Shown: positions 1-64,000 of the stretch, one piece after another
Layout of the letters: the number at the start of each line of letters is the position of its first letter
How positions within the stretch are numbered: the first letter of the stretch is position 1
DNA from: Tessaracoccus antarcticus
GTDB taxonomy: Bacteria; Actinomycetota; Actinomycetes; Propionibacteriales; Propionibacteriaceae
Assembly: GCF_003688855.1 (NCBI RefSeq)
Contig: NZ_REFW01000004.1
Location: 186,001 to 250,000 of the forward strand
DNA length: 64,000 nt
Direction: 5' to 3'
The notes under the pieces: generated by a model
Told to the model about the DNA's origin: nothing
The model's database searches: none
The model's input: the letters and a program-made list of their open reading frames with translations, nothing else
Translations under genes and position numbers: made by a program

Positions 1-1755
<1,755 letters not shown>

Positions 1756-2118
1756 GGGGGGTCGGCGCGGCGCCTGCGAGGGCGCTGTGCCGGGTGTCGA
1801 CCGGGTCGGTGAAGCTGATTTGGCGTCGAGGGGAGGGCATGCAAGAATAAGCAGGTTGCTCCGCAGGGGGCTGGTCCGTCGTGGACGCCGACTTTCGAGT
1901 CCAAGCGTCGCGTGTGGGCCGCCACCTCAGACGGGGTCGAGCAGATTGCACAGCGCGAATCATGGCATTCCGCAGGGAGAAATCCCTCGGAAAATCGGGA
2001 TTCGCGCAAGGGAACTGACACGACACTCCCGACCTCGGGGGTCGGAGCAACCAGGGTTGCCAGCCCTATTGCTGGCACGACCGAAGATAGCCATAGGGAC
2101 GAAGAGTGAGGACAAACT
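1756..2118 (+). promoter_or_regulatory. lacZ-rpsJ intergenic region: S10 operon promoter and structured leader
   Basis: This 363-base gap holds a plausible sigma-70-like promoter, TTGGCG (1820-1825), 17 bases, AAGAAT (1843-1848). Transcription from it would give an untranslated leader of about 265 bases. Three inverted repeats lie in that leader: AATCCC/GGGATT at 1981-2002, GCAAC/GTTGC at 2047-2060 and GCCAGC/GCTGGC at 2059-2076. The last two share bases and could be mutually exclusive. S10 operons are autoregulated through their leader in other bacteria; whether this leader does the same is inference. Confidence 0.4.
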
Positions 2119-2430
2119 GTGGCGGGACAAAAGATCCGCATCAGGCTGCGGGCATATGACCATGAGGTCATCGACAGCTCGGCGCGCAAAATCGTCGACA
2201 CCGTGACCCGTACGGGTGCGAAGGTGGCCGGGCCTGTGCCGCTGCCGACGGAGAAGAACGTGTACTGCGTCATCCGTTCGCCCCACAAGTACAAGGACAG
2301 CCGCGAGCATTTCGAGATGCGGACGCACAAGCGCCTCATCGACATCCTCGACCCCACCCCGAAGACGGTTGACTCGCTGATGCGCCTCGACCTGCCGGCT
2401 GGTGTCGACATCGAGATCAAGCTTCCGTGA
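2119..2430 (+). CDS. rpsJ: 30S ribosomal protein S10
   Basis: S10 (103 aa) is a component of the 30S head and, as NusE, part of antitermination complexes. The protein begins [16 protein letters not shown], typical of actinobacterial S10, and has the usual length. The start is GTG at 2119, with a GAGGA-type ribosome binding site about 9 bases upstream. It is the first gene of an eleven-gene operon running to rpsQ. Its stop is followed by rplC after 14 bases. Confidence 0.97.
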
Positions 2431-2444
2431 GGGAATTGACCATC

Positions 2445-3101
2445 ATGAACCAGAGAATCGTCAAGGGCATCCTGGGCACCAAGCTCGGCATGACCCAGCT
2501 GTGGGACGACAACAACAAGGTGGTCCCCGTCACCGTCATCCAGGCCGGCCCGTGTGTTGTCACACAGGTCCGCACGCCCGAGATCGACGGCTACAACGCC
2601 GTCCAGCTCGGTTTCGGTGCGATCAAGGCCAAGAAGGTCACCCAGCCTGCGGCTGGACACTTCGCCAAGGCTGACGTCACCCCGCGCAAGCACCTGCTGG
2701 AGCTGCGCACCGCCAACGCCACCGAGTACACGCTCGGCCAGGAGCTGACGGCTGAGACCTTCGCCGACGGCGACGTGGTCGACGTCACCGGCACCAGCAA
2801 GGGCAAGGGCACCGCCGGCGTCATGAAGCGCCACGGCTTCCACGGTCTGCGCGCCTCGCACGGTGTGCACCGCAAGCACCGCTCTCCGGGATCCATCGGC
2901 GGCTGCGCCACCCCCGGTCGCGTGTTCAAGGGCATGCGCATGGCAGGTCGCATGGGCAACGAGAAGGTGACGGTGCAGAATCTCATCATCCACGCCGTCG
3001 ACGCTGACCGCGGCCTTCTGCTGGTCCGCGGTGCAGTGCCCGGCAACAACGGGTCGCTCGTCGTCGTGCGCAGCGCAGCAAAGAAGGGTGTGCTCTCATG
3101 A
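2445..3101 (+). CDS. rplC: 50S ribosomal protein L3
   Basis: Early-assembly 23S rRNA binding protein near the peptidyl transferase centre, 218 aa. The frame is open from a GTG at 2427 that overlaps the rpsJ stop. I prefer ATG 2445 because [18 protein letters not shown] aligns with family N-termini and GAGGGA lies at a suitable distance upstream. The conserved loop [20 protein letters not shown] is present near residue 155. It overlaps rplD by 4 bases (ATGA), indicating translational coupling. Confidence 0.97.
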
Positions 3102-3808
3102 GTGACGCACGTGTCGTCGACGTCATCGACGCCCAGGGCAAGAAGACCGGTCAGGCCGAACTCCCCTCGGAGATGTTCGACGTCCAGACCAACGTTCCGC
3201 TGATCCACCAGGTCGTCACGGCGCAGCTCGCAGCTGCACGCCAGGGCACCCACGCCACGAAGACCCGCGCAATGGTCCGTGGTGGTGGCAAGAAGCCATG
3301 GCGCCAGAAGGGCACCGGTCGTGCCCGTCACGGCTCCACCCGTTCACCCATCTGGGTTGGCGGTGGCATCTCCCACGGCCCGCAGCCGCGTGACTACTCG
3401 CAGCGCACGCCCAAGAAGATGATTGCAGCCGCCCTCCGTGGTGCGCTCTCCGACAGGGCCCGCGACGGCCAGGTCCACATCATCTCCGAGATCGTGACGG
3501 GGGAGACCCCCTCCACCAAGGCTGCTCTCGCCACGCTGTCGACCATCGCAGACCTGAACAAGGTTCTTGTCGTGCTGGACCGCTACGAGGACATCGCGTG
3601 GCTCAGCCTCCGCAACGTCCCCCAGGTTCATGCGCTTGCCGTCGACCAGCTGAACACATACGACGTGCTCGTCAACGACGCGGTCATCTTCACCTCCGCA
3701 GCACTGGACACCTTCGTCGGTGGCCACGGTTCCTTCGGTGTTGAAGTTGTCGCCACCGAGTCGGAGGCCGCTCAACTGGCCGCCGAGAACGAGGAGGACT
3801 CGAAGTGA
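3098..3808 (+). CDS. rplD: 50S ribosomal protein L4
   Basis: L4 (236 aa) lines the peptide exit tunnel and in some bacteria represses the S10 operon. The long internal loop is visible as [21 protein letters not shown] (residues about 59-79), followed by [15 protein letters not shown]. The start ATG overlaps the rplC stop and the stop overlaps the GTG start of rplW. It has an acidic C-terminal tail (AAENEEDSK), a little longer than in enterobacteria and common in Actinobacteria. Confidence 0.97.
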
Positions 3809-4113
3809 ACAACTTCAAGATTCGCGACCACCGCGACGTGATCCTGCGCCCCGTCGTCAGCGAGAAGAGCTACAACCTCCTCGACGAGGGCAAGTACACG
3901 TTCGTTGTCTCGCCCGACGCGAACAAGACTGAGATCAAGATTGCCATTGAGGCGATCTTCAAGGTCAAGGTCACCTCGGTCAACACCCTCAACCGTGAGG
4001 GCAAGACCCGTCGCACGCGCTTCGGCATCGGCAAGAAGGCCAACACCAAGCGTGCCATCGTGACCGTCGCTGACGGCGATCGCATCGACATCTTTGCCGG
4101 CCAGGGCGACTGA
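3805..4113 (+). CDS. rplW: 50S ribosomal protein L23
   Basis: L23 (102 aa) lies at the tunnel exit and docks trigger factor and SRP. The motif [13 protein letters not shown] near the N-terminus and the basic extended loop [22 protein letters not shown] are diagnostic. The start is GTG ([11 protein letters not shown]) overlapping the rplD stop. A 33-base gap with an AAAGGACTG-like ribosome binding site precedes rplB. Confidence 0.96.
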
Positions 4114-4146
4114 CGGCGTCGAGAAGCAAAGGACTGAAATAACCTC

Positions 4147-4983
4147 ATGGGTATTCGCAAGTACAAGCCGACAACGCCGGGCCGTCGTGGCTCTAGCGTG
4201 TCCGACTTCGTCGAACTCACTCGTTCCACCCCCGAGAAGTCGCTCCTCGTTGCCAAGCCGAAGACCGGTGGCCGCAACAACACCGGGCGCATCACCACGC
4301 GCCACATCGGTGGCGGACACAAGCAGGCCTACCGCCTGATCGACTTCAAGCGCTACGACAAGGACGGCGTGCCGGCCAAGGTCGCTCATATTGAGTACGA
4401 CCCGAACCGCACCGCCCGCATCGCACTGCTCCACTACGCCGACGGTGAGAAGCGCTACATCATTGCGCCGAACAACCTGACGCAGGGCACTGTCATCTCT
4501 GCTGGCCTCGGCTCGGACATCAAGCCCGGCAACAACCTGGAGCTTCGCCAGATCCCGGTGGGCACCACGGTGCACGCCGTTGAGCTCCGCCCCGGTGGCG
4601 GCGCCAAGATGGGCCGCTCTGCTGGCGCATCGATCCAGCTGGTTGCCCGCGAAGGCAAGTACGCCACCCTGCGCATGCCCTCGGGCGAAATGCGTCTGGT
4701 GGACATCCGCTGCCGCGCAACCATTGGTTCTGTCGGCAACGCCGAACAGTCCAACATCAACTGGGGCAAGGCCGGCCGCAACCGCTGGAAGGGCATTCGC
4801 CCGACCGTCCGCGGTGTCGTCATGAACCCGGTCGACCACCCTCACGGTGGTGGCGAGGGCAAGACGTCCGGTGGACGTCACCCCGTGTCTCCATGGGGCA
4901 AGAAGGAGGGACGTACTCGCGACAAGAACAAGGCGAGCAGCCGTCTCATCGTCCGCCGTCGCAAGTCCGGCAAGAAGCGCTGA
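4147..4983 (+). CDS. rplB: 50S ribosomal protein L2
   Basis: Primary 23S rRNA binding protein needed for subunit association and peptidyl transferase activity; 278 aa, normal length. It begins [18 protein letters not shown]. The C-terminal signature [15 protein letters not shown] contains the conserved histidine implicated in peptidyl transferase function. Followed after 18 bases by rpsS within the S10 operon. Confidence 0.98.
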
Positions 4984-5001
4984 TAGGGAGCCTGAGAGAA
5001 C

Positions 5002-5283
5002 ATGCCACGCAGTCTTAAGAAGGGCCCCTTCGTCGACGACCACCTCCAAAAAAAGGTGGACGTGCAGAACGAAAAGGGCACCAAGAACGTGATCAAGACC
5101 TGGTCGCGCCGCTCGATGATCATTCCGGACATGCTCGGGCACACGCTCGCGGTCCACGATGGTCGCAAGCACATCCCTGTCTTCGTCACCGAGGCGATGA
5201 TCGGACACAAGCTGGGCGAGTTCGCCCCCACACGTACCTTCCGGGGTCACGTGAAGGACGACAAGAAGGCCCGCCGCCGCTGA
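5002..5283 (+). CDS. rpsS: 30S ribosomal protein S19
   Basis: S19 (93 aa) sits in the 30S head with S13 and contacts the A-site finger bridge. It starts [15 protein letters not shown] and contains [17 protein letters not shown], both conserved. The tail KDDKKARRR is basic. ATG 5002 has a GGAGCC-type site about 13 bases upstream. It lies in the S10 operon between L2 and L22. Confidence 0.97.
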
Positions 5284-5312
5284 GGCGAGCAGAAAAGGAT
5301 GAGGATTAACCA

Positions 5313-5714
5313 ATGAGCAACGAGAACGGCAACAGCCGTCGTCGAGAGGCCCTGCTCGGGGATCGTCCTGGCTCGTACGCCATCGCGCGGCACGTCCGGA
5401 TGAGCTCGACCAAGGTCCGTCGCGTCATCGATCTTGTCCGCGGCATGCCCGTGGGCGAGGCGCTTGTCGCCCTGAAGTTCGCCCCCCAGGCAGCTTCCGA
5501 GCCCGTCTACAAGGTGGTGGCCTCTGCTGTCGCCAATGCCGAGGACACCGAGGACTTGCGCAGCGCTGACCTGTACATCTCCCAGGCGTTCGTCGACGAG
5601 GGTGTGACGCTCAAGCGCATTCGCCCTCGCGCCAAGGGTTCCGCAAGCCAGATCCTGAAGCGTGGCGCCCACATCACCGTGGTCGTCGAACCCCGTGTGC
5701 AGAAGGGAGCCTGA
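5313..5714 (+). CDS. rplV: 50S ribosomal protein L22
   Basis: L22 (133 aa) binds 23S rRNA and forms part of the exit tunnel constriction with L4. Recognised from the [19 protein letters not shown] segment and the C-terminal tunnel loop [20 protein letters not shown]. An N-terminal extension of about 20 residues ([15 protein letters not shown]) precedes the conserved part; similar extensions occur in Actinobacteria. It is two bases upstream of rpsC. Confidence 0.97.
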
Positions 5715-5716
5715 CA

Positions 5717-6532
5717 ATGGGCCAAAAGATCAACCCGATTGGCTTCCGCCTCGGGATCACCACCGACCACACCACGCGCTGGTACGCCGAGAAGCAGTAT
5801 GCGGAGTACGTGGCAGAGGATGTCAAGATCCGCCAGTGGCTGACCAAGAACCTCGAGCGGGCTGGCATCAGCTCCATCGAGCTTGAGCGCCGCTCCGAGC
5901 GAATCACCATCTTCCTGCACGCTGCGCGTCCGGGCATCGTCATCGGCCGTAACGGCGCCGAGGCGGAGCGCGTGCGCACCGAGCTGGAGAAGATTTCCGG
6001 CAAGCAGGTGCAGCTGAACATTCTCGAGGTCAAGAACCCCGAGATCGATGCACAGCTGGTTGCCCAGGGTGTTGCGGAGCAGCTCGGCGCTCGCGTCGCG
6101 TTCCGTCGCGCCATGCGCAAGGCGCAGCAGACAGCCATGCGTTCCGGCGCACAGGGCATCAAGATCAAGTGCTCCGGCCGTCTTGGCGGCGCCGAGATGT
6201 CGCGCTCCGAGGGTTACCGCGAGGGCCGCGTGCCCCTGCACACCCTGCGTGCCGACATCGACTACGGCTTCTTCGAGGCCCGCACCACATTCGGCCGTAT
6301 TGGCGTGAAGGTGTGGATCTACAAGGGTGACGTGACCGGAACCCGTGCGGAGCGCGCTGCCCAGAAGGCCGCACGCAACGCTGCCCCAGGTGGCCGCCAG
6401 CGTCCGGGCCGTCGTCCGGCACGCGGGGAGGGTCGTGGGGATCGTCCCGAGCGCGGTGGCGGACGCCGTCGCACCGATGCAGCCCAGGCTCCGGCTGAGG
6501 CTGCTCCCGCAACCGAGAACGCAGGAGCCTAG
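5717..6532 (+). CDS. rpsC: 30S ribosomal protein S3
   Basis: S3 (271 aa) lines the mRNA entry channel and has helicase activity with S4 and S5. It begins [15 protein letters not shown]. The KH domain is visible around residues 65-110, with the GxxG loop [10 protein letters not shown]. The C-terminal 55 residues form a low-complexity Arg/Pro/Ala/Glu tail typical of high-GC Gram-positives. It lies tightly between rplV and rplP. Confidence 0.97.
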
Positions 6533-6534
6533 TC

Positions 6535-6954
6535 ATGCTGATTCCTCGTCGCGTCAAGTTCCGTAAGCAACATCGCCCCGATCGCACGGGCATGGCCAAG
6601 GGCGGCACCAAGCTCGCCTTCGGTGAATACGGCATCCAGGCGCTGGAGTCCTCCTACCTGACGAACCGTCAGATTGAGGCTGCACGTATTGCCATGACCC
6701 GTCACATCAAGCGTGGCGGCAAGGTCTGGATCAACGTGTACCCGGACCGCCCGCTCACGAAGAAGCCTGCCGAAACCCGCATGGGTTCCGGTAAGGGTTC
6801 TCCCGAGTGGTGGATCGCCAACATCAAGCCCGGACGCGTGTTGTTCGAGCTCTCCGGTGTGCCGGAGGACATTGCCCGCGAGGCATTGCGTCTCGCTATC
6901 CACAAGCTGCCCTTCAAGGCACGCTTCATCAAGCGCGAAGCAGGTGAAATCTGA
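6535..6954 (+). CDS. rplP: 50S ribosomal protein L16
   Basis: L16 (139 aa) organises the A-site and the tRNA elbow region of 23S rRNA. It begins [16 protein letters not shown] and carries the glycine-rich motif [20 protein letters not shown], including the conserved arginine that is hydroxylated in some bacteria. Its stop overlaps the ATG of rpmC by one base. Confidence 0.97.
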
Positions 6955-7187
6955 TGAGCAAGGTCGTTTCCGCCCACGAGCTGCGTGGCCTGTCACGTGA
7001 CCAGCTCAACGCCAAGGTGGTCGAACTGAAGGAAGAACTCTTCGGCCTCCGTTTCCAGGCGGCCACGGGTCAGCTGGAGACCCACGGTCGGCTGCGCGCC
7101 GTCCGTAAGGACATTGCCCGCATCTACACCGTGCTGCAGGAGCGCAACCTCGGCATCGTTGACGAGCCCGCGGTTGAGGAGAAGTGA
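6954..7187 (+). CDS. rpmC: 50S ribosomal protein L29
   Basis: Small exit-tunnel-rim protein (77 aa) neighbouring L23 and the trigger factor docking site. Recognised from [27 protein letters not shown] and the helical pair ending in [18 protein letters not shown]. It overlaps rplP by one base and ends 2 bases before the preferred rpsQ start. Confidence 0.95.
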
Positions 7188-7189
7188 AC

Positions 7190-7489
7190 ATGAGCGAAGA
7201 AACCACTGACCAGACGTTGGCCGAGCCCCAGGGCGAGGATCGCGGTCGCCGCAAGGTGCTGCAGGGCGTCGTTGTGTCCGACAAGATGGACAAGACCATC
7301 GTCGTCCTCGTCGAGGATCGGGTGAAGCACCCGCTCTACGGCAAGGTCATGACGAAGTCGACGCGGCTGAAGGCCCACGACGAGGAGAACTCCGCCCTCA
7401 CCGGCGACCGTGTCCGCGTCATGGAGACCCGTCCGCTGTCCGCCACGAAGCGTTGGCGCCTCATCGAGGTCATCGAGCGCGCCAAGTAG
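7190..7489 (+). CDS. rpsQ: 30S ribosomal protein S17
   Basis: Primary 16S rRNA binder with an OB fold, 99 aa. The conserved region runs from [19 protein letters not shown] to the C-terminus. About 20 acidic residues precede it, an actinobacterial habit. A GTG at 7184 overlapping the rpmC stop is possible, but ATG 7190 has GAGGAGAAG at ideal spacing and is preferred. It is the last gene before a strong terminator. Confidence 0.95.
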
Positions 7490-7510
7490 GCACTCGCTGC
7501 ACGCCACAAC

Positions 7511-7540
7511 GGCCCGTCTTCCCCTCGGGGGAGGCGGGCT
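7511..7540 (+). terminator. Terminator hairpin after rpsQ
   Basis: GGCCCGTCTTCCCC (7511-7524) pairs with GGGGGAGGCGGGCT (7527-7540) with G-U pairs, giving a stem of about 13 bp and a tiny loop, followed by GTTGTCGTG. It separates the S10 operon from the spc operon. Confidence 0.75.
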
Positions 7541-7838
7541 GTTGTCGTGCGTGGACCCGCGGGGGCTTCAGGAAGGTTCCGAGGGGCCGTTGGTGGCTCG
7601 CTGGTGCACTGATGGGAGACGCTCACTGGGCGACGATTTCACGCTGGCGCATGACGTGCTATACGCTTGCAAAGTTGTTCTGGGTCTGTGCCCGCGTGCT
7701 TTGTGTGCGTGGGGACCTTTCCCGGACAGCAGAACCCCGCGGCCTCTGGGCCCTGGGCGCCTCCTGGCAAAATCCAGGGGGACCATCGAAGTTCCGGTTC
7801 AGGCCTGACAAGGGAACCAGCCGGACGAAGGAGAACAA
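7541..7838 (+). promoter_or_regulatory. Promoter region of the rplN (spc) operon
   Basis: No gene is seen in the 349-base gap 7490-7838. After the terminator, TTCACG (7638-7643), a 16-base spacer and TATACG (7660-7665) form the best promoter. It gives a leader of about 165 bases ending in GAAGGAGAACAA before rplN. No strong leader hairpin was recognised. Confidence 0.45.
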
Positions 7839-8207
7839 ATGATCCAGCAGGAGTCGCGGCTTAAAGTCGCCGACAACACTGGTGCCAAGGAAATCTTGTG
7901 CATCCGTGTTCTCGGTGGCTCGAAGCGTCGCTACGCCTTTCTCGGTGACACCATCGTCGCCACGGTCAAGGACGCGATCCCCGGCGGCAACGTCAAAAAG
8001 GGTGACATCGTCAAGGCCGTCATTGTGCGTAGTACCAAGGAACGTCGCCGTGCCGACGGGTCCTACATCAAGTTTGACGAGAACGCCGCCGTCATCCTGA
8101 AGACCGACGGGGAGCCCCGCGGCACCCGCATCTTCGGCCCGGTGGCCCGTGAACTGCGTGAGAAGAAGTACATGCGCATCGTCTCGCTCGCACCGGAGGT
8201 GATCTGA
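7839..8207 (+). CDS. rplN: 50S ribosomal protein L14
   Basis: L14 (122 aa) forms intersubunit bridge B5 and binds the silencing factor RsfS. It starts [18 protein letters not shown] and has a family-normal length. The site AAGGAG is 7 bases upstream. First gene of the spc operon; rplX follows after one base. Confidence 0.98.
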
Positions 8208-8208
8208 C

Positions 8209-8580
8209 ATGGCAGGTCTTCGCGTGAAGAAGGGTGACCGCGTCAAGGTCATCGCAGGCAAGGACAAGGGCACGATCGGTGAGATCATCGCCGTGTTCAT
8301 CGAGCAGGAGCGCGTCATCGTCGAGGGCGTGAACCTCATGAAGCGTCACCGCCGCGAGTCCCAGGGCGCCGGCGGCCGTCGCATCGAGGGCGGCATCATC
8401 ACCGCCGAGGCCCCCATCCACGTTTCCAACGTGCAGCTCGTCACCAAGGTCGACGGCGCTGACGTGGTGACCCGCGTCGGCTTCGAGCGCGTCGAGGTCA
8501 TGAAGAAGCGTGCCGACGGCACCGAGTACAAGGCGTTCCGCTCGCAGCGTGTCGCCCGCAAGACCGGGAAGGAGATCTGA
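8209..8580 (+). CDS. rplX: 50S ribosomal protein L24
   Basis: Assembly-initiating 23S rRNA binder, 123 aa, with an N-terminal KOW motif: [21 protein letters not shown] (residues about 3-23). The stop codon overlaps the ATG of rplE by one base, so translation is probably coupled. Confidence 0.97.
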
Positions 8581-9227
8581 TGAGCACCGAGACAGTGGAG
8601 ACCACCCACGTGGAAACCGGCGACATCCCGCGCCTCAAGCAGCGCTACCGCGCCGAGATCACTCAGGCACTGCAGGACGAGTTCAACTACGACAACGTCA
8701 TGCAGATCCCCGGGCTCGTGAAGATCGTCGTGAACATGGGTGTCGGCGAGGCAGCTCGCGACTCCAAGATCATCGACGGCGCCGTCCGCGACCTCACCGC
8801 CATCACCGGCCAGAAGCCGTCCGTGACGAAGGCCCGCAAGTCGATCGCCCAGTTCAAGCTCCGTGAGTTCCAGCCCATCGGCTGCCACGTCACGCTGCGC
8901 GGCGACCGCATGTGGGAGTTCGCGGACCGTCTGCTGACCCTGGCACTGCCCCGAATCCGCGACTTCCGCGGGCTCAACGGCCGCCAGTTCGACGGCAATG
9001 GCAACTACACCTTCGGTCTCAACGAGCAGGTCATGTTCCTCGAGATCGACCAGGACAAGATCGATCGTGTGCGCGGTATGGACATCACGTTCGTCACCTC
9101 GGCTGCCAACGACGTGGAGGGCAAGGCGCTGCTGAAGCACCTGGGCTTCCCGTTCAAGGCTGTTGATGACCCGAAGAAGGCCAAGGCCAAGCGCGGTCCG
9201 GCGTTCTACGCCAAGAAGAAGAAGTGA
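8580..9227 (+). CDS. rplE: 50S ribosomal protein L5
   Basis: L5 (215 aa) binds 5S rRNA and contacts P-site tRNA. Conserved blocks include [20 protein letters not shown] and [21 protein letters not shown]. The N-terminal 15 residues and the Lys/Ala-rich tail ([17 protein letters not shown]) extend beyond the enterobacterial length. Confidence 0.97.
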
Positions 9228-9235
9228 GCTGAGTA

Positions 9236-9421
9236 ATGGCAAAGACAGCACTCAAGGTCAAGCAGGCCCGCAAGCCCAAGTTCGGTGTGCGCGCCTACTC
9301 CCGTTGCACGCGTTGCGGTCGGCCCAGGTCGGTGTACCGCAAGTTTGGTGTGTGCCGCATCTGCCTGCGCGAGCTGGCACACGCCGGCGAGCTGCCCGGC
9401 ATCACCAAGTCGTCCTGGTGA
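9236..9421 (+). CDS. rpsZ: 30S ribosomal protein S14, zinc-binding type
   Basis: This is the 61-aa type Z form of S14. Four cysteines in two CxxC pairs (CTRC near residue 23 and CRIC near residue 39) form the zinc ribbon. Zinc-independent paralogues are longer and lack them, so this organism uses the zinc form here. Located between L5 and S8 as usual. Confidence 0.97.
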
Positions 9422-9500
9422 CCTCGAACTCCCCAACTTTGAACAAACGCGCGTCAGGTCCTGAACAAGGAAACCGACGCGAGAAAGAGGCTCAACAGCC

Positions 9501-9905
9501 ATGACAATGACTGACCCGATTGCAGACATGCTCACGCGTCTGCGCAACGCCAATCAGGCGTACCTGGAAACGACGGCCATGCCGTCGTCCAAGATCAAGG
9601 TGGGCATCGCGGAGATCCTGAAGGCTCAGGGCTACATCCAGAGCTTCGAACTGGCAGATGTTGAAGGCCAGGTCGGCAAGACCCTCACGCTCACACTGAA
9701 GTACGGCGAATCGCGCGAGCGTTCCATCGCCGGCCTTCGCCGCATCAGCAAGCCGGGGCTCCGCGTGTACGCCAAGGCGAACTCGCTGCCCAAGGTGCTT
9801 GGCGGTCTCGGTGTTGCCATCATCTCCACCTCGCACGGTCTGCTGACTGACAAGCAGGCCAACGCCAAGTCCGTGGGCGGCGAAGTCCTCGCCTACGTCT
9901 GGTGA
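9501..9905 (+). CDS. rpsH: 30S ribosomal protein S8
   Basis: Central-domain 16S rRNA binder, 134 aa; in E. coli it is the spc operon translational repressor. It begins [19 protein letters not shown] and ends [10 protein letters not shown] second in-frame ATG at 9507 could be used, giving 132 aa. The C-terminal [12 protein letters not shown] motif is conserved. Confidence 0.97.
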
Positions 9906-9935
9906 CCCGGACCAACTGAGAAGGAGAATAGATAA

Positions 9936-10478
9936 ATGTCACGCATTGGCAGGCTCCCGATCACGGTTCCGTCCGGGGTCGAGGTCACACTCAATGGCCA
10001 GCAGGTCGACGTCAAGGGCCCCAAGGGCCTCCTGACGCTCACCGTCGCTGAGCCCCTCACCGTCACCAAGAACGAAGATGGCGAAGTACAGGTTTCCCGG
10101 CCCAACGACGAGCGTCAGAACCGCTCGCTCCACGGCCTGACCCGCACGCTCGTGTCCAACATGGTCGTCGGTGTCACCGAGGGCTACGAAAAGAAGCTCG
10201 AGATCGTCGGCGTTGGTTACCGTGTGATCTCCAAGGGTCCGAAGCAGCTCGAGTTCGCTCTCGGTTTCTCGCACCCGGTGATCATCAACGCTCCCGAGGG
10301 TGTCACGTTCACCGTCGAGTCGCCGACCCGTCTTTCGGTCGCTGGTATCGACAAGCAGTTGGTCGGGGAGACTGCGGCCAACATCCGCAAGCTCCGCAAG
10401 CCTGAGCCCTACAAGGGCAAGGGTGTCCGCTACGCGGGCGAGCAGGTCCGCCGCAAGGCCGGAAAGGCTGGTAAGTAA
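9936..10478 (+). CDS. rplF: 50S ribosomal protein L6
   Basis: L6 (180 aa) sits near the sarcin-ricin loop and the GTPase-associated centre. It has two repeated alpha/beta domains, begins [17 protein letters not shown] and ends in the signature [22 protein letters not shown]. Preceded by GAAGGAGAATA and overlapping rplR by one base. Confidence 0.98.
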
Positions 10479-10861
10479 TGGCTATCTCGCTGGGGGCTCG
10501 CAAGGGTCTCGCACCCAAGAGCGCGTCGCGGGCTCGCCGCCAGCTCCGCGCCCGCAAGAAGATCAACGGTTCGGCCATGCGCCCCCGTCTGGTCGTCACC
10601 CGTTCCACGCGGCATCTGTTCGTCCAGGTCATCGACGACGTCCAGGGCCGCACGCTGGTGTCTGCCTCCACCATGGAGGCCGACCTTCGCGCAGTACAGG
10701 CCGACAAGTCGGGCAAGGCCCGTCAGGTTGGCTCCTTGATCGCGGAGCGTGCCAAGGCTGCAGGAATTGACCAGGTCGTCTTCGACCGTGCCGGCAACAA
10801 GTACCACGGCCGCATCGCGGCGCTCGCTGACGCGGCGCGCGAAGCTGGTCTGGACTTCTAA
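10478..10861 (+). CDS. rplR: 50S ribosomal protein L18
   Basis: 5S rRNA-binding protein of the central protuberance, 127 aa. It has a basic N-terminal tail ([22 protein letters not shown]) and the conserved end [20 protein letters not shown]. The start overlaps the L6 stop. Confidence 0.97.
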
Positions 10862-10887
10862 CAAACGACGAAAGGAAGGGCAACACG

Positions 10888-11496
10888 ATGAGTGAAACCC
10901 AGCAGCGCGGCGCAGGCCGTGCAGGCGGTGAGCGTCGTGGCCGTGACGATCGTCGTGGCCAGGCTCGCCAAGAAGAGAAGAACCAGTACCTCGAGCGCGT
11001 GGTTGCCATCAACCGCGTGGCCAAGGTCGTCCAGGGCGGTCGCCGCTTCAGCTTCACGGCGCTCGTCGTCGTGGGCGACGGCGAAGGCATGGTCGGCGTG
11101 GGGTACGGCAAGGCCAAGGAGGTGCCCGCGGCAATCGCCAAGGGTGTCGAGGAGGCGAAGAAGCACTTCTTCCGCGTCCCCATGGTCCAGAAGACCATCA
11201 CGCACCACGTACAGGGTGAGAAGGCAGGCGGCGTTGTGCTGCTGCGTCCCGCATCTCCCGGTACCGGTGTCATCGCCGGGGGCTCCGTTCGCGCGGTGCT
11301 TGAGTGCGCAGGCATCGGCGACGTGCTGTCGAAGTCGCTTGGCTCCGCCAACGCGATCAACGTCGTGCACGCCACCGTGGACGCGCTGAAGCAGCTCGAG
11401 ATGCCCGACGCCATTGCGCGCCGTCGTGGACTTCCCGTGGAAGACGTCGCCCCGGCGGCTCTGCTTCGTGCACTCAAGGAAGGGGCAACTTCCTGA
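10888..11496 (+). CDS. rpsE: 30S ribosomal protein S5
   Basis: S5 (202 aa) acts in decoding fidelity and mRNA helicase activity. The double-stranded-RNA-binding fold is seen from [18 protein letters not shown] (residue about 32), followed by [20 protein letters not shown]. There is an Arg/Gly-rich N-terminal extension of about 25 residues. Its stop overlaps the ATG of rpmD by one base. Confidence 0.97.
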
Positions 11497-11678
11497 TGGC
11501 TGAGTTGAAGATCACCCAGTTCAAGTCGGGGGTCGGCGGCAAGCAGAACCAGCGTGACACGTTGCGCACCCTCGGTCTCAGGCGCGTCGGTGCATCCGTC
11601 GTGCGTGAGGATCGTCCCGAGGTGCTCGGCATGATCAAGGCCGTCGCCCACCTTGTCACCGTGGAAGAGGTCAAGTAA
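11496..11678 (+). CDS. rpmD: 50S ribosomal protein L30
   Basis: Small 60-aa protein, [20 protein letters not shown] to LVTVEEVK. The core [21 protein letters not shown] contains the usual L30 features. ATG 11496 overlaps the rpsE stop, which fixes the start. rplO follows after 2 bases. Confidence 0.96.
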
Positions 11679-11680
11679 CC

Positions 11681-12130
11681 ATGGCACTGAAAATTCATCA
11701 CCTGCGTCCCGCCCCCGGAGCCAAGACCGCCAAGACCCGTGTGGGTCGCGGTGAAGGTGGCAAGAGGGGTAAGACCGCTGGTCGCGGTACGAAGGGTACG
11801 GGCGCTCGCAAGAACGTTCCCGCAGCCTTCGAGGGTGGCCAGATGCCCATGCACATGAGGGTCCCGAAGCTGAAGGGGTTCAAGAACCCGTTCCGCGTCG
11901 AGTTCCAGGTCGTCAACGTGGGTCGCCTCGGGGAACTGTTCCCCCAGGGCGGCACCATCACCGTTGAGGATCTCATCGAGGCCGGCGCAGTGCGCGACGG
12001 CTCCCTCGTCAAGGTGCTCGGCAACGGCGACATCTCCGTGGCGTTGAACATCACCGCCCATGCCTTCTCCGCTTCCGCCAAGGCGAAGCTCGAAGAGGCC
12101 GGCGGCACGCTCACAGAGCTCGCTGCCTGA
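11681..12130 (+). CDS. rplO: 50S ribosomal protein L15
   Basis: Late-assembly 23S rRNA binder, 149 aa. The N-terminus is Gly/Lys/Arg-rich ([20 protein letters not shown]), followed by [20 protein letters not shown]. Followed by a terminator-like hairpin rather than by immediate secY translation. Confidence 0.97.
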
Positions 12131-12146
12131 ACCAGCTGAACCATTG

Positions 12147-12174
12147 TGGCCGGTGCCCTCACGGGTGCCGGCCA
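12147..12174 (+). terminator. Hairpin after rplO
   Basis: TGGCCGGTGCCC (12147-12158) pairs with GGGTGCCGGCCA (12163-12174) around TCAC, a 12-bp stem with two G-U pairs. The following CATCTGTTCCTC is only modestly U-rich, so termination may be partial. Confidence 0.6.
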
Positions 12175-12251
12175 CATCTGTTCCTCGGCATGGTGGACAT
12201 CGTTTGTCCCCACTGCCCTCGTGCGGCCACATGATCACGCGCGGCTCCCGG

Positions 12252-12281
12252 TTGGGTCCTCCGTGCCGCGCTTGATAGGCT
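12252..12281 (+). promoter_or_regulatory. Putative secY-adk-map promoter
   Basis: TTGGGT (12252-12257), an 18-base spacer and TAGGCT (12276-12281). A small inverted repeat, GTTGCC/GGCAAC (12288-12305), lies in the leader just before secY. The same TTGGG plus 18 layout precedes infA and rpmJ. Confidence 0.5.
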
Positions 12282-12344
12282 GCGCGGGTTGCCTTGATTG
12301 GCAACGCCTTCCTTTGTTGACTCCGTAGGAGAAAGTGGGGCCGG

Positions 12345-13645
<1,301 letters not shown>

Positions 13646-13649
<4 letters not shown>

Positions 13650-14221
13650 GACTGCTGATCATGGGTGCACCGGGCGCAGGCAAGGGAACCCAGGCCACGG
13701 CCCTGGCCGAGCGGTACGGGATCCCGGCCGTCTCGACGGGTGACATCTTCCGCTCCAACATCCAGCAGGGCACTGATCTGGGCGTGCAGGTCAAGGCCAT
13801 CATCGAGGCCGGCGAGTACGTGTCGGACGACTTGACGGAGGCCATCGTGGCCGATCGCCTGGCTCAGCCGGACTGTGCCCAGGGTTTCCTGCTCGACGGG
13901 TTTCCGCGCACCATGCATCAGGTCCACTTTCTTGACGAACACCTCAGTGCCACGTCCCGTCAGCTCGACGCGGTCGTGTCGCTGCAGGTCAATCCTGACG
14001 CACTGGTGGATCGTCTGCTGGAGCGTGCCCGCATCGAGGGCCGCGCCGACGACAACGAGGACACCATCCGTCGCCGGATGGAGGTCTACGCCGGACAGAC
14101 GGCGCCGCTGCTGTTCCACTACGAACGCCAGGGGATCCTGGTGGACGTGGACGGTACCGGCACGGTTGACGAGGTGCGGGAACGCATGTTCGCCGGAGTC
14201 GACAAGCACACCGGGAAGTGA
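13646..14221 (+). CDS. adk: Adenylate kinase (short-LID type)
   Basis: Interconverts ATP plus AMP and two ADP in the cytosol. It has 191 aa with P-loop [10 protein letters not shown] (residues 7-16), NMP-binding segment [10 protein letters not shown] and DGFPRTMHQ. The LID is the short form without zinc cysteines ([17 protein letters not shown]), normal for Actinobacteria. The start is GTG overlapping secY; the stop overlaps map. Confidence 0.97.
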
Positions 14222-15057
14222 TGGGGAGCATGCGGATCGAGATCAAGACCGACGACCAACTCAAACTGATGCGCCGTGCCGGACTTGTGGTGGCGGAAGG
14301 GCTGCAGGCCATGCAGGACGCAGCATCACCCGGCATGACCACCCTGGAGGTGGACGCGGTCGGACGTGAAGTCCTGGCCCGCAACAACGCCACCTCGAAC
14401 TTCTTGAACTACGGCGCCGAGTACGGCGTCGGGTTCGCGGGTGTGGCCTGCATCTCGGTCAACGAGGAACTGGTGCACGGGGTCCCCGGCTCGCGAGTGC
14501 TGGCCGAGGGCGACGTCGTCTCCGTGGACTTCGGCGCCATCATCCAGGGCTGGCACGGCGATGCTGCCGCAACGTTCATCATCGGTGAGGCTGACCCCGC
14601 CGACGAAGCGCTCTCGGAGGCCACGCGCGGTGCGCTGTGGGCGGGCATCTCCCAGGCGAAGGCCGGCGGCCGCGTGAGTCACGTCTCGCGCGCCATCGAC
14701 GAGTTCGTGAAGGCCCAACCCCGCCGCTATGGGACGCTTCGGGAGTACACGGGCCACGGGATCGGCTCGTCGATGCACATGGACCCGGACGTCCCCAACT
14801 TCCACAAGCGGGGCCCGAGCCCCAAGCTGGACGTCGGCATGGCCCTGGCCATTGAACCCATGCTCACCCGAGGGCTGCACCAGACCTCGGTCTGCGAGGA
14901 CGACTGGACCGTGGTCAGCCGCGACGGCTCCCGCGGCGCCCACTGGGAGCACACGGTGGCGATCACCCGCGACGGCCTGTGGGTGCTCACCGCACCCGAC
15001 GGTGGCGAAGCTGAACTGGCAGCGCGTGGCGTCCAGTTCGGACCACTCTCCGACTGA
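14218..15057 (+). CDS. map: Methionine aminopeptidase, type I
   Basis: Removes initiator methionine from nascent proteins. Using GTG 14218 the protein has 279 aa; ATG 14221 and ATG 14230 ([10 protein letters not shown], closest to family N-termini) are alternatives, and the ribosome-binding evidence does not decide between them. All five metal ligands are present: Asp104, Asp115, His180, Glu213 and Glu244 (in [24 protein letters not shown] and HWEHT). The secY-adk-map arrangement is the usual actinobacterial one. The next gene of that order, infA, is displaced 4.5 kb downstream by a protease cassette. Confidence 0.96.
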
Positions 15058-15077
15058 TACCCCGTCAACCGGTGACC

Positions 15078-15083
15078 TACCAT
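15078..15083 (+). promoter_or_regulatory. Leaderless-type -10 box of the DUF1707/protease cassette
   Basis: TACCAT followed by 6 bases and ATG 15090. The spacing would place the transcription start at the start codon, as in leaderless actinobacterial mRNAs. No convincing -35 was found. Confidence 0.45.
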
Positions 15084-15089
15084 GGGGGC

Positions 15090-15461
15090 ATGAGCAGCCT
15101 GCCTCCGTCCTCGAAGTACCTGCAACAGGCACAGGCCGACGTCGATGACGTCGAGCGTGAAGCCCTCACCAAGAGGCTTTCGGACGCGTTTGCCGACGGC
15201 AGGCTGCAGCAGGACGACTACATGGCGGCGCTGGATGTCGTGTACGGGGCCCAGCATCTGGGTGAACTCGTTCCGGTGATCGAGCGGCTCCCCGCGGCGG
15301 CTGTGGAGGTGCCCGGCATCGTGCAGTCCTCCGGGGTCCCGGCAGGCCAGGTGAGTACGTCCCGCAACGTTCTCATCCCCGCACTTTTGGTCACCGGTGT
15401 CGTCCTGGCGCTGCTCATCACCCTTGCGGTACTGGTGGTGCTCTTCGCAGGTGTGGCGTGA
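15090..15461 (+). CDS. DUF1707-like single-pass membrane protein
   Basis: A 123-aa protein. Residues about 17-65 (DVEREALTKRLSDAFADGRL, then DDYMAALDVVYGAQHLGEL) match the DUF1707/SHOCT-like pattern of a short helical domain common in actinobacterial membrane proteins. A single hydrophobic helix spans residues about 95-120, so the DUF1707 part is probably cytoplasmic. Its stop overlaps the GTG of the first zinc-peptidase gene by 4 bases, so the two are probably co-translated. Function unknown; an assembly or regulatory partner of the peptidases is an inference from context. Confidence 0.75.
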   Translation: MSSLPPSSKYLQQAQADVDDVEREALTKRLSDAFADGRLQQDDYMAALDVVYGAQHLGELVPVIERLPAAAVEVPGIVQSSGVPAGQVSTSRNVLIPALLVTGVVLALLITLAVLVVLFAGVA

Positions 15462-16603
15462 GCCCTGCCCCGCCGGGTGGTCCACCCGATCACTGGTTGC
15501 CACCCGCGACGCGCGCTCAACCCCCTCCACCGCAACCGGCGCACCGTGACGCCCCCGCGCCACTGCAGGGGCCTGCAGCGCACTGGGCACCGCCCTTCAC
15601 ACAGACCGAGGGCCCCGATGGGCCGTGGGTGGTGTCCAGGCCATCAGAGGACTCCCACAGGGCACCCTTGATCGGCCTGCTCGTGTTCCTCCTCGTTGTT
15701 GCCATGGCAGCCGCGGGCGTCGTCGTCACACGCTGGCAGAACAACGAGACCTATGGCTTCGATGAGGCGACCCCCTCCGTGGTGACGACTCCCACCGTCG
15801 CACCGCTGCCGGGTGGAGCGGCTGCTGAGCCTGAACCGCCGGCCTCCTCGGCGCAGGGAGTTGTGGATCCCGCCACGGGGGAGTGGTTGCTGCCGGAGTG
15901 GTCGTGGGACGTCCTCCCGGTTCTCGCGCCGGGTCAGGAGGAGGCCTGGCAGACGATGCAGTCGCCACGACTCGCTGCGATGGCGCCCCCGTCCATCGCG
16001 GGGTGCGACATGCCCCACACCATCGACGACGACGCGTCCTACCAGGAGGCGGTCACACGGCAGTGGGAGTGCGTCCACGAGGCGTGGACACCGGTGTTCG
16101 AAAGGCTCGGCTGGTCGACGGTGGAGCCGCCCCTGAGGTTCTTCACCGGCATCGGCAGCACGAGCGCCTGCGGTTATGCAGAGGCTCCGGCCTTCTACTG
16201 TCCCGACGGCGGGGGCATGGCGTTCTTCGGAGGTGACGACCGCGACCTTGCCATGTACTGGGACCTGACGGTCAATGAGTCCGTTCACCACGAGTACGCC
16301 CACCACATCCAGAACCTGGCCGGCATCATCGACGCCATGGAGGGGGTCGACCCCACCGACGACCTGGACCGCCGGCTGGAGTTGCAGGCCACCTGCCTGT
16401 CCGCCAGCATGACGTTCCACAACGATGCCGTTGGTTTCGACCAGAGCAGATGGGACGACTGGCAGTACAGCCTGCACGAGAGCGTGCTCGACGACGAACA
16501 CGGCAGCCGGGAGTCGCTGCTGTACTGGGGCACGCGGGGCCTGTACGCCGACACGGTGGGTGACTGCAACACGTGGTCCGTGGATCCGGCCAGGGTCAAC
16601 TGA
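15458..16603 (+). CDS. Membrane-anchored zinc metallopeptidase paralogue 1
   Basis: 381 aa. The layout is a Pro-rich cytoplasmic N-terminus (1-68), a transmembrane helix (70-91), a Pro/Ala/Glu linker, then an extracellular domain resembling the neutral zinc metallopeptidase (YpfJ, PF04228) family. That domain has SACGYAEAPAFYC (236-248), HEYAH (278-282; two His ligands and catalytic Glu) and LELQATC (307-313; Glu308 as likely third ligand). The family consensus is ELQADC, so Asp is replaced by Thr in this copy. Several cysteines are shared with the next two genes and could form disulfides. The GTG start overlaps the DUF1707 gene. Substrate unknown. Confidence 0.8.
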   Translation: MSPAPPGGPPDHWLPPATRAQPPPPQPAHRDAPAPLQGPAAHWAPPFTQTEGPDGPWVVSRPSEDSHRAPLIGLLVFLLVVAMAAAGVVVTRWQNNETYGFDEATPSVVTTPTVAPLPGGAAAEPEPPASSAQGVVDPATGEWLLPEWSWDVLPVLAPGQEEAWQTMQSPRLAAMAPPSIAGCDMPHTIDDDASYQEAVTRQWECVHEAWTPVFERLGWSTVEPPLRFFTGIGSTSACGYAEAPAFYCPDGGGMAFFGGDDRDLAMYWDLTVNESVHHEYAHHIQNLAGIIDAMEGVDPTDDLDRRLELQATCLSASMTFHNDAVGFDQSRWDDWQYSLHESVLDDEHGSRESLLYWGTRGLYADTVGDCNTWSVDPARVN

Positions 16604-16604
16604 A

Positions 16605-17930
16605 ATGTCCCAACCCCCACGCCCTGGCCCATTCCCGCCACCACACAACGGTCCGCTCGGGCCTCCGGCCTTCGGCCCCTACCAGCCTCCAGCAGCCGGC
16701 CCGCCCCAGCAGCCCTGGAGTGGTCCGCCAGCACCCCAGTGGCCCGGGGGCGGGGGTCAGCGACCGCCTGGGGCTCCGCCATGGAACGGGCAGCCGTACA
16801 CGACGGGAGGGACGCCCGAGCGCCGCTGGGATGCGCCACCGGCGGCCTCGCCTCCACCGCAGCAGAGACCCACCGGCTGGGTTCCCGGCACACCACCAGG
16901 TGGGGGCCCGCCCCCCGGTGCTCGGTGGAGGCCGCCGCCCCCGTTCGGGCCACCGACACCGCCCCCGCCGCGCCGCAGGTCGGTGAAGGGCCCCGTGTGG
17001 GCACTCATCTCGGCCGGCACAGCACTGGCGGTACTGCTGGGCGTCGCGGGACAGGTGTGGGGGCAGCCGCCAGCTGACCCGAGCATCCCCGGGCCAGCAC
17101 CCACCACCACGCGGCCGGTGTCCACACCGACGGCAGTGGAGACGCCCCCACCCTCTTCGCCGTCCCCATCCCCTTCGCCCACACCGCCGCCGCCAGCGCC
17201 GACCCGGGAGGGCTGGCAACTCCCCGAGCGCGACTGGGAAGCACTGCCGCCCCCCGCCCCACAAAATGATCTGTGGACGGTGCTGCAGGCTGAAGAGCTG
17301 ATCGGTGAGCCCGCGCCCATCCTGTCCACCTGCCCGGCCGTCCAGAAGGTCACGTCCGAGACGGAGTACCAGGCACTCGTCCTCCAGCAATGGCACTGCG
17401 TCCACCGTGCCTGGGTGCCGCTTTTCCAGCTCAAGGGGTGGTCCACCGTGGAGCCCCCCGTGGAGTTCTACCCCGGCACCGGGGCTCCCAGTGAATGCGG
17501 ATACCTTGAGGCGCCCGCCTTCTACTGCTCCGCAGGGATGGGCACCGTCCATTTCGGGGCGGGGCACCTGGAGATGGCCATGGACTGGGACCTGTCCATC
17601 AACGAGATGGTCAACCACGAGTACTCCCACCACGTCCAGAGCCTCGCCGGGATCACCACCGCGAAGATGCAGCTGGTCCAGTCGGACGAGATCGAGCGTC
17701 GTGCGGAACTGCAGGCCACCTGCTGGTCCGCCACCATGACCCGCAACAGTGAGATCGTGGATTTCGACGAGAACAACTGGGACAGCTGGCAACAACGACT
17801 GGAGACGATGACCATCGACGGCATCCATGGCAGCCGGGAGTCGATCCTCTTCTGGGGGACGCGCGGGCTGTACGCCCAGACCCTGGGGGACTGCAACACG
17901 TGGGCGGTCGGCGCAGAAAGGGTGAGCTGA
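16605..17930 (+). CDS. Membrane-anchored zinc metallopeptidase paralogue 2
   Basis: 441 aa with the longest Pro/Gly-rich cytoplasmic region of the three (1-127), a transmembrane helix (about 129-151), a Pro/Ser/Thr linker and the same ectodomain. It has SECGYLEAPAFYC (296-308), HEYSH (338-342) and AELQATC. The ATG follows the previous stop by only two bases and lacks a good ribosome binding site, suggesting coupling. Its last base is shared with the next start codon. Ectodomain identity with paralogue 1 is clearly high (WSTVEPP, GSRESxLxWGTRGLYA, GDCNTW in both). Confidence 0.8.
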   Translation: MSQPPRPGPFPPPHNGPLGPPAFGPYQPPAAGPPQQPWSGPPAPQWPGGGGQRPPGAPPWNGQPYTTGGTPERRWDAPPAASPPPQQRPTGWVPGTPPGGGPPPGARWRPPPPFGPPTPPPPRRRSVKGPVWALISAGTALAVLLGVAGQVWGQPPADPSIPGPAPTTTRPVSTPTAVETPPPSSPSPSPSPTPPPPAPTREGWQLPERDWEALPPPAPQNDLWTVLQAEELIGEPAPILSTCPAVQKVTSETEYQALVLQQWHCVHRAWVPLFQLKGWSTVEPPVEFYPGTGAPSECGYLEAPAFYCSAGMGTVHFGAGHLEMAMDWDLSINEMVNHEYSHHVQSLAGITTAKMQLVQSDEIERRAELQATCWSATMTRNSEIVDFDENNWDSWQQRLETMTIDGIHGSRESILFWGTRGLYAQTLGDCNTWAVGAERVS

Positions 17931-19108
17931 TGTCCATGCCGCCTCCCGACCGGTTCACCCACCCATCCGGACCCATCACCCCACCCGGCGCGCGCGGCAG
18001 CTCCGGAGGACCACCAAGCGCCGGGCCCTGGGGGCCCCCGCCGCCCGCCGCCCCCTGGGGGCCGCCCGCCTTCCGCGGTGGGCCACCGCCGGGGCCGCCG
18101 CCCCGAGGACTCTACGGGCCCCCCTCCAACTGGGGGCCCTCGGGTGGGGGGCCGGGCTGGGCTCCGCCCCCTCGACGCACCTCATCGGGTGCCGTGGTGG
18201 GCTGCCTCGTGGCGGTGGTGGGGTTCCTGGTGATCGTGCCGGGCCTCATCGCGGTGCTGGGTGGGCTGGTGGCGTCCTCCGTGGAACCGTACGAGCCGCC
18301 CACACCCATGCCCCGGCCCAGCAGTGCCCCACCGGCCCCGCCCACCCCGAAGCCTGAGCCGCCGACCCCGAAGCCGGCACCACCGGAACCCGAGCCCATC
18401 CCGAACCGGACAAATCCGCCGCTCCCGCCACCGAACTCGGGGGATCCTGCATGGGTGAGGGTGCAGCAGGCAGCCGTCTACACGGCCTCCTTCCCCTCCA
18501 TGTCCGGCTGCCCAGCGCCCGCGACGCTGGGAACCATGGCAGAACTGCAGCCCTACGCCACCGCCGAACTGGCATGCATCCAGAACGCCTGGCGCCCCGT
18601 ACTCGCCACCGTGGGTCTACCGAGCGCAGAGGTGCCGCACTTTTTCTTCTCCGGGTCCGAGGTGACTTCTCCCTGCGGGGTCTCGACGGCGCCCGCGTAC
18701 TACTGCTCCGCCAATGGGGGAACGATTCACATCGGCGAAGACCTGCTGCTGGACACGTCGTGGGACCCCATCTGGGCGAAGGATGTGATCGGGCACGAAT
18801 ACGGTCACCACATCCAGGGGGTGAGCGGCTTCTTTGACGCCATGGACGACTTGCCCCCGGGCAACGAGACGATCCGGCGCAACGAGATCCAGGCCACCTG
18901 TTTCTCCATGGGCATGCTCCGTCGCGACGATTCCGTCACACTGGATCGGCCGTTCTACGACACTCTCGAACCGCACCTTCGCAGCTATCTCGATGACGGT
19001 ACCCACGGAAGCCCGGACTCGCTGGCCCTGTGGGGAATGCGCGGCTTCCACGCCACTCTTGCAGGCGAGTGCACCACCTGGCTTGTGGGGTCCGACAAGG
19101 TCCGGTGA
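17930..19108 (+). CDS. Membrane-anchored zinc metallopeptidase paralogue 3
   Basis: 392 aa, the most diverged copy. It has a Pro/Gly-rich N-terminus (1-85), a transmembrane helix (about 87-116), a Pro/Lys/Glu linker (119-168), then the ectodomain with SPCGVSTAPAYYC, HEYGH (289-293, the family-typical form) and NEIQATC. It overlaps paralogue 2 by one base (TGATG). It ends a four-gene cassette that separates map from infA. The convergent YCII-like gene starts to be read 9 bases beyond its stop. Confidence 0.8.
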   Translation: MSMPPPDRFTHPSGPITPPGARGSSGGPPSAGPWGPPPPAAPWGPPAFRGGPPPGPPPRGLYGPPSNWGPSGGGPGWAPPPRRTSSGAVVGCLVAVVGFLVIVPGLIAVLGGLVASSVEPYEPPTPMPRPSSAPPAPPTPKPEPPTPKPAPPEPEPIPNRTNPPLPPPNSGDPAWVRVQQAAVYTASFPSMSGCPAPATLGTMAELQPYATAELACIQNAWRPVLATVGLPSAEVPHFFFSGSEVTSPCGVSTAPAYYCSANGGTIHIGEDLLLDTSWDPIWAKDVIGHEYGHHIQGVSGFFDAMDDLPPGNETIRRNEIQATCFSMGMLRRDDSVTLDRPFYDTLEPHLRSYLDDGTHGSPDSLALWGMRGFHATLAGECTTWLVGSDKVR

Positions 19109-19116
19109 GGCAACCC

Positions 19117-19398
19117 TCAGGCGAAGATGCCGATGGGCGGGTTCCACAACTGGATGCGACGCCGGGCGATGGCGCCCTGCACCAGAAAGGGGTCCCTCTC
19201 CAGCATCGTCGCCACGTCATCGGCGGTTTCCGCCTCGACGATGAGCAAAGCTGCAGGTTCCTCGGCGTCCGGGTAGGCGCCGGCGGCCACCAGTCCCGAG
19301 CCCACCAGGGACCGCAGGAAGTCGCGGTGCGCGGGCCGGTGTTCGGCCAGGAGGGTGGCGTCAGAGACGTAGGTGTAATGCACGGCGAAGTGGCTCAT
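19117..19398 (-). CDS. YCII-related (YciI-like) protein
   Basis: 93 aa with the dimeric ferredoxin-like YCII fold. It begins MSHFAVHYTYV, then HRPAHRDFLRSLVGSGLVAAGAY and a DPFLVQGAIARRRI segment, as in YciI-type proteins. The family is loosely linked to dehalogenation or intermediate turnover, but the role here is unknown. A TATCGT box 8 bases upstream of the ATG suggests a near-leaderless transcript. Longer upstream frame extensions look non-coding. Confidence 0.8.
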   Translation of the reverse strand: MSHFAVHYTYVSDATLLAEHRPAHRDFLRSLVGSGLVAAGAYPDAEEPAALLIVEAETADDVATMLERDPFLVQGAIARRRIQLWNPPIGIFA

Positions 19399-19457
19399 GG
19401 GGGACCACGATACCGGCACCCGACCGCGCGCCGCAGCGGCCTGCAGGTGGCAGGGAT

Positions 19458-19487
19458 TTGGGTGAAGCCAGCGCCCCGGCATAGAAT
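19458..19487 (+). promoter_or_regulatory. infA promoter
   Basis: TTGGGT (19458-19463), 18 bases, TAGAAT (19482-19487). This is one of the best -10 boxes in the window. The leader is about 34 bases and ends in GAGAGCAC before the ATG. Confidence 0.6.
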
Positions 19488-19527
19488 CCACACAGACAAT
19501 AATGATCTGACAACTGATTGAGAGCAC

Positions 19528-19749
19528 ATGGCGAAGAAAGAGGGAGCCCTCGAGATGGAGGGTACCGTCGTGGAATCACTTCCGAACGCGATGTTCCGGG
19601 TGGAACTCGCGAACGGGCACAAAGTGTTGACCACGATCAGCGGAAAGATGCGCCAGCACTACATTCGCATTCTCCCCGCTGACCGCGTTGTGGTGGAGCT
19701 TTCTCCCTATGACCTGACTCGCGGACGCATCGTCTACCGCCACAAGTGA
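19528..19749 (+). CDS. infA: Translation initiation factor IF-1
   Basis: OB-fold factor that occupies the 30S A site during initiation; 73 aa, normal length. It begins [21 protein letters not shown] and ends [12 protein letters not shown]. It has its own promoter and terminator, so it can be expressed independently of the flanking ribosomal genes. Confidence 0.98.
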
Positions 19750-19766
19750 GTCCATCAACGACGACG

Positions 19767-19788
19767 ACGCCCGGCTTCTGCCGGGCGT
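19767..19788 (+). terminator. Rho-independent terminator after infA
   Basis: ACGCCCGGC (19767-19775) and GCCGGGCGT (19780-19788) form a perfect 9-bp stem with loop TTCT, followed by TTTGTC. Confidence 0.85.
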
Positions 19789-19832
19789 TTTGTCATGTCC
19801 GGGGGAGCGCGTCACGCCCTCGATCCGAGGAT

Positions 19833-19862
19833 TTGGGCATTTGCCCGCCGCTGGCGTAACCT
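19833..19862 (+). promoter_or_regulatory. Putative rpmJ-alpha operon promoter
   Basis: TTGGGC (19833-19838), 18 bases, TAACCT (19857-19862), downstream of the infA terminator. The leader to rpmJ would be about 130 bases. Confidence 0.45.
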
Positions 19863-20000
19863 TGGGCGTCGGTCGTCCATGCCCGGCGGATCGTTGTGTG
19901 CTCGCGCACACGGGATCGTCCGGGACGAGGATTGCCGAGTTCATCCACCACTGATTGGGGCTTGACATGGGCCCCATCGCTGATTGAAAAGGTTGCTCGA

Positions 20001-20114
20001 ATGAAGGTTCAGCCGAGCGTCAAGAAGATCTGCGACAAGTGCAAGGTCATCCGCCGGCACGGTCGTGTGATGGTGATCTGCGAGAACCCGCGTCACAAGC
20101 AGCGCCAGGGCTGA
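20001..20114 (+). CDS. rpmJ: 50S ribosomal protein L36 (zinc form)
   Basis: 37 aa, [20 protein letters not shown]. It has the zinc ligands Cys11, Cys14 and Cys27 and a downstream His, so it is the C+ form. ATG 20001 is fixed by homology; the open frame upstream has no protein-like character. With the zinc-type S14, it shows that the zinc-dependent set of ribosomal proteins is encoded here. Confidence 0.96.
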
Positions 20115-20364
20115 GCCCAGACGTTGGACAAAGGCTCGAACAGAGCATCGCGGAACGGGTCGATCGCCCACCCCGCCTGACAATTCAACAACGTGAACGC
20201 AAGGGTCCCCACAAGGACCTCCACCCTTGGACGAAGGCCAAGGCCCCGCCGGTCGCCACATGCGGCCGAAAGGCACGGGGACGCGTCACGCCGCACACCT
20301 TCTCGGTTCACGACCGGGCCCCTCGGGGCCATGGACCGGAAACACTTTGAAAGGTAACCGCCTG
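20115..20364 (+). other. rpmJ-rpsM intergenic leader
   Basis: A 250-base gap, unusually long inside an alpha operon. It contains a GGCCCC/GGGGCC inverted repeat near 20317-20333 and a GAAAGG ribosome binding site before rpsM. No ORF or convincing promoter was recognised. Confidence 0.35.
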
Positions 20365-20739
20365 ATGGCACGCCTACTCGGTGTCGACCTGCCGCGCGAA
20401 AAGCGCCTCGAGATCGCACTCACCTACATCTTCGGCGTGGGCAAGACCCGCGCCGCCGAAACCCTCGCCGCCACTGGAGTCAGTGGCGATCTCCGTGTCC
20501 ACGAACTCAACGACGAACAGCTCGTCGCGCTGCGTGACCACATCAACGGTGCATACGAAATCGAAGGTGACCTTCGTCGTAGCGTCGCAGCCGATATTCG
20601 TCGCAAGATCGAAATTGGCAACTACCAGGGCCGTCGCCACCGCAGCGGACTGCCCGTCCGTGGCCAGCGCACGCGTACCAATGCCCGCACCCGCAAGGGT
20701 CGCAAGAAGGCAGTCGCTGGCAAGAAAAAGGTACGCTGA
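20365..20739 (+). CDS. rpsM: 30S ribosomal protein S13
   Basis: 124 aa head protein contacting P-site tRNA and bridge B1. It begins [20 protein letters not shown] and ends in the basic tail [16 protein letters not shown]. The helix-two-turn-helix [12 protein letters not shown] is conserved. ATG 20365 is chosen by homology, with GAAAGG upstream. Confidence 0.98.
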
Positions 20740-20781
20740 CCCGCGCGGTGAGCTGAAACAGGACTGGAGAGAAAAGAACTT

Positions 20782-21192
20782 ATGGCTACTGCAAGCCGAA
20801 AGAGTGGCGGCGCCAAGAGCAAGGTGCGTCGCAAGGAAAAGAAGAACGTGCTGGCCGGGCAGGCCCACATCAAGAGCACGTTCAACAACACGATCATCGC
20901 GATCACTGATCCCGCAGGTGCGGTTGTCGCCTGGGCCTCCGCCGGCACCGTCGGTTTCAAGGGGTCCCGCAAGTCGACGCCGTTCGCTGCACAGATGGCT
21001 GCGGAGGCCGCTGGCCGCCGCGCCATGGAGCACGGCATGAAGCGCGTCGACGTCTTCGTCAAGGGCCCCGGCTCCGGACGTGAGACCGCGATCCGTTCGC
21101 TGGGCGCCGTGGGCCTCGAGGTCGGAGCCATCTCCGACGTCACGCCCGTGCCGCACAACGGCTGCCGCCCGCCCAAGCGCCGTCGCGTCTGA
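20782..21192 (+). CDS. rpsK: 30S ribosomal protein S11
   Basis: 136 aa platform protein near the E site. Conserved [20 protein letters not shown] and the C-terminal [18 protein letters not shown] are present. The site GGAGAGAAAAGAA precedes the ATG. Confidence 0.98.
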
Positions 21193-21225
21193 TCCCCGAG
21201 ACCAAGTAAGGACTGAAGAGAAGAA

Positions 21226-21831
21226 ATGGCTCGTTACACCGGCCCCATGACCAAGAAGTCCCGTCGTCTCGGGACAGACCTCGTCGGCAACGACAAGGCT
21301 TTCGAGCGTCGCCCGTACCCGCCCGGCGTCCATGGCCGCGGCCGTATCAAGGACTCCGAGTACTCCCTGCAGATGCGCGAGAAGCAGAAGGCGCGTTTCT
21401 CCTATGGCGTGCTCGAGAAGCAGTTCCGCCGCTACTACCAGGAAGCTGACCGTCACCCCGGCAAGACCGGTGACCACCTGCTGCAAATCCTGGAGACCCG
21501 TCTCGACAACGTTGTGTACCGCGCAGGTTTCGCGGGCACCCGTCGTCAGGCCCGCCAGCTCGTGGTCCACGGCCACTTCCTGGTCAACGGCCACCGGGTG
21601 GACATCCCCTCGTACCGCGTGAAGGCCCACGACATCGTGGACGTCGCCGAGAAGTCGATGAACCTGCACCCGCTCGTGGTTGCTCGTGAGACCCACGGCG
21701 AGCGTTCCGTTCCCGCATGGATGGAGGCACGTCCCAACCGGATGCGCATCCTCATTCACCAGCTGCCGCTCCGCGAGCAGATCGTGATTGACGTGCAGGA
21801 ACAGATGATCGTCGAGCTGTACTCGAAGTAA
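21226..21831 (+). CDS. rpsD: 30S ribosomal protein S4 (zinc-free type)
   Basis: 201 aa primary 16S rRNA binder, also a mRNA helicase component. No cysteines are present, matching the mycobacterial-type S4. The S4 RNA-binding domain is at residues about 92-155 (RLDNVVYRAGFAGTRRQARQLV). Followed by two hairpins before rpoA. Confidence 0.98.
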   Translation: MARYTGPMTKKSRRLGTDLVGNDKAFERRPYPPGVHGRGRIKDSEYSLQMREKQKARFSYGVLEKQFRRYYQEADRHPGKTGDHLLQILETRLDNVVYRAGFAGTRRQARQLVVHGHFLVNGHRVDIPSYRVKAHDIVDVAEKSMNLHPLVVARETHGERSVPAWMEARPNRMRILIHQLPLREQIVIDVQEQMIVELYSK

Positions 21832-21838
21832 TGACATG

Positions 21839-21866
21839 GGGGCTGGCCGAGTAATCGGCCAGCCCC
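21839..21866 (+). terminator. Strong hairpin between rpsD and rpoA
   Basis: GGGGCTGGCCGA (21839-21850) and TCGGCCAGCCCC (21855-21866) form a perfect 12-bp stem with loop GTAA. There is no U-tract, so it may act as a partial terminator, an RNA processing site or a stabiliser rather than a full terminator. Confidence 0.55.
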
Positions 21867-21898
21867 GATTCAGCACCACCGTTGCATCATCACAAGTC

Positions 21899-21940
21899 GG
21901 CCGGGAATCGTTCCCGGCCGGGTTCGCGCCCTCATATATT
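21899..21940 (+). promoter_or_regulatory. Second hairpin and rpoA promoter
   Basis: GGCCGGGAA/TTCCCGGCC (21899-21919) forms a 9-bp hairpin. Its 3' arm holds TTCCCG (21911-21916), which lies 18 bases before TATATT (21935-21940). TATATT is a strong -10 box and would give a leader of about 16 bases for rpoA. The -35 match is poor. Confidence 0.45.
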
Positions 21941-21962
21941 GGTTGGCGCGGGAAGGACACAC

Positions 21963-22994
21963 ATGCTCATCGCACAGCGCCCCTCGCTGTCAGAGGTCTC
22001 GATCTCCGAATACCGCTCGCAGTTCGCCATCGAGCCGCTGGAGCCGGGCTTCGGCTACACGCTCGGCAACTCCCTGCGTCGTACCCTGCTGTCCTCGATC
22101 CCCGGTGCCTCGATCACGAGCATCAAGGTGGAGGGCAACATGCACGAGTTCTCCACCGTCGAAGGCGTCGTCGAGGACGTCACCGAGATCATCCTGAATC
22201 TCAAGGGCATCGTGCTCTCCTCGGAGGAGGACGAGCCCGTCGTCATGTACCTGCGCAAGGCGGGTGCTGGCGCGGTGACCGCCGGTGACATCCAGCCCCC
22301 GGCCGGTGTGGAGATCCACAACCCGGAGATGCACATCGCCACGCTGAACGAGACCGGCAAGCTGGAAATGGAACTGGTTGTTGAGCGTGGCCGCGGCTAC
22401 GTCTCCAGTGTCCTGAACAAGAACCCGGACGCCGAGATCGGACGCATCCCCGTCGACTCGATCTACTCGCCCGTCCTGAAGGTCAGCTACAAGGTGGAGG
22501 CCACCCGCGTGGCCCAGCGCACCGACTTCGACCGCCTCGTCATCGACGTGGAGACCAAGCCCTCCATGCTGCCGCGCGACGCCATGGCGTCCGCAGGCCG
22601 CACGCTGGTGGAACTGTTCGGCCTGGCCCGTGAACTGAACGTCAACGCCGAGGGCATCGAGATCGGCCCGTCGCCCGTCGACGAGCAGATCGCCGAGTCG
22701 CTGTCGCTGCCGGTCGAGGACCTGGAATTGTCCGTGCGCTCCTACAACTGCCTGAAGCGCGAAGGCATCCACACCGTCGGTGAACTCGTTGCCCGCAGCG
22801 AGGAAGACCTCCTCGACATCCGCAACTTCGGTTCCAAGTCGATCCTCGAGGTGAAGGTCACCCTTCACGGACTCGGTCTTGCGCTGCGTGACTCCGCCCC
22901 GGGCTTCGACCCGATGGAGGCCATCGAGCGCTACGACGAGGACAACGAAGAGCCCGAAGTTGAAGAAGACTTCGCCGAGACCGAGCAGTACTGA
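21963..22994 (+). CDS. rpoA: DNA-directed RNA polymerase alpha subunit
   Basis: 343 aa. The N-terminal domain dimerises and nucleates beta/beta' assembly ([20 protein letters not shown], residues about 29-48). The C-terminal domain (about 245-315) binds UP elements and activators ([21 protein letters not shown]). An acidic tail follows. ATG 21963 ([12 protein letters not shown]) is set by homology and a GGGAAGGAC site. It has its own likely promoter. Confidence 0.98.
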
Positions 22995-23002
22995 CGCCCC
23001 CA

Positions 23003-23019
23003 TCCGAGCGCTGCTCGGA
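23003..23019 (+). repeat. Small hairpin between rpoA and rplQ
   Basis: TCCGAGC/GCTCGGA with loop GCT inside the 46-base rpoA-rplQ gap. Probably an mRNA structure element, as no U-tract follows. Confidence 0.4.
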
Positions 23020-23040
23020 CCACACTGAAAGAACCAACTG

Positions 23041-23607
23041 ATGCCGAAGCCAACAAAGGGTCCCCGTCTGGGCGGTTCGCCCACCCACGAGCGCACCATT
23101 CTCCGCAACATGGCAGCGCAGCTGTTCCAGCACGGCCGGATCACCACCACCGAGACGAAGGCCCGTCGCGTCCAGCCGCTGGCCGAGAAGCTCATCACCA
23201 AGGCCAAGCGTGGAGACCTCCACGCCCGTCGCCTGGTGCTCCAGGCCATCACGGACCGCGACGTCGTCGACACGCTGTTCACCGAGATCGCGCCGTCGCT
23301 GGCCGATCGTGAGGGCGGCTACACCCGCATCACGAAGGTTGGACCCCGCAAGGGCGACAACGCGCCGATGGCCATCATCGAGATCATCACCCAGTCCGTC
23401 GCGGACAGCCGCACCACCCGCGCCAAGGCAGGCAAGGCAGCTGCCAAGCCCGCCGCCGCACAGGACGAGGCCGTCGAGGCCGAGGCCACCGAGTCGGAGA
23501 ACATCGAAGAGGCAGCCTCTCCCGAGGCCGCCGCTGCTCAGGAAGTCGCTGACGAAGCGGTTGCTGAGGACGCTGCAGACGAGGACACGGCCGCCGAGGC
23601 CAAGTGA
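23041..23607 (+). CDS. rplQ: 50S ribosomal protein L17 with acidic C-terminal extension
   Basis: 188 aa. The conserved L17 core occupies residues 1-120 ([20 protein letters not shown] and [18 protein letters not shown]). Residues about 125-188 are an Ala/Glu/Asp-rich low-complexity tail not found in short L17 proteins. It ends the alpha operon, with a strong terminator 22 bases after the stop. In many Actinobacteria truA follows directly; here truA lies about 8 kb away on the other strand. Confidence 0.96.
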
Positions 23608-23628
23608 CCTCGACACCCAGTCGAGAAC

Positions 23629-23658
23629 AGGAGGGACCCGGTTCGCCGGGTCCCTCCT
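23629..23658 (+). terminator. Terminator of the alpha operon
   Basis: AGGAGGGACCCGG (23629-23641) pairs perfectly with CCGGGTCCCTCCT (23646-23658), loop TTCG, then TT. A 13-bp stem. Confidence 0.9.
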
Positions 23659-23795
23659 TTCGCGTTCCAGGGGAGGCTTCGCTGGTTCGTGACTGCTGGG
23701 CAGGCATCCCCACCCGCCTGACGTTGCGGTAGAGTCCCGCCGAGTAGACGCACATCCGTGTGACTGGTCACCCCTTCTTCGAGGAGTTCCGCGAC

Positions 23796-24788
23796 ATGTC
23801 GCTCCGCAAGTTCGCCGTCGCCCTTGGCGCATCGGCCGTCCTGTTCCTGTCCGCCTGCGGTGGTGCCGCCACCCCCGGCGAGCCCGAGGCTCCTGCTGCG
23901 GAGAAGGCGCTCGAGATCGGCGTGGTCAACTACGTGTCGCACCCCGCACTGGATGCCGTCCAGAAGGGGTTCATCGACGGATTGGCCGAGGCCGGTTACA
24001 AGGACGGCGAGAAGATCACGCTCGACCTGCAGAACGCGCAGGCCGATCAGGCGACGCTCACTGCCATCGCCAACCAGTTCGCGCAGGGCAAGAAGGACCT
24101 GGTGCTCGCCATCGCCACCCCCTCAGGTCAGGCCGTTGCCCAGGTGATCACCGACAAGCCCATCCTGTTCGCCGCCGTGACCGATCCGGTTGCCGCTGAC
24201 CTCGTGGCTGACTGGGACGCACCCGGCGGAAACATCACCGGCGCCTCCGACCTCAACCCGGTGGAGGATCAGCTGAAGCTGATCCAGGAGATTGACCCCA
24301 GTGTGAAGACCGTGGGCATCGTGTACTCCTCCGGCGAGATCAACGCCGAGGTGCAGGTCGAGGCCGCAGAGAAGGCAGCCCCGGGGCTCGGGCTGAGAAT
24401 CGAGAAGGCCGCCGTCTCCAACTCCTCAGAAGTGCAGCAGGCTGCGCAGTCGCTGGACGTCGACGCCTACTACGTTCCCACCGACAACAACGTCGTCTCC
24501 GGGATCGAGGCGCTCATCCAGGTGGCCGAGCAGAAGCAGGCCGTTGTCGTGGCCTCCGACGAGGGGTCCGTCGAGCGCGGCGCCGCCGCGTCCCAGACCG
24601 TCAACTACGACCAGCAGGGTCGAGACGCCGCCGCCATGGCGGTGCAGATCTTCGAGGGCGCCGACCCGGCGACCATGCCGGTCAAGCTGCAGGACACCTT
24701 CGACCTCACCGTCAACCCCGAGGGTGCCAAGCGCATGGGTGCGTCCATCCCGGACGACATGGCCGCGAGGGCCGTCAAGACCTTCTAG
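23796..24788 (+). CDS. ABC transporter substrate-binding lipoprotein (PF04392/TrpX-like)
   Basis: 330 aa lipoprotein. The signal peptide ends in the lipobox LSAC (residues about 16-19), so the mature protein is lipid-anchored outside the membrane. The mature part begins LEIGVVNYVSHPALDAVQKG and contains the ABC_sub_bind-type fold, with NITGASDLNPV and YVPTDNNVVSGIEAL as typical segments. ATG 23796 is chosen because GAGGAG lies 9 bases upstream. The family includes tryptophan-binding TrpX, but ligand specificity cannot be read from sequence. A possible -10, TAGAGT, is at 23730-23735. Confidence 0.88.
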   Translation: MSLRKFAVALGASAVLFLSACGGAATPGEPEAPAAEKALEIGVVNYVSHPALDAVQKGFIDGLAEAGYKDGEKITLDLQNAQADQATLTAIANQFAQGKKDLVLAIATPSGQAVAQVITDKPILFAAVTDPVAADLVADWDAPGGNITGASDLNPVEDQLKLIQEIDPSVKTVGIVYSSGEINAEVQVEAAEKAAPGLGLRIEKAAVSNSSEVQQAAQSLDVDAYYVPTDNNVVSGIEALIQVAEQKQAVVVASDEGSVERGAAASQTVNYDQQGRDAAAMAVQIFEGADPATMPVKLQDTFDLTVNPEGAKRMGASIPDDMAARAVKTF

Positions 24789-24792
24789 GACT

Positions 24793-24810
24793 TCGGGGCT
24801 CAGGCCCCGA
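24793..24810 (+). repeat. Hairpin between binding-protein and permease genes
   Basis: TCGGGGC/GCCCCGA with loop TCAG directly after the binding-protein gene. Such structures often raise the binding-protein to permease ratio by attenuation or 3'-end protection; here that is inference. Confidence 0.5.
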
Positions 24811-24838
24811 CCCCACGAGAGCGAACTGGGACAACCAC

Positions 24839-25732
24839 ATGGTCATTGCCGCTGAGCTCGGACTGATTTACGCCATCCTGGCGATCGGTGTCTACCTCAC
24901 ATACCGGGTGCTGGACTTTCCGGACCTCACGGTCGACGGCTCATTCACCACGGGGGCTGCACTCTCGGCGGTGCTGATCGTGAGCGGGACGCCCATCTGG
25001 GTGGCCCTCATCGTCAGCATCGTCGGGGGCATGGCGGCGGGGGTGGTCACCGGGCTGCTGCACGTATGGGGCAACATCAACCCGTTGCTTGCCGGCATCC
25101 TGACCCAGATCGCCCTGTATTCCATCAACCTGCGCATCATGGGCAAGGCCAACGTCCCGCTGCTGCGTCAGAGCACCCTCATGACACCACTGCGCGAGGC
25201 CGGTCTTCTGGGCACCTGGGGCGCGGTGGCGATCTTCGCCGTCGTGGTGGCCATCGTCGGCGCCGCCGTCTACGGCTTCCTGGGGACCGGGTTCGGCGTG
25301 GCCATCCGCGCCACGGGCGACAACGAACTCATGGCCCGGAGCCAGGGCGTCAACACCGGTGTCACCAAGGTGGCCGGGCTGGCCATTTCCAACGGCCTCG
25401 TGGCGCTGTGCGGTGCCTTCATGGCGCAGTACCAGGGCTACGCCGACATCTCCATGGGCATCGGCCTCATCGTGGCCGGGCTGGCATCGGTCATCATCGG
25501 CCAGGCCATCTTCGGGATGACCGCCGTGTGGCAGGCCGTGCTGGCCGCGGTGCTGGGCTCCGTCATCTACCGCGCCGTCATTCAACTGGCGCTCAATGCA
25601 GGCCTGAACCCCAACGACATGAAGATGATCTCCGCGGTCATCGTGGTCATCGCGCTCGTGCTGCCGCAGTGGAGCGTTTTCAAGAAGATCCGGCATCGGC
25701 GTCGCCGCGTCATGGCAGCGGAGGCCGTGTGA
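24839..25732 (+). CDS. ABC transporter permease (TrpY-like, BPD_transp_2 family)
   Basis: 297 aa with about eight hydrophobic segments. It begins MVIAAELGLIYAILAIGVYL, then TYRVLDFPDLTVDGSFTTGAA, a signature of permeases that partner PF04392 binding proteins. The coupling region around GFGVAIRATGDNELMARSQG is conserved. The C-terminus is basic and cytoplasmic. Its stop overlaps the ATG of the ATPase gene by one base. Confidence 0.88.
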   Translation: MVIAAELGLIYAILAIGVYLTYRVLDFPDLTVDGSFTTGAALSAVLIVSGTPIWVALIVSIVGGMAAGVVTGLLHVWGNINPLLAGILTQIALYSINLRIMGKANVPLLRQSTLMTPLREAGLLGTWGAVAIFAVVVAIVGAAVYGFLGTGFGVAIRATGDNELMARSQGVNTGVTKVAGLAISNGLVALCGAFMAQYQGYADISMGIGLIVAGLASVIIGQAIFGMTAVWQAVLAAVLGSVIYRAVIQLALNAGLNPNDMKMISAVIVVIALVLPQWSVFKKIRHRRRRVMAAEAV

Positions 25733-26523
25733 TGCTGCAGCTCGAGAACATCACGAAGCGCTTCTTCGCAGGCACCGTCAACGAACGCACCGCACTGGAC
25801 GGCCTGAACCTGAAGCTCGGCGAGGGCGACTTCGTCACGGTCATCGGCTCCAACGGCGCCGGGAAGTCCACGCTACTGAACGTCATCTCCGGCCGCTACA
25901 CGCCCGACGAGGGCCAGGTCACGATCGACGGACGCAGGGTCACGAGGCAGGCCGAGCACCGGCGCGCATCCCGGGTGGGGCGCGTCTTCCAGGACCCCAT
26001 GGCCGGGACCAGCCCGCACCTGACCATCGAGGAAAACCTCGCCATCGCCTTCGGGCGCGGCCAGCGCCGCGGACTGGGCCTGGCTGTGACCGGCTCCAAG
26101 CGCGAGGTGTTCCGCGAGGAGCTGAAGTCGCTGGAGCTGGGGCTGGAGAACAGACTGCAGATGCGCGTCGGAATGCTCTCGGGCGGCCAGAGGCAGGCGC
26201 TGAGCCTGCTCATGGCCACGTACGCGAAGCCCGCCATCCTGCTGCTCGACGAACACACCGCCGCGCTCGACCCGTCGCGCGCCGAGCTGATCACCCGGTT
26301 GACGGGGGAGCAGGTGGCGCGCCACCACCTCACAGCGCTGATGGTGACCCACAACATGCAGCAGGCCATCGAGCTCGGGAACCGGCTCATCATGATGCAC
26401 GAAGGCCGCATCGTCCTCGACGTCGACGAGAAGGCCAAGAAGAACACCACGCCCGAACACCTGCTGGAGGAGTTCGGCAAAATCAAGGGCGCCACCCTGT
26501 CCGACCGCACCCTGCTGGACTGA
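25732..26523 (+). CDS. ABC transporter ATP-binding protein (TrpZ-like)
   Basis: 263 aa. Walker A GSNGAGKST (39-47), Q-loop VFQDP, signature LSGGQ (149-153), Walker B ILLLDE (169-174; next residue His rather than Pro) and switch His in VTHN are all intact, so it should be an active ATPase. It forms a three-gene importer with the two preceding genes. No T-box leader was found upstream of the operon, so tryptophan control as in streptococcal trpXYZ is not indicated. Confidence 0.9.
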   Translation: MLQLENITKRFFAGTVNERTALDGLNLKLGEGDFVTVIGSNGAGKSTLLNVISGRYTPDEGQVTIDGRRVTRQAEHRRASRVGRVFQDPMAGTSPHLTIEENLAIAFGRGQRRGLGLAVTGSKREVFREELKSLELGLENRLQMRVGMLSGGQRQALSLLMATYAKPAILLLDEHTAALDPSRAELITRLTGEQVARHHLTALMVTHNMQQAIELGNRLIMMHEGRIVLDVDEKAKKNTTPEHLLEEFGKIKGATLSDRTLLD

Positions 26524-26535
26524 GAACCGTCGCAC

Positions 26536-26577
26536 GTGCGGATGCGTGCCGTGCAGCGCGGGTGCGGATGTGTGCCG
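26536..26577 (+). repeat. Imperfect direct repeat upstream of the glycosyltransferase gene
   Basis: GTGCGGATGCGTGCCG (26536-26551) is repeated with one mismatch at 26562-26577, a 26-base period. It lies about 40 bases upstream of the -10 box of the next gene, so an operator role is possible but unproven. Confidence 0.4.
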
Positions 26578-26618
26578 GGTTCTTCTCCGCGGCGTTCAGG
26601 CGGTGCGCGCCTCCCCCA

Positions 26619-26624
26619 TAGGAT
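26619..26624 (+). promoter_or_regulatory. Leaderless-type -10 box of the glycosyltransferase gene
   Basis: TAGGAT, then 6 bases, then the GTG start at 26631. No Shine-Dalgarno sequence is present, consistent with a leaderless mRNA. Confidence 0.5.
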
Positions 26625-26630
26625 GCGGGG

Positions 26631-27770
26631 GTGAGAATCGCACAGATGGCCAACTTCGTGGGCCCGACGTCGGGCGGCATGAAGGTGGTCATCGACACGC
26701 TCGGCGAGGGCTACGTTGCGGCCGGCCACGAACGGATCCTCGTGGTGCCCGGCCGCCGTGACCACATCGAGGAGACGGCATCAGGCATCGTCGTGTCCGT
26801 CCGCTCACCGAAGCTGACTCCCCAGTACCGCATGATCGCCACGCCATGGCGTGCGCTGGACGTGCTCGACCGTTTCCGCCCCACCACCATCGAGGTGTCC
26901 GACAAGTGGACGCTCTCGCCCGCCGGCAGATGGGCGGCGAAACGCGGCGTGGGATCCGTCATGTTCAGCCACGAGCGGCTCTCCGACATGTTGGCCATGT
27001 GGATGCGTCGCTCCTTCGGCGTGGAGGCCGCCGTGGGCGCCCTCAACAGGCGCCTCGCCAAGGAGTTCGACGCCGTGGTGGTGACCAGCCGCTTCGCCGC
27101 CGACGAGTTCGAGGACACCGGAGCACGGCTGGAACTGGTGCCGCTCGGCGTGGACCTGCTCACATTCAACCCGTCCGCCGGGACACCCGTCGACGACGGG
27201 GTCCTGAAGCTCGTCTACGCGGGCCGGTTGTCGCACGAGAAAAGCCCGCAACTGGCAGTCGCCACCGCGGCCGAACTCCACCGCCGCGGCCGCGCGGTCC
27301 GGATGGACCTGTACGGCACCGGACCGGACCAGAAGGAACTCGAGGAGATCGCGGGCGATGCGCCGGTCTTCTTCCACGGCTTCGTGGACGGACGCGCGGA
27401 ACTGGCCAAGCGGTTCGCCGCCGCAGACGTCTCACTCTCGGTGTGCCCGGCGGAAACGTTCGGGCTCGCGGTGCTCGAGGCGCTGGCGTGCGGGACCCCC
27501 GTCGTCACCGCCAACCGGGGCGGGGCGAGGGAACTGGTGGACGCCTCCGCCGGTGCAAGTGGCGCACCAGAGCCTGCCTCGTTGGCGGATGCCGTCGAAT
27601 CACTGGTGCCCAGGCTGGGGCCCGTTCTGCGCGCCGGGGCAAGGGCTACAGCAGAGAAGTACACCTGGCGGTCCACGATCCAGCGGATGCTCGCGCTGCA
27701 CGAGGACCTCGTCACCGAGGTGCCGTACCGATCACTGCGGGGCGTCGATCGCTTCCGCCGGAGGGGATGA
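26631..27770 (+). CDS. GT4-family glycosyltransferase
   Basis: 379 aa GT-B enzyme. The N-terminal acceptor domain begins with MANFVGPTSGGMKVVID (glycine-rich loop). The C-terminal nucleotide-sugar domain has GRLSHEKSP (Arg199, Lys204) and the EX7E motif ETFGLAVLE (Glu275, Glu283). The pattern resembles actinobacterial alpha-mannosyltransferases of the PimB/PimC type, but donor and acceptor are not determined. The start is GTG. The stop overlaps the next gene (ATGA). Confidence 0.85.
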   Translation: MRIAQMANFVGPTSGGMKVVIDTLGEGYVAAGHERILVVPGRRDHIEETASGIVVSVRSPKLTPQYRMIATPWRALDVLDRFRPTTIEVSDKWTLSPAGRWAAKRGVGSVMFSHERLSDMLAMWMRRSFGVEAAVGALNRRLAKEFDAVVVTSRFAADEFEDTGARLELVPLGVDLLTFNPSAGTPVDDGVLKLVYAGRLSHEKSPQLAVATAAELHRRGRAVRMDLYGTGPDQKELEEIAGDAPVFFHGFVDGRAELAKRFAAADVSLSVCPAETFGLAVLEALACGTPVVTANRGGARELVDASAGASGAPEPASLADAVESLVPRLGPVLRAGARATAEKYTWRSTIQRMLALHEDLVTEVPYRSLRGVDRFRRRG

Positions 27771-28372
27771 GAATGAGGAAACTGGTCAGCACCGTCGTGG
27801 CGGTCATGAGTGCGGTGGTTCCCGTCGTCGTCATGGCGCCCCGGTCCGGGAAGACCGACGGTGCACGCGGGGCCGACGAGTTGATCTGGGCACTGCGTGA
27901 CGCGGGCCTCAGGGATCGCGAGCTCGTGGACGCCGCCATGCAGCGAGTGGCGGCCGAATACACCCACGAGTCGCTGTGGCACATGTGGGAGTCGCCGGAC
28001 ACGTCGTTGGCGCGGGGCCGTGGATGGTCCCACCAGTACAACACCGTGTTGTGTGACGTCCTGCGCGGGCTGGGCTTCGAGGCGCACCTCGTCCACGCCG
28101 CGCGGGTCCGCGGGTTCCGCCACCCGTGGTGGTACGCCGGACACACGTGGGTGGAGGTGATAATCGACGGCAGGCAGCACCACGCCTGCGCCTCACGGGT
28201 CTCCAACAGGCTCGGAGACGTCGGGTTCACCCCGGTGACTGCTGAGCTTCCCTACCGCAACGTGACCCGGTTGGGCGTCGCGCTGGCGCTGACCCCCTTC
28301 GTTGCCGTCGGCGTCTGGAGGGCCTGGCTGACGGGCCGTCCCGTGTCGCGCTGGATCTACCGCGAACGCTGA
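27767..28372 (+). CDS. Transglutaminase-like Cys/His protein, membrane-associated
   Basis: 201 aa. An N-terminal hydrophobic segment (residues 5-24) could be a signal anchor. Cys96 (in YNTVLCDVLRGLGF) is followed by His126 (in YAGHTWVEVIIDG), the spacing and context of transglutaminase-like or NAT-like cysteine folds. The usual third Asp is not evident; CASR occupies that area. A second hydrophobic segment lies near residues 166-182. It is translationally coupled to the glycosyltransferase gene, so it may act on the same envelope glycan or peptide. Function unknown. Confidence 0.6.
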   Translation: MRMRKLVSTVVAVMSAVVPVVVMAPRSGKTDGARGADELIWALRDAGLRDRELVDAAMQRVAAEYTHESLWHMWESPDTSLARGRGWSHQYNTVLCDVLRGLGFEAHLVHAARVRGFRHPWWYAGHTWVEVIIDGRQHHACASRVSNRLGDVGFTPVTAELPYRNVTRLGVALALTPFVAVGVWRAWLTGRPVSRWIYRER

Positions 28373-28522
28373 ACACTGGTCTGTGTCGTACCCGGTCGGC
28401 GTGATTCCGGGACGTCACTCGGTGCGCCGGGCCCCTTTCGGCATGACGGGTCCTTCATCGCGTGTCTGCTCGGGGCGGCCTCGCTCGTCGCGACGACCAC
28501 TCAGGAAGCGGCAGGGGGGCTC
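28373..28522. other. Gap between convergent genes
   Basis: 150 bases between two convergent genes. No ORF, RNA gene or clear terminator hairpin was recognised. Confidence 0.4.
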
Positions 28523-29599
28523 TCAGGCCTCGGAGAGCATGTCCAGCACCATGGGCTTCACCTTGGTGCCGTAGAGCTCCACAGCACGCATCATGTCGGC
28601 GTGGGGGAGTGTTCCGTTGCCGTACTTCATGCCGAAGCGGGTCGCGCCCAGGGCGCTGATGGTGGAGGCGACCTTCTTGGCCACCGTGTCGGGGGAGCCG
28701 ACGTGCAGGGCCCCGTCCCGCACCTCCGCCTCGAACCGCGCCCGTGTCGGCGGTGCCCAGCCCCGCTCCCTGCCCAACTGGCGCATGCTGGCCTCGTAGT
28801 GCGGCCAGTACCGGTTCATGGCTTCCTCGTCGGTGTCGGCGATGAAACCGTGGCTGTGGATGGCGATGCGACGCTCACCCTGCCCGAACTCGGCCAGTGC
28901 TTCGCGGAACAGCTCGGCGAACGGGGCGAACCGGGCAGGCTGGCCGCCGATGATGGCCAGCTCCAGCCCGAAGCCGTACTTGGCTGCCCGCACCACCGAC
29001 TCCGGGGTGCCACCCACGGCAACCCACGTGGGCAGGCCGTGCTCGTGGTCCGTGGTGGGGAAGATGCGCTGATCGCTCAGCCCGGAGCGGGTGGTCCCGG
29101 ACCAGGTGACGGGGCCCTCGGAGCGGAGGTGGCTGAACAGGTCCAATTTTTCGCTGTAGAGCTGTTCGTAGTCCCTGAGCTCGAAACCGAACAGCGGGAA
29201 GGACTCGGTGAACGAGCCCCTGCCCAGCGACACCTCGGCCCGGCCTGACGATATGGCGTCCAGGGTGGCGAAGCGCTCGTAGACCCGCACCGGGTCGTCA
29301 GAGGACAACACCGTGACGGCGGAGATGAGCTTGATGCGCTGCGTCTGTGCAGCGATGGCGGTGAGGACCACGTCCGGCGCGGAGATGGCATAGTCCGGGC
29401 GGTGGTGCTCGCCGATGCCCATGACGTCGAGGCCCACCTGGTCAGCGAGTACACCCTCGGCCACGACGTTGCGCAGCACCTCGGGGTGACCCAGCTTCTT
29501 GCCCCCGTCGCCGACCGTGACGTCGCCGAATGTGTGGACACCGAATTCGATGTCCTCGCTCCAACGTTCGGTGGAACGGCGAATTATCTGTATGCTCAT
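28523..29599 (-). CDS. LLM-class flavin-dependent oxidoreductase (luciferase-like)
   Basis: 358 aa bacterial-luciferase-like TIM barrel that probably uses FMNH2 or F420. Typical segments are DVMGIGEHHRPDYAISAPDV, RIKLISAVTVLSSDDPVRVYE and GRAEVSLGRGSF. The C-terminal HVGSPDTVAKKV is also usual. ATG 29599 (MSIQIIRRSTERW) is preferred over an upstream TTG at 29617. Tandem heptamers GTTCAAC at 29605-29618 overlap the start region. Physiological substrate unknown. Confidence 0.88.
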   Translation of the reverse strand: MSIQIIRRSTERWSEDIEFGVHTFGDVTVGDGGKKLGHPEVLRNVVAEGVLADQVGLDVMGIGEHHRPDYAISAPDVVLTAIAAQTQRIKLISAVTVLSSDDPVRVYERFATLDAISSGRAEVSLGRGSFTESFPLFGFELRDYEQLYSEKLDLFSHLRSEGPVTWSGTTRSGLSDQRIFPTTDHEHGLPTWVAVGGTPESVVRAAKYGFGLELAIIGGQPARFAPFAELFREALAEFGQGERRIAIHSHGFIADTDEEAMNRYWPHYEASMRQLGRERGWAPPTRARFEAEVRDGALHVGSPDTVAKKVASTISALGATRFGMKYGNGTLPHADMMRAVELYGTKVKPMVLDMLSEA

Positions 29600-29679
29600 G
29601 ACTCGTTCAACGTTCAACTGTCCCGGTTTTGTTCCCGGGGCAGTCTCGGGCTGGGGGGCCTGAAGGCGCTGAACGAAAC

Positions 29680-29707
29680 ACGGCCCCGGGATTGCTCCCG
29701 GGGCCGT
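29680..29707 (-). terminator. Terminator of the sod gene
   Basis: ACGGCCCCGGGA and TCCCGGGGCCGT form a perfect 12-bp stem with a 4-base loop. Read on the minus strand it is followed by GTTTCGTTC, and it lies 20 bases past the sod stop. Confidence 0.85.
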
Positions 29708-29727
29708 GCGTCACATTTCGCGGAAAC

Positions 29728-30342
29728 TCAGGCCAGGGCCTTGCCCGCGGCCTGCGCCTTGGTGAGGCGCTGGGCCACGTCGTTCCAGTTCACGACGTTC
29801 CACCAGGCGTCCACGTAGTCGCCCTTCACGTTCTTGTACTGCAGGTAGTAGGCGTGCTCCCACATGTCGAGCTGCAGCAGTGCGATCTGGCCGGAGGGCA
29901 GGTTGCCCTGCTGGTCGAACAGCTGGTTGATGTTCATGCGCTGGCCCAGGGTGTCCCAGACGAGCATGGACCAGCCGGAGCCCTGCACACCATTGGCGAC
30001 GGCGTTGAAGTGCTTCTGGAAGGCTTCGAAGCCACCGAAGAACTCCTCGATGCCGGACGCGACCTCGCCCTCGGGGCGGCCACCGCCGTCCGGGGACATG
30101 TTCTTCCAGAACACGGAGTGGTTGATGTGGCCACCCAGGTGGAACGCGAGGTCCTTCTCGAGCTTGTTCACTGCCCCGAGGTTGCCACTGGCGCGGGCCT
30201 CTGCGAGCTGCTCGAGCGCAGTGTTGGCGCCCTTGACGTAGGTGGCATGGTGCTTGCTGTGATGCAGCTCCATGATCTCCGGGGCGATGTGCGGGGCGAG
30301 TGCTCCGTAGTCGTAATCCAGGTCGGGAAGGGTGTAGGTCAT
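29728..30342 (-). CDS. sodA: Superoxide dismutase, Mn/Fe family
   Basis: 204 aa enzyme converting superoxide to peroxide and oxygen. The metal ligands are His27, His75, Asp159 and His163 (in ELHHSKHH, GGHINHSVFW and LDMWEHAYY). The GGH at 70-72 and DQQ at 143-145 favour the Mn-type or a cambialistic enzyme, as known in Propionibacterium. ATG 30342 has GAGGAG 9 bases upstream. A TAGGAT box (30397-30402, minus strand) overlaps the stop of the upstream gene and may be its -10. Confidence 0.95.
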   Translation of the reverse strand: MTYTLPDLDYDYGALAPHIAPEIMELHHSKHHATYVKGANTALEQLAEARASGNLGAVNKLEKDLAFHLGGHINHSVFWKNMSPDGGGRPEGEVASGIEEFFGGFEAFQKHFNAVANGVQGSGWSMLVWDTLGQRMNINQLFDQQGNLPSGQIALLQLDMWEHAYYLQYKNVKGDYVDAWWNVVNWNDVAQRLTKAQAAGKALA

Positions 30343-30399
30343 AGTCGACTCCTCTAGATGCCGGTGACTGCGCGATCAACCGCGCTTACCCAGCCCATC

Positions 30400-31005
30400 C
30401 TATGCGGAGGTTTGTTCACCGGCTCGGAGAATGAGAACGCGGAAGCCCTTGGCGGAGGCGAGCTTGCTGGTGGTCCATCCCTGATCGGTCAGCCAGGCAG
30501 CCAGGGAGTCGCCGCCCAGATTCTTGCTGACCACCAGGTAGGCGGTGCCGTCGTCCTTCAGCCGTGGGAGCCACCGGAGCAGGAGCTCGTGCAGAGCGTC
30601 CTTGCCGATGCGGATCGGCGGGTTGGACCATATCTCGTCGTAGGAGACGCCGGCCGCGACGTCGTCGGGTGCCACGGCGTTCACACGGTCGGCCACACCC
30701 AGTGCTTCGGCGTTCCGGGCCGTCAGTGCCAGTGCCCGCTCGTTCACGTCGACGGCATCCACCGTGATGCCCTCCGATGCCACTGCCAGGCCCACGGCAA
30801 TGGGTCCGTACCCGCAGCCCAGGTCCAGGACGTGGCCGGAGGTCGGTGCCGCCACCGTGCGCAGCAGGACGCTGGTCCCGAGATCCAGGCGGGACCCGGA
30901 GAAGACACCGTTGGCCGTCTCGAGTTCCAGAGCGTTGTCGAAGATCGTCGCCCGGATAGTGCGGGTGACGAGCGGACTGTCGTCGTTGGTGAAGTAATGG
31001 CTCAC
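30400..31005 (-). CDS. Class I SAM methyltransferase, RsmC-like
   Basis: 201 aa. SAM-binding motif DLGCGYG (61-67) and the amino-methyltransferase motif SNPPIRIG (127-134) match the MTS domain of RsmC/RsmD-type rRNA guanine-N2 methyltransferases. It is the single-domain form common in Gram-positives. It overlaps truA by 4 bases in a trmB-truA operon, which supports an RNA-modification role. Confidence 0.85.
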   Translation of the reverse strand: MSHYFTNDDSPLVTRTIRATIFDNALELETANGVFSGSRLDLGTSVLLRTVAAPTSGHVLDLGCGYGPIAVGLAVASEGITVDAVDVNERALALTARNAEALGVADRVNAVAPDDVAAGVSYDEIWSNPPIRIGKDALHELLLRWLPRLKDDGTAYLVVSKNLGGDSLAAWLTDQGWTTSKLASAKGFRVLILRAGEQTSA

Positions 31006-31823
31006 GAATCCTCCAGGGTCCGTCTCGAACGGGCGAGTTGGGCGCGGGCCGCGAGGCCGTCGTCGGTGGGGTAGCCCACCTCCTCCAGCGTCAGCCCGTG
31101 GCCGGGCATCACGAGGATGTGGTGGTGGCGTTGGGGGTGGGAGGCGACGTCAGCGAGCCAGACGCGATCCCGGCGGCCGCCGCCGACGGCGATCAGAGCC
31201 CCCACCACGGAGCGGACCATGGAGCGGCAGAACGCGTCGGCCAGCAGGTGGATCTCGATGACGCCGTCGGGGCGCTGCGTGGCGGACAGCTCACTCAGTT
31301 CCCGGATGGTGGTGGCACCGTCCCGTGGCTTGCAGAAGGCGGCGAAGTCGCGCAGACCCATCAGGTCCGGGGCGGCGGCATTGAGGACGTCGACGTCCAC
31401 GGGGTGCCGCACGGCCACGACGTGGCGGCGGTGCAGCGGGTCGGGGATGTGCTGGGAGTCAATGATTCGGTAGCAGTATCGGCGCCAGATGGCGGAGAAG
31501 CGGGCGTCGAAGCCCTCGGGGGCCTCGACGACGGCGCGGACGACCACGTCCTTGGGCAGCACCCTGCCCAGCAGGCGGTGCAACTCGGCGGGGGAGGGGT
31601 TGCCGTCACCGGAAAGGAAGGGCACGTCCAGGTGGCACACCTGGCCCCGGGCGTGCACGGCGGCGTCGGTGCGGCCAGCGACAACCAGCCTGGCCGGTTG
31701 CGGTAGTCGCAGGACCCGCGTGATGTGGAACTCGAGCACCTCCTGCACCGTGCGGTGCCCGGGCTGCGTGGCCCAGCCGCGGAAGTCGGTGCCGTCGTAG
31801 GCGATGTCCAACCGCCAGCGCAT
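31002..31823 (-). CDS. truA: tRNA pseudouridine(38-40) synthase TruA
   Basis: 273 aa. Isomerises uridines 38-40 in the tRNA anticodon arm. The catalytic Asp is Asp53 in GRTDAAVHARGQ. It begins MRWRLDIAYDGTDFRGWATQ. ATG 31823 overlaps the trmB stop, and its stop overlaps the next methyltransferase gene. In most Actinobacteria truA follows rplQ directly, so here it has been relocated or separated. Confidence 0.95.
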   Translation of the reverse strand: MRWRLDIAYDGTDFRGWATQPGHRTVQEVLEFHITRVLRLPQPARLVVAGRTDAAVHARGQVCHLDVPFLSGDGNPSPAELHRLLGRVLPKDVVVRAVVEAPEGFDARFSAIWRRYCYRIIDSQHIPDPLHRRHVVAVRHPVDVDVLNAAAPDLMGLRDFAAFCKPRDGATTIRELSELSATQRPDGVIEIHLLADAFCRSMVRSVVGALIAVGGGRRDRVWLADVASHPQRHHHILVMPGHGLTLEEVGYPTDDGLAARAQLARSRRTLEDS

Positions 31824-32542
31824 CACCGAACGCGCTCGTAGGTGAGGTCGTGCGTGGCGCGCCCGGCAGTGAGGCCCCGCTGCTCGTACTTGGTGATGGG
31901 GCGCCCCTCCCAGCGCGGGGCCCAGCCGTCGTGCACGTTGACGAGGTGGCCGTGGGAGTCGAGGGCGTCCCGCTGCCAGAGTGCGTAGTCCTCCCAGTCG
32001 GTGGCCAGCCGCCACAGCCCGCCGGGCACCAACTTGGAGGCCACCACGTCGCCGAAGGCCGGGGTGACCAGCCGGCGCTTGTGGTGACGGGTCTTGTGCC
32101 ACGGGTCTGCGAAGAACGTCCAGACCTCCGCCAGGGTGGCGTCGTCGAAGAGCCGATCCAGCCCGCGGGAACCGTCCACCATGGCGATCCGAACATTGGT
32201 GATCCCTGCCCGCCCGATCCGGCCGAGCGTGGAGGCGACGGCGGGTTTGAACACCTCGAAGGCCACGAAATCGACGTCGGGCCTCGCCGCCGCCATGGGG
32301 ACGAGGGAGTCGCCCACGCCGGATCCGATCTCCACGATGCGAGGCGCCTGCCTGCCGAAAGTGGTGTCCCAGTCCACGTGTGCGCCATCGGCCACCGAGG
32401 TGGGGACGTCACCGACGGGCAGTGGTAGGACGAACGTGGAGGCGTGACGCGCCCACGCGCCCTTCTGGGAGTCGTTCATGCGCTTGCTGCGCCGCACGAA
32501 GCTGACGACGTCGCGGTGCACGCGCTCTTCTGTCTGATCCAC
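31823..32542 (-). CDS. trmB: tRNA (guanine-N7-)-methyltransferase
   Basis: 239 aa from GTG 32542 (MDQTEERVHRDVVSFVRR). Methylates G46 of tRNA. SAM motif VEIGSGVGDSL and the TrmB signature FFADPWHKTRHHKRRLV are clear. I chose GTG 32542 over the ATG at 32599 because a TACTCT box lies exactly 6 bases upstream, the leaderless arrangement, and conservation begins there. First gene of a three-gene RNA-modification operon. Confidence 0.93.
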   Translation of the reverse strand: MDQTEERVHRDVVSFVRRSKRMNDSQKGAWARHASTFVLPLPVGDVPTSVADGAHVDWDTTFGRQAPRIVEIGSGVGDSLVPMAAARPDVDFVAFEVFKPAVASTLGRIGRAGITNVRIAMVDGSRGLDRLFDDATLAEVWTFFADPWHKTRHHKRRLVTPAFGDVVASKLVPGGLWRLATDWEDYALWQRDALDSHGHLVNVHDGWAPRWEGRPITKYEQRGLTAGRATHDLTYERVR

Positions 32543-32548
32543 CGAGCC

Positions 32549-32554
32549 AGAGTA
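32549..32554 (-). promoter_or_regulatory. Leaderless-type -10 box of trmB
   Basis: TACTCT on the minus strand, 6 bases before the GTG at 32542. It is divergent from the yccF promoter at 32561-32588. Confidence 0.5.
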
Positions 32555-32560
32555 TCGAGC

Positions 32561-32588
32561 GTGACGGCAATCACCCTCCTCGTAGACT
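32561..32588 (+). promoter_or_regulatory. yccF promoter
   Basis: GTGACG (32561-32566), 16 bases, TAGACT (32583-32588). The leader is about 30 bases and includes GGGAGG before ATG 32623. Confidence 0.45.
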
Positions 32589-32622
32589 GGTGAGGTCATC
32601 CGATCAGCCCTGGGAGGCCACC

Positions 32623-33033
32623 ATGCGCACCATCCTCAACATCATCTGGCTCGTCTTCGGCGGGATCTGGCTGGCGGCGCTGTACTTCCTGGCAGGCATC
32701 CTGGCCTGCATCTTCATCATCACCATCCCCTTCGGCATCGCATCGTTCCGGATGGCCCGCTACGTGTTCTGGCCCTACGGCAAGGCCGTCGTGGCGAAGC
32801 CGGGGGCGGGCGTGGCCAGCGGCCTGGCCAATGTCGTGTGGTTCGTCCTGTGTGGATGGTGGCTCGCCATCGGGCACGTGCTCACCGCCATAGCCCAGTC
32901 CCTGACGATCATCGGCATCCTGGACGCCATCGTGAACCTCAAGATGATCCCGGTCACGTGCTTCCCGTTCGGGAAGCGCATCGTCGACCGCTCCTCGTTG
33001 CGCCCCGACCAGAGGCCCCTGCACTCGCTCTGA
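32623..33033 (+). CDS. yccF: YccF family membrane protein
   Basis: 136 aa with four hydrophobic stretches in two similar halves. Each half contains the motif seen in IPFGIASFRMARYVFWPYG and CFPFGKRIV. YccF proteins are small inner-membrane proteins of unknown function. ATG 32623 is preceded by GGGAGG. It stands alone between divergent trmB and the rplM promoter. Confidence 0.9.
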   Translation: MRTILNIIWLVFGGIWLAALYFLAGILACIFIITIPFGIASFRMARYVFWPYGKAVVAKPGAGVASGLANVVWFVLCGWWLAIGHVLTAIAQSLTIIGILDAIVNLKMIPVTCFPFGKRIVDRSSLRPDQRPLHSL

Positions 33034-33415
33034 ATCCCGGGGACGAGGCGCCGTCACCATCGCACGCCATGCGGAGGAGGTGGGCTCTCCAGCCCCCAGG
33101 CACCCCCGGCACCCCGACGTCTGGCCGAGGCGTCCCGGCCGGAGCCTGCCCTGCGGGGAATCGCGGCTCCGGTGAGCGTGTCGGGTGATGTCCTCGGCGG
33201 TCTGTTTTCGGGCCACCGGGAGCCGACTCGCGGGCGCGCCGCAATGCGGGTAACGTTGCTCAGGTCCACACGTCCTCCCTTGCGGGGGCTTGGGGGGCGG
33301 TGTCGTTTTGACCGGCACGCCCTTGGGACATAAGCTATGTAGCTGTTGCGCGCCGACTTGCCGTGCCAAGCACGAGTCGAGGATTCGAGCGCAGCCTTCA
33401 TGAGAGTTTTAACGA
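33034..33415 (+). promoter_or_regulatory. Intergenic region with rplM-rpsI promoter
   Basis: A 382-base gap without a credible ORF. TTGACC (33308-33313), 17 bases, TAAGCT (33331-33336) is the best consensus promoter in the window and drives rplM-rpsI after a leader of about 75 bases. The first 270 bases hold nothing I can name. Confidence 0.6.
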
Positions 33416-33880
33416 ATGGGAAGTTGGTCTGCGTCCGTGTCCACGTACACCCCAAAGCCCGGCGACAACGCCAGGAACTGGCTTGTGATTGATGCTGAAG
33501 ACATCATCCTTGGTCGCCTCGCCAGCCAGGTTGCCACGCTTCTGCGCGGCAAGCACAAGCCCACGTTCGCGCCGCACGTGGATGGCGGAGACTTTGTCAT
33601 CGTCGTCAATGCAGCCAAGATTGCCCTCAGTGGCAACAAGCGAACCGACTCGATGCGCTACTCGCATTCCGGCAGCCCGGGCGGCCTGAAGCAGATCGCC
33701 ATCGGTGACCTGCTCAACAAGGATCCCCGCAAGGCCGTCGAGCGCGCTGTGTGGGGCATGTTGCCCAAGAACAAGCTCAGCCGCCAGCTGATCAGCAAGC
33801 TCAAGGTCTACGGTGGCCCCGAGCACCCGCACGTCGCGCAGAAGCCGCAGGCGTTCGAGATCACCCAGATCGCACAGTGA
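33416..33880 (+). CDS. rplM: 50S ribosomal protein L13
   Basis: 154 aa from ATG 33416; homology ([21 protein letters not shown]) would also allow GTG 33437, giving 147 aa, the mycobacterial length. Early assembly 23S rRNA binder. [22 protein letters not shown] and [20 protein letters not shown] are conserved. Forms a two-gene operon with rpsI. Confidence 0.97.
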
Positions 33881-33897
33881 GTCGAGAGAGCCAACAG

Positions 33898-34431
33898 ATG
33901 ACTGAGACCCCAACCGAAGAGACGGTCGAAGAGACCACCTCCGAGATCAAGCCCTTCACCGACGAGCAGGATCGCGAGATCGCCTACCGCTCCGACGCCA
34001 ACCCGGCTGCCGCTGCTGGCAGCCAGGTGCGTCCCGCGGTGGTTGCACCCTCCGCCGCCACCGGCCGTCGCAAGGAAGCAATCGCCCGCGTCCGCATCTT
34101 CCCGGGCACCGGCAAGTGGCTCATCAATGGCCGCACCCTTGAGGACTACTTCCCCAACAAGGTGCACCAGCAGCACGTGTCGGACCCGTTCGTCACCGCC
34201 GGTGTCACCGACTCCTACGACGTCATCTGCCGCATCCATGGCGGCGGCATCACGGGACAGGCCGGCGCCCTTCGCCTCGGCATTGCCCGTTCGCTGAATG
34301 CTGTGGATGAAGAGGCCAGCCGCCCCGCCCTGAAGAAGGCAGGCATGCTGACCCGCGATGCCCGCATCAAGGAGCGCAAGAAGGCCGGTCTCAAGAAGGC
34401 CCGCAAGGCCCCGCAGTACAGCAAGCGCTGA
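33898..34431 (+). CDS. rpsI: 30S ribosomal protein S9 with N-terminal extension
   Basis: 177 aa. The S9 core starts at about residue 50 ([19 protein letters not shown]) and ends with the invariant C-terminal QYSKR, which reaches the P-site tRNA. The first 45 residues are acidic and low-complexity, as in many Actinobacteria. GAGAGAG lies upstream of ATG 33898. Followed by a perfect terminator. Confidence 0.97.
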
Positions 34432-34450
34432 TCTGGCCCAGGCCAACAGC

Positions 34451-34480
34451 ACAACCCCCCACGCATGCGTGGGGGGTTGT
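34451..34480 (+). terminator. Terminator of rplM-rpsI
   Basis: A perfect 30-base palindrome, ACAACCCCCCACGC to GCGTGGGGGGTTGT, followed by TTGCTTCTCT. Operon A converges on it from the right, but that side lacks a U-tract. Confidence 0.92.
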
Positions 34481-34609
34481 TTGCTTCTCTGCGCCGTTGC
34501 CCTCGAGTGGCGTGTGCAGGAGACGGTCAGTGGATACACCACTGCTCGTGCCTCGCGGCGGGCACGCCGGAAGCGGTTCGGTGCTGCCCTGCCGGTGCTT
34601 CGCGGCGGG

Positions 34610-35386
34610 TCAGGCGACGAAGTGGGCGCGGCGGGCGGCGCGCCTCAGGATCCGCAGCATGGCGGGACCCAACAAGGCGATGGCGGCCACGTTGACGACG
34701 GCGCGCATCAGATTCCAGCCCATGGACGTGGCCACGTTGTAGACCACGAATCGGCGCAGGTTCTCCAGCACGGGCGCTCCTGCGAGGAAGCTGGCGTCGG
34801 TGCCGGTCCCCAGAGCGAACGGCCAGAACGCGAGGTCCATGAGCCAGCCGTAGGTGAACGCGCTCACGCAGCACCAGAGGCTCAGCAGCACGATCTCCAG
34901 CCATCCACCCACCCGCGGCAGGAGGGCCGCGCCCAGCCCCACGAAGCCGGCTGCGAGCATCTGGTACGGCAACCACGGCCCCACCCCGCCGGTGACGAGG
35001 GCGGAGACCAGGAGCGTTGTGTTGCCGAGCAGGAACCCGAAACCGGGCCCGAACACCCTGCCACCCACGATGAGGAGGAAGAAGATCAGTTCAATGCCGG
35101 CCGTGCCGGCACCGAGGGGTCGGGTGAGGGTGCCGAGCGCCGCCACCACACCCAGCATGGCCAACGCCTTCGGGGAAATGTTGCCCGAGGTCAGCTCCGT
35201 CAGCACGATGACGATGACCACCGGCAGCAGCAGGGCGAACACCAGCGGACCCTGCGACGAGTTGTCGAGCGCAGCGCCGGGCGCCACGAACAGCGGCCAC
35301 ACGAACGCCACCAGCCCTATGAGGGCGGCGACAGCCAGCACCACCGTGGAACGCGCCCGGACGGGGACGGCCGAGGCCGTTCTCAC
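34610..35386 (-). CDS. ECF transporter S component, operon A
   Basis: 258 aa integral membrane protein with about six hydrophobic segments and a basic C-terminus. The segments GTLTRPLGAGTAGIELIFFL and RFVVYNVATSMGWNLMRAVV resemble substrate-capture (S) subunits of energy-coupling factor transporters. It is homologous over its length to the operon B gene at 48178-49062 (shared ATS-x(3)-DL/NL-x-RA-x-VN). The GTG start overlaps the ATPase stop. Cobalamin or a corrinoid is proposed as substrate only because of the riboswitch and the DUF4430-like partners. Confidence 0.75.
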   Translation of the reverse strand: MRTASAVPVRARSTVVLAVAALIGLVAFVWPLFVAPGAALDNSSQGPLVFALLLPVVIVIVLTELTSGNISPKALAMLGVVAALGTLTRPLGAGTAGIELIFFLLIVGGRVFGPGFGFLLGNTTLLVSALVTGGVGPWLPYQMLAAGFVGLGAALLPRVGGWLEIVLLSLWCCVSAFTYGWLMDLAFWPFALGTGTDASFLAGAPVLENLRRFVVYNVATSMGWNLMRAVVNVAAIALLGPAMLRILRRAARRAHFVA

Positions 35387-37002
35387 GACGTCACCCTCGC
35401 AGCAGAGATCTCTGCGACCGTCATGACGTCGGCCGGGTGGAACACCTTCGTCACCTGAGGGGCGAAGCTGGGGGAGGAACTGCAGACCTGCCTGGTGGTG
35501 CCATCTGCCACCACCTCACCCTCGGCCAGCACGATGGTGCGCTCCGCGGTCTGGGCGGCGAACTCCACGTCGTGCGTCGACACGACGACGCACGTCCCCT
35601 GGGCTGCCAGCGCGGCGATGATGCGGGTGAGTTCGCGTTTCATGGCGTAGTCGAGGCCCCGTGTGGGTTCGTCGAGGCACACCACGCGCGGGCTGGCTGC
35701 CAGCTGGATGGCCAACACCAAGGCGAGCCGTTGACCCTCCGAGAGGTCGCGGGGGTTCCGTTCCCCCGGCAGGTCCGCGCTGAGCCGCAGCAGCAGGGAT
35801 CGGGCGGTGCCCTCGGCGACGCCGGACTCCCGGTCGGCCTGCGCGCACTCCGCGTCGACGTCGGCCAGGTACAACAGGTCGGCGGGACTCTGGGGCACCA
35901 GGCTCACGAGCCGGCGCGCCTCGTCGTCGCCCACCCGCCGCGGGTCGCGGCCGTCGACACTCACCTGCCCGGAGCTGGGGACGGCGCCCTGCAGCGCCCA
36001 CAGCAGCGATGATTTGCCGGAACCGTTGCGCCCCATGAGCGCGACGGTGGTGCCGGCGTGCAGGTCCAGGTCCACGCCCGCCACCGCGGTGATGTCGCCG
36101 TACGTCACGCGCAGGTCGCGCAGCTGCGCCACGGGTGGGTGCCCGTCCCCGCGCCAGGACATGGCCTCCCGGAGCTCGGGGGCAGCCTTCAGATCCAGAT
36201 GGGGGCCATGGTCGCGGATGCGGCGCCGGGCGGCGCGGACGCTGAGCGGTACCTCAGGCCACCCCATGGCTGTGGCGAGTTCCACGAGAGGGGGTGTGGT
36301 GTCGGCCATGGAGAGGATGTCGGAGGCTGTGCCGGAGACCACTCGGCCGTCGCCGGGCAGCCAGAGGGCGGTGTCGGCCTCGTGCATCACGCGTTCCAGC
36401 CGGTGCTCCGCCAGGACGACGGTGAGGCCCACGTCGTGGACGAGTGTGGCGATGGCGGCCAGGACATCCTGGGCGGCAGTGGGGTCCAGGGCGGAGGTGG
36501 GTTCGTCCAGCACGAGGACGCGGGGCTGGGCCGCCAGGACGGCGGCGATGGCGACCCGCTGCTGCTGGCCTCCCGAGAGTTCCATGAGGGAGCGTCGACG
36601 AAGGTCCGCGATCCCCATGAGGTCCAGGGTCTCCTCCACACGCTTTCGCATCACTGATGGCGACAGACCCAGCTGCTCCATGCCGTAGGCTACTTCGTCC
36701 TCCACCACGTCGGTGACGAAGCCGGCCAGCGGGTTCTGTCCCACCCAGCCGACGACGTCGGCGAGGTCGCGGGGCCTGTGGGTGCGGGTGGAGCGGCCCG
36801 CCACGGTGACGTCCCCGGACAGCGTGGCGCCGCTGCTGTGCGGCACCAGTCCGTTGATGGCGCCCAACAGAGTGGACTTGCCCGTTCCTGTGCGACCCAT
36901 CACCAGACACAGGTCACCGTCGCGGATGGAAAAGGTGGCGTCCGCGATCACGGGGGTGGTGGCGTCGGGTTGCGTGATGGACACGTGCTCGAAGTGGATC
37001 AT
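35383..37002 (-). CDS. ECF transporter double ATPase (fused A-A'), operon A
   Basis: 539 aa with two complete ABC domains. Domain 1: Walker A GRTGTGKST (36-44), LSGGQ (142-146), Walker B VLVLDEP (162-168). Domain 2: GRNGSGKSS (324-332), LSEGQ (420-424), VCLDEP (441-446), switch STHD. All catalytic residues are present, so it should drive transport. ATG 37002 overlaps the ecfT stop; an upstream frame extension to 37194 is non-coding by comparison. The operon B counterpart (49059-50504) is degenerate at these same motifs. Confidence 0.93.
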   Translation of the reverse strand: MIHFEHVSITQPDATTPVIADATFSIRDGDLCLVMGRTGTGKSTLLGAINGLVPHSSGATLSGDVTVAGRSTRTHRPRDLADVVGWVGQNPLAGFVTDVVEDEVAYGMEQLGLSPSVMRKRVEETLDLMGIADLRRRSLMELSGGQQQRVAIAAVLAAQPRVLVLDEPTSALDPTAAQDVLAAIATLVHDVGLTVVLAEHRLERVMHEADTALWLPGDGRVVSGTASDILSMADTTPPLVELATAMGWPEVPLSVRAARRRIRDHGPHLDLKAAPELREAMSWRGDGHPPVAQLRDLRVTYGDITAVAGVDLDLHAGTTVALMGRNGSGKSSLLWALQGAVPSSGQVSVDGRDPRRVGDDEARRLVSLVPQSPADLLYLADVDAECAQADRESGVAEGTARSLLLRLSADLPGERNPRDLSEGQRLALVLAIQLAASPRVVCLDEPTRGLDYAMKRELTRIIAALAAQGTCVVVSTHDVEFAAQTAERTIVLAEGEVVADGTTRQVCSSSPSFAPQVTKVFHPADVMTVAEISAARVTS

Positions 37003-38171
37003 CAGCGGCCTCCGGCTCTCTGGGGTCGGGGGGTGAGCACCGCCGGCAGGGCCAGCAGCAGGGGCAGCAGGATCGCCGGCAGCGGCAACGCCGGCCAGGT
37101 GAGTGTCAGCGGTGGGGGATTGAGCTGGTCGGGATACCCCAGTGGGCTGGTCAGCCACAGGCCGACGGCGACGGCGAGAGCGCCGCATGTGCACACCAGG
37201 TTTTCAGGGGCACCCCAGGGGGCCGGCCGGTACCGCGTGACGGACAGGCGTCGGCCGGCGCTGCGAAGGCCCGTCGCGCCGAGTCCGACGCCCACGGCCA
37301 GCAGGAAGAGGGCCAGCCAGCGCTCGGGTGCGAGTCCGAGCACGGTCACGGGCGAGGCGGGAACGCCGAGCACGACGAACGCTCCCAGCAGGAGGGACAC
37401 CAGCGCCGCCAAGAGGGCGACGGTGGTGTGCCCCGGGACCTTCTGCTGGCCGCGGGTGCGGCCGTACCCGCGGGCCTCCATGGAGGAGGCCAACGTCATG
37501 GAGCCCTCCACGGCGTCCTCGACGACGGGGACCAGGGTCGCGGCCAGCCCGCGAAGTCCGCGCACGGCGTTACCGCGGAGACGCCGCCCCCGACGGACCC
37601 GATGGGTGGAGGCGATCAACTGCGGCAACACGGTGAGCGTAATGACGACGGCCACGGAGATGTCGTGCAGGGCGGCGGGCACGGATTTCAGGGCGGTGCG
37701 CGGGTTGGCCAGCGAGTTCGCGGCGCCCACGCAGAGCAGGATGGTGGCGAGGCGGGTGGCGTCCGTGGCAGCCCACACCAGTTCCTCGGCCGTCACGGGG
37801 CCGCCCAGCCGGATGCCCGCTGCCCACGCCGGCAGGTGTATCTCGGGGAGCCGGAACACGACGGTCCCGGTGGTGCTGCCCCCGATGAAGAGCCGCACCA
37901 TGACCCGGCCCACGATGATGAAGGCGCCAAGCAGCAGGTAGAACTTCAGGGACCGCGCCCACAGGCCGTCGTCCCGACGGGCCAGCACCACGGTGACGAG
38001 TGCCACAGCGACGAGCGCCAGAACCAGCGGGTTCAGGGTGAGGCTGGCCGTGACACCCGCGCAGAGTGCCCACGCCCACCATGCCCACGGATGGGTGGTG
38101 CGCAGCACCGGGGCGGAGCGGGTGACTGCGTCCGGGGGAAGCGGCGCGACGCGGGTGATCAGCCGGGGCAT
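37002..38171 (-). CDS. ECF transporter T component, operon A
   Basis: 389 aa CbiQ/EcfT-like transmembrane coupling protein. The coupling-helix motif EARGYG (232-237, in SSMEARGYGRTRG) that contacts the ATPases is intact. It has about eight hydrophobic segments, more than the minimal five, with a C-terminal extension. ATG 38171 follows the previous stop within two bases (TAACATG). It is flanked by the anchored DUF4430-like gene upstream and the ATPase gene downstream. Confidence 0.85.
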   Translation of the reverse strand: MPRLITRVAPLPPDAVTRSAPVLRTTHPWAWWAWALCAGVTASLTLNPLVLALVAVALVTVVLARRDDGLWARSLKFYLLLGAFIIVGRVMVRLFIGGSTTGTVVFRLPEIHLPAWAAGIRLGGPVTAEELVWAATDATRLATILLCVGAANSLANPRTALKSVPAALHDISVAVVITLTVLPQLIASTHRVRRGRRLRGNAVRGLRGLAATLVPVVEDAVEGSMTLASSMEARGYGRTRGQQKVPGHTTVALLAALVSLLLGAFVVLGVPASPVTVLGLAPERWLALFLLAVGVGLGATGLRSAGRRLSVTRYRPAPWGAPENLVCTCGALAVAVGLWLTSPLGYPDQLNPPPLTLTWPALPLPAILLPLLLALPAVLTPRPQRAGGR

Positions 38172-38172
38172 G

Positions 38173-38913
38173 TTATCGCCCGCCCACCTGGCCAGTGCTG
38201 GGGCCACTTCGGCGGCGCCACCACAGCAGCACCAGAACGGCCACCACGATGACGGCGCCGGTGCCGATGAGGGCCCAGGGTGTGGTGGCGGGCACGGCCA
38301 CGGGCTCGTTGGCCGTGACGGGAGGATCGATGTAGTCGGACGCGTCGGCCCCCGGGACCATGATCTGCTGGCCCTTGGACAGGATTCTCAACAGGGGCGG
38401 GGTGCAGGTCTTCTCCTCAGGGGCGTTGTAGCACCACGCCTCGATGCCACCCGGGACGGGACGGCGGCTGGAGGCACCCTCCTGTGAGAACGCATAGGAG
38501 GTGCCGGCGGCGCCGAAGTTGTAGTTCCAGTAGGAGCCCGTGAACGTGGCGGGGCACTGCTCGGGGTGCCCGGACATCGAACAGATGAGGCGGCCACCGG
38601 AGAAACGGATCTGTATGCCGCCGCGCGCCAGCGCCTCCTCGCCGGAGGCGGGAGTCCCCACACACTGGTTGGCCAGGATCTCGTCATCGACGTCGACGAC
38701 GAGGAGCCAGACCTGGTTGGCGAGCAGGCACGACCCCACGGCGTTGGCGCCGGGGGATGAAGGTGGGGGTTCGGCCAGGTCATCGGCGTGGGCCACCGCC
38801 GGGACCAGCATCAGGGCAAGGAGGATGGCGAGGCCCATCCTGGCGAGCAGGGCGGACCAGGCTCCGGAGCGGGATGCGGGGTGCATGTCAGCTCCCAGCG
38901 TACTTGTAGACAT
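38173..38913 (-). CDS. Surface-anchored DUF4430-like protein, operon A
   Basis: 246 aa. Signal peptide to about residue 47 (VAHA before DD), extracellular module (about 55-165), Pro-rich stalk, transmembrane helix (about 210-232) and a basic tail. The module pattern is Cys, then TPASGEEALARGG, then LICSMSGHPEQC, then a YWNYNF aromatic strand and GIEAWCYN. It matches the N-terminal module of the protein at 39008-41215 and resembles the transcobalamin C-terminal-like (DUF4430) domain. ATG 38913 is chosen for AGGAGG 8 bases upstream; the frame to 38967 lacks support. It is a candidate ligand-delivery protein at the ECF transporter. Confidence 0.75.
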   Translation of the reverse strand: MSTSTLGADMHPASRSGAWSALLARMGLAILLALMLVPAVAHADDLAEPPPSSPGANAVGSCLLANQVWLLVVDVDDEILANQCVGTPASGEEALARGGIQIRFSGGRLICSMSGHPEQCPATFTGSYWNYNFGAAGTSYAFSQEGASSRRPVPGGIEAWCYNAPEEKTCTPPLLRILSKGQQIMVPGADASDYIDPPVTANEPVAVPATTPWALIGTGAVIVVAVLVLLWWRRRSGPSTGQVGGR

Positions 38914-38942
38914 GTGGATGCCTCCTCCTGCCCGGAAAGGAC

Positions 38943-38986
38943 GCCGTGCCGGGGACCGGGAAGTCAATCCCGGTCCCCGGCACGGC
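38943..38986 (-). terminator. Long perfect hairpin between secreted-protein and transporter genes of operon A
   Basis: A 19-bp perfect stem (38943-38961 with 38968-38986) and loop AGTCAA lie between the gene ending at 39008 and the anchored-protein gene. There is no U-tract on the minus strand, so it is more likely a partial attenuator or a 3'-end protector. It would allow more secreted protein than transporter to be made. Confidence 0.6.
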
Positions 38987-39007
38987 CGTCGGTGAACTTG
39001 TCACGTG

Positions 39008-41215
39008 TCAGGAGAACTGCACGATGTTGTTGAAGATCTCCTTGGTGACCCAGCCGTAGCGAACGGGCTGGCCGGGCTTTGCCACGTTCTCGACGACCTT
39101 GGCCGCAATGTAGGAGCGGCAGCCGTTGCGACCGGTGGCGGGGGTACCGCACTCGGTGCGCCACTGGCGGCCGTCGGTACCGACGAAGGAACCGGTCTCC
39201 GCAAGCTTGTTGCCCTTCCAGGCCGACGCGGGAGACGGCAAGTAGGTCAGGTTGTTGAACGCCCATCCCTTGGAGGAGACGAACGTGCCACCGACCTCAC
39301 GGACGGTGGTGGCCTCGATGAGGGTGCGGCAACGCTGTGTGACGGAGTACGGCTCGCAGGTGGTGAACCAACGGCGGCCGTTGACGTCGTGGTAGCCGGG
39401 CGTGTTGTAGACCGTCGCGGGCTGCGAGGGCTTGACGCTCGGTGAAGGGCTGGCCGAGGGACTGACGGTGACGCTCGGAGACGGGCTGGCCGAGGGGCTG
39501 ATGCTGACGCTGGGTGACGGGCTCGGTGACGGGCTCGCGACGGGCGCCACCGTGAGGATGGCAATGTCGGAGACTGCAAACCCGGCGCCATTGGCGGCGA
39601 CGGCGCGGACCTTGAGGCCGTTGGAGACGTTGTCCACGTTGCCCAGGGTCAGTGTGGCGCCGGTGACGCCCTGGATGGGGGTCCAGAGGCTGTTGACGTC
39701 CTTCTCCCACGTGATGCCCGGAGTGGGGTCGCCAGTGGCGACGACAGTGAAGGTTGCAGTCTCTCCCGCGGTGACCGTGATGGACGACGGCTGGGTACTG
39801 AAGGCCGGTGCGATCGAGCACGTGGGGGTGGTGCGGGGCACCTCAAGGGTTGAGGTGCCGTAGCTCCTGCCGGCGACGGCGAAGATGCCCTGCGTCGTGG
39901 CCATGTAGTTGGGGGCGGTACGGTCCATGACGCTCTGCCAGGCTCCGACGCCGGTCAGCTTCTGCTGAGCACGCATGAAGGCCTGCGGGGAGCTGATGTC
40001 CTCACCGGCCTCGGCGAGAGCGCCACCCAGAATGCCGGTGGAGTTGGCTGCGGAGAAGGTGGCCCAGTAGTGGTTTCCGTTCTTGACCTTCTGGTTGGCC
40101 GGGTTGTTGGCCCAGGCAACGGTCTTCTGGATGGCCACGGTGGCTGCCTCGCGCATGGCCTCCGGGTTGAGTGCGTTGTCCCTCGTGCCCACCAGTGCGG
40201 ACAGGGCCAGGCCGGTGTCATCGGGGGAGCCGAAGCCGCCGTTGGCGACCTGGCGCTTGGCCAGCAGGTCCCACACGTTCTGGGGGACGGGCTTGCCGAG
40301 GCGGTTCAGGGCAATGGTGACCAGGTGCGGTCCCCACCAGTTGTTGAGGCTCTTGGCATCGTCAGCGATGAAGGTGTCGAGTTCGGCGGTCAGGTCGCGC
40401 TCGCAGCTGAGGAAGTGGTGCGTGTCCTGGCCGGTCATGTCCAGGGCGATGAGCACCTTGGCCAGCGAGTCCGCCTGGGTGATGTAGTCGGCGGCGGTCG
40501 TCCTGAGTCCGTCGACCATCTCGGAGACGACGTCCGGGTGTGCCTCGGCTGCGGCGAGCGCGGAGATGCCGTCGGCGAGTCCGGCGGCGAACTGGTCCGC
40601 GTCGGCGTCCCACTGGCTGGCGATCCAGTCGGCGGCCAGCGCGGTGCTGGCGGCATTGTCGTACTCGGCCAGAGCCAGGCTGGTGCGCGGCTCCGGGTTG
40701 GAGGAGGCGGTGGCGTTCAGCGAGAACGACCAGCCCTCCCATTCGCCGGCGGAGGGTTCGTAACCCAATGCCCCCATGTTCGAGTACTCCCACTCCTGGC
40801 CCTGGTCGGTGGAGTGCCAGTAGGACCAGTAGCCGTTTGAGGGGGGAGTGTTGACGCACTTCTCGATGTAGGTGGGGTTCCCGGTGAGGGGTACGACCTC
40901 GTCGACGGCGGGGCGGCCGTTGAGCCGGCAGGCGAATCCATCGCCCCAGCGGGTGACCCCGTCGTAGGAGAATCCGGCGGCCCGGACGGCGTCGACGCCC
41001 GTCTCGGGGGTTTCGGTGGAGCAGCGGATGTCCGTGCCGCCGCCGAGTGCCTGGTAGTCGAGGACCACCGTGACGCCGGTGTCACCGACGCACGGTCCGG
41101 CGTGGTTGGTGGCTGCTGCCACGGCGTCGTCGGCGTGACCTGCGGCGGGGGCAACGAAGCCCAGCAGGAGTCCGACGGATGCGGCGCCTGCGAGCCATCG
41201 TGTGATGCGTGACAT
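39008..41215 (-). CDS. Secreted transcobalamin-like protein: DUF4430-like module, alpha/alpha barrel, Ig domain, repeat domain
   Basis: 735 aa. Signal peptide 1-28; DUF4430-like module about 40-165 (TPETGVDAVRAAGF, ACRLNGRP, YWSYWHST and YSNMGA). Helical prenyltransferase/squalene-cyclase-like barrel about 180-490 (NGGFGSPDDTGLALSAL and YWATFSAANSTGILGGAL). Ig-like domain about 495-585 (FSTQPSSITVTAGETATF), Ser/Pro linker about 590-630, and a C-terminal cysteine/tryptophan repeat domain ending FNNIVQFS. It has no terpene-cyclase DxDD motif, so catalysis is unlikely. Barrel plus DUF4430 is the fold combination of intrinsic factor and transcobalamin, in reversed order. It lies downstream of a cobalamin riboswitch. 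B12 binding is inference. ATG 41215 has AAGGAA upstream. Confidence 0.8.
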   Translation of the reverse strand: MSRITRWLAGAASVGLLLGFVAPAAGHADDAVAAATNHAGPCVGDTGVTVVLDYQALGGGTDIRCSTETPETGVDAVRAAGFSYDGVTRWGDGFACRLNGRPAVDEVVPLTGNPTYIEKCVNTPPSNGYWSYWHSTDQGQEWEYSNMGALGYEPSAGEWEGWSFSLNATASSNPEPRTSLALAEYDNAASTALAADWIASQWDADADQFAAGLADGISALAAAEAHPDVVSEMVDGLRTTAADYITQADSLAKVLIALDMTGQDTHHFLSCERDLTAELDTFIADDAKSLNNWWGPHLVTIALNRLGKPVPQNVWDLLAKRQVANGGFGSPDDTGLALSALVGTRDNALNPEAMREAATVAIQKTVAWANNPANQKVKNGNHYWATFSAANSTGILGGALAEAGEDISSPQAFMRAQQKLTGVGAWQSVMDRTAPNYMATTQGIFAVAGRSYGTSTLEVPRTTPTCSIAPAFSTQPSSITVTAGETATFTVVATGDPTPGITWEKDVNSLWTPIQGVTGATLTLGNVDNVSNGLKVRAVAANGAGFAVSDIAILTVAPVASPSPSPSPSVSISPSASPSPSVTVSPSASPSPSVKPSQPATVYNTPGYHDVNGRRWFTTCEPYSVTQRCRTLIEATTVREVGGTFVSSKGWAFNNLTYLPSPASAWKGNKLAETGSFVGTDGRQWRTECGTPATGRNGCRSYIAAKVVENVAKPGQPVRYGWVTKEIFNNIVQFS

Positions 41216-41259
41216 GTATCGGGGTTCCTTCAGTTGTTCTGCAGAAGCGGGGACGGAGG

Positions 41260-42990
41260 TCACGAGAACTGGACCATGTTGTTGAAGATCTCCTTGGTGA
41301 CCCACCTGTAGGTGGTGGGCTGACCCGGCCGGGAGATGATGTCGATCACGCGGGCGGTGGCATATGTACGGCAGCCATTGCGCCCGGTGGTGGCGGTGTC
41401 ACACTCGGTGCGCCACGTGCGGCCATCAGCAGCAGTCCACGTGACGTCTGCCTTGGGCTTGCCGTTGCCTCCCAGTGGATTGGTCTTCCACAGGGAACGC
41501 GGCGACGGCAGGTAGGTCAGGTTGTTGAAGACGTATCCCTTGCTGGTCACGAACCGGCCGTTGACCTGGCTGACGGTGGTGGCCTCGATGAGGGTGCGGC
41601 ACCGCGTGGTCTTCGAGTACGGCTCGCAGGTGGTGCGCCAGTTGCGGCCGTTCACCGTCCTGTCGCCCGGGGTGTTGTACACGGTCTTCGGGGGCGTCGG
41701 CTTCACAGTGGGGCTGGGGCTGGGGCTTGGCTGAGCGACGGGCTTGACGGCGAGGGTGGCGACAGACGACGTGGCGCTACCTGCCGTGTTGCTGGCGACA
41801 GCACGGACCCTGAGGCCGTTGACGTCTGCTCCGACCTTGTCGAGGATCAGCGTGGGGGTATTGGCCCCGGAGATGGCGGTCCAAGTGCCTTTGACATCCT
41901 TTTGCCACGTGATGGCCGGGCTGGGATCTCCAGCTGCGTAGGCAGTAAAGGTCGCGCTGCTCCCGGAGTCGACAGAAAGTGACTGCGGTTGCGTTTGGAA
42001 TGCGGGCTTGCCCCCATTCGTGCAGTTCGCCAAGTCCCCGACCTGGGTGCTGTGGGCGGTGCCGTAGCCCTTCCCGATGATGCCGAGGACGGCCTGGGTC
42101 GTGGCCATGACATTGGGCTTTGTGTCGTTGAGTTCGGAGCCCCAACCCCCGGCCTTCGTGAGGGTCTGCTGTGCCTTGAGGAATTTCACCGGTGACGTGA
42201 TGTCCTCTCCCGCCTCACGGAGCGCGCTGGCGAGCATTCCTGTGGAGTTGGCTGGGGAGTACGTGGTCCAGTAGTAGTTGCCGGCGGCGTCGGAGCGTCG
42301 ATTCAACACGTTCTGGGACCAGTCCACGGCGTCAGAGACGCTCTGGGCTGCCGCAGAACGGTGGGTCGCGGAAACCTTGTCATTCGTGGCCACCAATTGC
42401 ATGGCTGAAATCCCGACAGCGGTGTAGTCGGGGTCAGCGACGAACTTGTTCCCTTCCCTGTACCCGAAACCCCCGCCCTCCTGATGCGCCTGCATGTAGT
42501 CAATGACCCAATCGGGCACCTGCTCTTCCGCCCGCGTGAGCGCGATGGCTATGAGGTAGGGCCCCCAGTACTCGCCACTGCTCACTGGCCCGTCTGTCAC
42601 CATGGCCTTCAGTTCGGCCACAAGGTCGCGCTGACAGCCGAAGAGGGTGCGCGGGTTCTGACCGGCGACGTCGGCCGTCAGGATCATCTTTGCGAGGCCC
42701 GCCGGGTTGTCGGCTGCGTAGGCCGGCCCGCGCCCTTTGAGGTCCAGCAGCATGGAGCGAACAGTGTCTGGCTCCTTGTTGGCGGCGCTCAGCGCGATGA
42801 CCCCGTCAGCAGTGGTGCCAGCCGCGAAGAACTGGTTGCGCTTGGTCTTCCACGTGTCGGCGATCCACGTCGAGGCGTTGGTGACGCTCGCGTCATCGGT
42901 GGCGTCGGCGTGCGCCGTTGACGGCGCCACCAGGGTGAGTGTGAGCAACAGCGCGACGAATACAGCGCCTGTGCGTTTCACGAGGGACAA
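41260..42990 (-). CDS. Secreted alpha/alpha-barrel protein with Ig and repeat domains, first gene of operon A
   Basis: 576 aa from TTG 42990. Signal peptide 1-28 (ending STAHA), helical barrel about 32-345 (GGGFGYREGNKFVADPDYT and YWTTYSPANSTGMLASAL), Ig-like domain about 355-440, Pro/Ser linker, and C-terminal repeat domain ending FNNMVQFS. It is a tandem paralogue of the next gene but lacks the DUF4430-like module. TTG is preferred over GTG 42981 because AAGGAG lies 5 bases before the TTG. That ribosome binding site sits in a CTCCT-GATCA-AGGAG hairpin downstream of the cobalamin riboswitch. Probably a surface or secreted corrinoid-capture protein (inference). Confidence 0.8.
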   Translation of the reverse strand: MSLVKRTGAVFVALLLTLTLVAPSTAHADATDDASVTNASTWIADTWKTKRNQFFAAGTTADGVIALSAANKEPDTVRSMLLDLKGRGPAYAADNPAGLAKMILTADVAGQNPRTLFGCQRDLVAELKAMVTDGPVSSGEYWGPYLIAIALTRAEEQVPDWVIDYMQAHQEGGGFGYREGNKFVADPDYTAVGISAMQLVATNDKVSATHRSAAAQSVSDAVDWSQNVLNRRSDAAGNYYWTTYSPANSTGMLASALREAGEDITSPVKFLKAQQTLTKAGGWGSELNDTKPNVMATTQAVLGIIGKGYGTAHSTQVGDLANCTNGGKPAFQTQPQSLSVDSGSSATFTAYAAGDPSPAITWQKDVKGTWTAISGANTPTLILDKVGADVNGLRVRAVASNTAGSATSSVATLAVKPVAQPSPSPSPTVKPTPPKTVYNTPGDRTVNGRNWRTTCEPYSKTTRCRTLIEATTVSQVNGRFVTSKGYVFNNLTYLPSPRSLWKTNPLGGNGKPKADVTWTAADGRTWRTECDTATTGRNGCRTYATARVIDIISRPGQPTTYRWVTKEIFNNMVQFS

Positions 42991-42995
42991 AGGGA

Positions 42996-43010
42996 CTCCT
43001 TGATCAGGAG
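42996..43010 (-). promoter_or_regulatory. Ribosome-binding-site sequestering hairpin of operon A
   Basis: On the minus strand CTCCT, GATCA, AGGAG forms a 5-bp stem that contains the likely Shine-Dalgarno sequence AAGGAG for TTG 42990. It is a plausible translational expression platform for the upstream riboswitch. Confidence 0.55.
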
Positions 43011-43064
43011 GCCTGCTGAAAACAAGTATGGGCGCACGCAAATGCACCGAACCCACCGCAGACC

Positions 43065-43195
43065 ACGACGATGAAACCGTTCTTATCCAGGCAGGTGCTC
43101 CGACTTCGGTGGGCCACGAGGGCCCTACCGTCACGGTTGCGGGTCAGTTCCGGATTCGCACCGAATTCCCCCACAGCTGGACAGCTCTGACCCTA
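43065..43195 (-). ncRNA. Cobalamin riboswitch A
   Basis: Read on the minus strand, the conserved cobalamin-aptamer blocks occur in order. They are GGGAATTCGGTGCGAATCCGG (43150-43170), CTGACCCGCAACCGTGA (43131-43147), and the B12 box AGTCGGAGCACCTGCC (43090-43105). These match the family consensus (GGGAA, CGGTG-x(3)-TCCG, GACCCGCAAC, AGTCAGGA-x-ACC-x-GCC). A TAGGGT -10-like box is at 43190-43195. It controls the six-gene operon A; ligand-bound RNA is expected to reduce expression. Ends of the aptamer are approximate. Confidence 0.92.
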
Positions 43196-43227
43196 CACTG
43201 ACCAGCACTTTTCGGCATGGGTGGGGT

Positions 43228-43908
43228 TCACCAGTTGCGTTCGCCGGAGCCACCATCGACGGGTTCAGAGCCGGAACCCTGCTCCTCGGCGCGCTGCCGT
43301 TCCTCCTGGGCCTGCTTCGCGCGCTCATCCAGCTCGTCAGTGCGTTCCTCGGAGGTCGTGGACTTCTCGGGAGGGGTCCAGTTGGCGTTGCCCTCGGATG
43401 TCTTGGACTCCACGCGCTGCCTCGCCTCGTTCCACGCGTCGGCCAGGGTGCCACCCCCCGGGGCAGGTTCGTTCGGACATGTGGTGTCGGCGAGCACCAC
43501 CTGGGCCTGCGTGTAGCGCACCAGGGCGCCCGGGACGTCGTCGGCATCGCGGAGGGCATCGGCACCGGACTCCAGGGCGAGCGACCAGTTGAGCCGTACC
43601 GTGCACTGTCGTTCTGCAGGGGCGAGGGAGGCGGCCTGCTGGAAGTCGTCGGCGGCCGCGTCCCAGCGCTGCAGTTCGAACCGTGCCACGCCCCGGTTGT
43701 GCACAGGGATCCACTTGTTCACCATCGACACCGACATGGAGCGTGAGTACTGCAGTTCGGCGCCGGTGTTGTCGCGCTCCTGCCAGGAGGTGTTCCCCGC
43801 CCGGAGGTACAGCAATTGCAGGGCGAGGACCAGTGCAGCCGCGAGCAGCGACACAGAGATCAGCCCCGGCAGCACGAGCCAGTGGGCTCTGCGTGGTTTC
43901 GGGGTCAT
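43228..43908 (-). CDS. TPR-like membrane protein, last gene of operon B
   Basis: 226 aa. A transmembrane helix (about 10-35) is followed by an extracytoplasmic region with two TPR-like helical pairs (VHNRGVARFELQRWDAAADDF and ALESGADALRDADDVPGALVRY). It ends in a charged low-complexity tail. It corresponds to the BatC/BatE-like TPR members of moxR-bat operons. ATG 43908 overlaps the preceding VWA gene by 4 bases. Confidence 0.75.
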   Translation of the reverse strand: MTPKPRRAHWLVLPGLISVSLLAAALVLALQLLYLRAGNTSWQERDNTGAELQYSRSMSVSMVNKWIPVHNRGVARFELQRWDAAADDFQQAASLAPAERQCTVRLNWSLALESGADALRDADDVPGALVRYTQAQVVLADTTCPNEPAPGGGTLADAWNEARQRVESKTSEGNANWTPPEKSTTSEERTDELDERAKQAQEERQRAEEQGSGSEPVDGGSGERNW

Positions 43909-44846
43909 GCGCGTGCCTCCCTGTGTGCCCGGCGGGCCTGCCGGATGGTGAACCAGCCGTCGACGGACAGGAGTGCGGCCGCGCCGATCGCCAGCAGCCA
44001 CGCCAACGAGTAGTCGGGTGTGCCGGTCTCGCCCGAGGCAGCACCGGCGCCGTCGGCCCAGAACTGCAGACCCCCGGGGGTGGTGCGGTGGTAGTACGTG
44101 CCGCCGAGTTCGTCGGCGATCCTCTGCAGCGTGGTCTCGTTGATGTGGGACAGCTGCGCGACGCCGTCGCGCTCCACGAGTTCATCGGTGTCGGGGCGCA
44201 ACGCCATGACGCCCCCCTGCTGGGTGCCGTAGCCCAGAACCATGGCGCCGGTGAGGAGTGGGGCCAACGTGTCGAAAGAGGCGGGGACCGCCTCCATCGT
44301 CTGTTCCCCGTCGCCGAGATAGACCAGGAATCGGCGGGCCTGGGGCCGGGACCGGGAGGAATCCTCCAGAAGCTGCTCGGCCACGGGTTTGCCCACCGAG
44401 ATGTCGCTTCCGATGCCGAAGCTCTCCTCACGCCACCCGACCGTCTCCGCGAACGTGACGAGGGCGGTGGTGTCCGTGGTCCACGGAACCGAGATACGGG
44501 CGTCGTTGTCCATGACGACGACGCTGTAGCGGGCGCTCGGCATGGCCGCGACCAGGGCGGACACGTCGGCGGCCACGCCGTCCATACGGGGGCGCTGCCC
44601 GTCCCAGTCCTGCGCGCCCATGGAGGTGGTGCGGTCGAGGACGATGACGACGTCGGTGGCGGTGGGAGCGGGGGGCTCGTCGCTGCCGGCGATGGCGGGC
44701 TGCAGCGCCACGGCGCCCAGCAGCAGGAGGATGCAGAGCCGGCGCCACGCGGATCCCGAGCGCAGCGAGCCGCGCGATGCCCAGAGGTGCAGGGCCAGCA
44801 CGACGACGACAGCCGCGAGCAGCGGCCACAGCGGAGTCAGGATCAT
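43905..44846 (-). CDS. VWA-domain membrane protein (BatB-like)
   Basis: 313 aa. Two N-terminal transmembrane helices (about 5-22 and 36-52) and one at the C-terminus (about 283-300) flank an extracytoplasmic von Willebrand A domain. The MIDAS is DRTTS (71-75), with Thr in the usual second Ser position. SARYSVVVMDNDARISVPWT is typical of Bat-type VWA proteins. It overlaps both neighbours, consistent with a stoichiometric complex with the MoxR ATPase. Confidence 0.85.
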   Translation of the reverse strand: MILTPLWPLLAAVVVVLALHLWASRGSLRSGSAWRRLCILLLLGAVALQPAIAGSDEPPAPTATDVVIVLDRTTSMGAQDWDGQRPRMDGVAADVSALVAAMPSARYSVVVMDNDARISVPWTTDTTALVTFAETVGWREESFGIGSDISVGKPVAEQLLEDSSRSRPQARRFLVYLGDGEQTMEAVPASFDTLAPLLTGAMVLGYGTQQGGVMALRPDTDELVERDGVAQLSHINETTLQRIADELGGTYYHRTTPGGLQFWADGAGAASGETGTPDYSLAWLLAIGAAALLSVDGWFTIRQARRAHREARA

Positions 44847-45808
44847 GACGCCACCCTCCGCCGGTGCGACAGTGATGCGCCGGCCAGGCCGAGAAGCGCG
44901 AGTGCAGCACCCGGCCACACCAGCGGCACCGACTGGCTGCGGGCGCGACCCGTCATGACGGCGCGCTGTTGGGCCTCGACCGCGCGGGTGATGGACGACA
45001 GGTCCGGCTCCGGGCCGAGCAGCATGACGTCCCCGCCCGTGGGCCTGAGGTGTGCGGTGAGGTCGTCGGTGGCGATGACGCTGTTGTCCGACGGGACGAT
45101 CCCGAAGACGAGCACGCCGCCCTTCACAGCCCGGGCCGCCGCCTGCTCGACGGAGAACAGCGGGGTTCCGCCCACCTGGTTGTCAGTGGCGAGCACCACG
45201 GTGCGCGACCGCTGCGCGTCGGTCCTGTCGAAGCGTTGCAGGCAACTGGCGAGGCCGTCGCCGATGAGGGAGGACCCCAGGTCGCCGACGCGGGTGCCGG
45301 CCAGTTGGCTGCCCCCCAGCGCCTCGGCGGTCTCCCTGAGGTGTTGCTGGATGTAGGCGGCGTCGTCGGTCAACGGGAAGATGGTGACGGCGGAGGCGTC
45401 GAACAGCACGAAGCCGATGCGTTCCCCGTCGAGGTTTGCCGCCAGGTCGGTGAAGCTGTTGATGACGGCGCGGTCCACCTGCGACATGGAGCCCGAGACG
45501 TCCAGGCACAAGACGATGTCTCGGTTGCTGCGCTCCTCGGAGACCGTGCTCGCGGACACCGGCCGGGCGGCCAGCAGCGCCACGCCCGCCCCGGCGACGG
45601 CGAGGCAGCAGGACTCGATGACGAGCCACCGGAGCTGCGCCTTCGCGAGCTCGGCGAAGCGGGGCAGTGCACGGATGCGGGCGGCGCCGGCCAGTGGCAA
45701 CGCGCCCGCTGCGGAGCGACGGCGCCCGGGCCAGAACCATGCGGCGATCCCCACGGCGGCCAGGACCACCAGGACTGCGAGTCCGTACCAGGGTTGGGTC
45801 AGCGCCAT
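44843..45808 (-). CDS. VWA-domain membrane protein (BatA-like)
   Basis: 321 aa with transmembrane helices at about 8-27, 62-82 and 290-308. The VWA domain has canonical MIDAS DVSGS (103-107). GERIGFVLFDASAVTIFPLT is a typical Bat-family strand. ATG 45808 is preferred over the longer frame to 45877, and it overlaps the DUF4381-like gene by 10 bases. Likely partner of the second VWA protein and MoxR. Confidence 0.87.
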   Translation of the reverse strand: MALTQPWYGLAVLVVLAAVGIAAWFWPGRRRSAAGALPLAGAARIRALPRFAELAKAQLRWLVIESCCLAVAGAGVALLAARPVSASTVSEERSNRDIVLCLDVSGSMSQVDRAVINSFTDLAANLDGERIGFVLFDASAVTIFPLTDDAAYIQQHLRETAEALGGSQLAGTRVGDLGSSLIGDGLASCLQRFDRTDAQRSRTVVLATDNQVGGTPLFSVEQAAARAVKGGVLVFGIVPSDNSVIATDDLTAHLRPTGGDVMLLGPEPDLSSITRAVEAQQRAVMTGRARSQSVPLVWPGAALALLGLAGASLSHRRRVAS

Positions 45809-46281
45809 TGCCGGATCACCTCCTCGGCCCCGCCGGCCACGGCGTCGACGTCGGGCTGGGCCGTGGGGGAGAAGCACTGGTCCTGGATACCCGTGACGAA
45901 GCTGGCCACGGGCTGCAGCCGGGGGTCACGCCGGGCGGCGGCCGCCAACTGGAGGGCAGTCTCGTAGTCGGCGTCGCCGTCGGAGGCGGTGCCCGCGAAC
46001 CAGCGTGCCGCCCGACCAATCTGCTGGGCGGCGTCCTGCGCGTTCAGACGACCGGCGTGGTAGTCGGCGGTGGCGGTGCTGATGCGCGACAACGCTGCGG
46101 AGCGCAGCTCGCGCAGCGACGTGTCATTGGTGTCTGCGGGTCCCCTCCCCAACGAACGCCAGCGGAGCACTCCGACGGCCATGACCGCGGCGGCGAGCAG
46201 TACGAGGAGCCCAACGAGGGCCCACCACCGCCAGTCGAGTCCGATGGGCGGGTTGATCTCCAGCAGGACGTCAGCGGGCAT
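45799..46281 (-). CDS. DUF4381-like membrane protein
   Basis: 160 aa with one transmembrane helix (about 19-42) followed by a helical domain. The N-terminal INPPIGLDWRWWALVGLLV segment and the position between DUF58 and VWA genes match DUF4381-type proteins of moxR-bat operons. Function unknown; presumed scaffold of the complex. Confidence 0.65.
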   Translation of the reverse strand: MPADVLLEINPPIGLDWRWWALVGLLVLLAAAVMAVGVLRWRSLGRGPADTNDTSLRELRSAALSRISTATADYHAGRLNAQDAAQQIGRAARWFAGTASDGDADYETALQLAAAARRDPRLQPVASFVTGIQDQCFSPTAQPDVDAVAGGAEEVIRQWR

Positions 46282-47155
46282 GACGGTGGCTCCTCACCAG
46301 GCTGAGGACGGCCGGGACCAGCCCGTCCGTGCCCGAAAGGTGGAGCGAGGAGATGGCGAGGCGAGACAGTGCCGTGGTGCGGCGCGCCGCGCGCTCGGTG
46401 CGGTCGGCCTCGATGGCTTCCCGCAGCCGCGGGTCGCGGCGCAACTCCTTGAGCAGCTCACGCTGGTCGTCGAGGCCGACGACGGGGGAGTCGGCGATGG
46501 CGGGATCGGTGGGGTCCAGGTCGGCAAGTGTGATCACCATGACCTCGTGCTGCACCACCAGGCGCCGCAGACGGGATTCCAGGTCGGCGTCGATGTCGAC
46601 GTCGTCGCAGACCAGCACCACGATGCCGCGGCGCCGCAGCGTGGTGGCCGTGACCTCCAGGAGGCGGCCCAGATCGCCCTCGGGCCGGTCTGCGGTGGAG
46701 GCGGCCTCGATGTGCCCGAGCATCCGCTCCAGTTCCACGTCCCGGGTGGAGGGGCGTGCCGCACGGATGTCGTGTCCGTCGCACCAGATAAGCCCCACGT
46801 AGTCGCCGTGCTGAGTGGCCAGGGAGCCGAACGCTCCGGCCACCTGGATCGCCACGTCGAGCTTGGTCTCGGTGGGACTGGCCATGCCGGCAAGGGACCG
46901 CCCGGTGGCCACCGCCACCATCACGGTGGTGCGTCGCTCCGCGACGTGACGCTTCACGAGCAGCGAACCGCCGCTGCGCGCCGAAGCCTTCCAGTCGATC
47001 TCGGCGACGTCGTCGCCGCGCACGTACTCACGCAGGTCGTTGAACTCCATGCTGCGCCCGGCGTGCAGCGAGGAGTGGACGCCCTCATACAACCCGCCCA
47101 CCCGATGCCGGGTGGCGAGCGCGATGGCGCGTCGAACGCGTGTCAGACGGGCCAT
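46271..47155 (-). CDS. DUF58 protein of the MoxR module
   Basis: 294 aa. The family motif FNDLREYVRGDDVAEIDWKA (residues about 38-57) is present, followed by an incomplete VWA-like fold (VVLVCDDVDIDAD). DUF58 proteins nearly always partner a MoxR AAA+ ATPase. It starts 3 bases after the moxR stop. No transmembrane helix is obvious, so it is probably cytoplasmic. Confidence 0.88.
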   Translation of the reverse strand: MARLTRVRRAIALATRHRVGGLYEGVHSSLHAGRSMEFNDLREYVRGDDVAEIDWKASARSGGSLLVKRHVAERRTTVMVAVATGRSLAGMASPTETKLDVAIQVAGAFGSLATQHGDYVGLIWCDGHDIRAARPSTRDVELERMLGHIEAASTADRPEGDLGRLLEVTATTLRRRGIVVLVCDDVDIDADLESRLRRLVVQHEVMVITLADLDPTDPAIADSPVVGLDDQRELLKELRRDPRLREAIEADRTERAARRTTALSRLAISSLHLSGTDGLVPAVLSLVRSHRHAR

Positions 47156-47158
47156 GGG

Positions 47159-48181
47159 CTACGGCGTGGGGACAGCGTCGAAGATGGCGTCAATGAGGTC
47201 GTCCGGCTTGATCTGCTCGGCCATGGCCTCGAACGTCAGGACGAGTCGGTGGCGCAGGATGGAATGGCGCATGGACACCACGTCGTCGGGGACCACGTGG
47301 TTGCGGCCGGCCAGCAGCGCGTTGCTACGCGCCACCTGCATGAACGCGATGGCTCCACGGGGGCTGGCGCCGTACTCGATCCAGCGGGCATGTTCGCTGC
47401 CCAGGAAGTCACCGGGGCGCCGGGTGACGTTGATGAGCTCCACGATGTAGCGCTTGATGCTGTCCTTGACGTGGACCCGTGAGCACAACGCCTGCAGGCG
47501 GAGGATGTCGGCGGTGGTGGCGACGGGCGGGCCGGGTGTCTCGAAGGTGCCGCGCTCGATGCGGTTCAGGACCTCGATCTCGTCGGCGGGCTTGGGGTAG
47601 TCGACGACCTCCTTGATCAGGAACCTGTCCATCTGAGCCTGGGGAAGCACGTAGGTGCCCTCCTCCTCGATGGGGTTCTGGGTGGCCATCACCACGAACG
47701 GCGCCGGGAGCGGGTGGCTGGTGCCGCCGATGGTGGTCTGGTGCTCCTGCATGGCCTCCAGCATGGCCGACTGGGTCTTGGCGCTGGAGCGGTTGATCTC
47801 GTCGAGGAGCACGAAGTGCGCGTGGACGGGGCCCAGCTCCGTGCGGAAACTGGAGGTGGCAGGGTCGAAGACCTCGGTGCCGATGATGTCGCTGGGGAGC
47901 AGGTCCGGGGTGCACTGGATGCGGGCGAAGCTGGCGTCCACGGACCGGGCCAGGGTGCTGGCGGCCAGCGTCTTCGCAAGGCCGGGGACCGACTCCACCA
48001 GGATGTGGCCCCGGCTGAGGACGGTCGCCATGAGGGCGCGCCGCAGCCTCGGCTGGCCCACGACGGTGGCGTCGAAATAGCGCGTCAAAGATTCCAGCGT
48101 CGCCTCGGCGCCGGCCATCTCGTCGCTGGCCAGCGTCTGACTCGGGAACGTGGCGGCCTGTGTGCTGGTGTCGGCAGTCAT
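47159..48181 (-). CDS. MoxR-family AAA+ ATPase
   Basis: 340 aa. Walker A ESVPGLAKT (63-71), Walker B FVLLDE (123-128), the MoxR insert RSSAKTQSAMLEAMQE and sensor MATQNPIEEEGTY are intact. MoxR ATPases act with VWA proteins as chaperones, often for metal or cofactor insertion. ATG 48181 overlaps the ECF-S-like stop, so the MoxR module is co-transcribed with the riboswitch-controlled genes. It is the only intact ATPase in operon B. Confidence 0.93.
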   Translation of the reverse strand: MTADTSTQAATFPSQTLASDEMAGAEATLESLTRYFDATVVGQPRLRRALMATVLSRGHILVESVPGLAKTLAASTLARSVDASFARIQCTPDLLPSDIIGTEVFDPATSSFRTELGPVHAHFVLLDEINRSSAKTQSAMLEAMQEHQTTIGGTSHPLPAPFVVMATQNPIEEEGTYVLPQAQMDRFLIKEVVDYPKPADEIEVLNRIERGTFETPGPPVATTADILRLQALCSRVHVKDSIKRYIVELINVTRRPGDFLGSEHARWIEYGASPRGAIAFMQVARSNALLAGRNHVVPDDVVSMRHSILRHRLVLTFEAMAEQIKPDDLIDAIFDAVPTP

Positions 48182-49062
48182 TCAATCTCCTGGGTGGTGG
48201 GCGTGTTCCAGAGTGTTGTCAGGGTGTCGCTGCGGTGGCGACGGCTCAACGCGGCCGGGGCGACGTCCGGCGGGGGTGTCGCCGATGCGGGCGGCACAGG
48301 TGCTGGGGCGCCGTGGGTGTGCCGCAGTGCACGCAGCACGGGCAGGCCCACCGCCAGTATGACGAGGGCGTTGACGGCCGCGCGGGTGAGGTCGAAGGCC
48401 ACTGAGGTGGCCAGCGTGTAGTCGACCAGACGCTGGAGCGCCTCCAACGGTGGTAGCCCCGGGAGGAAGCCGCCGGTGGTGGCGTCGCGTTCCCCGGTCC
48501 AGCCGGTGATGTTGAGCGCCATTCCGGTGAGGACACCGAGTGGTAGGCACGCGAGGACTGCCACCATCCAGGCCACGACGGGACGAAGCAAGCGCAGAAA
48601 TCCGCCCACGGCGCCCCACATGCCCCACACCAGGATCTGTCCCACCAGAGGCGTGTCGACCAGGCCCATGGCCACCGATGATGCGAGCGCCGCCAACGCA
48701 CCGGTCAGGAACCCGGCGGGCGCGCCCAGTGCGGCCCCTGCCAGAAGTGGGAGGGCGTAGACCGGCTCGATGCCACTGCCGCCTGGCGACAGCAGCATCC
48801 TGACCAGTGCGTCGACGAGCGCAACAAGCAGCACCGGGCCGAACACGGAAGCCCTCCGACCCGCGTCCAGCCAGATCGACGTGGCAAGTACGGCCAGCAG
48901 GGACAGGAGGGCGGCCAGCAGGAACGGTGTCTCGGCCTGGAGTGCATCGCGACCGGGAGCGGTGAACGAGGACCAGATGGGCCACGCCAGCCACCCCACG
49001 CCCAGCACCCCGAGGGTGAGCAGGGCGGAGCGGGAACGCCAAGCGGCGAGGAGGCGGGTCAT
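48178..49062 (-). CDS. ECF transporter S component-like protein, operon B
   Basis: 294 aa with about six to seven hydrophobic segments and a 50-residue Pro/Ala/Arg cytoplasmic tail absent from the operon A copy. Shared with that copy are the GSGIEPVYALPLLAG-type segment and LVDYTLATSVAFDLTRAAVN near the C-terminus. Substrate is unproven. It overlaps both the degenerate ATPase and moxR genes by 4 bases. Confidence 0.7.
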   Translation of the reverse strand: MTRLLAAWRSRSALLTLGVLGVGWLAWPIWSSFTAPGRDALQAETPFLLAALLSLLAVLATSIWLDAGRRASVFGPVLLVALVDALVRMLLSPGGSGIEPVYALPLLAGAALGAPAGFLTGALAALASSVAMGLVDTPLVGQILVWGMWGAVGGFLRLLRPVVAWMVAVLACLPLGVLTGMALNITGWTGERDATTGGFLPGLPPLEALQRLVDYTLATSVAFDLTRAAVNALVILAVGLPVLRALRHTHGAPAPVPPASATPPPDVAPAALSRRHRSDTLTTLWNTPTTQEIE

Positions 49063-50504
49063 GCATGCACCTGCGTCTCGGTGGTGGCCAGGACGTCGGT
49101 GAGTCGAAGGTAGCGAGTGGAACCGACGGCGCGGCAGACCAGCGGCTCTGTGGGCAGCAGTTTCGCGACGGCTGAGGGGGAGCCGTCGCCGATGACGTGG
49201 TCGTGGGAGACCACGACGAGCCGGTGGCAGGCACGCACGAGGAACTCGACGTCACGGCTCGTCACCAGACGGGTGCCGGCGGGGCGGCGCCGGAGGTCCT
49301 CGGCCAGGCTGTGGCGTTCGCGCGGGTCGAGGCCGGCCTGGGGGTGGGAGAGCCACAGCGGCGTGGTGGGGCCGCCGGCAAGTGCCAGCCGGAACAGGGC
49401 AAGTTCGCCGGGGCTGAGGTCCACGAGTAGTGCGCGGGGACGCAGCGTCGGGAGGTGCGCCAGGACGGACCCGACGGGCAGGTCGTGCCGGCGCTCCCAC
49501 GTGCGGGCGGCTGCGCCGATGCGCAGGGTTCCGGGCAGTTGGCTGGGCACCACGTCGCCGCCCGGGAGCTTCGAGATGAGCCTGCGGGCCAGAGCCTCGG
49601 GGCGACCACCCGTGTCGATGATGCCCACGCACTCACCGGGGCGGATCTCGATGGCCGTCCCCGACAACCCGACGGTGGCGGCATCCACGAGGGTGCCCGA
49701 CCCTGTTGGGGCGGCGCTGTCGGCGGTCCGTCGGGGGAACAGGGGCAGGACGATCCCGGACTCCTCAAGGGTCTCGAGCGTCTGCTCCGCCGTGCGGCAG
49801 TCGGCGGGTGGGACGTCGAGGGCGCGGGCCAGGGTCAGCAGCGTCGGCTCGGGCAGTGAGTGGGGTTGCCACTCGTCGGGCCGGCCCTGCCAGGCGATGC
49901 GCCCGTCCACGAGTTCCACGATGATCTCTGCGTGCTCCCAGACCGCATCGAGGTCGTGCTCCGCCCACAGGACGGTGGCGCCGTCGCGTGCCCTGTCGCG
50001 CAGCAGGGTGCAGAAGCGGTCGCGTGTGGCGGCATCGGCCGCGCCCAGCACCCGGTCCACGAGGATGAGGGAGGGTGCAGTCGTACCGGCGCGGGGCAGG
50101 AGGCTGGCGCAGTGCAACCGGAGGCGCAGGTCGATGGGCAGTGAGGTGAGGCGACGCGCCAGGTCGTCGGCCAGGCCGAGGTCATCAGCGGCGGAGGTGT
50201 CTCCCGTGAGGATGCGCAGGCAGTCGGCGACGGTGCCGCCCGGCAGGGCGTCATCCGAGATCCACAGGGCCGCGGTGGTCAGTTCGTCGCGGGTGGCACC
50301 GTCGATCCGTCGTCCGTTGAGGGTGGCGGTACCGCGGATACGTCCGTTGTTCATCGCGCCGGCGAGAGCCCGCACCAACGTGGCACCACCGGAGCCGGAG
50401 CGGCCCACAACGGCCGTGATGCTGCCTGGGGCGGCCGTGAGGGAGAGGTCGCCGATGGTGCGGCCCCCGGGGTCCACGCAGCTGAACGCAGCGAGCTCAA
50501 GCAT
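49059..50504 (-). CDS. Degenerate double ABC ATPase (ECF A-A'-like), operon B
   Basis: 481 aa, colinear with the fused ECF ATPase of operon A but with eroded catalytic motifs. Domain 1: the P-loop reads GRSGSGGAT (34-42), so Lys is Gly at 40; no LSGGQ is seen; Walker B is LILVDRV (146-152), lacking the Glu; the switch AEHD is kept. Domain 2: the P-loop region is GIIDTGGRP (294-302), again without Lys; the signature is LSPGE (363-367); Walker B is LWLSHP (383-388), lacking Asp and Glu; the switch His is lost. The frame is long and intact and overlaps neighbours, so this is a maintained pseudoenzyme rather than a decaying gene. Probably a structural or nucleotide-free scaffold (inference). Confidence 0.82.
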   Translation of the reverse strand: MLELAAFSCVDPGGRTIGDLSLTAAPGSITAVVGRSGSGGATLVRALAGAMNNGRIRGTATLNGRRIDGATRDELTTAALWISDDALPGGTVADCLRILTGDTSAADDLGLADDLARRLTSLPIDLRLRLHCASLLPRAGTTAPSLILVDRVLGAADAATRDRFCTLLRDRARDGATVLWAEHDLDAVWEHAEIIVELVDGRIAWQGRPDEWQPHSLPEPTLLTLARALDVPPADCRTAEQTLETLEESGIVLPLFPRRTADSAAPTGSGTLVDAATVGLSGTAIEIRPGECVGIIDTGGRPEALARRLISKLPGGDVVPSQLPGTLRIGAAARTWERRHDLPVGSVLAHLPTLRPRALLVDLSPGELALFRLALAGGPTTPLWLSHPQAGLDPRERHSLAEDLRRRPAGTRLVTSRDVEFLVRACHRLVVVSHDHVIGDGSPSAVAKLLPTEPLVCRAVGSTRYLRLTDVLATTETQVHA

Positions 50505-51513
50505 GGGCCGCCACCCTCCGGGGTGTCCGCTGCCCGGTCAGGCCCACAGCCAGCGGCAGCAGGACCGCAGCCCCGGCCAGGGCCCACGGGAGAGCGGTGA
50601 GATCCCCGGGGGGCGGATTCAGGGCAGCCGTCTGGCCCAGTGGGCCCCTCAGTGCCCATGCGAGCGTGAGCACGAGGGCCGCGGCCGCCTGCGGGACGTC
50701 GCTGGCCCGCCACTGCCACACGAGGGAAGGGGTGCCCGGTAGCGCCAGTCCGAGGACGACGGCCAGCACCACCACCAGGGCGATGAGGTCGGTGCCGAAC
50801 AGATGGGTGGTGACCGCCGTCGGAAGCACTCCCGCGGCCAGCGCGAGCACAGGTCCGGCGGTGAGGAGGAGCAGCATCAGGAGACGGATGATCTCCACGC
50901 CGGGGCGGGGTGCCACGCGAGGGCGGTCTGCGCGGGCGATGTCGCGGGCGGCCAACAGCAGTGACGTCAGCCATCCGGCGGCCGCACCGCTGCCCCAGCG
51001 CTGCTGCGCCACGCGCTGCCGGGAGGCCAGTGCCTCCACGCTGGCCTCTCCCACGCAGGCCAGCGGGTGGAGTGCGGGGGCCCCTGCACCCAACGTGGAG
51101 CGTGACAGTGCCAGCCAGCCCCGGGCACTCACGAGCTGCCCGGCCAGCCCGAACAGCAACACGACTGCCGCCGCACGCAGCGCCCCCACCAACCCGCCGA
51201 CCACCGACGTGAGGCCCAGCGGGCCCCCGAAGGTGACACCGGGGCCCGGTGACCAGCTGGGAAGCATGAGGAGGGCGTCGGCGGCGGAACCACGCGGGAG
51301 AACGAGAGTGAGACCCACCCAGACCAGGGCTGCGGCCAAGGCGGCGCCCAGGGCCGTGACAAAGCTGGCGCGGCGCGGCCCTCCCGCCATGAACCCGGTG
51401 GCGCCGAGTGCCACCACCAGCACCAGCAGCAGCACGGGGTTGGTGGTGTTGATGGAGATGGTGCTGCCCACGAGCAGAAGCCACAGCCAGACCAGGGGAT
51501 GTCCGTCGGTCAT
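50497..51513 (-). CDS. ECF transporter T component-like protein, operon B
   Basis: 338 aa with about eight hydrophobic segments and the LNPPPGDLTALPW C-terminal segment that parallels LNPPPLTLTWPAL of the operon A T component. The coupling motif is weakened: EALASRQR (160-167) stands where the operon A protein has MEARGYGR. It overlaps the ATPase gene by 8 bases and the preceding gene by 4. Confidence 0.72.
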   Translation of the reverse strand: MTDGHPLVWLWLLLVGSTISINTTNPVLLLVLVVALGATGFMAGGPRRASFVTALGAALAAALVWVGLTLVLPRGSAADALLMLPSWSPGPGVTFGGPLGLTSVVGGLVGALRAAAVVLLFGLAGQLVSARGWLALSRSTLGAGAPALHPLACVGEASVEALASRQRVAQQRWGSGAAAGWLTSLLLAARDIARADRPRVAPRPGVEIIRLLMLLLLTAGPVLALAAGVLPTAVTTHLFGTDLIALVVVLAVVLGLALPGTPSLVWQWRASDVPQAAAALVLTLAWALRGPLGQTAALNPPPGDLTALPWALAGAAVLLPLAVGLTGQRTPRRVAAHA

Positions 51514-52463
51514 CGGAGGCCTCCCCGCCGTCTCAGGCCGGTGACTGCACCCGCGACGGTCACGACCAGGGCCAGTCCGGCCACGCCACCAGCAGCCAGC
51601 ACCACCGACTTTTCGGGGTGGGTGGCCACGAGGTTTGCCCCCGTGAGGTCCGCACCCACCGGTGGGGGCTGGAACGCCGCAGCGGGTTCGCGGGGTGTGC
51701 CGTCAACGGTGGGGGTGGCCAGCCACAACGGCGAGATGGCCGAGTCGCTCACGTTGCGGAGCCGGAATTTGTGGGGCGTCGATGTCAGGCCGCGCGGCAC
51801 CACGTAGCGCAGCGTGGTGATGGCGTCGGGACGTGTGGCGGCTGCAGTGGTGTTCGCGGGGGCGGCGTCGGCTGTGGCCGTGGTGTCGTGCCAGATGCCG
51901 TCAGCGTCGGCATAGTCCACGGCGAAGCGGGTTCCCGGGATGGTGCCGGTGAACTGCAGGTCAAGGACGGAGCCAGCGGGCTTCTCGTCGCCGTACCCAT
52001 CGCCCAGGATCAGCGGTACGCGGGCACCGAACGGGACGAACTGGCCAACCGTCTGCAGCGTTTCCGTGGTGTCCTGCATGCCGCCGACGCTCACGAGTGC
52101 CCACCCGCTGGAGTCGCCACCAGCGCCCAGGGTGGGGATGGCGACGTCAGTGTGTGCCACTCCCGAGGTGTTGGTGATGACGTCGGCCTCACTGCTGATG
52201 GGGCGCAGTTCCGTCAGGACGCCGTCGGTGGCGACGGCGAGATAGACGACCACCTGGATGCGCGCATTGGCGTTGCCGATGACGGTGACGGGGAACGTGG
52301 CGCCCTCGCGCAGCCAGTCGTTGGTCTCCAATGCGCAGCCGCGTGGGGAGCCGGCGCAGAGGGTGGCTGCCTGGGCGGGGGGTGCAGCGGCCGCGGGACT
52401 CACGGCCCACGGGGCAGCGAGCAACAGCGTGGCCAGCGCAAGCGTGGTGGTGCGGCGGATCAC
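51510..52463 (-). CDS. Surface-anchored protein of unknown family, operon B
   Basis: 317 aa. Signal peptide (about 1-27), beta-rich extracellular region with a likely Cys36-Cys43 pair, C-terminal transmembrane helix (about 287-309) and an RRRGG tail. I recognise no family. The GTG start overlaps the preceding DUF4430-like gene, so the two anchored proteins are co-translated and probably form a complex. No counterpart exists in operon A. Confidence 0.75.
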   Translation of the reverse strand: MIRRTTTLALATLLLAAPWAVSPAAAAPPAQAATLCAGSPRGCALETNDWLREGATFPVTVIGNANARIQVVVYLAVATDGVLTELRPISSEADVITNTSGVAHTDVAIPTLGAGGDSSGWALVSVGGMQDTTETLQTVGQFVPFGARVPLILGDGYGDEKPAGSVLDLQFTGTIPGTRFAVDYADADGIWHDTTATADAAPANTTAAATRPDAITTLRYVVPRGLTSTPHKFRLRNVSDSAISPLWLATPTVDGTPREPAAAFQPPPVGADLTGANLVATHPEKSVVLAAGGVAGLALVVTVAGAVTGLRRRGGLR

Positions 52464-53620
52464 TCGTCCTCCACGACCGGCGGCACGGAGGTCTGCAGGC
52501 CACGGGCGAAGGCGGTACCGAGCCCGCCCACCACGACAGCAGCACCGGCGACGGCCGCCAGCTGCGACCAGGGTGCGGGCTTGTCGTTGCGTGTGGGTTC
52601 GACGCTCTGCCGCTTCACGTCCTCACGGCCCCAGACGCGCGACGGCGACGGGTTGGCCGCGGCCGTGGTCTCTCCCGAACCCGCGGGGCCCGTGGTCGGC
52701 TCCTCGATGACTGGTGGTGGTGGTGGTGGTGGTGGTGGCTGCTGCACGGGTGGAACCGGTGGGTTGGCGGGTGGCTGCGGCTCATAGGTGGACCGGCGTG
52801 GAGGAGTGGTGCGCCGTGTCGGGCGGCTCGTGGGGCGCCGCGTCCGTGGGGGCGTCGTCGTCCTGCGTGCAGTGGTCGTGGGGGTGGCCGTCGGCGTACT
52901 CGAGGTTCCGCCGGTGGGAGTGTTCGTGGCGGTGTTGGTGGGTGAGGCAGTGGCCGACGGGGTCGCCGTCTGCGTGGCGATCCCGCTCGCAGAGGGGACT
53001 GGACTCGTCGCCGAGCCACTTGGTCCAGGGCCGGAGGTGCTCTCCGATGCGGTTGGCGTGGGGCTCGCGGGCTCGGTGAGGGTGGGGGTCTCCGTGGGCT
53101 CCGTCAGGTCGAACTGGGGCGCGGCGACTGGTTCGGCTTGGCCAGTGGCGGACAGTGTGATGCCCACGAAACTGTCCACAAGTGGCTTAGGTCTCCACTC
53201 GTCTCCTGCCAGCCATCTCCCCCCCTCCTCATCGACCTTTCCAAGGATGTAGCGCCACGATCGTCCATCGCCTTCACTGATGCCGTGGATGCTGGTGACA
53301 ACACCCAAAGGGTCTGCATAAGCGATTTCTGCTGACTCCAGAGGGTTCGTCAAGTCGGAATCCCCCTCTGTTGGGTACGTTTGGTCCGCGCCCAGTTTGA
53401 TACAGCGAATCAATTGCGTTTCGCTGACTCCTGGGAGTGACTCAGGGGCCTCGTTCCAGTCGATGACAACTGTCTGCCCCTCTTTCGGCCTGCACCAGCC
53501 GTCTCGCCAGCCAACACCATCCGCGAGGGCGGCCCCCGGCATCGCCAGCATCCCCACGGCAGCAATGCCGAGCGCGGCAAACCCTGCCATGAGGCGTTGG
53601 GGGCGATGTGGATGTGGCAC
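52460..53620 (-). CDS. Surface-anchored DUF4430-like protein, first gene of operon B
   Basis: 386 aa. Signal peptide 1-34 (ending GAALA), extracellular module about 38-155 (WCRPKEGQTVVIDW, IRCIKLG and GRSWRYILGKV), then a long Ser/Thr/Pro linker, nine consecutive prolines, a transmembrane helix (about 353-375) and an acidic tail. The module is weakly similar to those at 38173-38913 and 39008-41215. GTG 53620 has GAGGAGA 11 bases upstream. The gene directly follows a cobalamin riboswitch. Corrinoid binding is inference. Confidence 0.72.
   Translation of the reverse strand: MPHPHRPQRLMAGFAALGIAAVGMLAMPGAALADGVGWRDGWCRPKEGQTVVIDWNEAPESLPGVSETQLIRCIKLGADQTYPTEGDSDLTNPLESAEIAYADPLGVVTSIHGISEGDGRSWRYILGKVDEEGGRWLAGDEWRPKPLVDSFVGITLSATGQAEPVAAPQFDLTEPTETPTLTEPASPTPTASESTSGPGPSGSATSPVPSASGIATQTATPSATASPTNTATNTPTGGTSSTPTATPTTTARRTTTPPRTRRPTSRPTRRTTPPRRSTYEPQPPANPPVPPVQQPPPPPPPPPVIEEPTTGPAGSGETTAAANPSPSRVWGREDVKRQSVEPTRNDKPAPWSQLAAVAGAAVVVGGLGTAFARGLQTSVPPVVEDE
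52713..52739 (+). repeat. GGT trinucleotide microsatellite
   Basis: Eight GGT units and one GGC in a row. On the coding (minus) strand they give nine prolines in the linker of the operon B DUF4430-like protein. Slippage would change linker length without a frameshift. Confidence 0.9.
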
Positions 53621-53639
53621 GGGCTGACTTTCTCCTCAC

Positions 53640-53815
53640 GTGGCCCGGCTGCGCGACTCGTGAGTCACGCCACGCAGTCCACGACGTGGGTTACTACGTG
53701 GTCCTCCCGGGTATCCCGGCTCGTCCGACAAAAATGTGCGGCATCGCGGTTGCGGGTCAGCGCCGGATTCCCACCGGCTTCCCTCTGGTGAAGGGCCACG
53801 CCCGCAGTCTGCGGG
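53640..53815 (-). ncRNA. Cobalamin riboswitch B
   Basis: On the minus strand the conserved blocks occur in order: AGGGAAGCCGG then TGGGAATCCGG (53763-53784), CTGACCCGCAACCGC (53746-53760) and the B12 box AGCCGGGATACCCGGG (53706-53721). A TATGAT -10 box lies at 53824-53829. The region 53641-53700 has a GACT-CACG-AGTC inverted repeat that may belong to the expression platform before GTG 53620. It controls the eleven-gene operon B. Boundaries are approximate. Confidence 0.92.
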
Positions 53816-53823
53816 CGATCCTC

Positions 53824-53829
53824 ATCATA
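53824..53829 (-). promoter_or_regulatory. -10 box of operon B
   Basis: TATGAT on the minus strand, placing the transcription start near 53817, just before the riboswitch aptamer. No consensus -35 was found. Confidence 0.5.
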
Positions 53830-54002
53830 GCTTCCAGGGTTCGCAGCCCAGCACCGCGGGCAGGCTTCTGTGAGCACGAGGGTGCCCCTCCAGAGTTTTT
53901 TGACGTCAAGTGCTGTCAGGGGGCGACGCTGGTTGAAAACAGGAGTACTTTTTCTTTCGACGGGCGAACGACCGCCGGCAGGAAGTCGACAGGGGGCAGG
54001 GC
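53830..54002 (+). promoter_or_regulatory. MFS gene upstream region
   Basis: Contains the palindrome TTGACGTCAA (53900-53909), which includes a -35-like TTGACG, preceded by a T-run. No matching -10 was found, so the palindrome could be an operator. CAGGG precedes ATG 54003. Confidence 0.3.
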
Positions 54003-55676
54003 ATGACCGATCACGCAGCGAAGGGGACCGGACGGCGTCGATGGTTCGGGCTGTTCTTCATCAGTTTGGGTGTCGCGCTCATCATCGTCGACTCCACCAT
54101 CGTCAACGTCGCCATCCCGTCGATCATCGACGACATCGGACTCACCTCCAGCGGCGCGCAGTGGGTGCAGGAGATCTACACGCTCGTCTTCGCGGCCCTG
54201 CTCCTGGTGTGGGGACGGCTGGCGGACCAGTGGGGCCGACGGCGCCTGTTCATCATTGGCGTGGTGATCTTCGCGGGGTCCAGCGTGCTGGCTGCCACGT
54301 CGGGAACAGGCACGCTCCTCATCCTCGCCCGTGCTGTCCAGGGCATCGGCGGCTCGATGATGCTGCCCACCTCGCTGTCGCTCCTCAACGCAGGGTTTCG
54401 TGGCAAGGAGCGGGGCATTGCCTTCGCGTTCTGGGGCGCGACGATCGGTGGCATGGCCGCCCTCGGCCCGCTGCTGGGTGGCTGGCTGACAACGTCGTTC
54501 TCATGGCGGTGGGCCTTCGGTATCAACATTCCCCTGGGTCTGCTGGTGATCGTGGGAATGCTCCTGTACGTGGCCGAGTCCAAGGACGAGCACGCTCGCG
54601 CAGGAACCGACATCCCCGGCGCGGTTCTGGCAGCCGTCGGCTTCGGCGGCCTGGTTTTCGGGCTCATCGAGGGCCGCAACTTCGGCTGGATCAGGGCGAC
54701 GGGGGACTTCTCGGCATTCGGGTGGACCTGGCCGTGGTCGGTGTCCGCGTCGGCCGTGGCAGGGACCGTTGGTGTGGCGGCGCTCGTGACCTTTGTCCTG
54801 GTGGAGCGCGGCCGCAACATTCGGGGTGACGCTGCCATGCTCGACCTCAGCCTCTTCACCATCCCGTCGTTCCGCAACGGCAACATTGCTGCGGCCATCG
54901 TCAGCCTCGGGGAGTTCGGCGTCATCTTCAGCCTGCCCCTGTGGCTGCAGAGCGTGACCGGCTACTCCGCCTTCGAGACGGGTCTGGCGCTCCTGCCCCT
55001 GGCGGTCGGCAGCTTCGCGGCCAGCGGGGTCAGCGCCACCATCGGGCAGCGGTTCACCCCGGTGACCCTCGTGAGGATGGGCATCGCGCTGGAGATCGTC
55101 GGCATCGCGGGCTTCGGACTGCTTCTGCGGACCGAGAGTGGCTGGCTCACCACCACACCCCTGCTCTTCGTCTACGGCATTGGCGTCGGACTGGCGACGG
55201 CGCAACTCACGGGTGTGGTGCTCGTTGATGTCCCGGTGGAGCGCAGCGGGCAGGGCTCCGGCACGCAGTCCACCGCACGCCAGGTGGGCTCCGCCCTCGG
55301 CATCGCCATCCTCGGCACCATCCTGTTCACCACGCTCGGCAGCCGTCTGGACGACGCCCTGCAGGCCATGGGGCAACTCCCCGACGTTGCGCGCCTCAAG
55401 TTCGTCGACGCCGTGAAGGACTCCGCAGGCGCCATCATCCCGTCGCTGCGGGCCGACCCGGCAACGGCCCCCGTGGCGGAGGCTGCCCGCAATGCATTCA
55501 CCGACGCCGCCCGTGCGTCGGCGCTCAGCGCGGCAGCGTTCCTGGTGGTCGGCATGCTGGCCAGCCTCTCGCTGGGTGGCCACAAGCACGACATCCCCCG
55601 TCACGCCTCGGACGAGGAGGCGACGGCTGACGTCGTGGCGCCCGACTCCCATCCCCTGCACGCGGCGTCCGACTGA
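54003..55676 (+). CDS. MFS transporter, DHA2 (14-TM) drug-exporter type
   Basis: 557 aa with about 14 hydrophobic segments. Motif A is visible as GRLADQWGRRRLFI (residues about 71-84) and motif C-like glycines in GGMAALGPLLGGWLT. DSTIVNVAIPSI in helix 1 is typical of the EmrB/QacA subfamily. Likely a proton-coupled exporter of drugs or metabolites; substrate unknown. It is divergent from operon B. Confidence 0.88.
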   Translation: MTDHAAKGTGRRRWFGLFFISLGVALIIVDSTIVNVAIPSIIDDIGLTSSGAQWVQEIYTLVFAALLLVWGRLADQWGRRRLFIIGVVIFAGSSVLAATSGTGTLLILARAVQGIGGSMMLPTSLSLLNAGFRGKERGIAFAFWGATIGGMAALGPLLGGWLTTSFSWRWAFGINIPLGLLVIVGMLLYVAESKDEHARAGTDIPGAVLAAVGFGGLVFGLIEGRNFGWIRATGDFSAFGWTWPWSVSASAVAGTVGVAALVTFVLVERGRNIRGDAAMLDLSLFTIPSFRNGNIAAAIVSLGEFGVIFSLPLWLQSVTGYSAFETGLALLPLAVGSFAASGVSATIGQRFTPVTLVRMGIALEIVGIAGFGLLLRTESGWLTTTPLLFVYGIGVGLATAQLTGVVLVDVPVERSGQGSGTQSTARQVGSALGIAILGTILFTTLGSRLDDALQAMGQLPDVARLKFVDAVKDSAGAIIPSLRADPATAPVAEAARNAFTDAARASALSAAAFLVVGMLASLSLGGHKHDIPRHASDEEATADVVAPDSHPLHAASD

Positions 55677-55709
55677 CGGCACTCGCCGCGTTGGCTGTGA
55701 GTCAGGGCG

Positions 55710-56045
55710 CTACTGGTCCTCTCGGTTGGACCAGACCTCGCTTGCCCACTGCCACGCGGCGACGGTCGCCGGGAAGCCTCGTGTCGTGAGGCCCAGCAGG
55801 ATCACCTGCTCGATGGCTTCACGGGTGACCCCGACGTCCAGTGCCTTGCGGACATTGGAGCGCACCGCGCCTTCGGACTGGGCGCCGACGGCGATCCCGA
55901 GTTTCACCAGCCGCAACGTGTGATCGTCGAGGGGCCCCGCTGCCTCAACGGCTCCGGCGACCGCATCGTGTCGTTCCACCACGTCGGCGAAACGGGAACG
56001 AAATGATCGGTAGATCTCTGGCAGATACTTCCCTGTGTCGTCCAT
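55710..56045 (-). CDS. Carboxymuconolactone decarboxylase-like protein
   Basis: 111 aa all-helical CMD/AhpD-like fold (LVKLGIAVGAQSEGAVRSNV, then EAIEQVILLGLTTRGFPAT). The AhpD CxxC redox pair is absent, so it is not a canonical peroxidase adaptor. ATG 56045 (MDDTGKYLPEIYRSF) is preferred over the longer frame. Role unknown. Confidence 0.8.
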   Translation of the reverse strand: MDDTGKYLPEIYRSFRSRFADVVERHDAVAGAVEAAGPLDDHTLRLVKLGIAVGAQSEGAVRSNVRKALDVGVTREAIEQVILLGLTTRGFPATVAAWQWASEVWSNREDQ

Positions 56046-56115
56046 GGCGGAATTGTTCCATGCGCACTGCCCCCGAGTCGGTGACACGTGATTGTTGCGT
56101 CGGAGGGGATGGTGG

Positions 56116-57123
56116 TCAGGTTCGGCCGCCGCGCTGGACCTCGTGCAGGACTTCTGTGCGCCGGAACCCGAACCTTTTGTTCAGGGACAGGATGGCATCG
56201 TTGCTCTGGGCGTTGGAGGTGTGGAGGAAGCGCGCTTCGGGGGCCGCAGCCTGAACCAGCGCAAGGTTCTCGGCCTTGAGCCAGGCGCCCATGCGGTGGC
56301 CCCGATGCTCGACGTGCACCCAGGTGTCGTCCTGTAGGGCGTGGTCCGGATCACTGGTCTGGATGTAGATGCGCGTGAAGCCGACGGGTTCGCCGTCGGG
56401 GGCGGTGAGCAGCGTGACGAACGTGACGTAGCCCCGGCGCGCGAGTCGCCCATCCTGGGCCACCAACTCCTCGACCGTGAGGTTCTGCGGGTCGACGTCC
56501 ATGTCTCCCGTGGGCACGTCAGCGTTCATGGCGTTCTGGACGGCGGCCATCTGGCCCAGACGATCGGGCGGTGTCGCGCCATGCCAGGAGTGGGCCGCGT
56601 AGCCCAGGGCGGGTGCGTCGCTGACGGATCGCCACTGCGCCAGCCGTTCCTCCGGCACCTGGAGGTCAAGCACCTGGTGGTCCTCGGTGAGGACCGTCGA
56701 GAACCCTGCACGCCTGGCAAAGTGCAGGCCCGCAGCCTCCGGTGTGACGGCGTTGACCTCGGCGATCAGCGTGGTCAGGCCCGCGCCGTCGGCCTCCTGC
56801 GACAGTCGCTCCAGCAACGCCGTCCCGATCCCGGAGCGACGGTGTCGCGGTGGAACGTAGACCTCGATGTTCCCGAGGTGCGCGTTCTGCTCGGTCTCCC
56901 ACTCGAGTACCGCGGCGCCGAGGCACTCGGACCCGACGAAGACGCCGAAGGCGCGTCGAACGGCCCTGCTCTCCTGGGTCAACTGGTCCAGCATGACCGA
57001 CTCCGGGAACACGACGGGCGCGTGCCGTCCCGCGGCGTCGCCCTCGTGGTAGGCCGCATACCAGGCGTGGAAAAGTGCCGGGTCATGCGCATCGAGCGCT
57101 TCAACGTTGATCACGGCGCCCAT
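56116..57123 (-). CDS. Tandem GNAT-family N-acetyltransferase
   Basis: 335 aa with two GNAT domains. The first has acetyl-CoA motif RHRRSGIGTALLERL (about 92-106). The second has HRGHRMGAWLKAENL (about 283-297) and SNAQSNDAILSLNKRFGF. The layout is like mycothiol synthase-type double acetyltransferases, but key MshD identity cannot be claimed. ATG 57123 is used. It is divergent from the P450 gene. Confidence 0.82.
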   Translation of the reverse strand: MGAVINVEALDAHDPALFHAWYAAYHEGDAAGRHAPVVFPESVMLDQLTQESRAVRRAFGVFVGSECLGAAVLEWETEQNAHLGNIEVYVPPRHRRSGIGTALLERLSQEADGAGLTTLIAEVNAVTPEAAGLHFARRAGFSTVLTEDHQVLDLQVPEERLAQWRSVSDAPALGYAAHSWHGATPPDRLGQMAAVQNAMNADVPTGDMDVDPQNLTVEELVAQDGRLARRGYVTFVTLLTAPDGEPVGFTRIYIQTSDPDHALQDDTWVHVEHRGHRMGAWLKAENLALVQAAAPEARFLHTSNAQSNDAILSLNKRFGFRRTEVLHEVQRGGRT

Positions 57124-57242
57124 GGAACCACATTCGAGGGTCCATAACTCTTCGGTCTTGCTTGGGTGGTGCTCGACCAGAACCCCACCACCCAAGCCCC
57201 CATGGTCCGGCGGGGTCCATGCGGTGCTGTGGGGTGGGGGGC

Positions 57243-57248
57243 TAGCCT
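57243..57248 (+). promoter_or_regulatory. -10 box of the P450 gene
   Basis: TAGCCT followed by 10 bases and ATG 57259; a very short leader or leaderless transcript is likely. Confidence 0.4.
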
Positions 57249-57258
57249 CGTGGAACGG

Positions 57259-58515
57259 ATGGGCGAGACGTGGGAAGAGGTGGGGATCATCACTGATCTG
57301 CGGTGGTCGAGGAAGCCGGGGGAGGCCGCGGAGCCTCGTGTGGAGAAGGACGGCGACCTGTGGCGCATCCGGTCCATGGAGGTGGCGCGCCAGGTGCTGC
57401 GCGCCCGGCATGCCACCACGCAGGCCGGGTTCACGGCCGAGGCCATCCCACAGGGTTTCCTCAAGAACCACCCCATCCTGTTCTCCGATGGGCCACTCCA
57501 CGACGAGCAGCGCTCCAAGGTGGCGCGGTTCTTCGCCCCCAAGATCGTGGCCACCCGCTACCAGGACCTCATGGACTCGGCTGCGGAGGCCGTGATCGCC
57601 GATGCGCAGAGCAGTGACAGCTTCGACCTCGACGAGCTGAGCCTCTACTTCACCGTCGAGGTGACCGCGGAGGTGGTGGGCCTCACGAACTCGAAGGTCC
57701 GCCCCATGTCGCACCGCCTCGTCCGCTTCTTCAACCAGCCGGCCTTCGACATCACCCGCAAGGACCTCGGCCGCACCAACAGGCAGTGGATGCAGGCGGC
57801 CCTCAACGGTCTATGGCCGGTGGTGCGGTTCTGGTTCTCCGACGTCCGCCCCGCCATCCGTGCACGCCGCAAGGAGCCGCAGGAAGACGTCATCAGCCAC
57901 CTCATCGCCGAGGGCTACGGCAACATGGACATCCTCGTGGAGGCCACCACGTACGGCACCGCCGGCATGGTCACCACGCGCGAGTACATCTGCATGGCCG
58001 CCTGGCACCTGCTCAAGCACGACGCCCTGCGCGCCCGCTACCTCGTCGCCGGCGAGAAGGAACGCCACGCCATCCTGCACGAGATCATCCGGCTGGAACC
58101 CGTGGTGGGGCACATCTACCGCCGCGCCCAGGACGACATCGAGATCAGCGACGGCGACCAGACCTGGACCATCCGGGCCGGCGAACTCATCGACCTCTAC
58201 ATCCGGCACACCAACGCCGACCCGCTGACCGTCGGGGACGAGCCCCTGAACCTGTGCCCCGGACGGGAGCTGCCCCGTGGTGTGAACGAGACCGTCCTGA
58301 GCTTCGGGGACGGTGCCCACAAGTGCCCCGGCCAGCACCTGGCCATCTCCGAATCCGACGCCCTGCTGCGTCGGCTGCTCGCACGGGACGTCGTCATCCT
58401 CCAGGAGCCGGTCATGGGCTGGGACGAGCTGATTTCCGGCTACATGCTCCGTGGTTTCGCGCTGCGGATCGGGCCCGGAACATGGCGTCATGACGGCGCC
58501 CCGTCGGAGGCCTGA
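57259..58515 (+). CDS. Cytochrome P450
   Basis: 418 aa from ATG 57259; an in-frame ATG at 57166 adds 31 unlikely residues. It has HDEQR in helix C (81-85), I-helix AGMVTT (235-240), K-helix EIIR (275-278) and the haem loop FGDGAHKCPGQHLA with Cys356 as thiolate ligand. All essentials for a soluble class I P450 are present, and a separate ferredoxin would be needed. No redox partner gene lies nearby. Substrate unknown. Confidence 0.92.
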   Translation: MGETWEEVGIITDLRWSRKPGEAAEPRVEKDGDLWRIRSMEVARQVLRARHATTQAGFTAEAIPQGFLKNHPILFSDGPLHDEQRSKVARFFAPKIVATRYQDLMDSAAEAVIADAQSSDSFDLDELSLYFTVEVTAEVVGLTNSKVRPMSHRLVRFFNQPAFDITRKDLGRTNRQWMQAALNGLWPVVRFWFSDVRPAIRARRKEPQEDVISHLIAEGYGNMDILVEATTYGTAGMVTTREYICMAAWHLLKHDALRARYLVAGEKERHAILHEIIRLEPVVGHIYRRAQDDIEISDGDQTWTIRAGELIDLYIRHTNADPLTVGDEPLNLCPGRELPRGVNETVLSFGDGAHKCPGQHLAISESDALLRRLLARDVVILQEPVMGWDELISGYMLRGFALRIGPGTWRHDGAPSEA

Positions 58516-58559
58516 GGCCGCGCGCCCCATCCGAACATTCGTCGTGCGCAAGTTGCGGC

Positions 58560-58565
58560 TAGGGT
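58560..58565 (+). promoter_or_regulatory. Leaderless-type -10 box of glmM
   Basis: TAGGGT, then 6 bases, then the GTG start at 58572; no Shine-Dalgarno sequence. A weak TTCGTC lies 16 bases upstream (58538-58543). Confidence 0.5.
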
Positions 58566-58571
58566 GTTGCA

Positions 58572-59924
58572 GTGGCTCGACTCTTTGGTACTGACGGCGT
58601 TCGTGGCGTCGCAAACGTGGATCTGACGGCAGAACTCGCTCTCGACCTTGCGGTCGCGGCGGCGCACGTCCTTGGCGAGGCCGGTGCTTTCGGCCGACGC
58701 CAACCGACGGCACTGGTGGCGCGTGACCCCCGCGCCTCCGGCGAGTTCCTGGAGGCCGCGGTGTGCGCCGGACTGGCCAGCGCCGGTGTTGACGTGATGC
58801 GCATCGGCGTGGTTCCCACCCCGGCGGCGGCGTTCCTCGTCAACGAGTACCGCACCGACCTCGGCGTGATGATCTCCGCCTCCCACAACGACATGCCGGA
58901 CAACGGGATCAAGTTCTTCTCCCGCGGCGGGGTGAAGCTCAGCGACGACCTCGAGGACGCCATCGAACAGCACCTCGGTGAGCACTGGCAGCGCCCCATC
59001 GGCGACAAGGTGGGCCGCATCATCTCCGAGCCGCACGCCGTCGACCTGTACGTGGCACACCTCGTGAAGTCGCTGCGGAAGAAGAAGCCGCTGAGCGGGC
59101 TCACCGTGGTGCTGGACTGCGCCAACGGCGCCAGCTACCAGACCGCGATGCTGGCCTTCGAGGGCGCGGGTGCCGCCGTCACCACCATTTTCGCCAAGCC
59201 CGACGGCACCAACATCAACGCGGGCTGCGGTTCCACCCACCCGGAGACGCTGCAGCGCGCCGTCGTCTCATCCAATGCGGACATGGGCCTGGCCTTCGAC
59301 GGCGACGCCGACCGATGCCTCGCCGTCGACCACGAGGGTGAGATCGTCGACGGCGACCAGGTGCTCGCCATCCTGGCCCTCTCCCTGCAGGAGGACCACA
59401 GGTTGGCCTCCAACACCGTCGTCGCCACGGTCATGAGCAACCTCGGGTTCGTCCAGGCCATGAAGGCCAACGACATCCGCGTCGACCAGACCAAGGTGGG
59501 CGACCGCTATGTGCTGGAATCCATGAACGCCAACGGCTTCAGCCTCGGCGGTGAGCAGTCCGGGCACGTCATCATGAGCGAGTTCGCCACCACCGGCGAC
59601 GGCGTTCTCACGGGCCTGCATCTGGCCAAGCGGGTGGTGAAGACCGGGAAGACGCTGAAGGAGCTCGCCTCCGTCATGACGCGCCTGCCGCAGGTGGTCA
59701 TCAACGTGGGCAACGTCGACAAGCTGCGCGCGGGCATCGACCCCGAGATCACCAGCGCCGTCTCCGACGCCAACCACGAACTGGGCGAGAGTGGCCGCGT
59801 CGTGCTGCGACCCTCCGGTACAGAGCCCGTGGTGCGCGTCATGGTGGAGGCGCCCACGATGGACAAGGCCGAGGAGATCGCCCAGCGTCTGGCGGAGAAG
59901 GTCAGGACGCGGCTCGGCCGCTGA
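58572..59924 (+). CDS. glmM: Phosphoglucosamine mutase
   Basis: 450 aa; converts glucosamine-6-phosphate to glucosamine-1-phosphate for UDP-GlcNAc and peptidoglycan. It begins MARLFGTDGVRGVAN. The phosphoserine is Ser104 in ISASHN, metal-binding is DGDADRC, and sugar-phosphate binding is RPSGTEPVVRVM. GTG start. In many Actinobacteria it lies close to rpsI; here it is 24 kb away. glmS, the previous pathway step, is 3.9 kb downstream. Confidence 0.97.
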   Translation: MARLFGTDGVRGVANVDLTAELALDLAVAAAHVLGEAGAFGRRQPTALVARDPRASGEFLEAAVCAGLASAGVDVMRIGVVPTPAAAFLVNEYRTDLGVMISASHNDMPDNGIKFFSRGGVKLSDDLEDAIEQHLGEHWQRPIGDKVGRIISEPHAVDLYVAHLVKSLRKKKPLSGLTVVLDCANGASYQTAMLAFEGAGAAVTTIFAKPDGTNINAGCGSTHPETLQRAVVSSNADMGLAFDGDADRCLAVDHEGEIVDGDQVLAILALSLQEDHRLASNTVVATVMSNLGFVQAMKANDIRVDQTKVGDRYVLESMNANGFSLGGEQSGHVIMSEFATTGDGVLTGLHLAKRVVKTGKTLKELASVMTRLPQVVINVGNVDKLRAGIDPEITSAVSDANHELGESGRVVLRPSGTEPVVRVMVEAPTMDKAEEIAQRLAEKVRTRLGR

Positions 59925-59930
59925 TCCCGC

Positions 59931-60863
59931 TCAGACCTTCCGGATGGCGATGGTCTGGACGCTGTGGTTCGGGCCCTTCCGGAGAATGGCGGTGGCCCGG
60001 TCACGCGTGGGGACAATGTTGAACCGCAGGTTGGGGCCGTTGATGTCGTCCCACACCTGCGACGCGAAGTCCCACGCCTCCGTGTCGCCGAGCGTCGTGA
60101 ACTGCTTGAAGTAGCTGCGCTCGTCCTGGAAGGCCGTGTCCCGCAGGGCCATGAACCGCTCCAGGAACCACCGCTTGATGTCGGCCTCGTCGGCATCGAC
60201 GAACACGGAGAAGTCGAAGAAGTCGCTGACGGCCGGCCCCGAGGTGCCGTCGGGCTCGATACGGGCAGGCTGCAGCACGTTGAGCCCCTCGATGATGAGG
60301 ATGTCCGGGGACTCCACCACGATCGAATGCTCCGGATCGATGTCGTAGATCAAGTGGCTGTAGACCGGCACCTCGACATGGGGGACGCCGGACTTCACGT
60401 CCACCACGAACTGCAGGAGCGCCCGACGGTTGTACGACTCGGGGAAGCCCTTGCGTTCCAGCAGACCCCGGCTCTCGAGCTCCGCGTTGGGATACAGGAA
60501 GCCGTCGGTGGTGACCAGGTCCACGCGCGGCGACCCCGGCGCGCGTCGGAGCAGTTCCTGCAGCAGGCGTGACGTCGTGGACTTGCCGACGGCCACGGAC
60601 CCCGCCACCCCGATGACGAACGGTGTGGGGCGCACACGCAACCGCAGGAACTCGTTGCTGTCGTCACGCAACCGGCAGGCGTTGGCCATGTAGAGGTGAA
60701 GGAGCTGCGTCAGGGGACGGTAGATCTCGGCGACGTCCTCCTGGGACGTCGGGTCGCCGAGGCCGCGCAGGCGGGCAAGCGTGGCTTCGTCGACGTCGAT
60801 CTGGGTGGCGTCCGCCAGCGATGACCACGCTCCGCGTCTCACCACCACAAAGGGTCGGGCCAC
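59931..60863 (-). CDS. coaA: Pantothenate kinase, type I
   Basis: 310 aa from GTG 60863; ATG 60899 is an alternative, but the chosen start matches the family length and N-terminus. It carries out the first step of CoA synthesis. P-loop GSVAVGKS (88-95) is followed by VDLVTTDGFLYPN and KGFPESYNRRALLQF, all diagnostic of bacterial CoaA. It is convergent with glmM, with a 6-base gap between stops. Confidence 0.95.
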   Translation of the reverse strand: MARPFVVVRRGAWSSLADATQIDVDEATLARLRGLGDPTSQEDVAEIYRPLTQLLHLYMANACRLRDDSNEFLRLRVRPTPFVIGVAGSVAVGKSTTSRLLQELLRRAPGSPRVDLVTTDGFLYPNAELESRGLLERKGFPESYNRRALLQFVVDVKSGVPHVEVPVYSHLIYDIDPEHSIVVESPDILIIEGLNVLQPARIEPDGTSGPAVSDFFDFSVFVDADEADIKRWFLERFMALRDTAFQDERSYFKQFTTLGDTEAWDFASQVWDDINGPNLRFNIVPTRDRATAILRKGPNHSVQTIAIRKV

Positions 60864-61061
60864 AGTCGTCTCATCTCGGTTGGCGTCGCCCCCAAGCATG
60901 CAGGAGAGCAGGGGGCGGGACAAGCCATGGCGGCGGCGCACACCCCGCCCCACTCATTCCTCACCGAAGGCAGAAGCTGGGGCGCTCGGATGAAACCTCG
61001 GGTGACCCTTCCCAGGGTGATGGGGGCGTACGCGCAGAACGTCTCTCGCCCGTCCGTGCGC

Positions 61062-61067
61062 TAGCGT
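61062..61067 (+). promoter_or_regulatory. Leaderless-type -10 box of the photolyase gene
   Basis: TAGCGT, then 6 bases, then ATG 61074; no ribosome binding site is present. It lies in the divergent gap with coaA. Confidence 0.5.
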
Positions 61068-61073
61068 CGTCCC

Positions 61074-62426
61074 ATGTCAGCCACTTCCATCCTCTGGTTG
61101 CGACGCGACCTGCGGTTGCACGACCTGCCCGCCCTCACCGTCGCCGCTGGTGTCGGGACCGTCCTGCCCGTGTTCGTGCTCGACGAGAAACTGCTGGCCG
61201 AGTCCAGCGTCCGCACCGTGTGCCTGCTGCGGGCACTGCGGGCCGCCCAGGAGTCCTACGACGGCCGCATCGTCATCCGCAGTGGCTCACCCGAAGAGGT
61301 CCTGCCCGAGCTGGCACGGGAGGTGGGGGCGACCACCATCCACGTCTCGGCCGAATCGCAGCCCTATGGTCGCATCCGCGACCAACGGGTCCGCAATGCC
61401 CTGGGCGACGACGTGGAGCTCGTCGGCACGTCCAGCCCCTACGCCGTGGACCCCGGGACGCTGCTGAACCAGTCACTCACGCCGTTTCAGGTGTTCACCC
61501 CGTTCTGCAAGGCCTGGAACGCCCACGGCTGGCCCTCGCCCGCGACGCTGCCGAGGGGGCTGGAATTCGCCCACGGCGTTGACAGCCTGGAGGTCCCGGA
61601 GCCGCAGGACCTTGACGTCGACCTGCCCGAGGTGGGGGAGGAGGCCGCCACGCAGAGGTGGGCCGACTTCCTTGACGTGATCGACGCCTACGACACGGAC
61701 CGCGACAAGCCCGGCATCGACGGCACGTCCCAGCTGTCCATGCACCTGAAGTACGGCACCGTGCACCCCCGTACCCTCCTGGCGGACCTTGACCAGCGGC
61801 ACCCAGGGCACAAGCGGTTCGCCACCGAACTCGCCTGGCGGGAGTTCTACGCAGACGTGCTGTGGCACAACCCGGAGTCGGAGTGGCACGACCTCAAACC
61901 CGGACTGCAGGACATCATCTATGAGGACCCCGATACCGACGACGACGTCGCCGCCCAGTTCGCCGCGTGGCGCGAGGGCCGGACGGGTTTCCCCTTCGTC
62001 GACGCCGGCATGCGGCAGCTGGCCCGCACGGGCTGGATGCACAACAGGGTGCGGATGGTGGTGGCCAGTTTCCTCACCAAGGACCTGCACATCTGGTGGC
62101 CGCACGGGGCCCGCCACTTCATGGAGTTGTTGCGCGACGGGGACCCCGCGTCCAACTCCCACGGCTGGCAGTGGACGGCGGGCACCGGGACCGACGCCTC
62201 CCCCTATTTCAGGGTGTTCAACCCCGTCACGCAAGGGCTGCGGTTTGATCCGGATGGCCGCTACGTGCGCCAGTGGATACCCGAGCTGGGCCACCTCGCC
62301 GGCAAACGCGCCCATGAACCGTGGGACCAGGGAGACGGTTACGACCACGGCTACCCGGAGCGGATCGTGGACCACGCCAGGGAGCGCGACGTCGCGCTGG
62401 AGCGCTACGGACAGGCAAAAAACTGA
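61074..62426 (+). CDS. phr: Deoxyribodipyrimidine photolyase (class I CPD type)
   Basis: 450 aa. The N-terminal antenna domain begins SILWLRRDLRLHDLPAL. The FAD domain has WREFYADVLWHNPE, GFPFVDAGMRQL and NSHGWQWTAGTGTDA, matching class I CPD photolyases that repair UV dimers with light. Length and motifs are complete. A cryptochrome-like role cannot be excluded, but the Trp-rich core favours repair. Confidence 0.93.
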   Translation: MSATSILWLRRDLRLHDLPALTVAAGVGTVLPVFVLDEKLLAESSVRTVCLLRALRAAQESYDGRIVIRSGSPEEVLPELAREVGATTIHVSAESQPYGRIRDQRVRNALGDDVELVGTSSPYAVDPGTLLNQSLTPFQVFTPFCKAWNAHGWPSPATLPRGLEFAHGVDSLEVPEPQDLDVDLPEVGEEAATQRWADFLDVIDAYDTDRDKPGIDGTSQLSMHLKYGTVHPRTLLADLDQRHPGHKRFATELAWREFYADVLWHNPESEWHDLKPGLQDIIYEDPDTDDDVAAQFAAWREGRTGFPFVDAGMRQLARTGWMHNRVRMVVASFLTKDLHIWWPHGARHFMELLRDGDPASNSHGWQWTAGTGTDASPYFRVFNPVTQGLRFDPDGRYVRQWIPELGHLAGKRAHEPWDQGDGYDHGYPERIVDHARERDVALERYGQAKN

Positions 62427-62462
62427 CCAAGCCCGGATGTCAAGAAGTGAGCATTTGTGCTG

Positions 62463-62468
62463 TACGGT
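62463..62468 (+). promoter_or_regulatory. Leaderless-type -10 box of glmS
   Basis: TACGGT followed by 7 bases and GTG 62476. This very short or absent leader leaves no room for a glmS ribozyme or other leader control. Confidence 0.4.
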
Positions 62469-62475
62469 TCTCGAC

Positions 62476-64000
62476 GTGTGTGGAATTGTGGGTTACCTGG
62501 GACAACGTGACGGACGAGCCGTGGTGCTCGATGGACTGAGGAGGCTGGAGTATCGCGGGTACGACTCGGCGGGTATCGCCGTGGTGGCCAACGGTGCCGT
62601 CGACTACCGCAAGAAGGCCGGCAAGATCGCGAACCTCGCAGCTGATCTGGACGCCCACCCCCTGCCCGTGACGGGCACGGCCATCGGCCACACCCGGTGG
62701 GCCACCCATGGCGCACCCACCGATGCCAACTCCCATCCCCACGTCGCCAAGCGGGCGGCGGTGGTGCACAACGGCATCATCGAGAACTTCACAGTCCTGC
62801 GCGCCGAGCTGGAACGCGAGGGGGCTGTCTTCAGCTCCGACACCGACTCAGAAGTCGCCGTCCACCTGCTGGAGCGTGAACTGGTGGCAGGCTCCGGCCT
62901 GGTGCAGGGCATGCGTGCCGTCGTCGCTCAGCTGGAGGGCGCTTTCACGCTCGTGGCCATCGACGCCGAGGACCCTGACCGCATCGTTGCGGCCCGCCGC
63001 AACTCCCCACTCGTGGTGGGTGTGGGGGAGGGCGAGTACTTCCTGGCCTCCGACGTGGCCGCCTTCATCGAGCACACCCGCGACGCCATCGAGCTGGGGC
63101 AGGACCAGGTGGTGGAGTTGACCCCCGAGGGTGTCAGCGTGACCGGCTTCGACGGGGGCCCCGCAGAGACCCGCGAATTCCGCATCGACTGGGACCTGGA
63201 AGCCGCGCAGAAGCAGGGCTTCGACTGGTACATGCGCAAGGAGATCTTCGAGCAGCCCAAGGCCGTGGCCGACACGCTGCTGGGTCGCCTCAACCAGCAT
63301 GGCGAGCTCATGCTCGACGAGCTGCACATCAGCCCGGAGCTGCTGCGCCGCGTCAACAAGATCGTCATCGTCGCGTGCGGCACCGCCTTCTACGCCGGCC
63401 TCGTCGCGAAATACGCCATTGAGCACTGGACCCGCATCCCCTGCGAGGTGGAGCTGGCATCGGAGTTCCGGTACCGCGACCCCATCATCGATCCCGCCAC
63501 GCTCGTGGTGACGATCTCCCAGTCCGGCGAGACGGCCGACACGCTCATGGCCATTCGCCACGCCCGTGAGCAGCAGGCCAAGGTGATCGCCATCTGCAAC
63601 ACCAACGGTGCCACCATTCCCCGCGAGTCCGACGCTGTCATCTACACCCACGCAGGCCCGGAGATCGGCGTCGCCTCCACCAAGGGCTTCACCACGCAGG
63701 TGGTGGCCTGCTACCTACTGGGCCTGTACCTGGCGCAGGTGCGGGGCATGAAGTACGGCGACGAGATCGCCGCCATCCTCGCGGAGCTCGAGACGATGCC
63801 GAGGCTCATGCAGGAGGTGCTCGACAACCAGGCACCCGTCCTGGAGTTGGCTGCCGAACTCAAGGACGCACCGTCCGTGCTGTTCCTCGGGCGCCACGTG
63901 GGGTACCCCGTCGCACTCGAGGGGGCGCTGAAACTCAAGGAACTCGCCTACATCCACGCTGAAGGATTCGCGGCCGGCGAACTGAAGCACGGTCCCATCG
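62476..64000 (+). CDS. glmS: Glutamine-fructose-6-phosphate aminotransferase (isomerising), 5' part
   Basis: 508 codons are visible and the frame runs off the window. It makes glucosamine-6-phosphate from fructose-6-phosphate and glutamine. GTG start, then Cys2 (MCGIVGYLG), which becomes the N-terminal glutaminase nucleophile after Met removal. RRLEYRGYDSAG and GHTRWATHG complete the glutaminase site. SIS domains follow (VACGTAFYAGLVAKY and TISQSGETADT). Together with glmM it supplies UDP-GlcNAc synthesis. Confidence 0.96.
   Translation, partial: MCGIVGYLGQRDGRAVVLDGLRRLEYRGYDSAGIAVVANGAVDYRKKAGKIANLAADLDAHPLPVTGTAIGHTRWATHGAPTDANSHPHVAKRAAVVHNGIIENFTVLRAELEREGAVFSSDTDSEVAVHLLERELVAGSGLVQGMRAVVAQLEGAFTLVAIDAEDPDRIVAARRNSPLVVGVGEGEYFLASDVAAFIEHTRDAIELGQDQVVELTPEGVSVTGFDGGPAETREFRIDWDLEAAQKQGFDWYMRKEIFEQPKAVADTLLGRLNQHGELMLDELHISPELLRRVNKIVIVACGTAFYAGLVAKYAIEHWTRIPCEVELASEFRYRDPIIDPATLVVTISQSGETADTLMAIRHAREQQAKVIAICNTNGATIPRESDAVIYTHAGPEIGVASTKGFTTQVVACYLLGLYLAQVRGMKYGDEIAAILAELETMPRLMQEVLDNQAPVLELAAELKDAPSVLFLGRHVGYPVALEGALKLKELAYIHAEGFAAGELKHGPI

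Follow-up and report, generated by a model that had tools for sequence, protein, structure and literature searches.

A cobalamin riboswitch-associated operon joining ECF-like genes to a MoxR/VWA gene set in Tessaracoccus antarcticus and related actinobacteria

Organization of the locus

The open reading frame list of the window (the whole 64,000-nucleotide stretch of the T. antarcticus contig that was analysed) revealed eleven genes on the minus strand, extending from 53620 to 43228 downstream of a cobalamin riboswitch and referred to below as operon B (Table 1). An earlier sequence-only reading of this DNA had described such an arrangement, and all eleven ORFs, with RF00174 upstream, were recovered. 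The near-universal overlap of starts and stops that it reported was also found: nine of the ten junctions overlap by 4–11 bp and moxR and the DUF58 gene are separated by a 3-nt gap, the exact distances being partly a product of construction, since start codons adjacent to the upstream stop were chosen. In the window, moxR and the S gene share 4 bp; thus, there is no room between them for the promoter or terminator that had been named as evidence against a single operon. A promoter scan yielded 0 sites against 0.4 in shuffles and was therefore little informative. The second cobalamin riboswitch begins 18 nt past the stop of gene 11 and is part of the next operon, operon A.

Table 1. Features of operons A and B in the window
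Feature	Coordinates	Strand	Evidence
Cobalamin riboswitch RF00174, head of operon B	53710..53783	minus	43.1 bits, gathering 31.5
Gene 1: signal peptide, extracellular transcobalamin-beta-like (DUF4430-like) domain, Pro/Thr-rich linker, C-terminal membrane anchor	52460..53620	minus	
Gene 2: anchored extracellular protein, beta-sandwich (Ig-like) domains, no family	51510..52463	minus	AF2, Foldseek/VIA
Gene 3: ECF T-subunit homologue without the MxxRGYGR block of canonical T	50497..51513	minus	hhalign
Gene 4: two-domain ECF A-subunit homologue, ATPase-dead by motifs	49059..50504	minus	ABC_tran 7.6e-7
Gene 5: ECF S-subunit homologue	48178..49062	minus	hhalign
Gene 6: MoxR AAA+ ATPase, intact motifs	47159..48181	minus	AAA_3 1.4e-58
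Gene 7: DUF58	46271..47155	minus	6.5e-30
Gene 8: DUF4381-like, one hydrophobic segment	45799..46281	minus	Sub-threshold DUF4381 in orthologs
Gene 9: VWA protein, MIDAS DxSxS, three hydrophobic segments	44843..45808 (alternative upstream start 45877)	minus	Pfam
Gene 10: VWA protein, MIDAS-like DxTxS, three hydrophobic segments	43905..44846 (alternative upstream start 44918)	minus	Pfam
Gene 11: N-terminal hydrophobic segment and TPR motif	43228..43908 (alternative upstream start 44001)	minus	TPR_2 1.1e-4, under cut-off
Second cobalamin riboswitch, head of operon A	43073..43210	minus	38 bits
Operon A: two Ig-domain proteins, 264-aa protein, canonical CbiQ-type T, intact two-domain A, S	34610..42990	minus	
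Operon A, T subunit	37002-38207	minus	
Operon A, A subunit	within 35383-37194	minus	
Operon A, S subunit	34610-35386	minus	

The labels MoxR, DUF58, VWA and VWA given in that reading correspond to Pfam matches above the cut-off; for the TPR label of gene 11 a match was present, but it fell under the cut-off. Genes 1, 2, 3, 5, and 8 had no Pfam matches of their own at the E limit of 0.05 applied to them, and the labels of genes 1, 3, 5, and 8 were supported indirectly, through fold comparison, hhalign, and sub-threshold matches of orthologs.

Conservation of operon B in related genomes

A search for the same arrangement showed that it is present in relatives of the strain. The genes for S, MoxR, DUF58, both VWA proteins and the TPR protein occurred together in 30 of 31 loci, the single exception stopping at a contig edge (loci L113 and L127 of genome G328 were excluded from the counts). 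These loci span two families and include Arachnia/Tessaracoccus, Acidipropionibacterium, Nocardioides, and one further genus. The recurrence of the same ordered gene set across so many genomes is beyond chance. The reading frames of S and moxR were overlapping or abutting in all 29 loci measured. In addition, the A, S, MoxR, DUF58, and VWA genes diverged in a correlated manner (Mantel r 0.90–0.97 in 23 of the 30 loci, L013, L062, L066, L067, L068, L074, and L075 having been left out), a result that common descent would also give.

A riboswitch of the RF00174 family was located at the head of operon B in 22 of 30 loci (the window and 21 of the 29 others), 10 of these 22 scoring under the gathering threshold. 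Among the remaining loci, two had no riboswitch, five had one only 3.6–4.9 kb upstream, and one had a weak match at 1.6 kb. This incomplete coverage was counted against reading operon B as a B12 machine.

In a phylum sample of 396 genomes, S matches outside the window genome reached at most 131 bits, which is in the A-type score range (within the window genome, the S of operon A scored 104 and that of operon B 401). As candidates for a B-type system outside the order, 12 best-match loci were picked by hand (L101–L112); all of them, as a sample only, were A-type without a match to the MoxR set. A contig scan with a single peptide pattern recovered six loci and is a poor guide to breadth. No description of the operon B arrangement was found in the open-access papers searched, subscription literature lying mostly outside the scope of that search.

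Surface proteins

Structure prediction gave the gene 1 product a fold like that of the transcobalamin beta domain. The predicted fold is shared with the beta domain of transcobalamin and intrinsic factor and with the bacterial protein 3u7z, which we take to be a DUF4430 protein. Unlike transcobalamin and intrinsic factor, the gene 1 product lacks the alpha/alpha-barrel domain and is membrane-anchored. The Foldseek E value of the match was only 0.015, toxin-translocase chains were among the top ten, and identity to the fold relatives was 10–17% within the aligned part. A DUF4430 match was obtained for one of the 18 gene 1 family members (5e-4). Only 18 of the 30 B loci contained a recognisable gene 1; in 10 of the 12 loci where it was not recognised (Nocardioides type), a second gene-2-like protein was found in its place. 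The dairy species Acidipropionibacterium jensenii (L070) and the environmental N. carbamazepini (L014) carry operon B, and neither had a recognisable gene 1. The patchy occurrence of gene 1 and the weak fold score were likewise counted against the B12 machine reading.

Gene 2 was recognised in 29 of 30 loci. The AF2 model of its product (pLDDT 84.6) consists of strands and a C-terminal helix and resembles Ig-like folds according to Foldseek/VIA. No firm Pfam match was obtained among 23 gene 2 family members, the best being FNIII-A_GpJ (0.0025) in one of them.

ECF-like subunits

The gene 3 family aligned with CbiQ-type T subunits of the operon A type (hhalign Prob 98.7, E 3.2e-16), although none of its 22 members matched Pfam CbiQ. 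The conserved RG block of ECF T subunits has a coupling role. The RGYGR motif was absent from all 22 B-type T sequences, in contrast to 7 of 7 A-type sequences in which it was present. This B-type alignment comprised 22 of the 30 T genes; L053, L067, and L068 (not readable as a single ORF), L013 (short), and L050, L051, L054, and L073 (by choice) were left out.

The label “degenerate ATPase” proposed for gene 4 proved correct, and the degeneration is conserved across orthologs. In the window, the Walker A Lys and the Walker B Glu are gone, and the Asp and the H-loop His of domain 1 are retained. Among readable rows of the B-type A subunit, the Walker A Lys was missing in 28 of 28 and the Walker B Glu in 29 of 29; L067 has only a fragment of gene 4. 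Judged by these motifs, the gene 4 product would be unable to hydrolyse ATP.

The gene 5 family showed similarity to the S subunit of the operon A type (PF12822-type; hhalign Prob 99.85, E 1.5e-30). Among 13 members, PF12822 was matched in four (best 4e-4) and PF07155 in six (best 0.0016), and the S subunit of operon A in the window itself matched PF12822 under the cut-off (2e-4). The S profile had no sequence match among solved chains at E values up to 1.

Operon B shares with the cobalamin transporter ECF-CbrT (PMC5997447) homologous T, A, and S subunits encoded in the same operon, the A component having two nucleotide-binding halves, and a cobalamin-linked regulation. It differs in an A subunit whose Walker A Lys and Walker B Glu are missing from every readable ortholog, in a T subunit without MxxRGYGR, and in the addition of the MoxR/VWA set and extracellular proteins.

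MoxR/VWA genes

The MoxR motifs GLAKT and LLDE were found in 30 of 30 rows, and the closest solved relative of the gene 6 product was 2r44. A motif-dead ECF ATPase (28 of 28 readable) is paired with an intact MoxR (30 of 30) across the B loci, and MoxR is the sole intact ATPase of operon B. The window genome carries four further MoxR genes; the MoxR of operon B was 39–44% identical to these paralogues versus 61–91% to the operon B MoxR of other loci. DUF4381 was matched under the cut-off in 7 of 9 orthologs of gene 8 tested (best 1.9e-5). The MIDAS motifs were conserved as well, with DxSxS of gene 9 kept in 29 of 29 rows and DxTxS of gene 10 in 28 of 28 readable rows. The VWA domains of both proteins apparently lie on the outside.

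The order of genes in Bat (Bacteroides aerotolerance) operons is moxR-DUF58-DUF4381-BatA-BatB-TPR(-BatD). Genes 6–11 match it, including the DUF58 and TPR partners (the latter with the match under the cut-off). Unlike Bat operons, operon B couples the set with a riboswitch and pseudo-ECF genes, and no BatD Pfam match was found among the genes scanned. The anchored Ig-like protein encoded by gene 2 may act as a stand-in for BatD.

An intact MoxR beside MIDAS-containing VWA proteins is also a feature of NorQ-NorD (PMC13036017, PMC9976466), CbbQ-CbbO, and RavA-ViaA. NorQ/NorD provides a precedent for a MoxR/VWA pair acting on a membrane enzyme, and a membrane target is likewise presumed for operon B. 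In operon B, by contrast, the VWA proteins carry membrane anchors and apparently expose the VWA domain on the outside; the operon has a B12 riboswitch, and its target would be an ECF-like complex.

Comparison with canonical A-type loci

Operon A, a canonical ECF operon with a cobalamin riboswitch, resembles operon B in its homologous T, A, and S subunits, extracellular proteins, and riboswitch, whereas its ATPase is intact and it has no MoxR set of its own. The DNA fetched for 24 canonical A-type loci chosen by hand contained no match to MoxR/VWA, and the ATPase was intact in all 21 loci in which it was fully readable. The same riboswitch was present in four of eight A-type loci outside the order. 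Because A-type loci outside the order manage without MoxR, it is not generally needed, a point counted against the B12 machine reading. In the genus of the window, genes of the operon A type followed operon B in all eight loci that were long enough, the window included.

Possible function of operon B

The sequence-only reading tied the MoxR/VWA genes to the ECF-like genes, and the tie is strongly favoured by the gene order, the abutment of S and moxR, the correlated divergence, and the riboswitch at the head of most loci. It went on to suggest that MoxR/VWA reshapes or powers the transport complex, an idea that gains plausibility from the pairing of an intact MoxR with a dead ABC ATPase wherever the loci are readable; any choice between energy supply, unloading of a receptor, and assembly is inferential.

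Our best, still tentative explanation is that operon B encodes a B12-controlled corrinoid-acquisition machine in which MoxR/VWA acts on a pseudo-ECF/receptor complex. The sequences show which genes are present and in what order, the riboswitch, the homologies, the missing catalytic residues, the conservation, and the co-occurrence with an A-type S; topology, a physical complex, its substrate and direction, and the use of ATP are inferred. The membrane core would be a pseudo-ECF composed of S and T homologues, the latter without the canonical invariant block, and a motif-dead A subunit. By analogy with NorQ/NorD, rings of MoxR would work together with DUF58 and the DUF4381-like protein at the cytoplasmic face; from there they would push against the VWA and TPR proteins, which are anchored in the membrane and apparently have their folded domains on the outside. 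Such a push could remodel the pseudo-ECF together with the surface proteins, namely the product of gene 2, that of gene 1 in loci that have it, and perhaps the receptors of operon A. The most likely purpose would be to free tightly bound B12 from a surface binder or pass it on to the membrane, where either the S subunit of operon B or the neighbouring canonical ECF importer A might receive it. It is possible, with somewhat greater doubt, that the ABC ATPase now serves as a mere scaffold and that the MoxR AAA+ ring with VWA powers transport or strips B12 off the transcobalamin-like receptor.

MoxR/VWA could instead be a dedicated assembly chaperone of the NorQD/CbbQO type, responsible for one-time maturation or repair of the receptor/pseudo-ECF complex and playing no part in each uptake cycle. 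The MoxR/VWA pairs described in the literature consulted are remodelling or cofactor-insertion machines (PMC13036017, PMC9976466), and the MIDAS motifs of operon B are intact. We nevertheless regard this as rather doubtful, as by itself it does not account for an ECF ATPase that is dead wherever it is readable beside MoxR and intact in the fully readable A-type loci without it.

The strict pairing of a dead ABC subunit with an intact MoxR, the co-divergence (with the reservation on common descent), and the conserved block missing from T would also agree with MoxR having replaced the ABC motor, its ATP hydrolysis being relayed by DUF58/VWA and by the dead A subunit so as to topple S and drive the corrinoid across the membrane, as in an AAA+-powered transporter. 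This is unlikely, since the VWA domains are apparently outside and remote from the ATPase, pseudo-ATPases often turn into regulators, and we know of no MoxR that drives transmembrane solute transport.

Still less probably, the pseudo-ECF transports nothing and serves as a sensor, store, or adaptor for B12; it would either make use of the intact A subunit encoded by operon A or supply that operon's importer, with MoxR/VWA regulating the contact. The operon A type genes that follow operon B in the genus of the window are consistent with it, and each of the 27 genomes in the order sample that carry a B-type S had at least one further S-profile match beyond the B loci. However, an S-profile match was present in 320 of 391 genomes of the order, so this co-occurrence is only mildly informative; the profile includes one A-type-like row (P0096), which accounts for its matches to A-type genes across most of the order. 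Moreover, operon B retains its own A homologue. Accidental co-regulation, or a MoxR set serving something unrelated, is very improbable given the identical order in genomes of two families and the closeness of the operon B MoxR to its counterparts rather than to its own paralogues, even though the window genome has those four further MoxR genes and MoxR-bat operons have been studied for other functions elsewhere.

To our knowledge, the working and the targets of MoxR/Bat machines are largely unknown. Read as a corrinoid-acquisition machine, operon B suggests an undescribed way to power or maintain B12 capture at the cell surface, and its B12 regulation, its dead-ECF and transcobalamin-like neighbours, and the strict swap of ATPase competence would offer a concrete target and ligand for MoxR/Bat. 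If this is true, an ECF core can be uncoupled from ABC ATP hydrolysis, and actinobacteria, which have no outer membrane, would have a route to free vitamins from tight surface binders.

Occurrence of CbiC

In Propionibacteriaceae, CbiC was present in 17 of 18 genomes with operon B and in 17 of 21 without it and hence did not separate the two groups. This was counted against the B12 machine reading, as was the possibility that the eight Nocardioides genomes with operon B represent one clade. The contrast in the genus read as Nocardioides was counted for it: CbiC was found in none of these eight genomes versus 11 of 14 without operon B (Fisher p 0.001).

Organization and regulation of operon B

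Operon B comprises eleven minus-strand genes, which encode in order a transcobalamin-beta-like protein (gene 1), an Ig-like anchored protein (gene 2), homologs of the ECF T, A, and S subunits (genes 3–5), MoxR, a DUF58 protein, a DUF4381-like protein (gene 8), two VWA proteins (VWA1 and VWA2), and a TPR protein. When each start was chosen to adjoin the upstream stop, overlaps of 4 to 11 bases were seen at nine of the ten gene junctions and a gap of 3 at the remaining one. A scan of positions 42800–54050 revealed no sigma-70-like promoter (0.4 in shuffled sequence) and four terminator-like sites (vs. 2.5 in shuffles), only one of which was on the operon B strand.

Features of operons A and B and their surroundings (window positions)
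Feature	Position	Strand	Remarks
MFS efflux-type transporter	54003–55676	+	divergent, directly upstream of operon B
Cobalamin riboswitch (RF00174), start of operon B	53783–53710	-	43.1 bits
End of operon B	43228	-	after eleven ORFs
Second cobalamin riboswitch, heads operon A	43210–43073	-	38 bits; begins 18 nt past the last operon B stop
Terminator-like site	43048–43031	-	beyond the second riboswitch
Operon A (neighboring canonical ECF operon)	34610–43210	-	own cobalamin riboswitch; two Ig I-set proteins (624 and 765 aa); 264-aa protein; ECF set
765-aa protein of operon A	39008–41305	-	Ig I-set

The genome (3.65 Mb) contained six RF00174 matches above the cut-off and two under it. Three of the eight were found in a stretch read as the cobalamin biosynthesis region, where CbiC, used here as a marker of corrin ring synthesis, was also located; thus, Tessaracoccus antarcticus probably makes the corrin ring. 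Besides those heading operons A and B, riboswitches lay near the cobalamin biosynthesis/cobalt ECF cluster (L009), a metE-like gene (L010), and ribonucleotide reductase-like genes (L011), the gene names at these loci, except CbiC, being assigned by reading without a family search.

The riboswitch was sought in 30 operon B loci, namely the window's own, 27 from the genome search, L013, and L014. An operon-strand cobalamin riboswitch headed the operon in 22 of them (the window's own, 19 from the genome search, L013, and L014), in most cases no more than 0.4 kb from the first called start. Eighteen of the 19 had E < 0.001, and the other, at L060, scored 21 bits (E 0.003); the L013 match scored 27.7 bits and that of L014, about 0.9 kb ahead of the first recognized gene, 33.8 bits. 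Ten of the 22 scored under the Rfam gathering score of 31.5. In addition, L074 had a weak match at 1.6 kb, five loci had a riboswitch 3.6–4.9 kb upstream, and none was found at L061 and L070. The Nocardioides-type loci L049–L053 and L055–L057 (genomes G220, G254, G248, G218, G265, G305, G258, and G195) carried a second match on the opposite strand, at most a few hundred bases away, as if a divergent gene were also under B12 control.

Conservation of operon B

The S-family profile was run on 391 genomes of the window's order, evenly drawn from a larger group, and matched in 320 of them, the majority of matches being A-type (loci like operon A). All matches of at least 206 bits were fetched (28 loci in 26 genomes, window included); a fragment of G346 (L126) and two named Nocardioides loci brought the set to 31. 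The S, MoxR, DUF58, two VWA, and TPR genes co-occurred in order in 30 of the 31 loci, the exception (L075) being cut by the contig edge within MoxR. The DUF4381-like gene was unrecognized in L074. The T gene was recognized in 24/30 loci (phmmer, 20 bits), and two of the other six had a right-sized ORF that was aligned. Gene 2 was recognized in 29/30 (exception L059) and gene 1 in 18/30 (unrecognized in L014, L049–L057, L070, and L074); L013, L014, and L049–L057 each carried two gene-2-like proteins. In the 29 fetched loci that were measured, with starts selected nearest the upstream stop, the S and MoxR frames always overlapped (by at most 17 nt) or abutted (with a gap of at most 10 nt).

Carriers included an uncultured Arachnia, Propionibacteriaceae S7A_St_31, Tessaracoccus OH4464_COT-324, Acidipropionibacterium jensenii DSM 20535, Nocardioides alcanivorans, and N. 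carbamazepini, as well as N. marmotae and N. yefusunii, known by protein name. Operon B was duplicated within genomes G254 (L050/L054) and G023 (L073/L074). Pairwise distances of the A, S, MoxR, DUF58, and VWA genes were correlated (r 0.90–0.97; 23 of 30 loci), and none of 2000 permutations was as high in any of the 15 gene pairs; such correlated divergence would also be expected from common descent alone. The window's operon B MoxR was 61–91% identical to other B MoxR proteins vs. 39–44% to its four paralogs.

Relationship to ECF transporters

Genes 1, 2, 3, 5, and 8 singly had no Pfam match at E 0.05 or better. Profile comparison related gene 3 to the T subunits of A-type loci (Prob 98.7, E 3.2e-16) and gene 5 to their S subunits (Prob 99.85, E 1.5e-30). 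Within Pfam, proteins of the gene 5 family touched ECF S families, and gene 4 matched ABC_tran (7.6e-7). Sequence searches with a limit of E 1 linked neither S type to a chain of known structure. The RGYGR block was present in 7/7 A-type T sequences vs. 0/22 B-type ones examined (22 of 30 loci).

Gene 4 was aligned with 29 orthologs and the A subunit of operon A, which was intact. The Walker A lysine was missing in 28/28 readable gene 4 rows and the Walker B glutamate in 29/29, where it was replaced by Gln (20), Arg (3), His (3), Ala (2), or Pro (1). In the first half, the aspartate and the H-loop histidine were retained; for the second half, GK[ST] was not found in the displayed columns. The gene appeared fragmentary in L067 (G150) and, as called, had no Walker A region in L066 (G149). 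MoxR of operon B retained GLAKT and LLDE in 30/30 rows, VWA1 retained DxSxS in 29/29, and VWA2 DxTxS in 28/28 readable rows.

Operon A has an intact canonical ECF set: its T is CbiQ-type, its A has two domains, and its S matches PF12822 weakly. The Ig domain of its 765-aa protein was closest to animal Robo/receptor-phosphatase Ig (PDB sequence search, E 1.4e-15), which is unusual for a bacterial surface protein. Among 24 hand-picked A-type loci (12 within the order and 12 outside), no MoxR, DUF58, gene 8, or VWA matches were found in the fetched DNA (up to ~9 kb per side; some contigs were shorter, and L117 stops 110 nt past S, with its downstream side beyond view). In 21/24, the ATPase carried the Walker A and Walker B motifs in both halves; of the others, L108 was intact in one half, and contig ends truncated L107 and L077. 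Since a cobalamin riboswitch over the cut-off lay upstream of operon A homologs in 4/8 loci of other actinobacteria outside the order, the A-type would itself appear to be an importer under B12 control. S-profile matches exceeded B loci by at least one in 27/27 order-sample genomes with a B-type S.

All components of operon B belong to known families. The open-access papers searched contained no case in which a MoxR/Bat set accompanies an ATPase-dead ECF core under B12 riboswitch control. ECF transporters have a competent ATPase and the T block, whereas operon B lacks both; by these motifs it is therefore classed as a new variant, a putative ECF-like system rather than an ECF transporter.

Proposed role of operon B

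The strict pairing of the dead ABC and MoxR in the loci suggests that MoxR power may have replaced the former. In published work on other systems, MoxR/VWA machines remodel target proteins, and in NorQD the VWA linker is twisted and stretched, leading to metal entry into a membrane enzyme (PMC13036017; PMC9976466). By analogy, we propose that the MoxR/VWA set would remodel the complex of the receptor and the pseudo-ECF (the S/T homologs with the predicted inactive A subunit) and thereby hand over B12. The main rival explanations are that MoxR/VWA powers transport directly or that it serves purely in assembly.

In genus g33, read as Nocardioides, CbiC was found in 0/8 genomes with operon B and in 11/14 hand-picked genomes without it (Fisher p 0.001), although the eight may represent a single clade. 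In the window's family, CbiC was present in 17/18 genomes with operon B (exception G266) vs. 17/21 hand-picked ones without it; thus, no g33-like contrast was observed there. The presence of operon B alongside corrin synthesis in some genomes and without it in others is more consistent with a role in taking up or salvaging external corrinoid than with one in synthesis.
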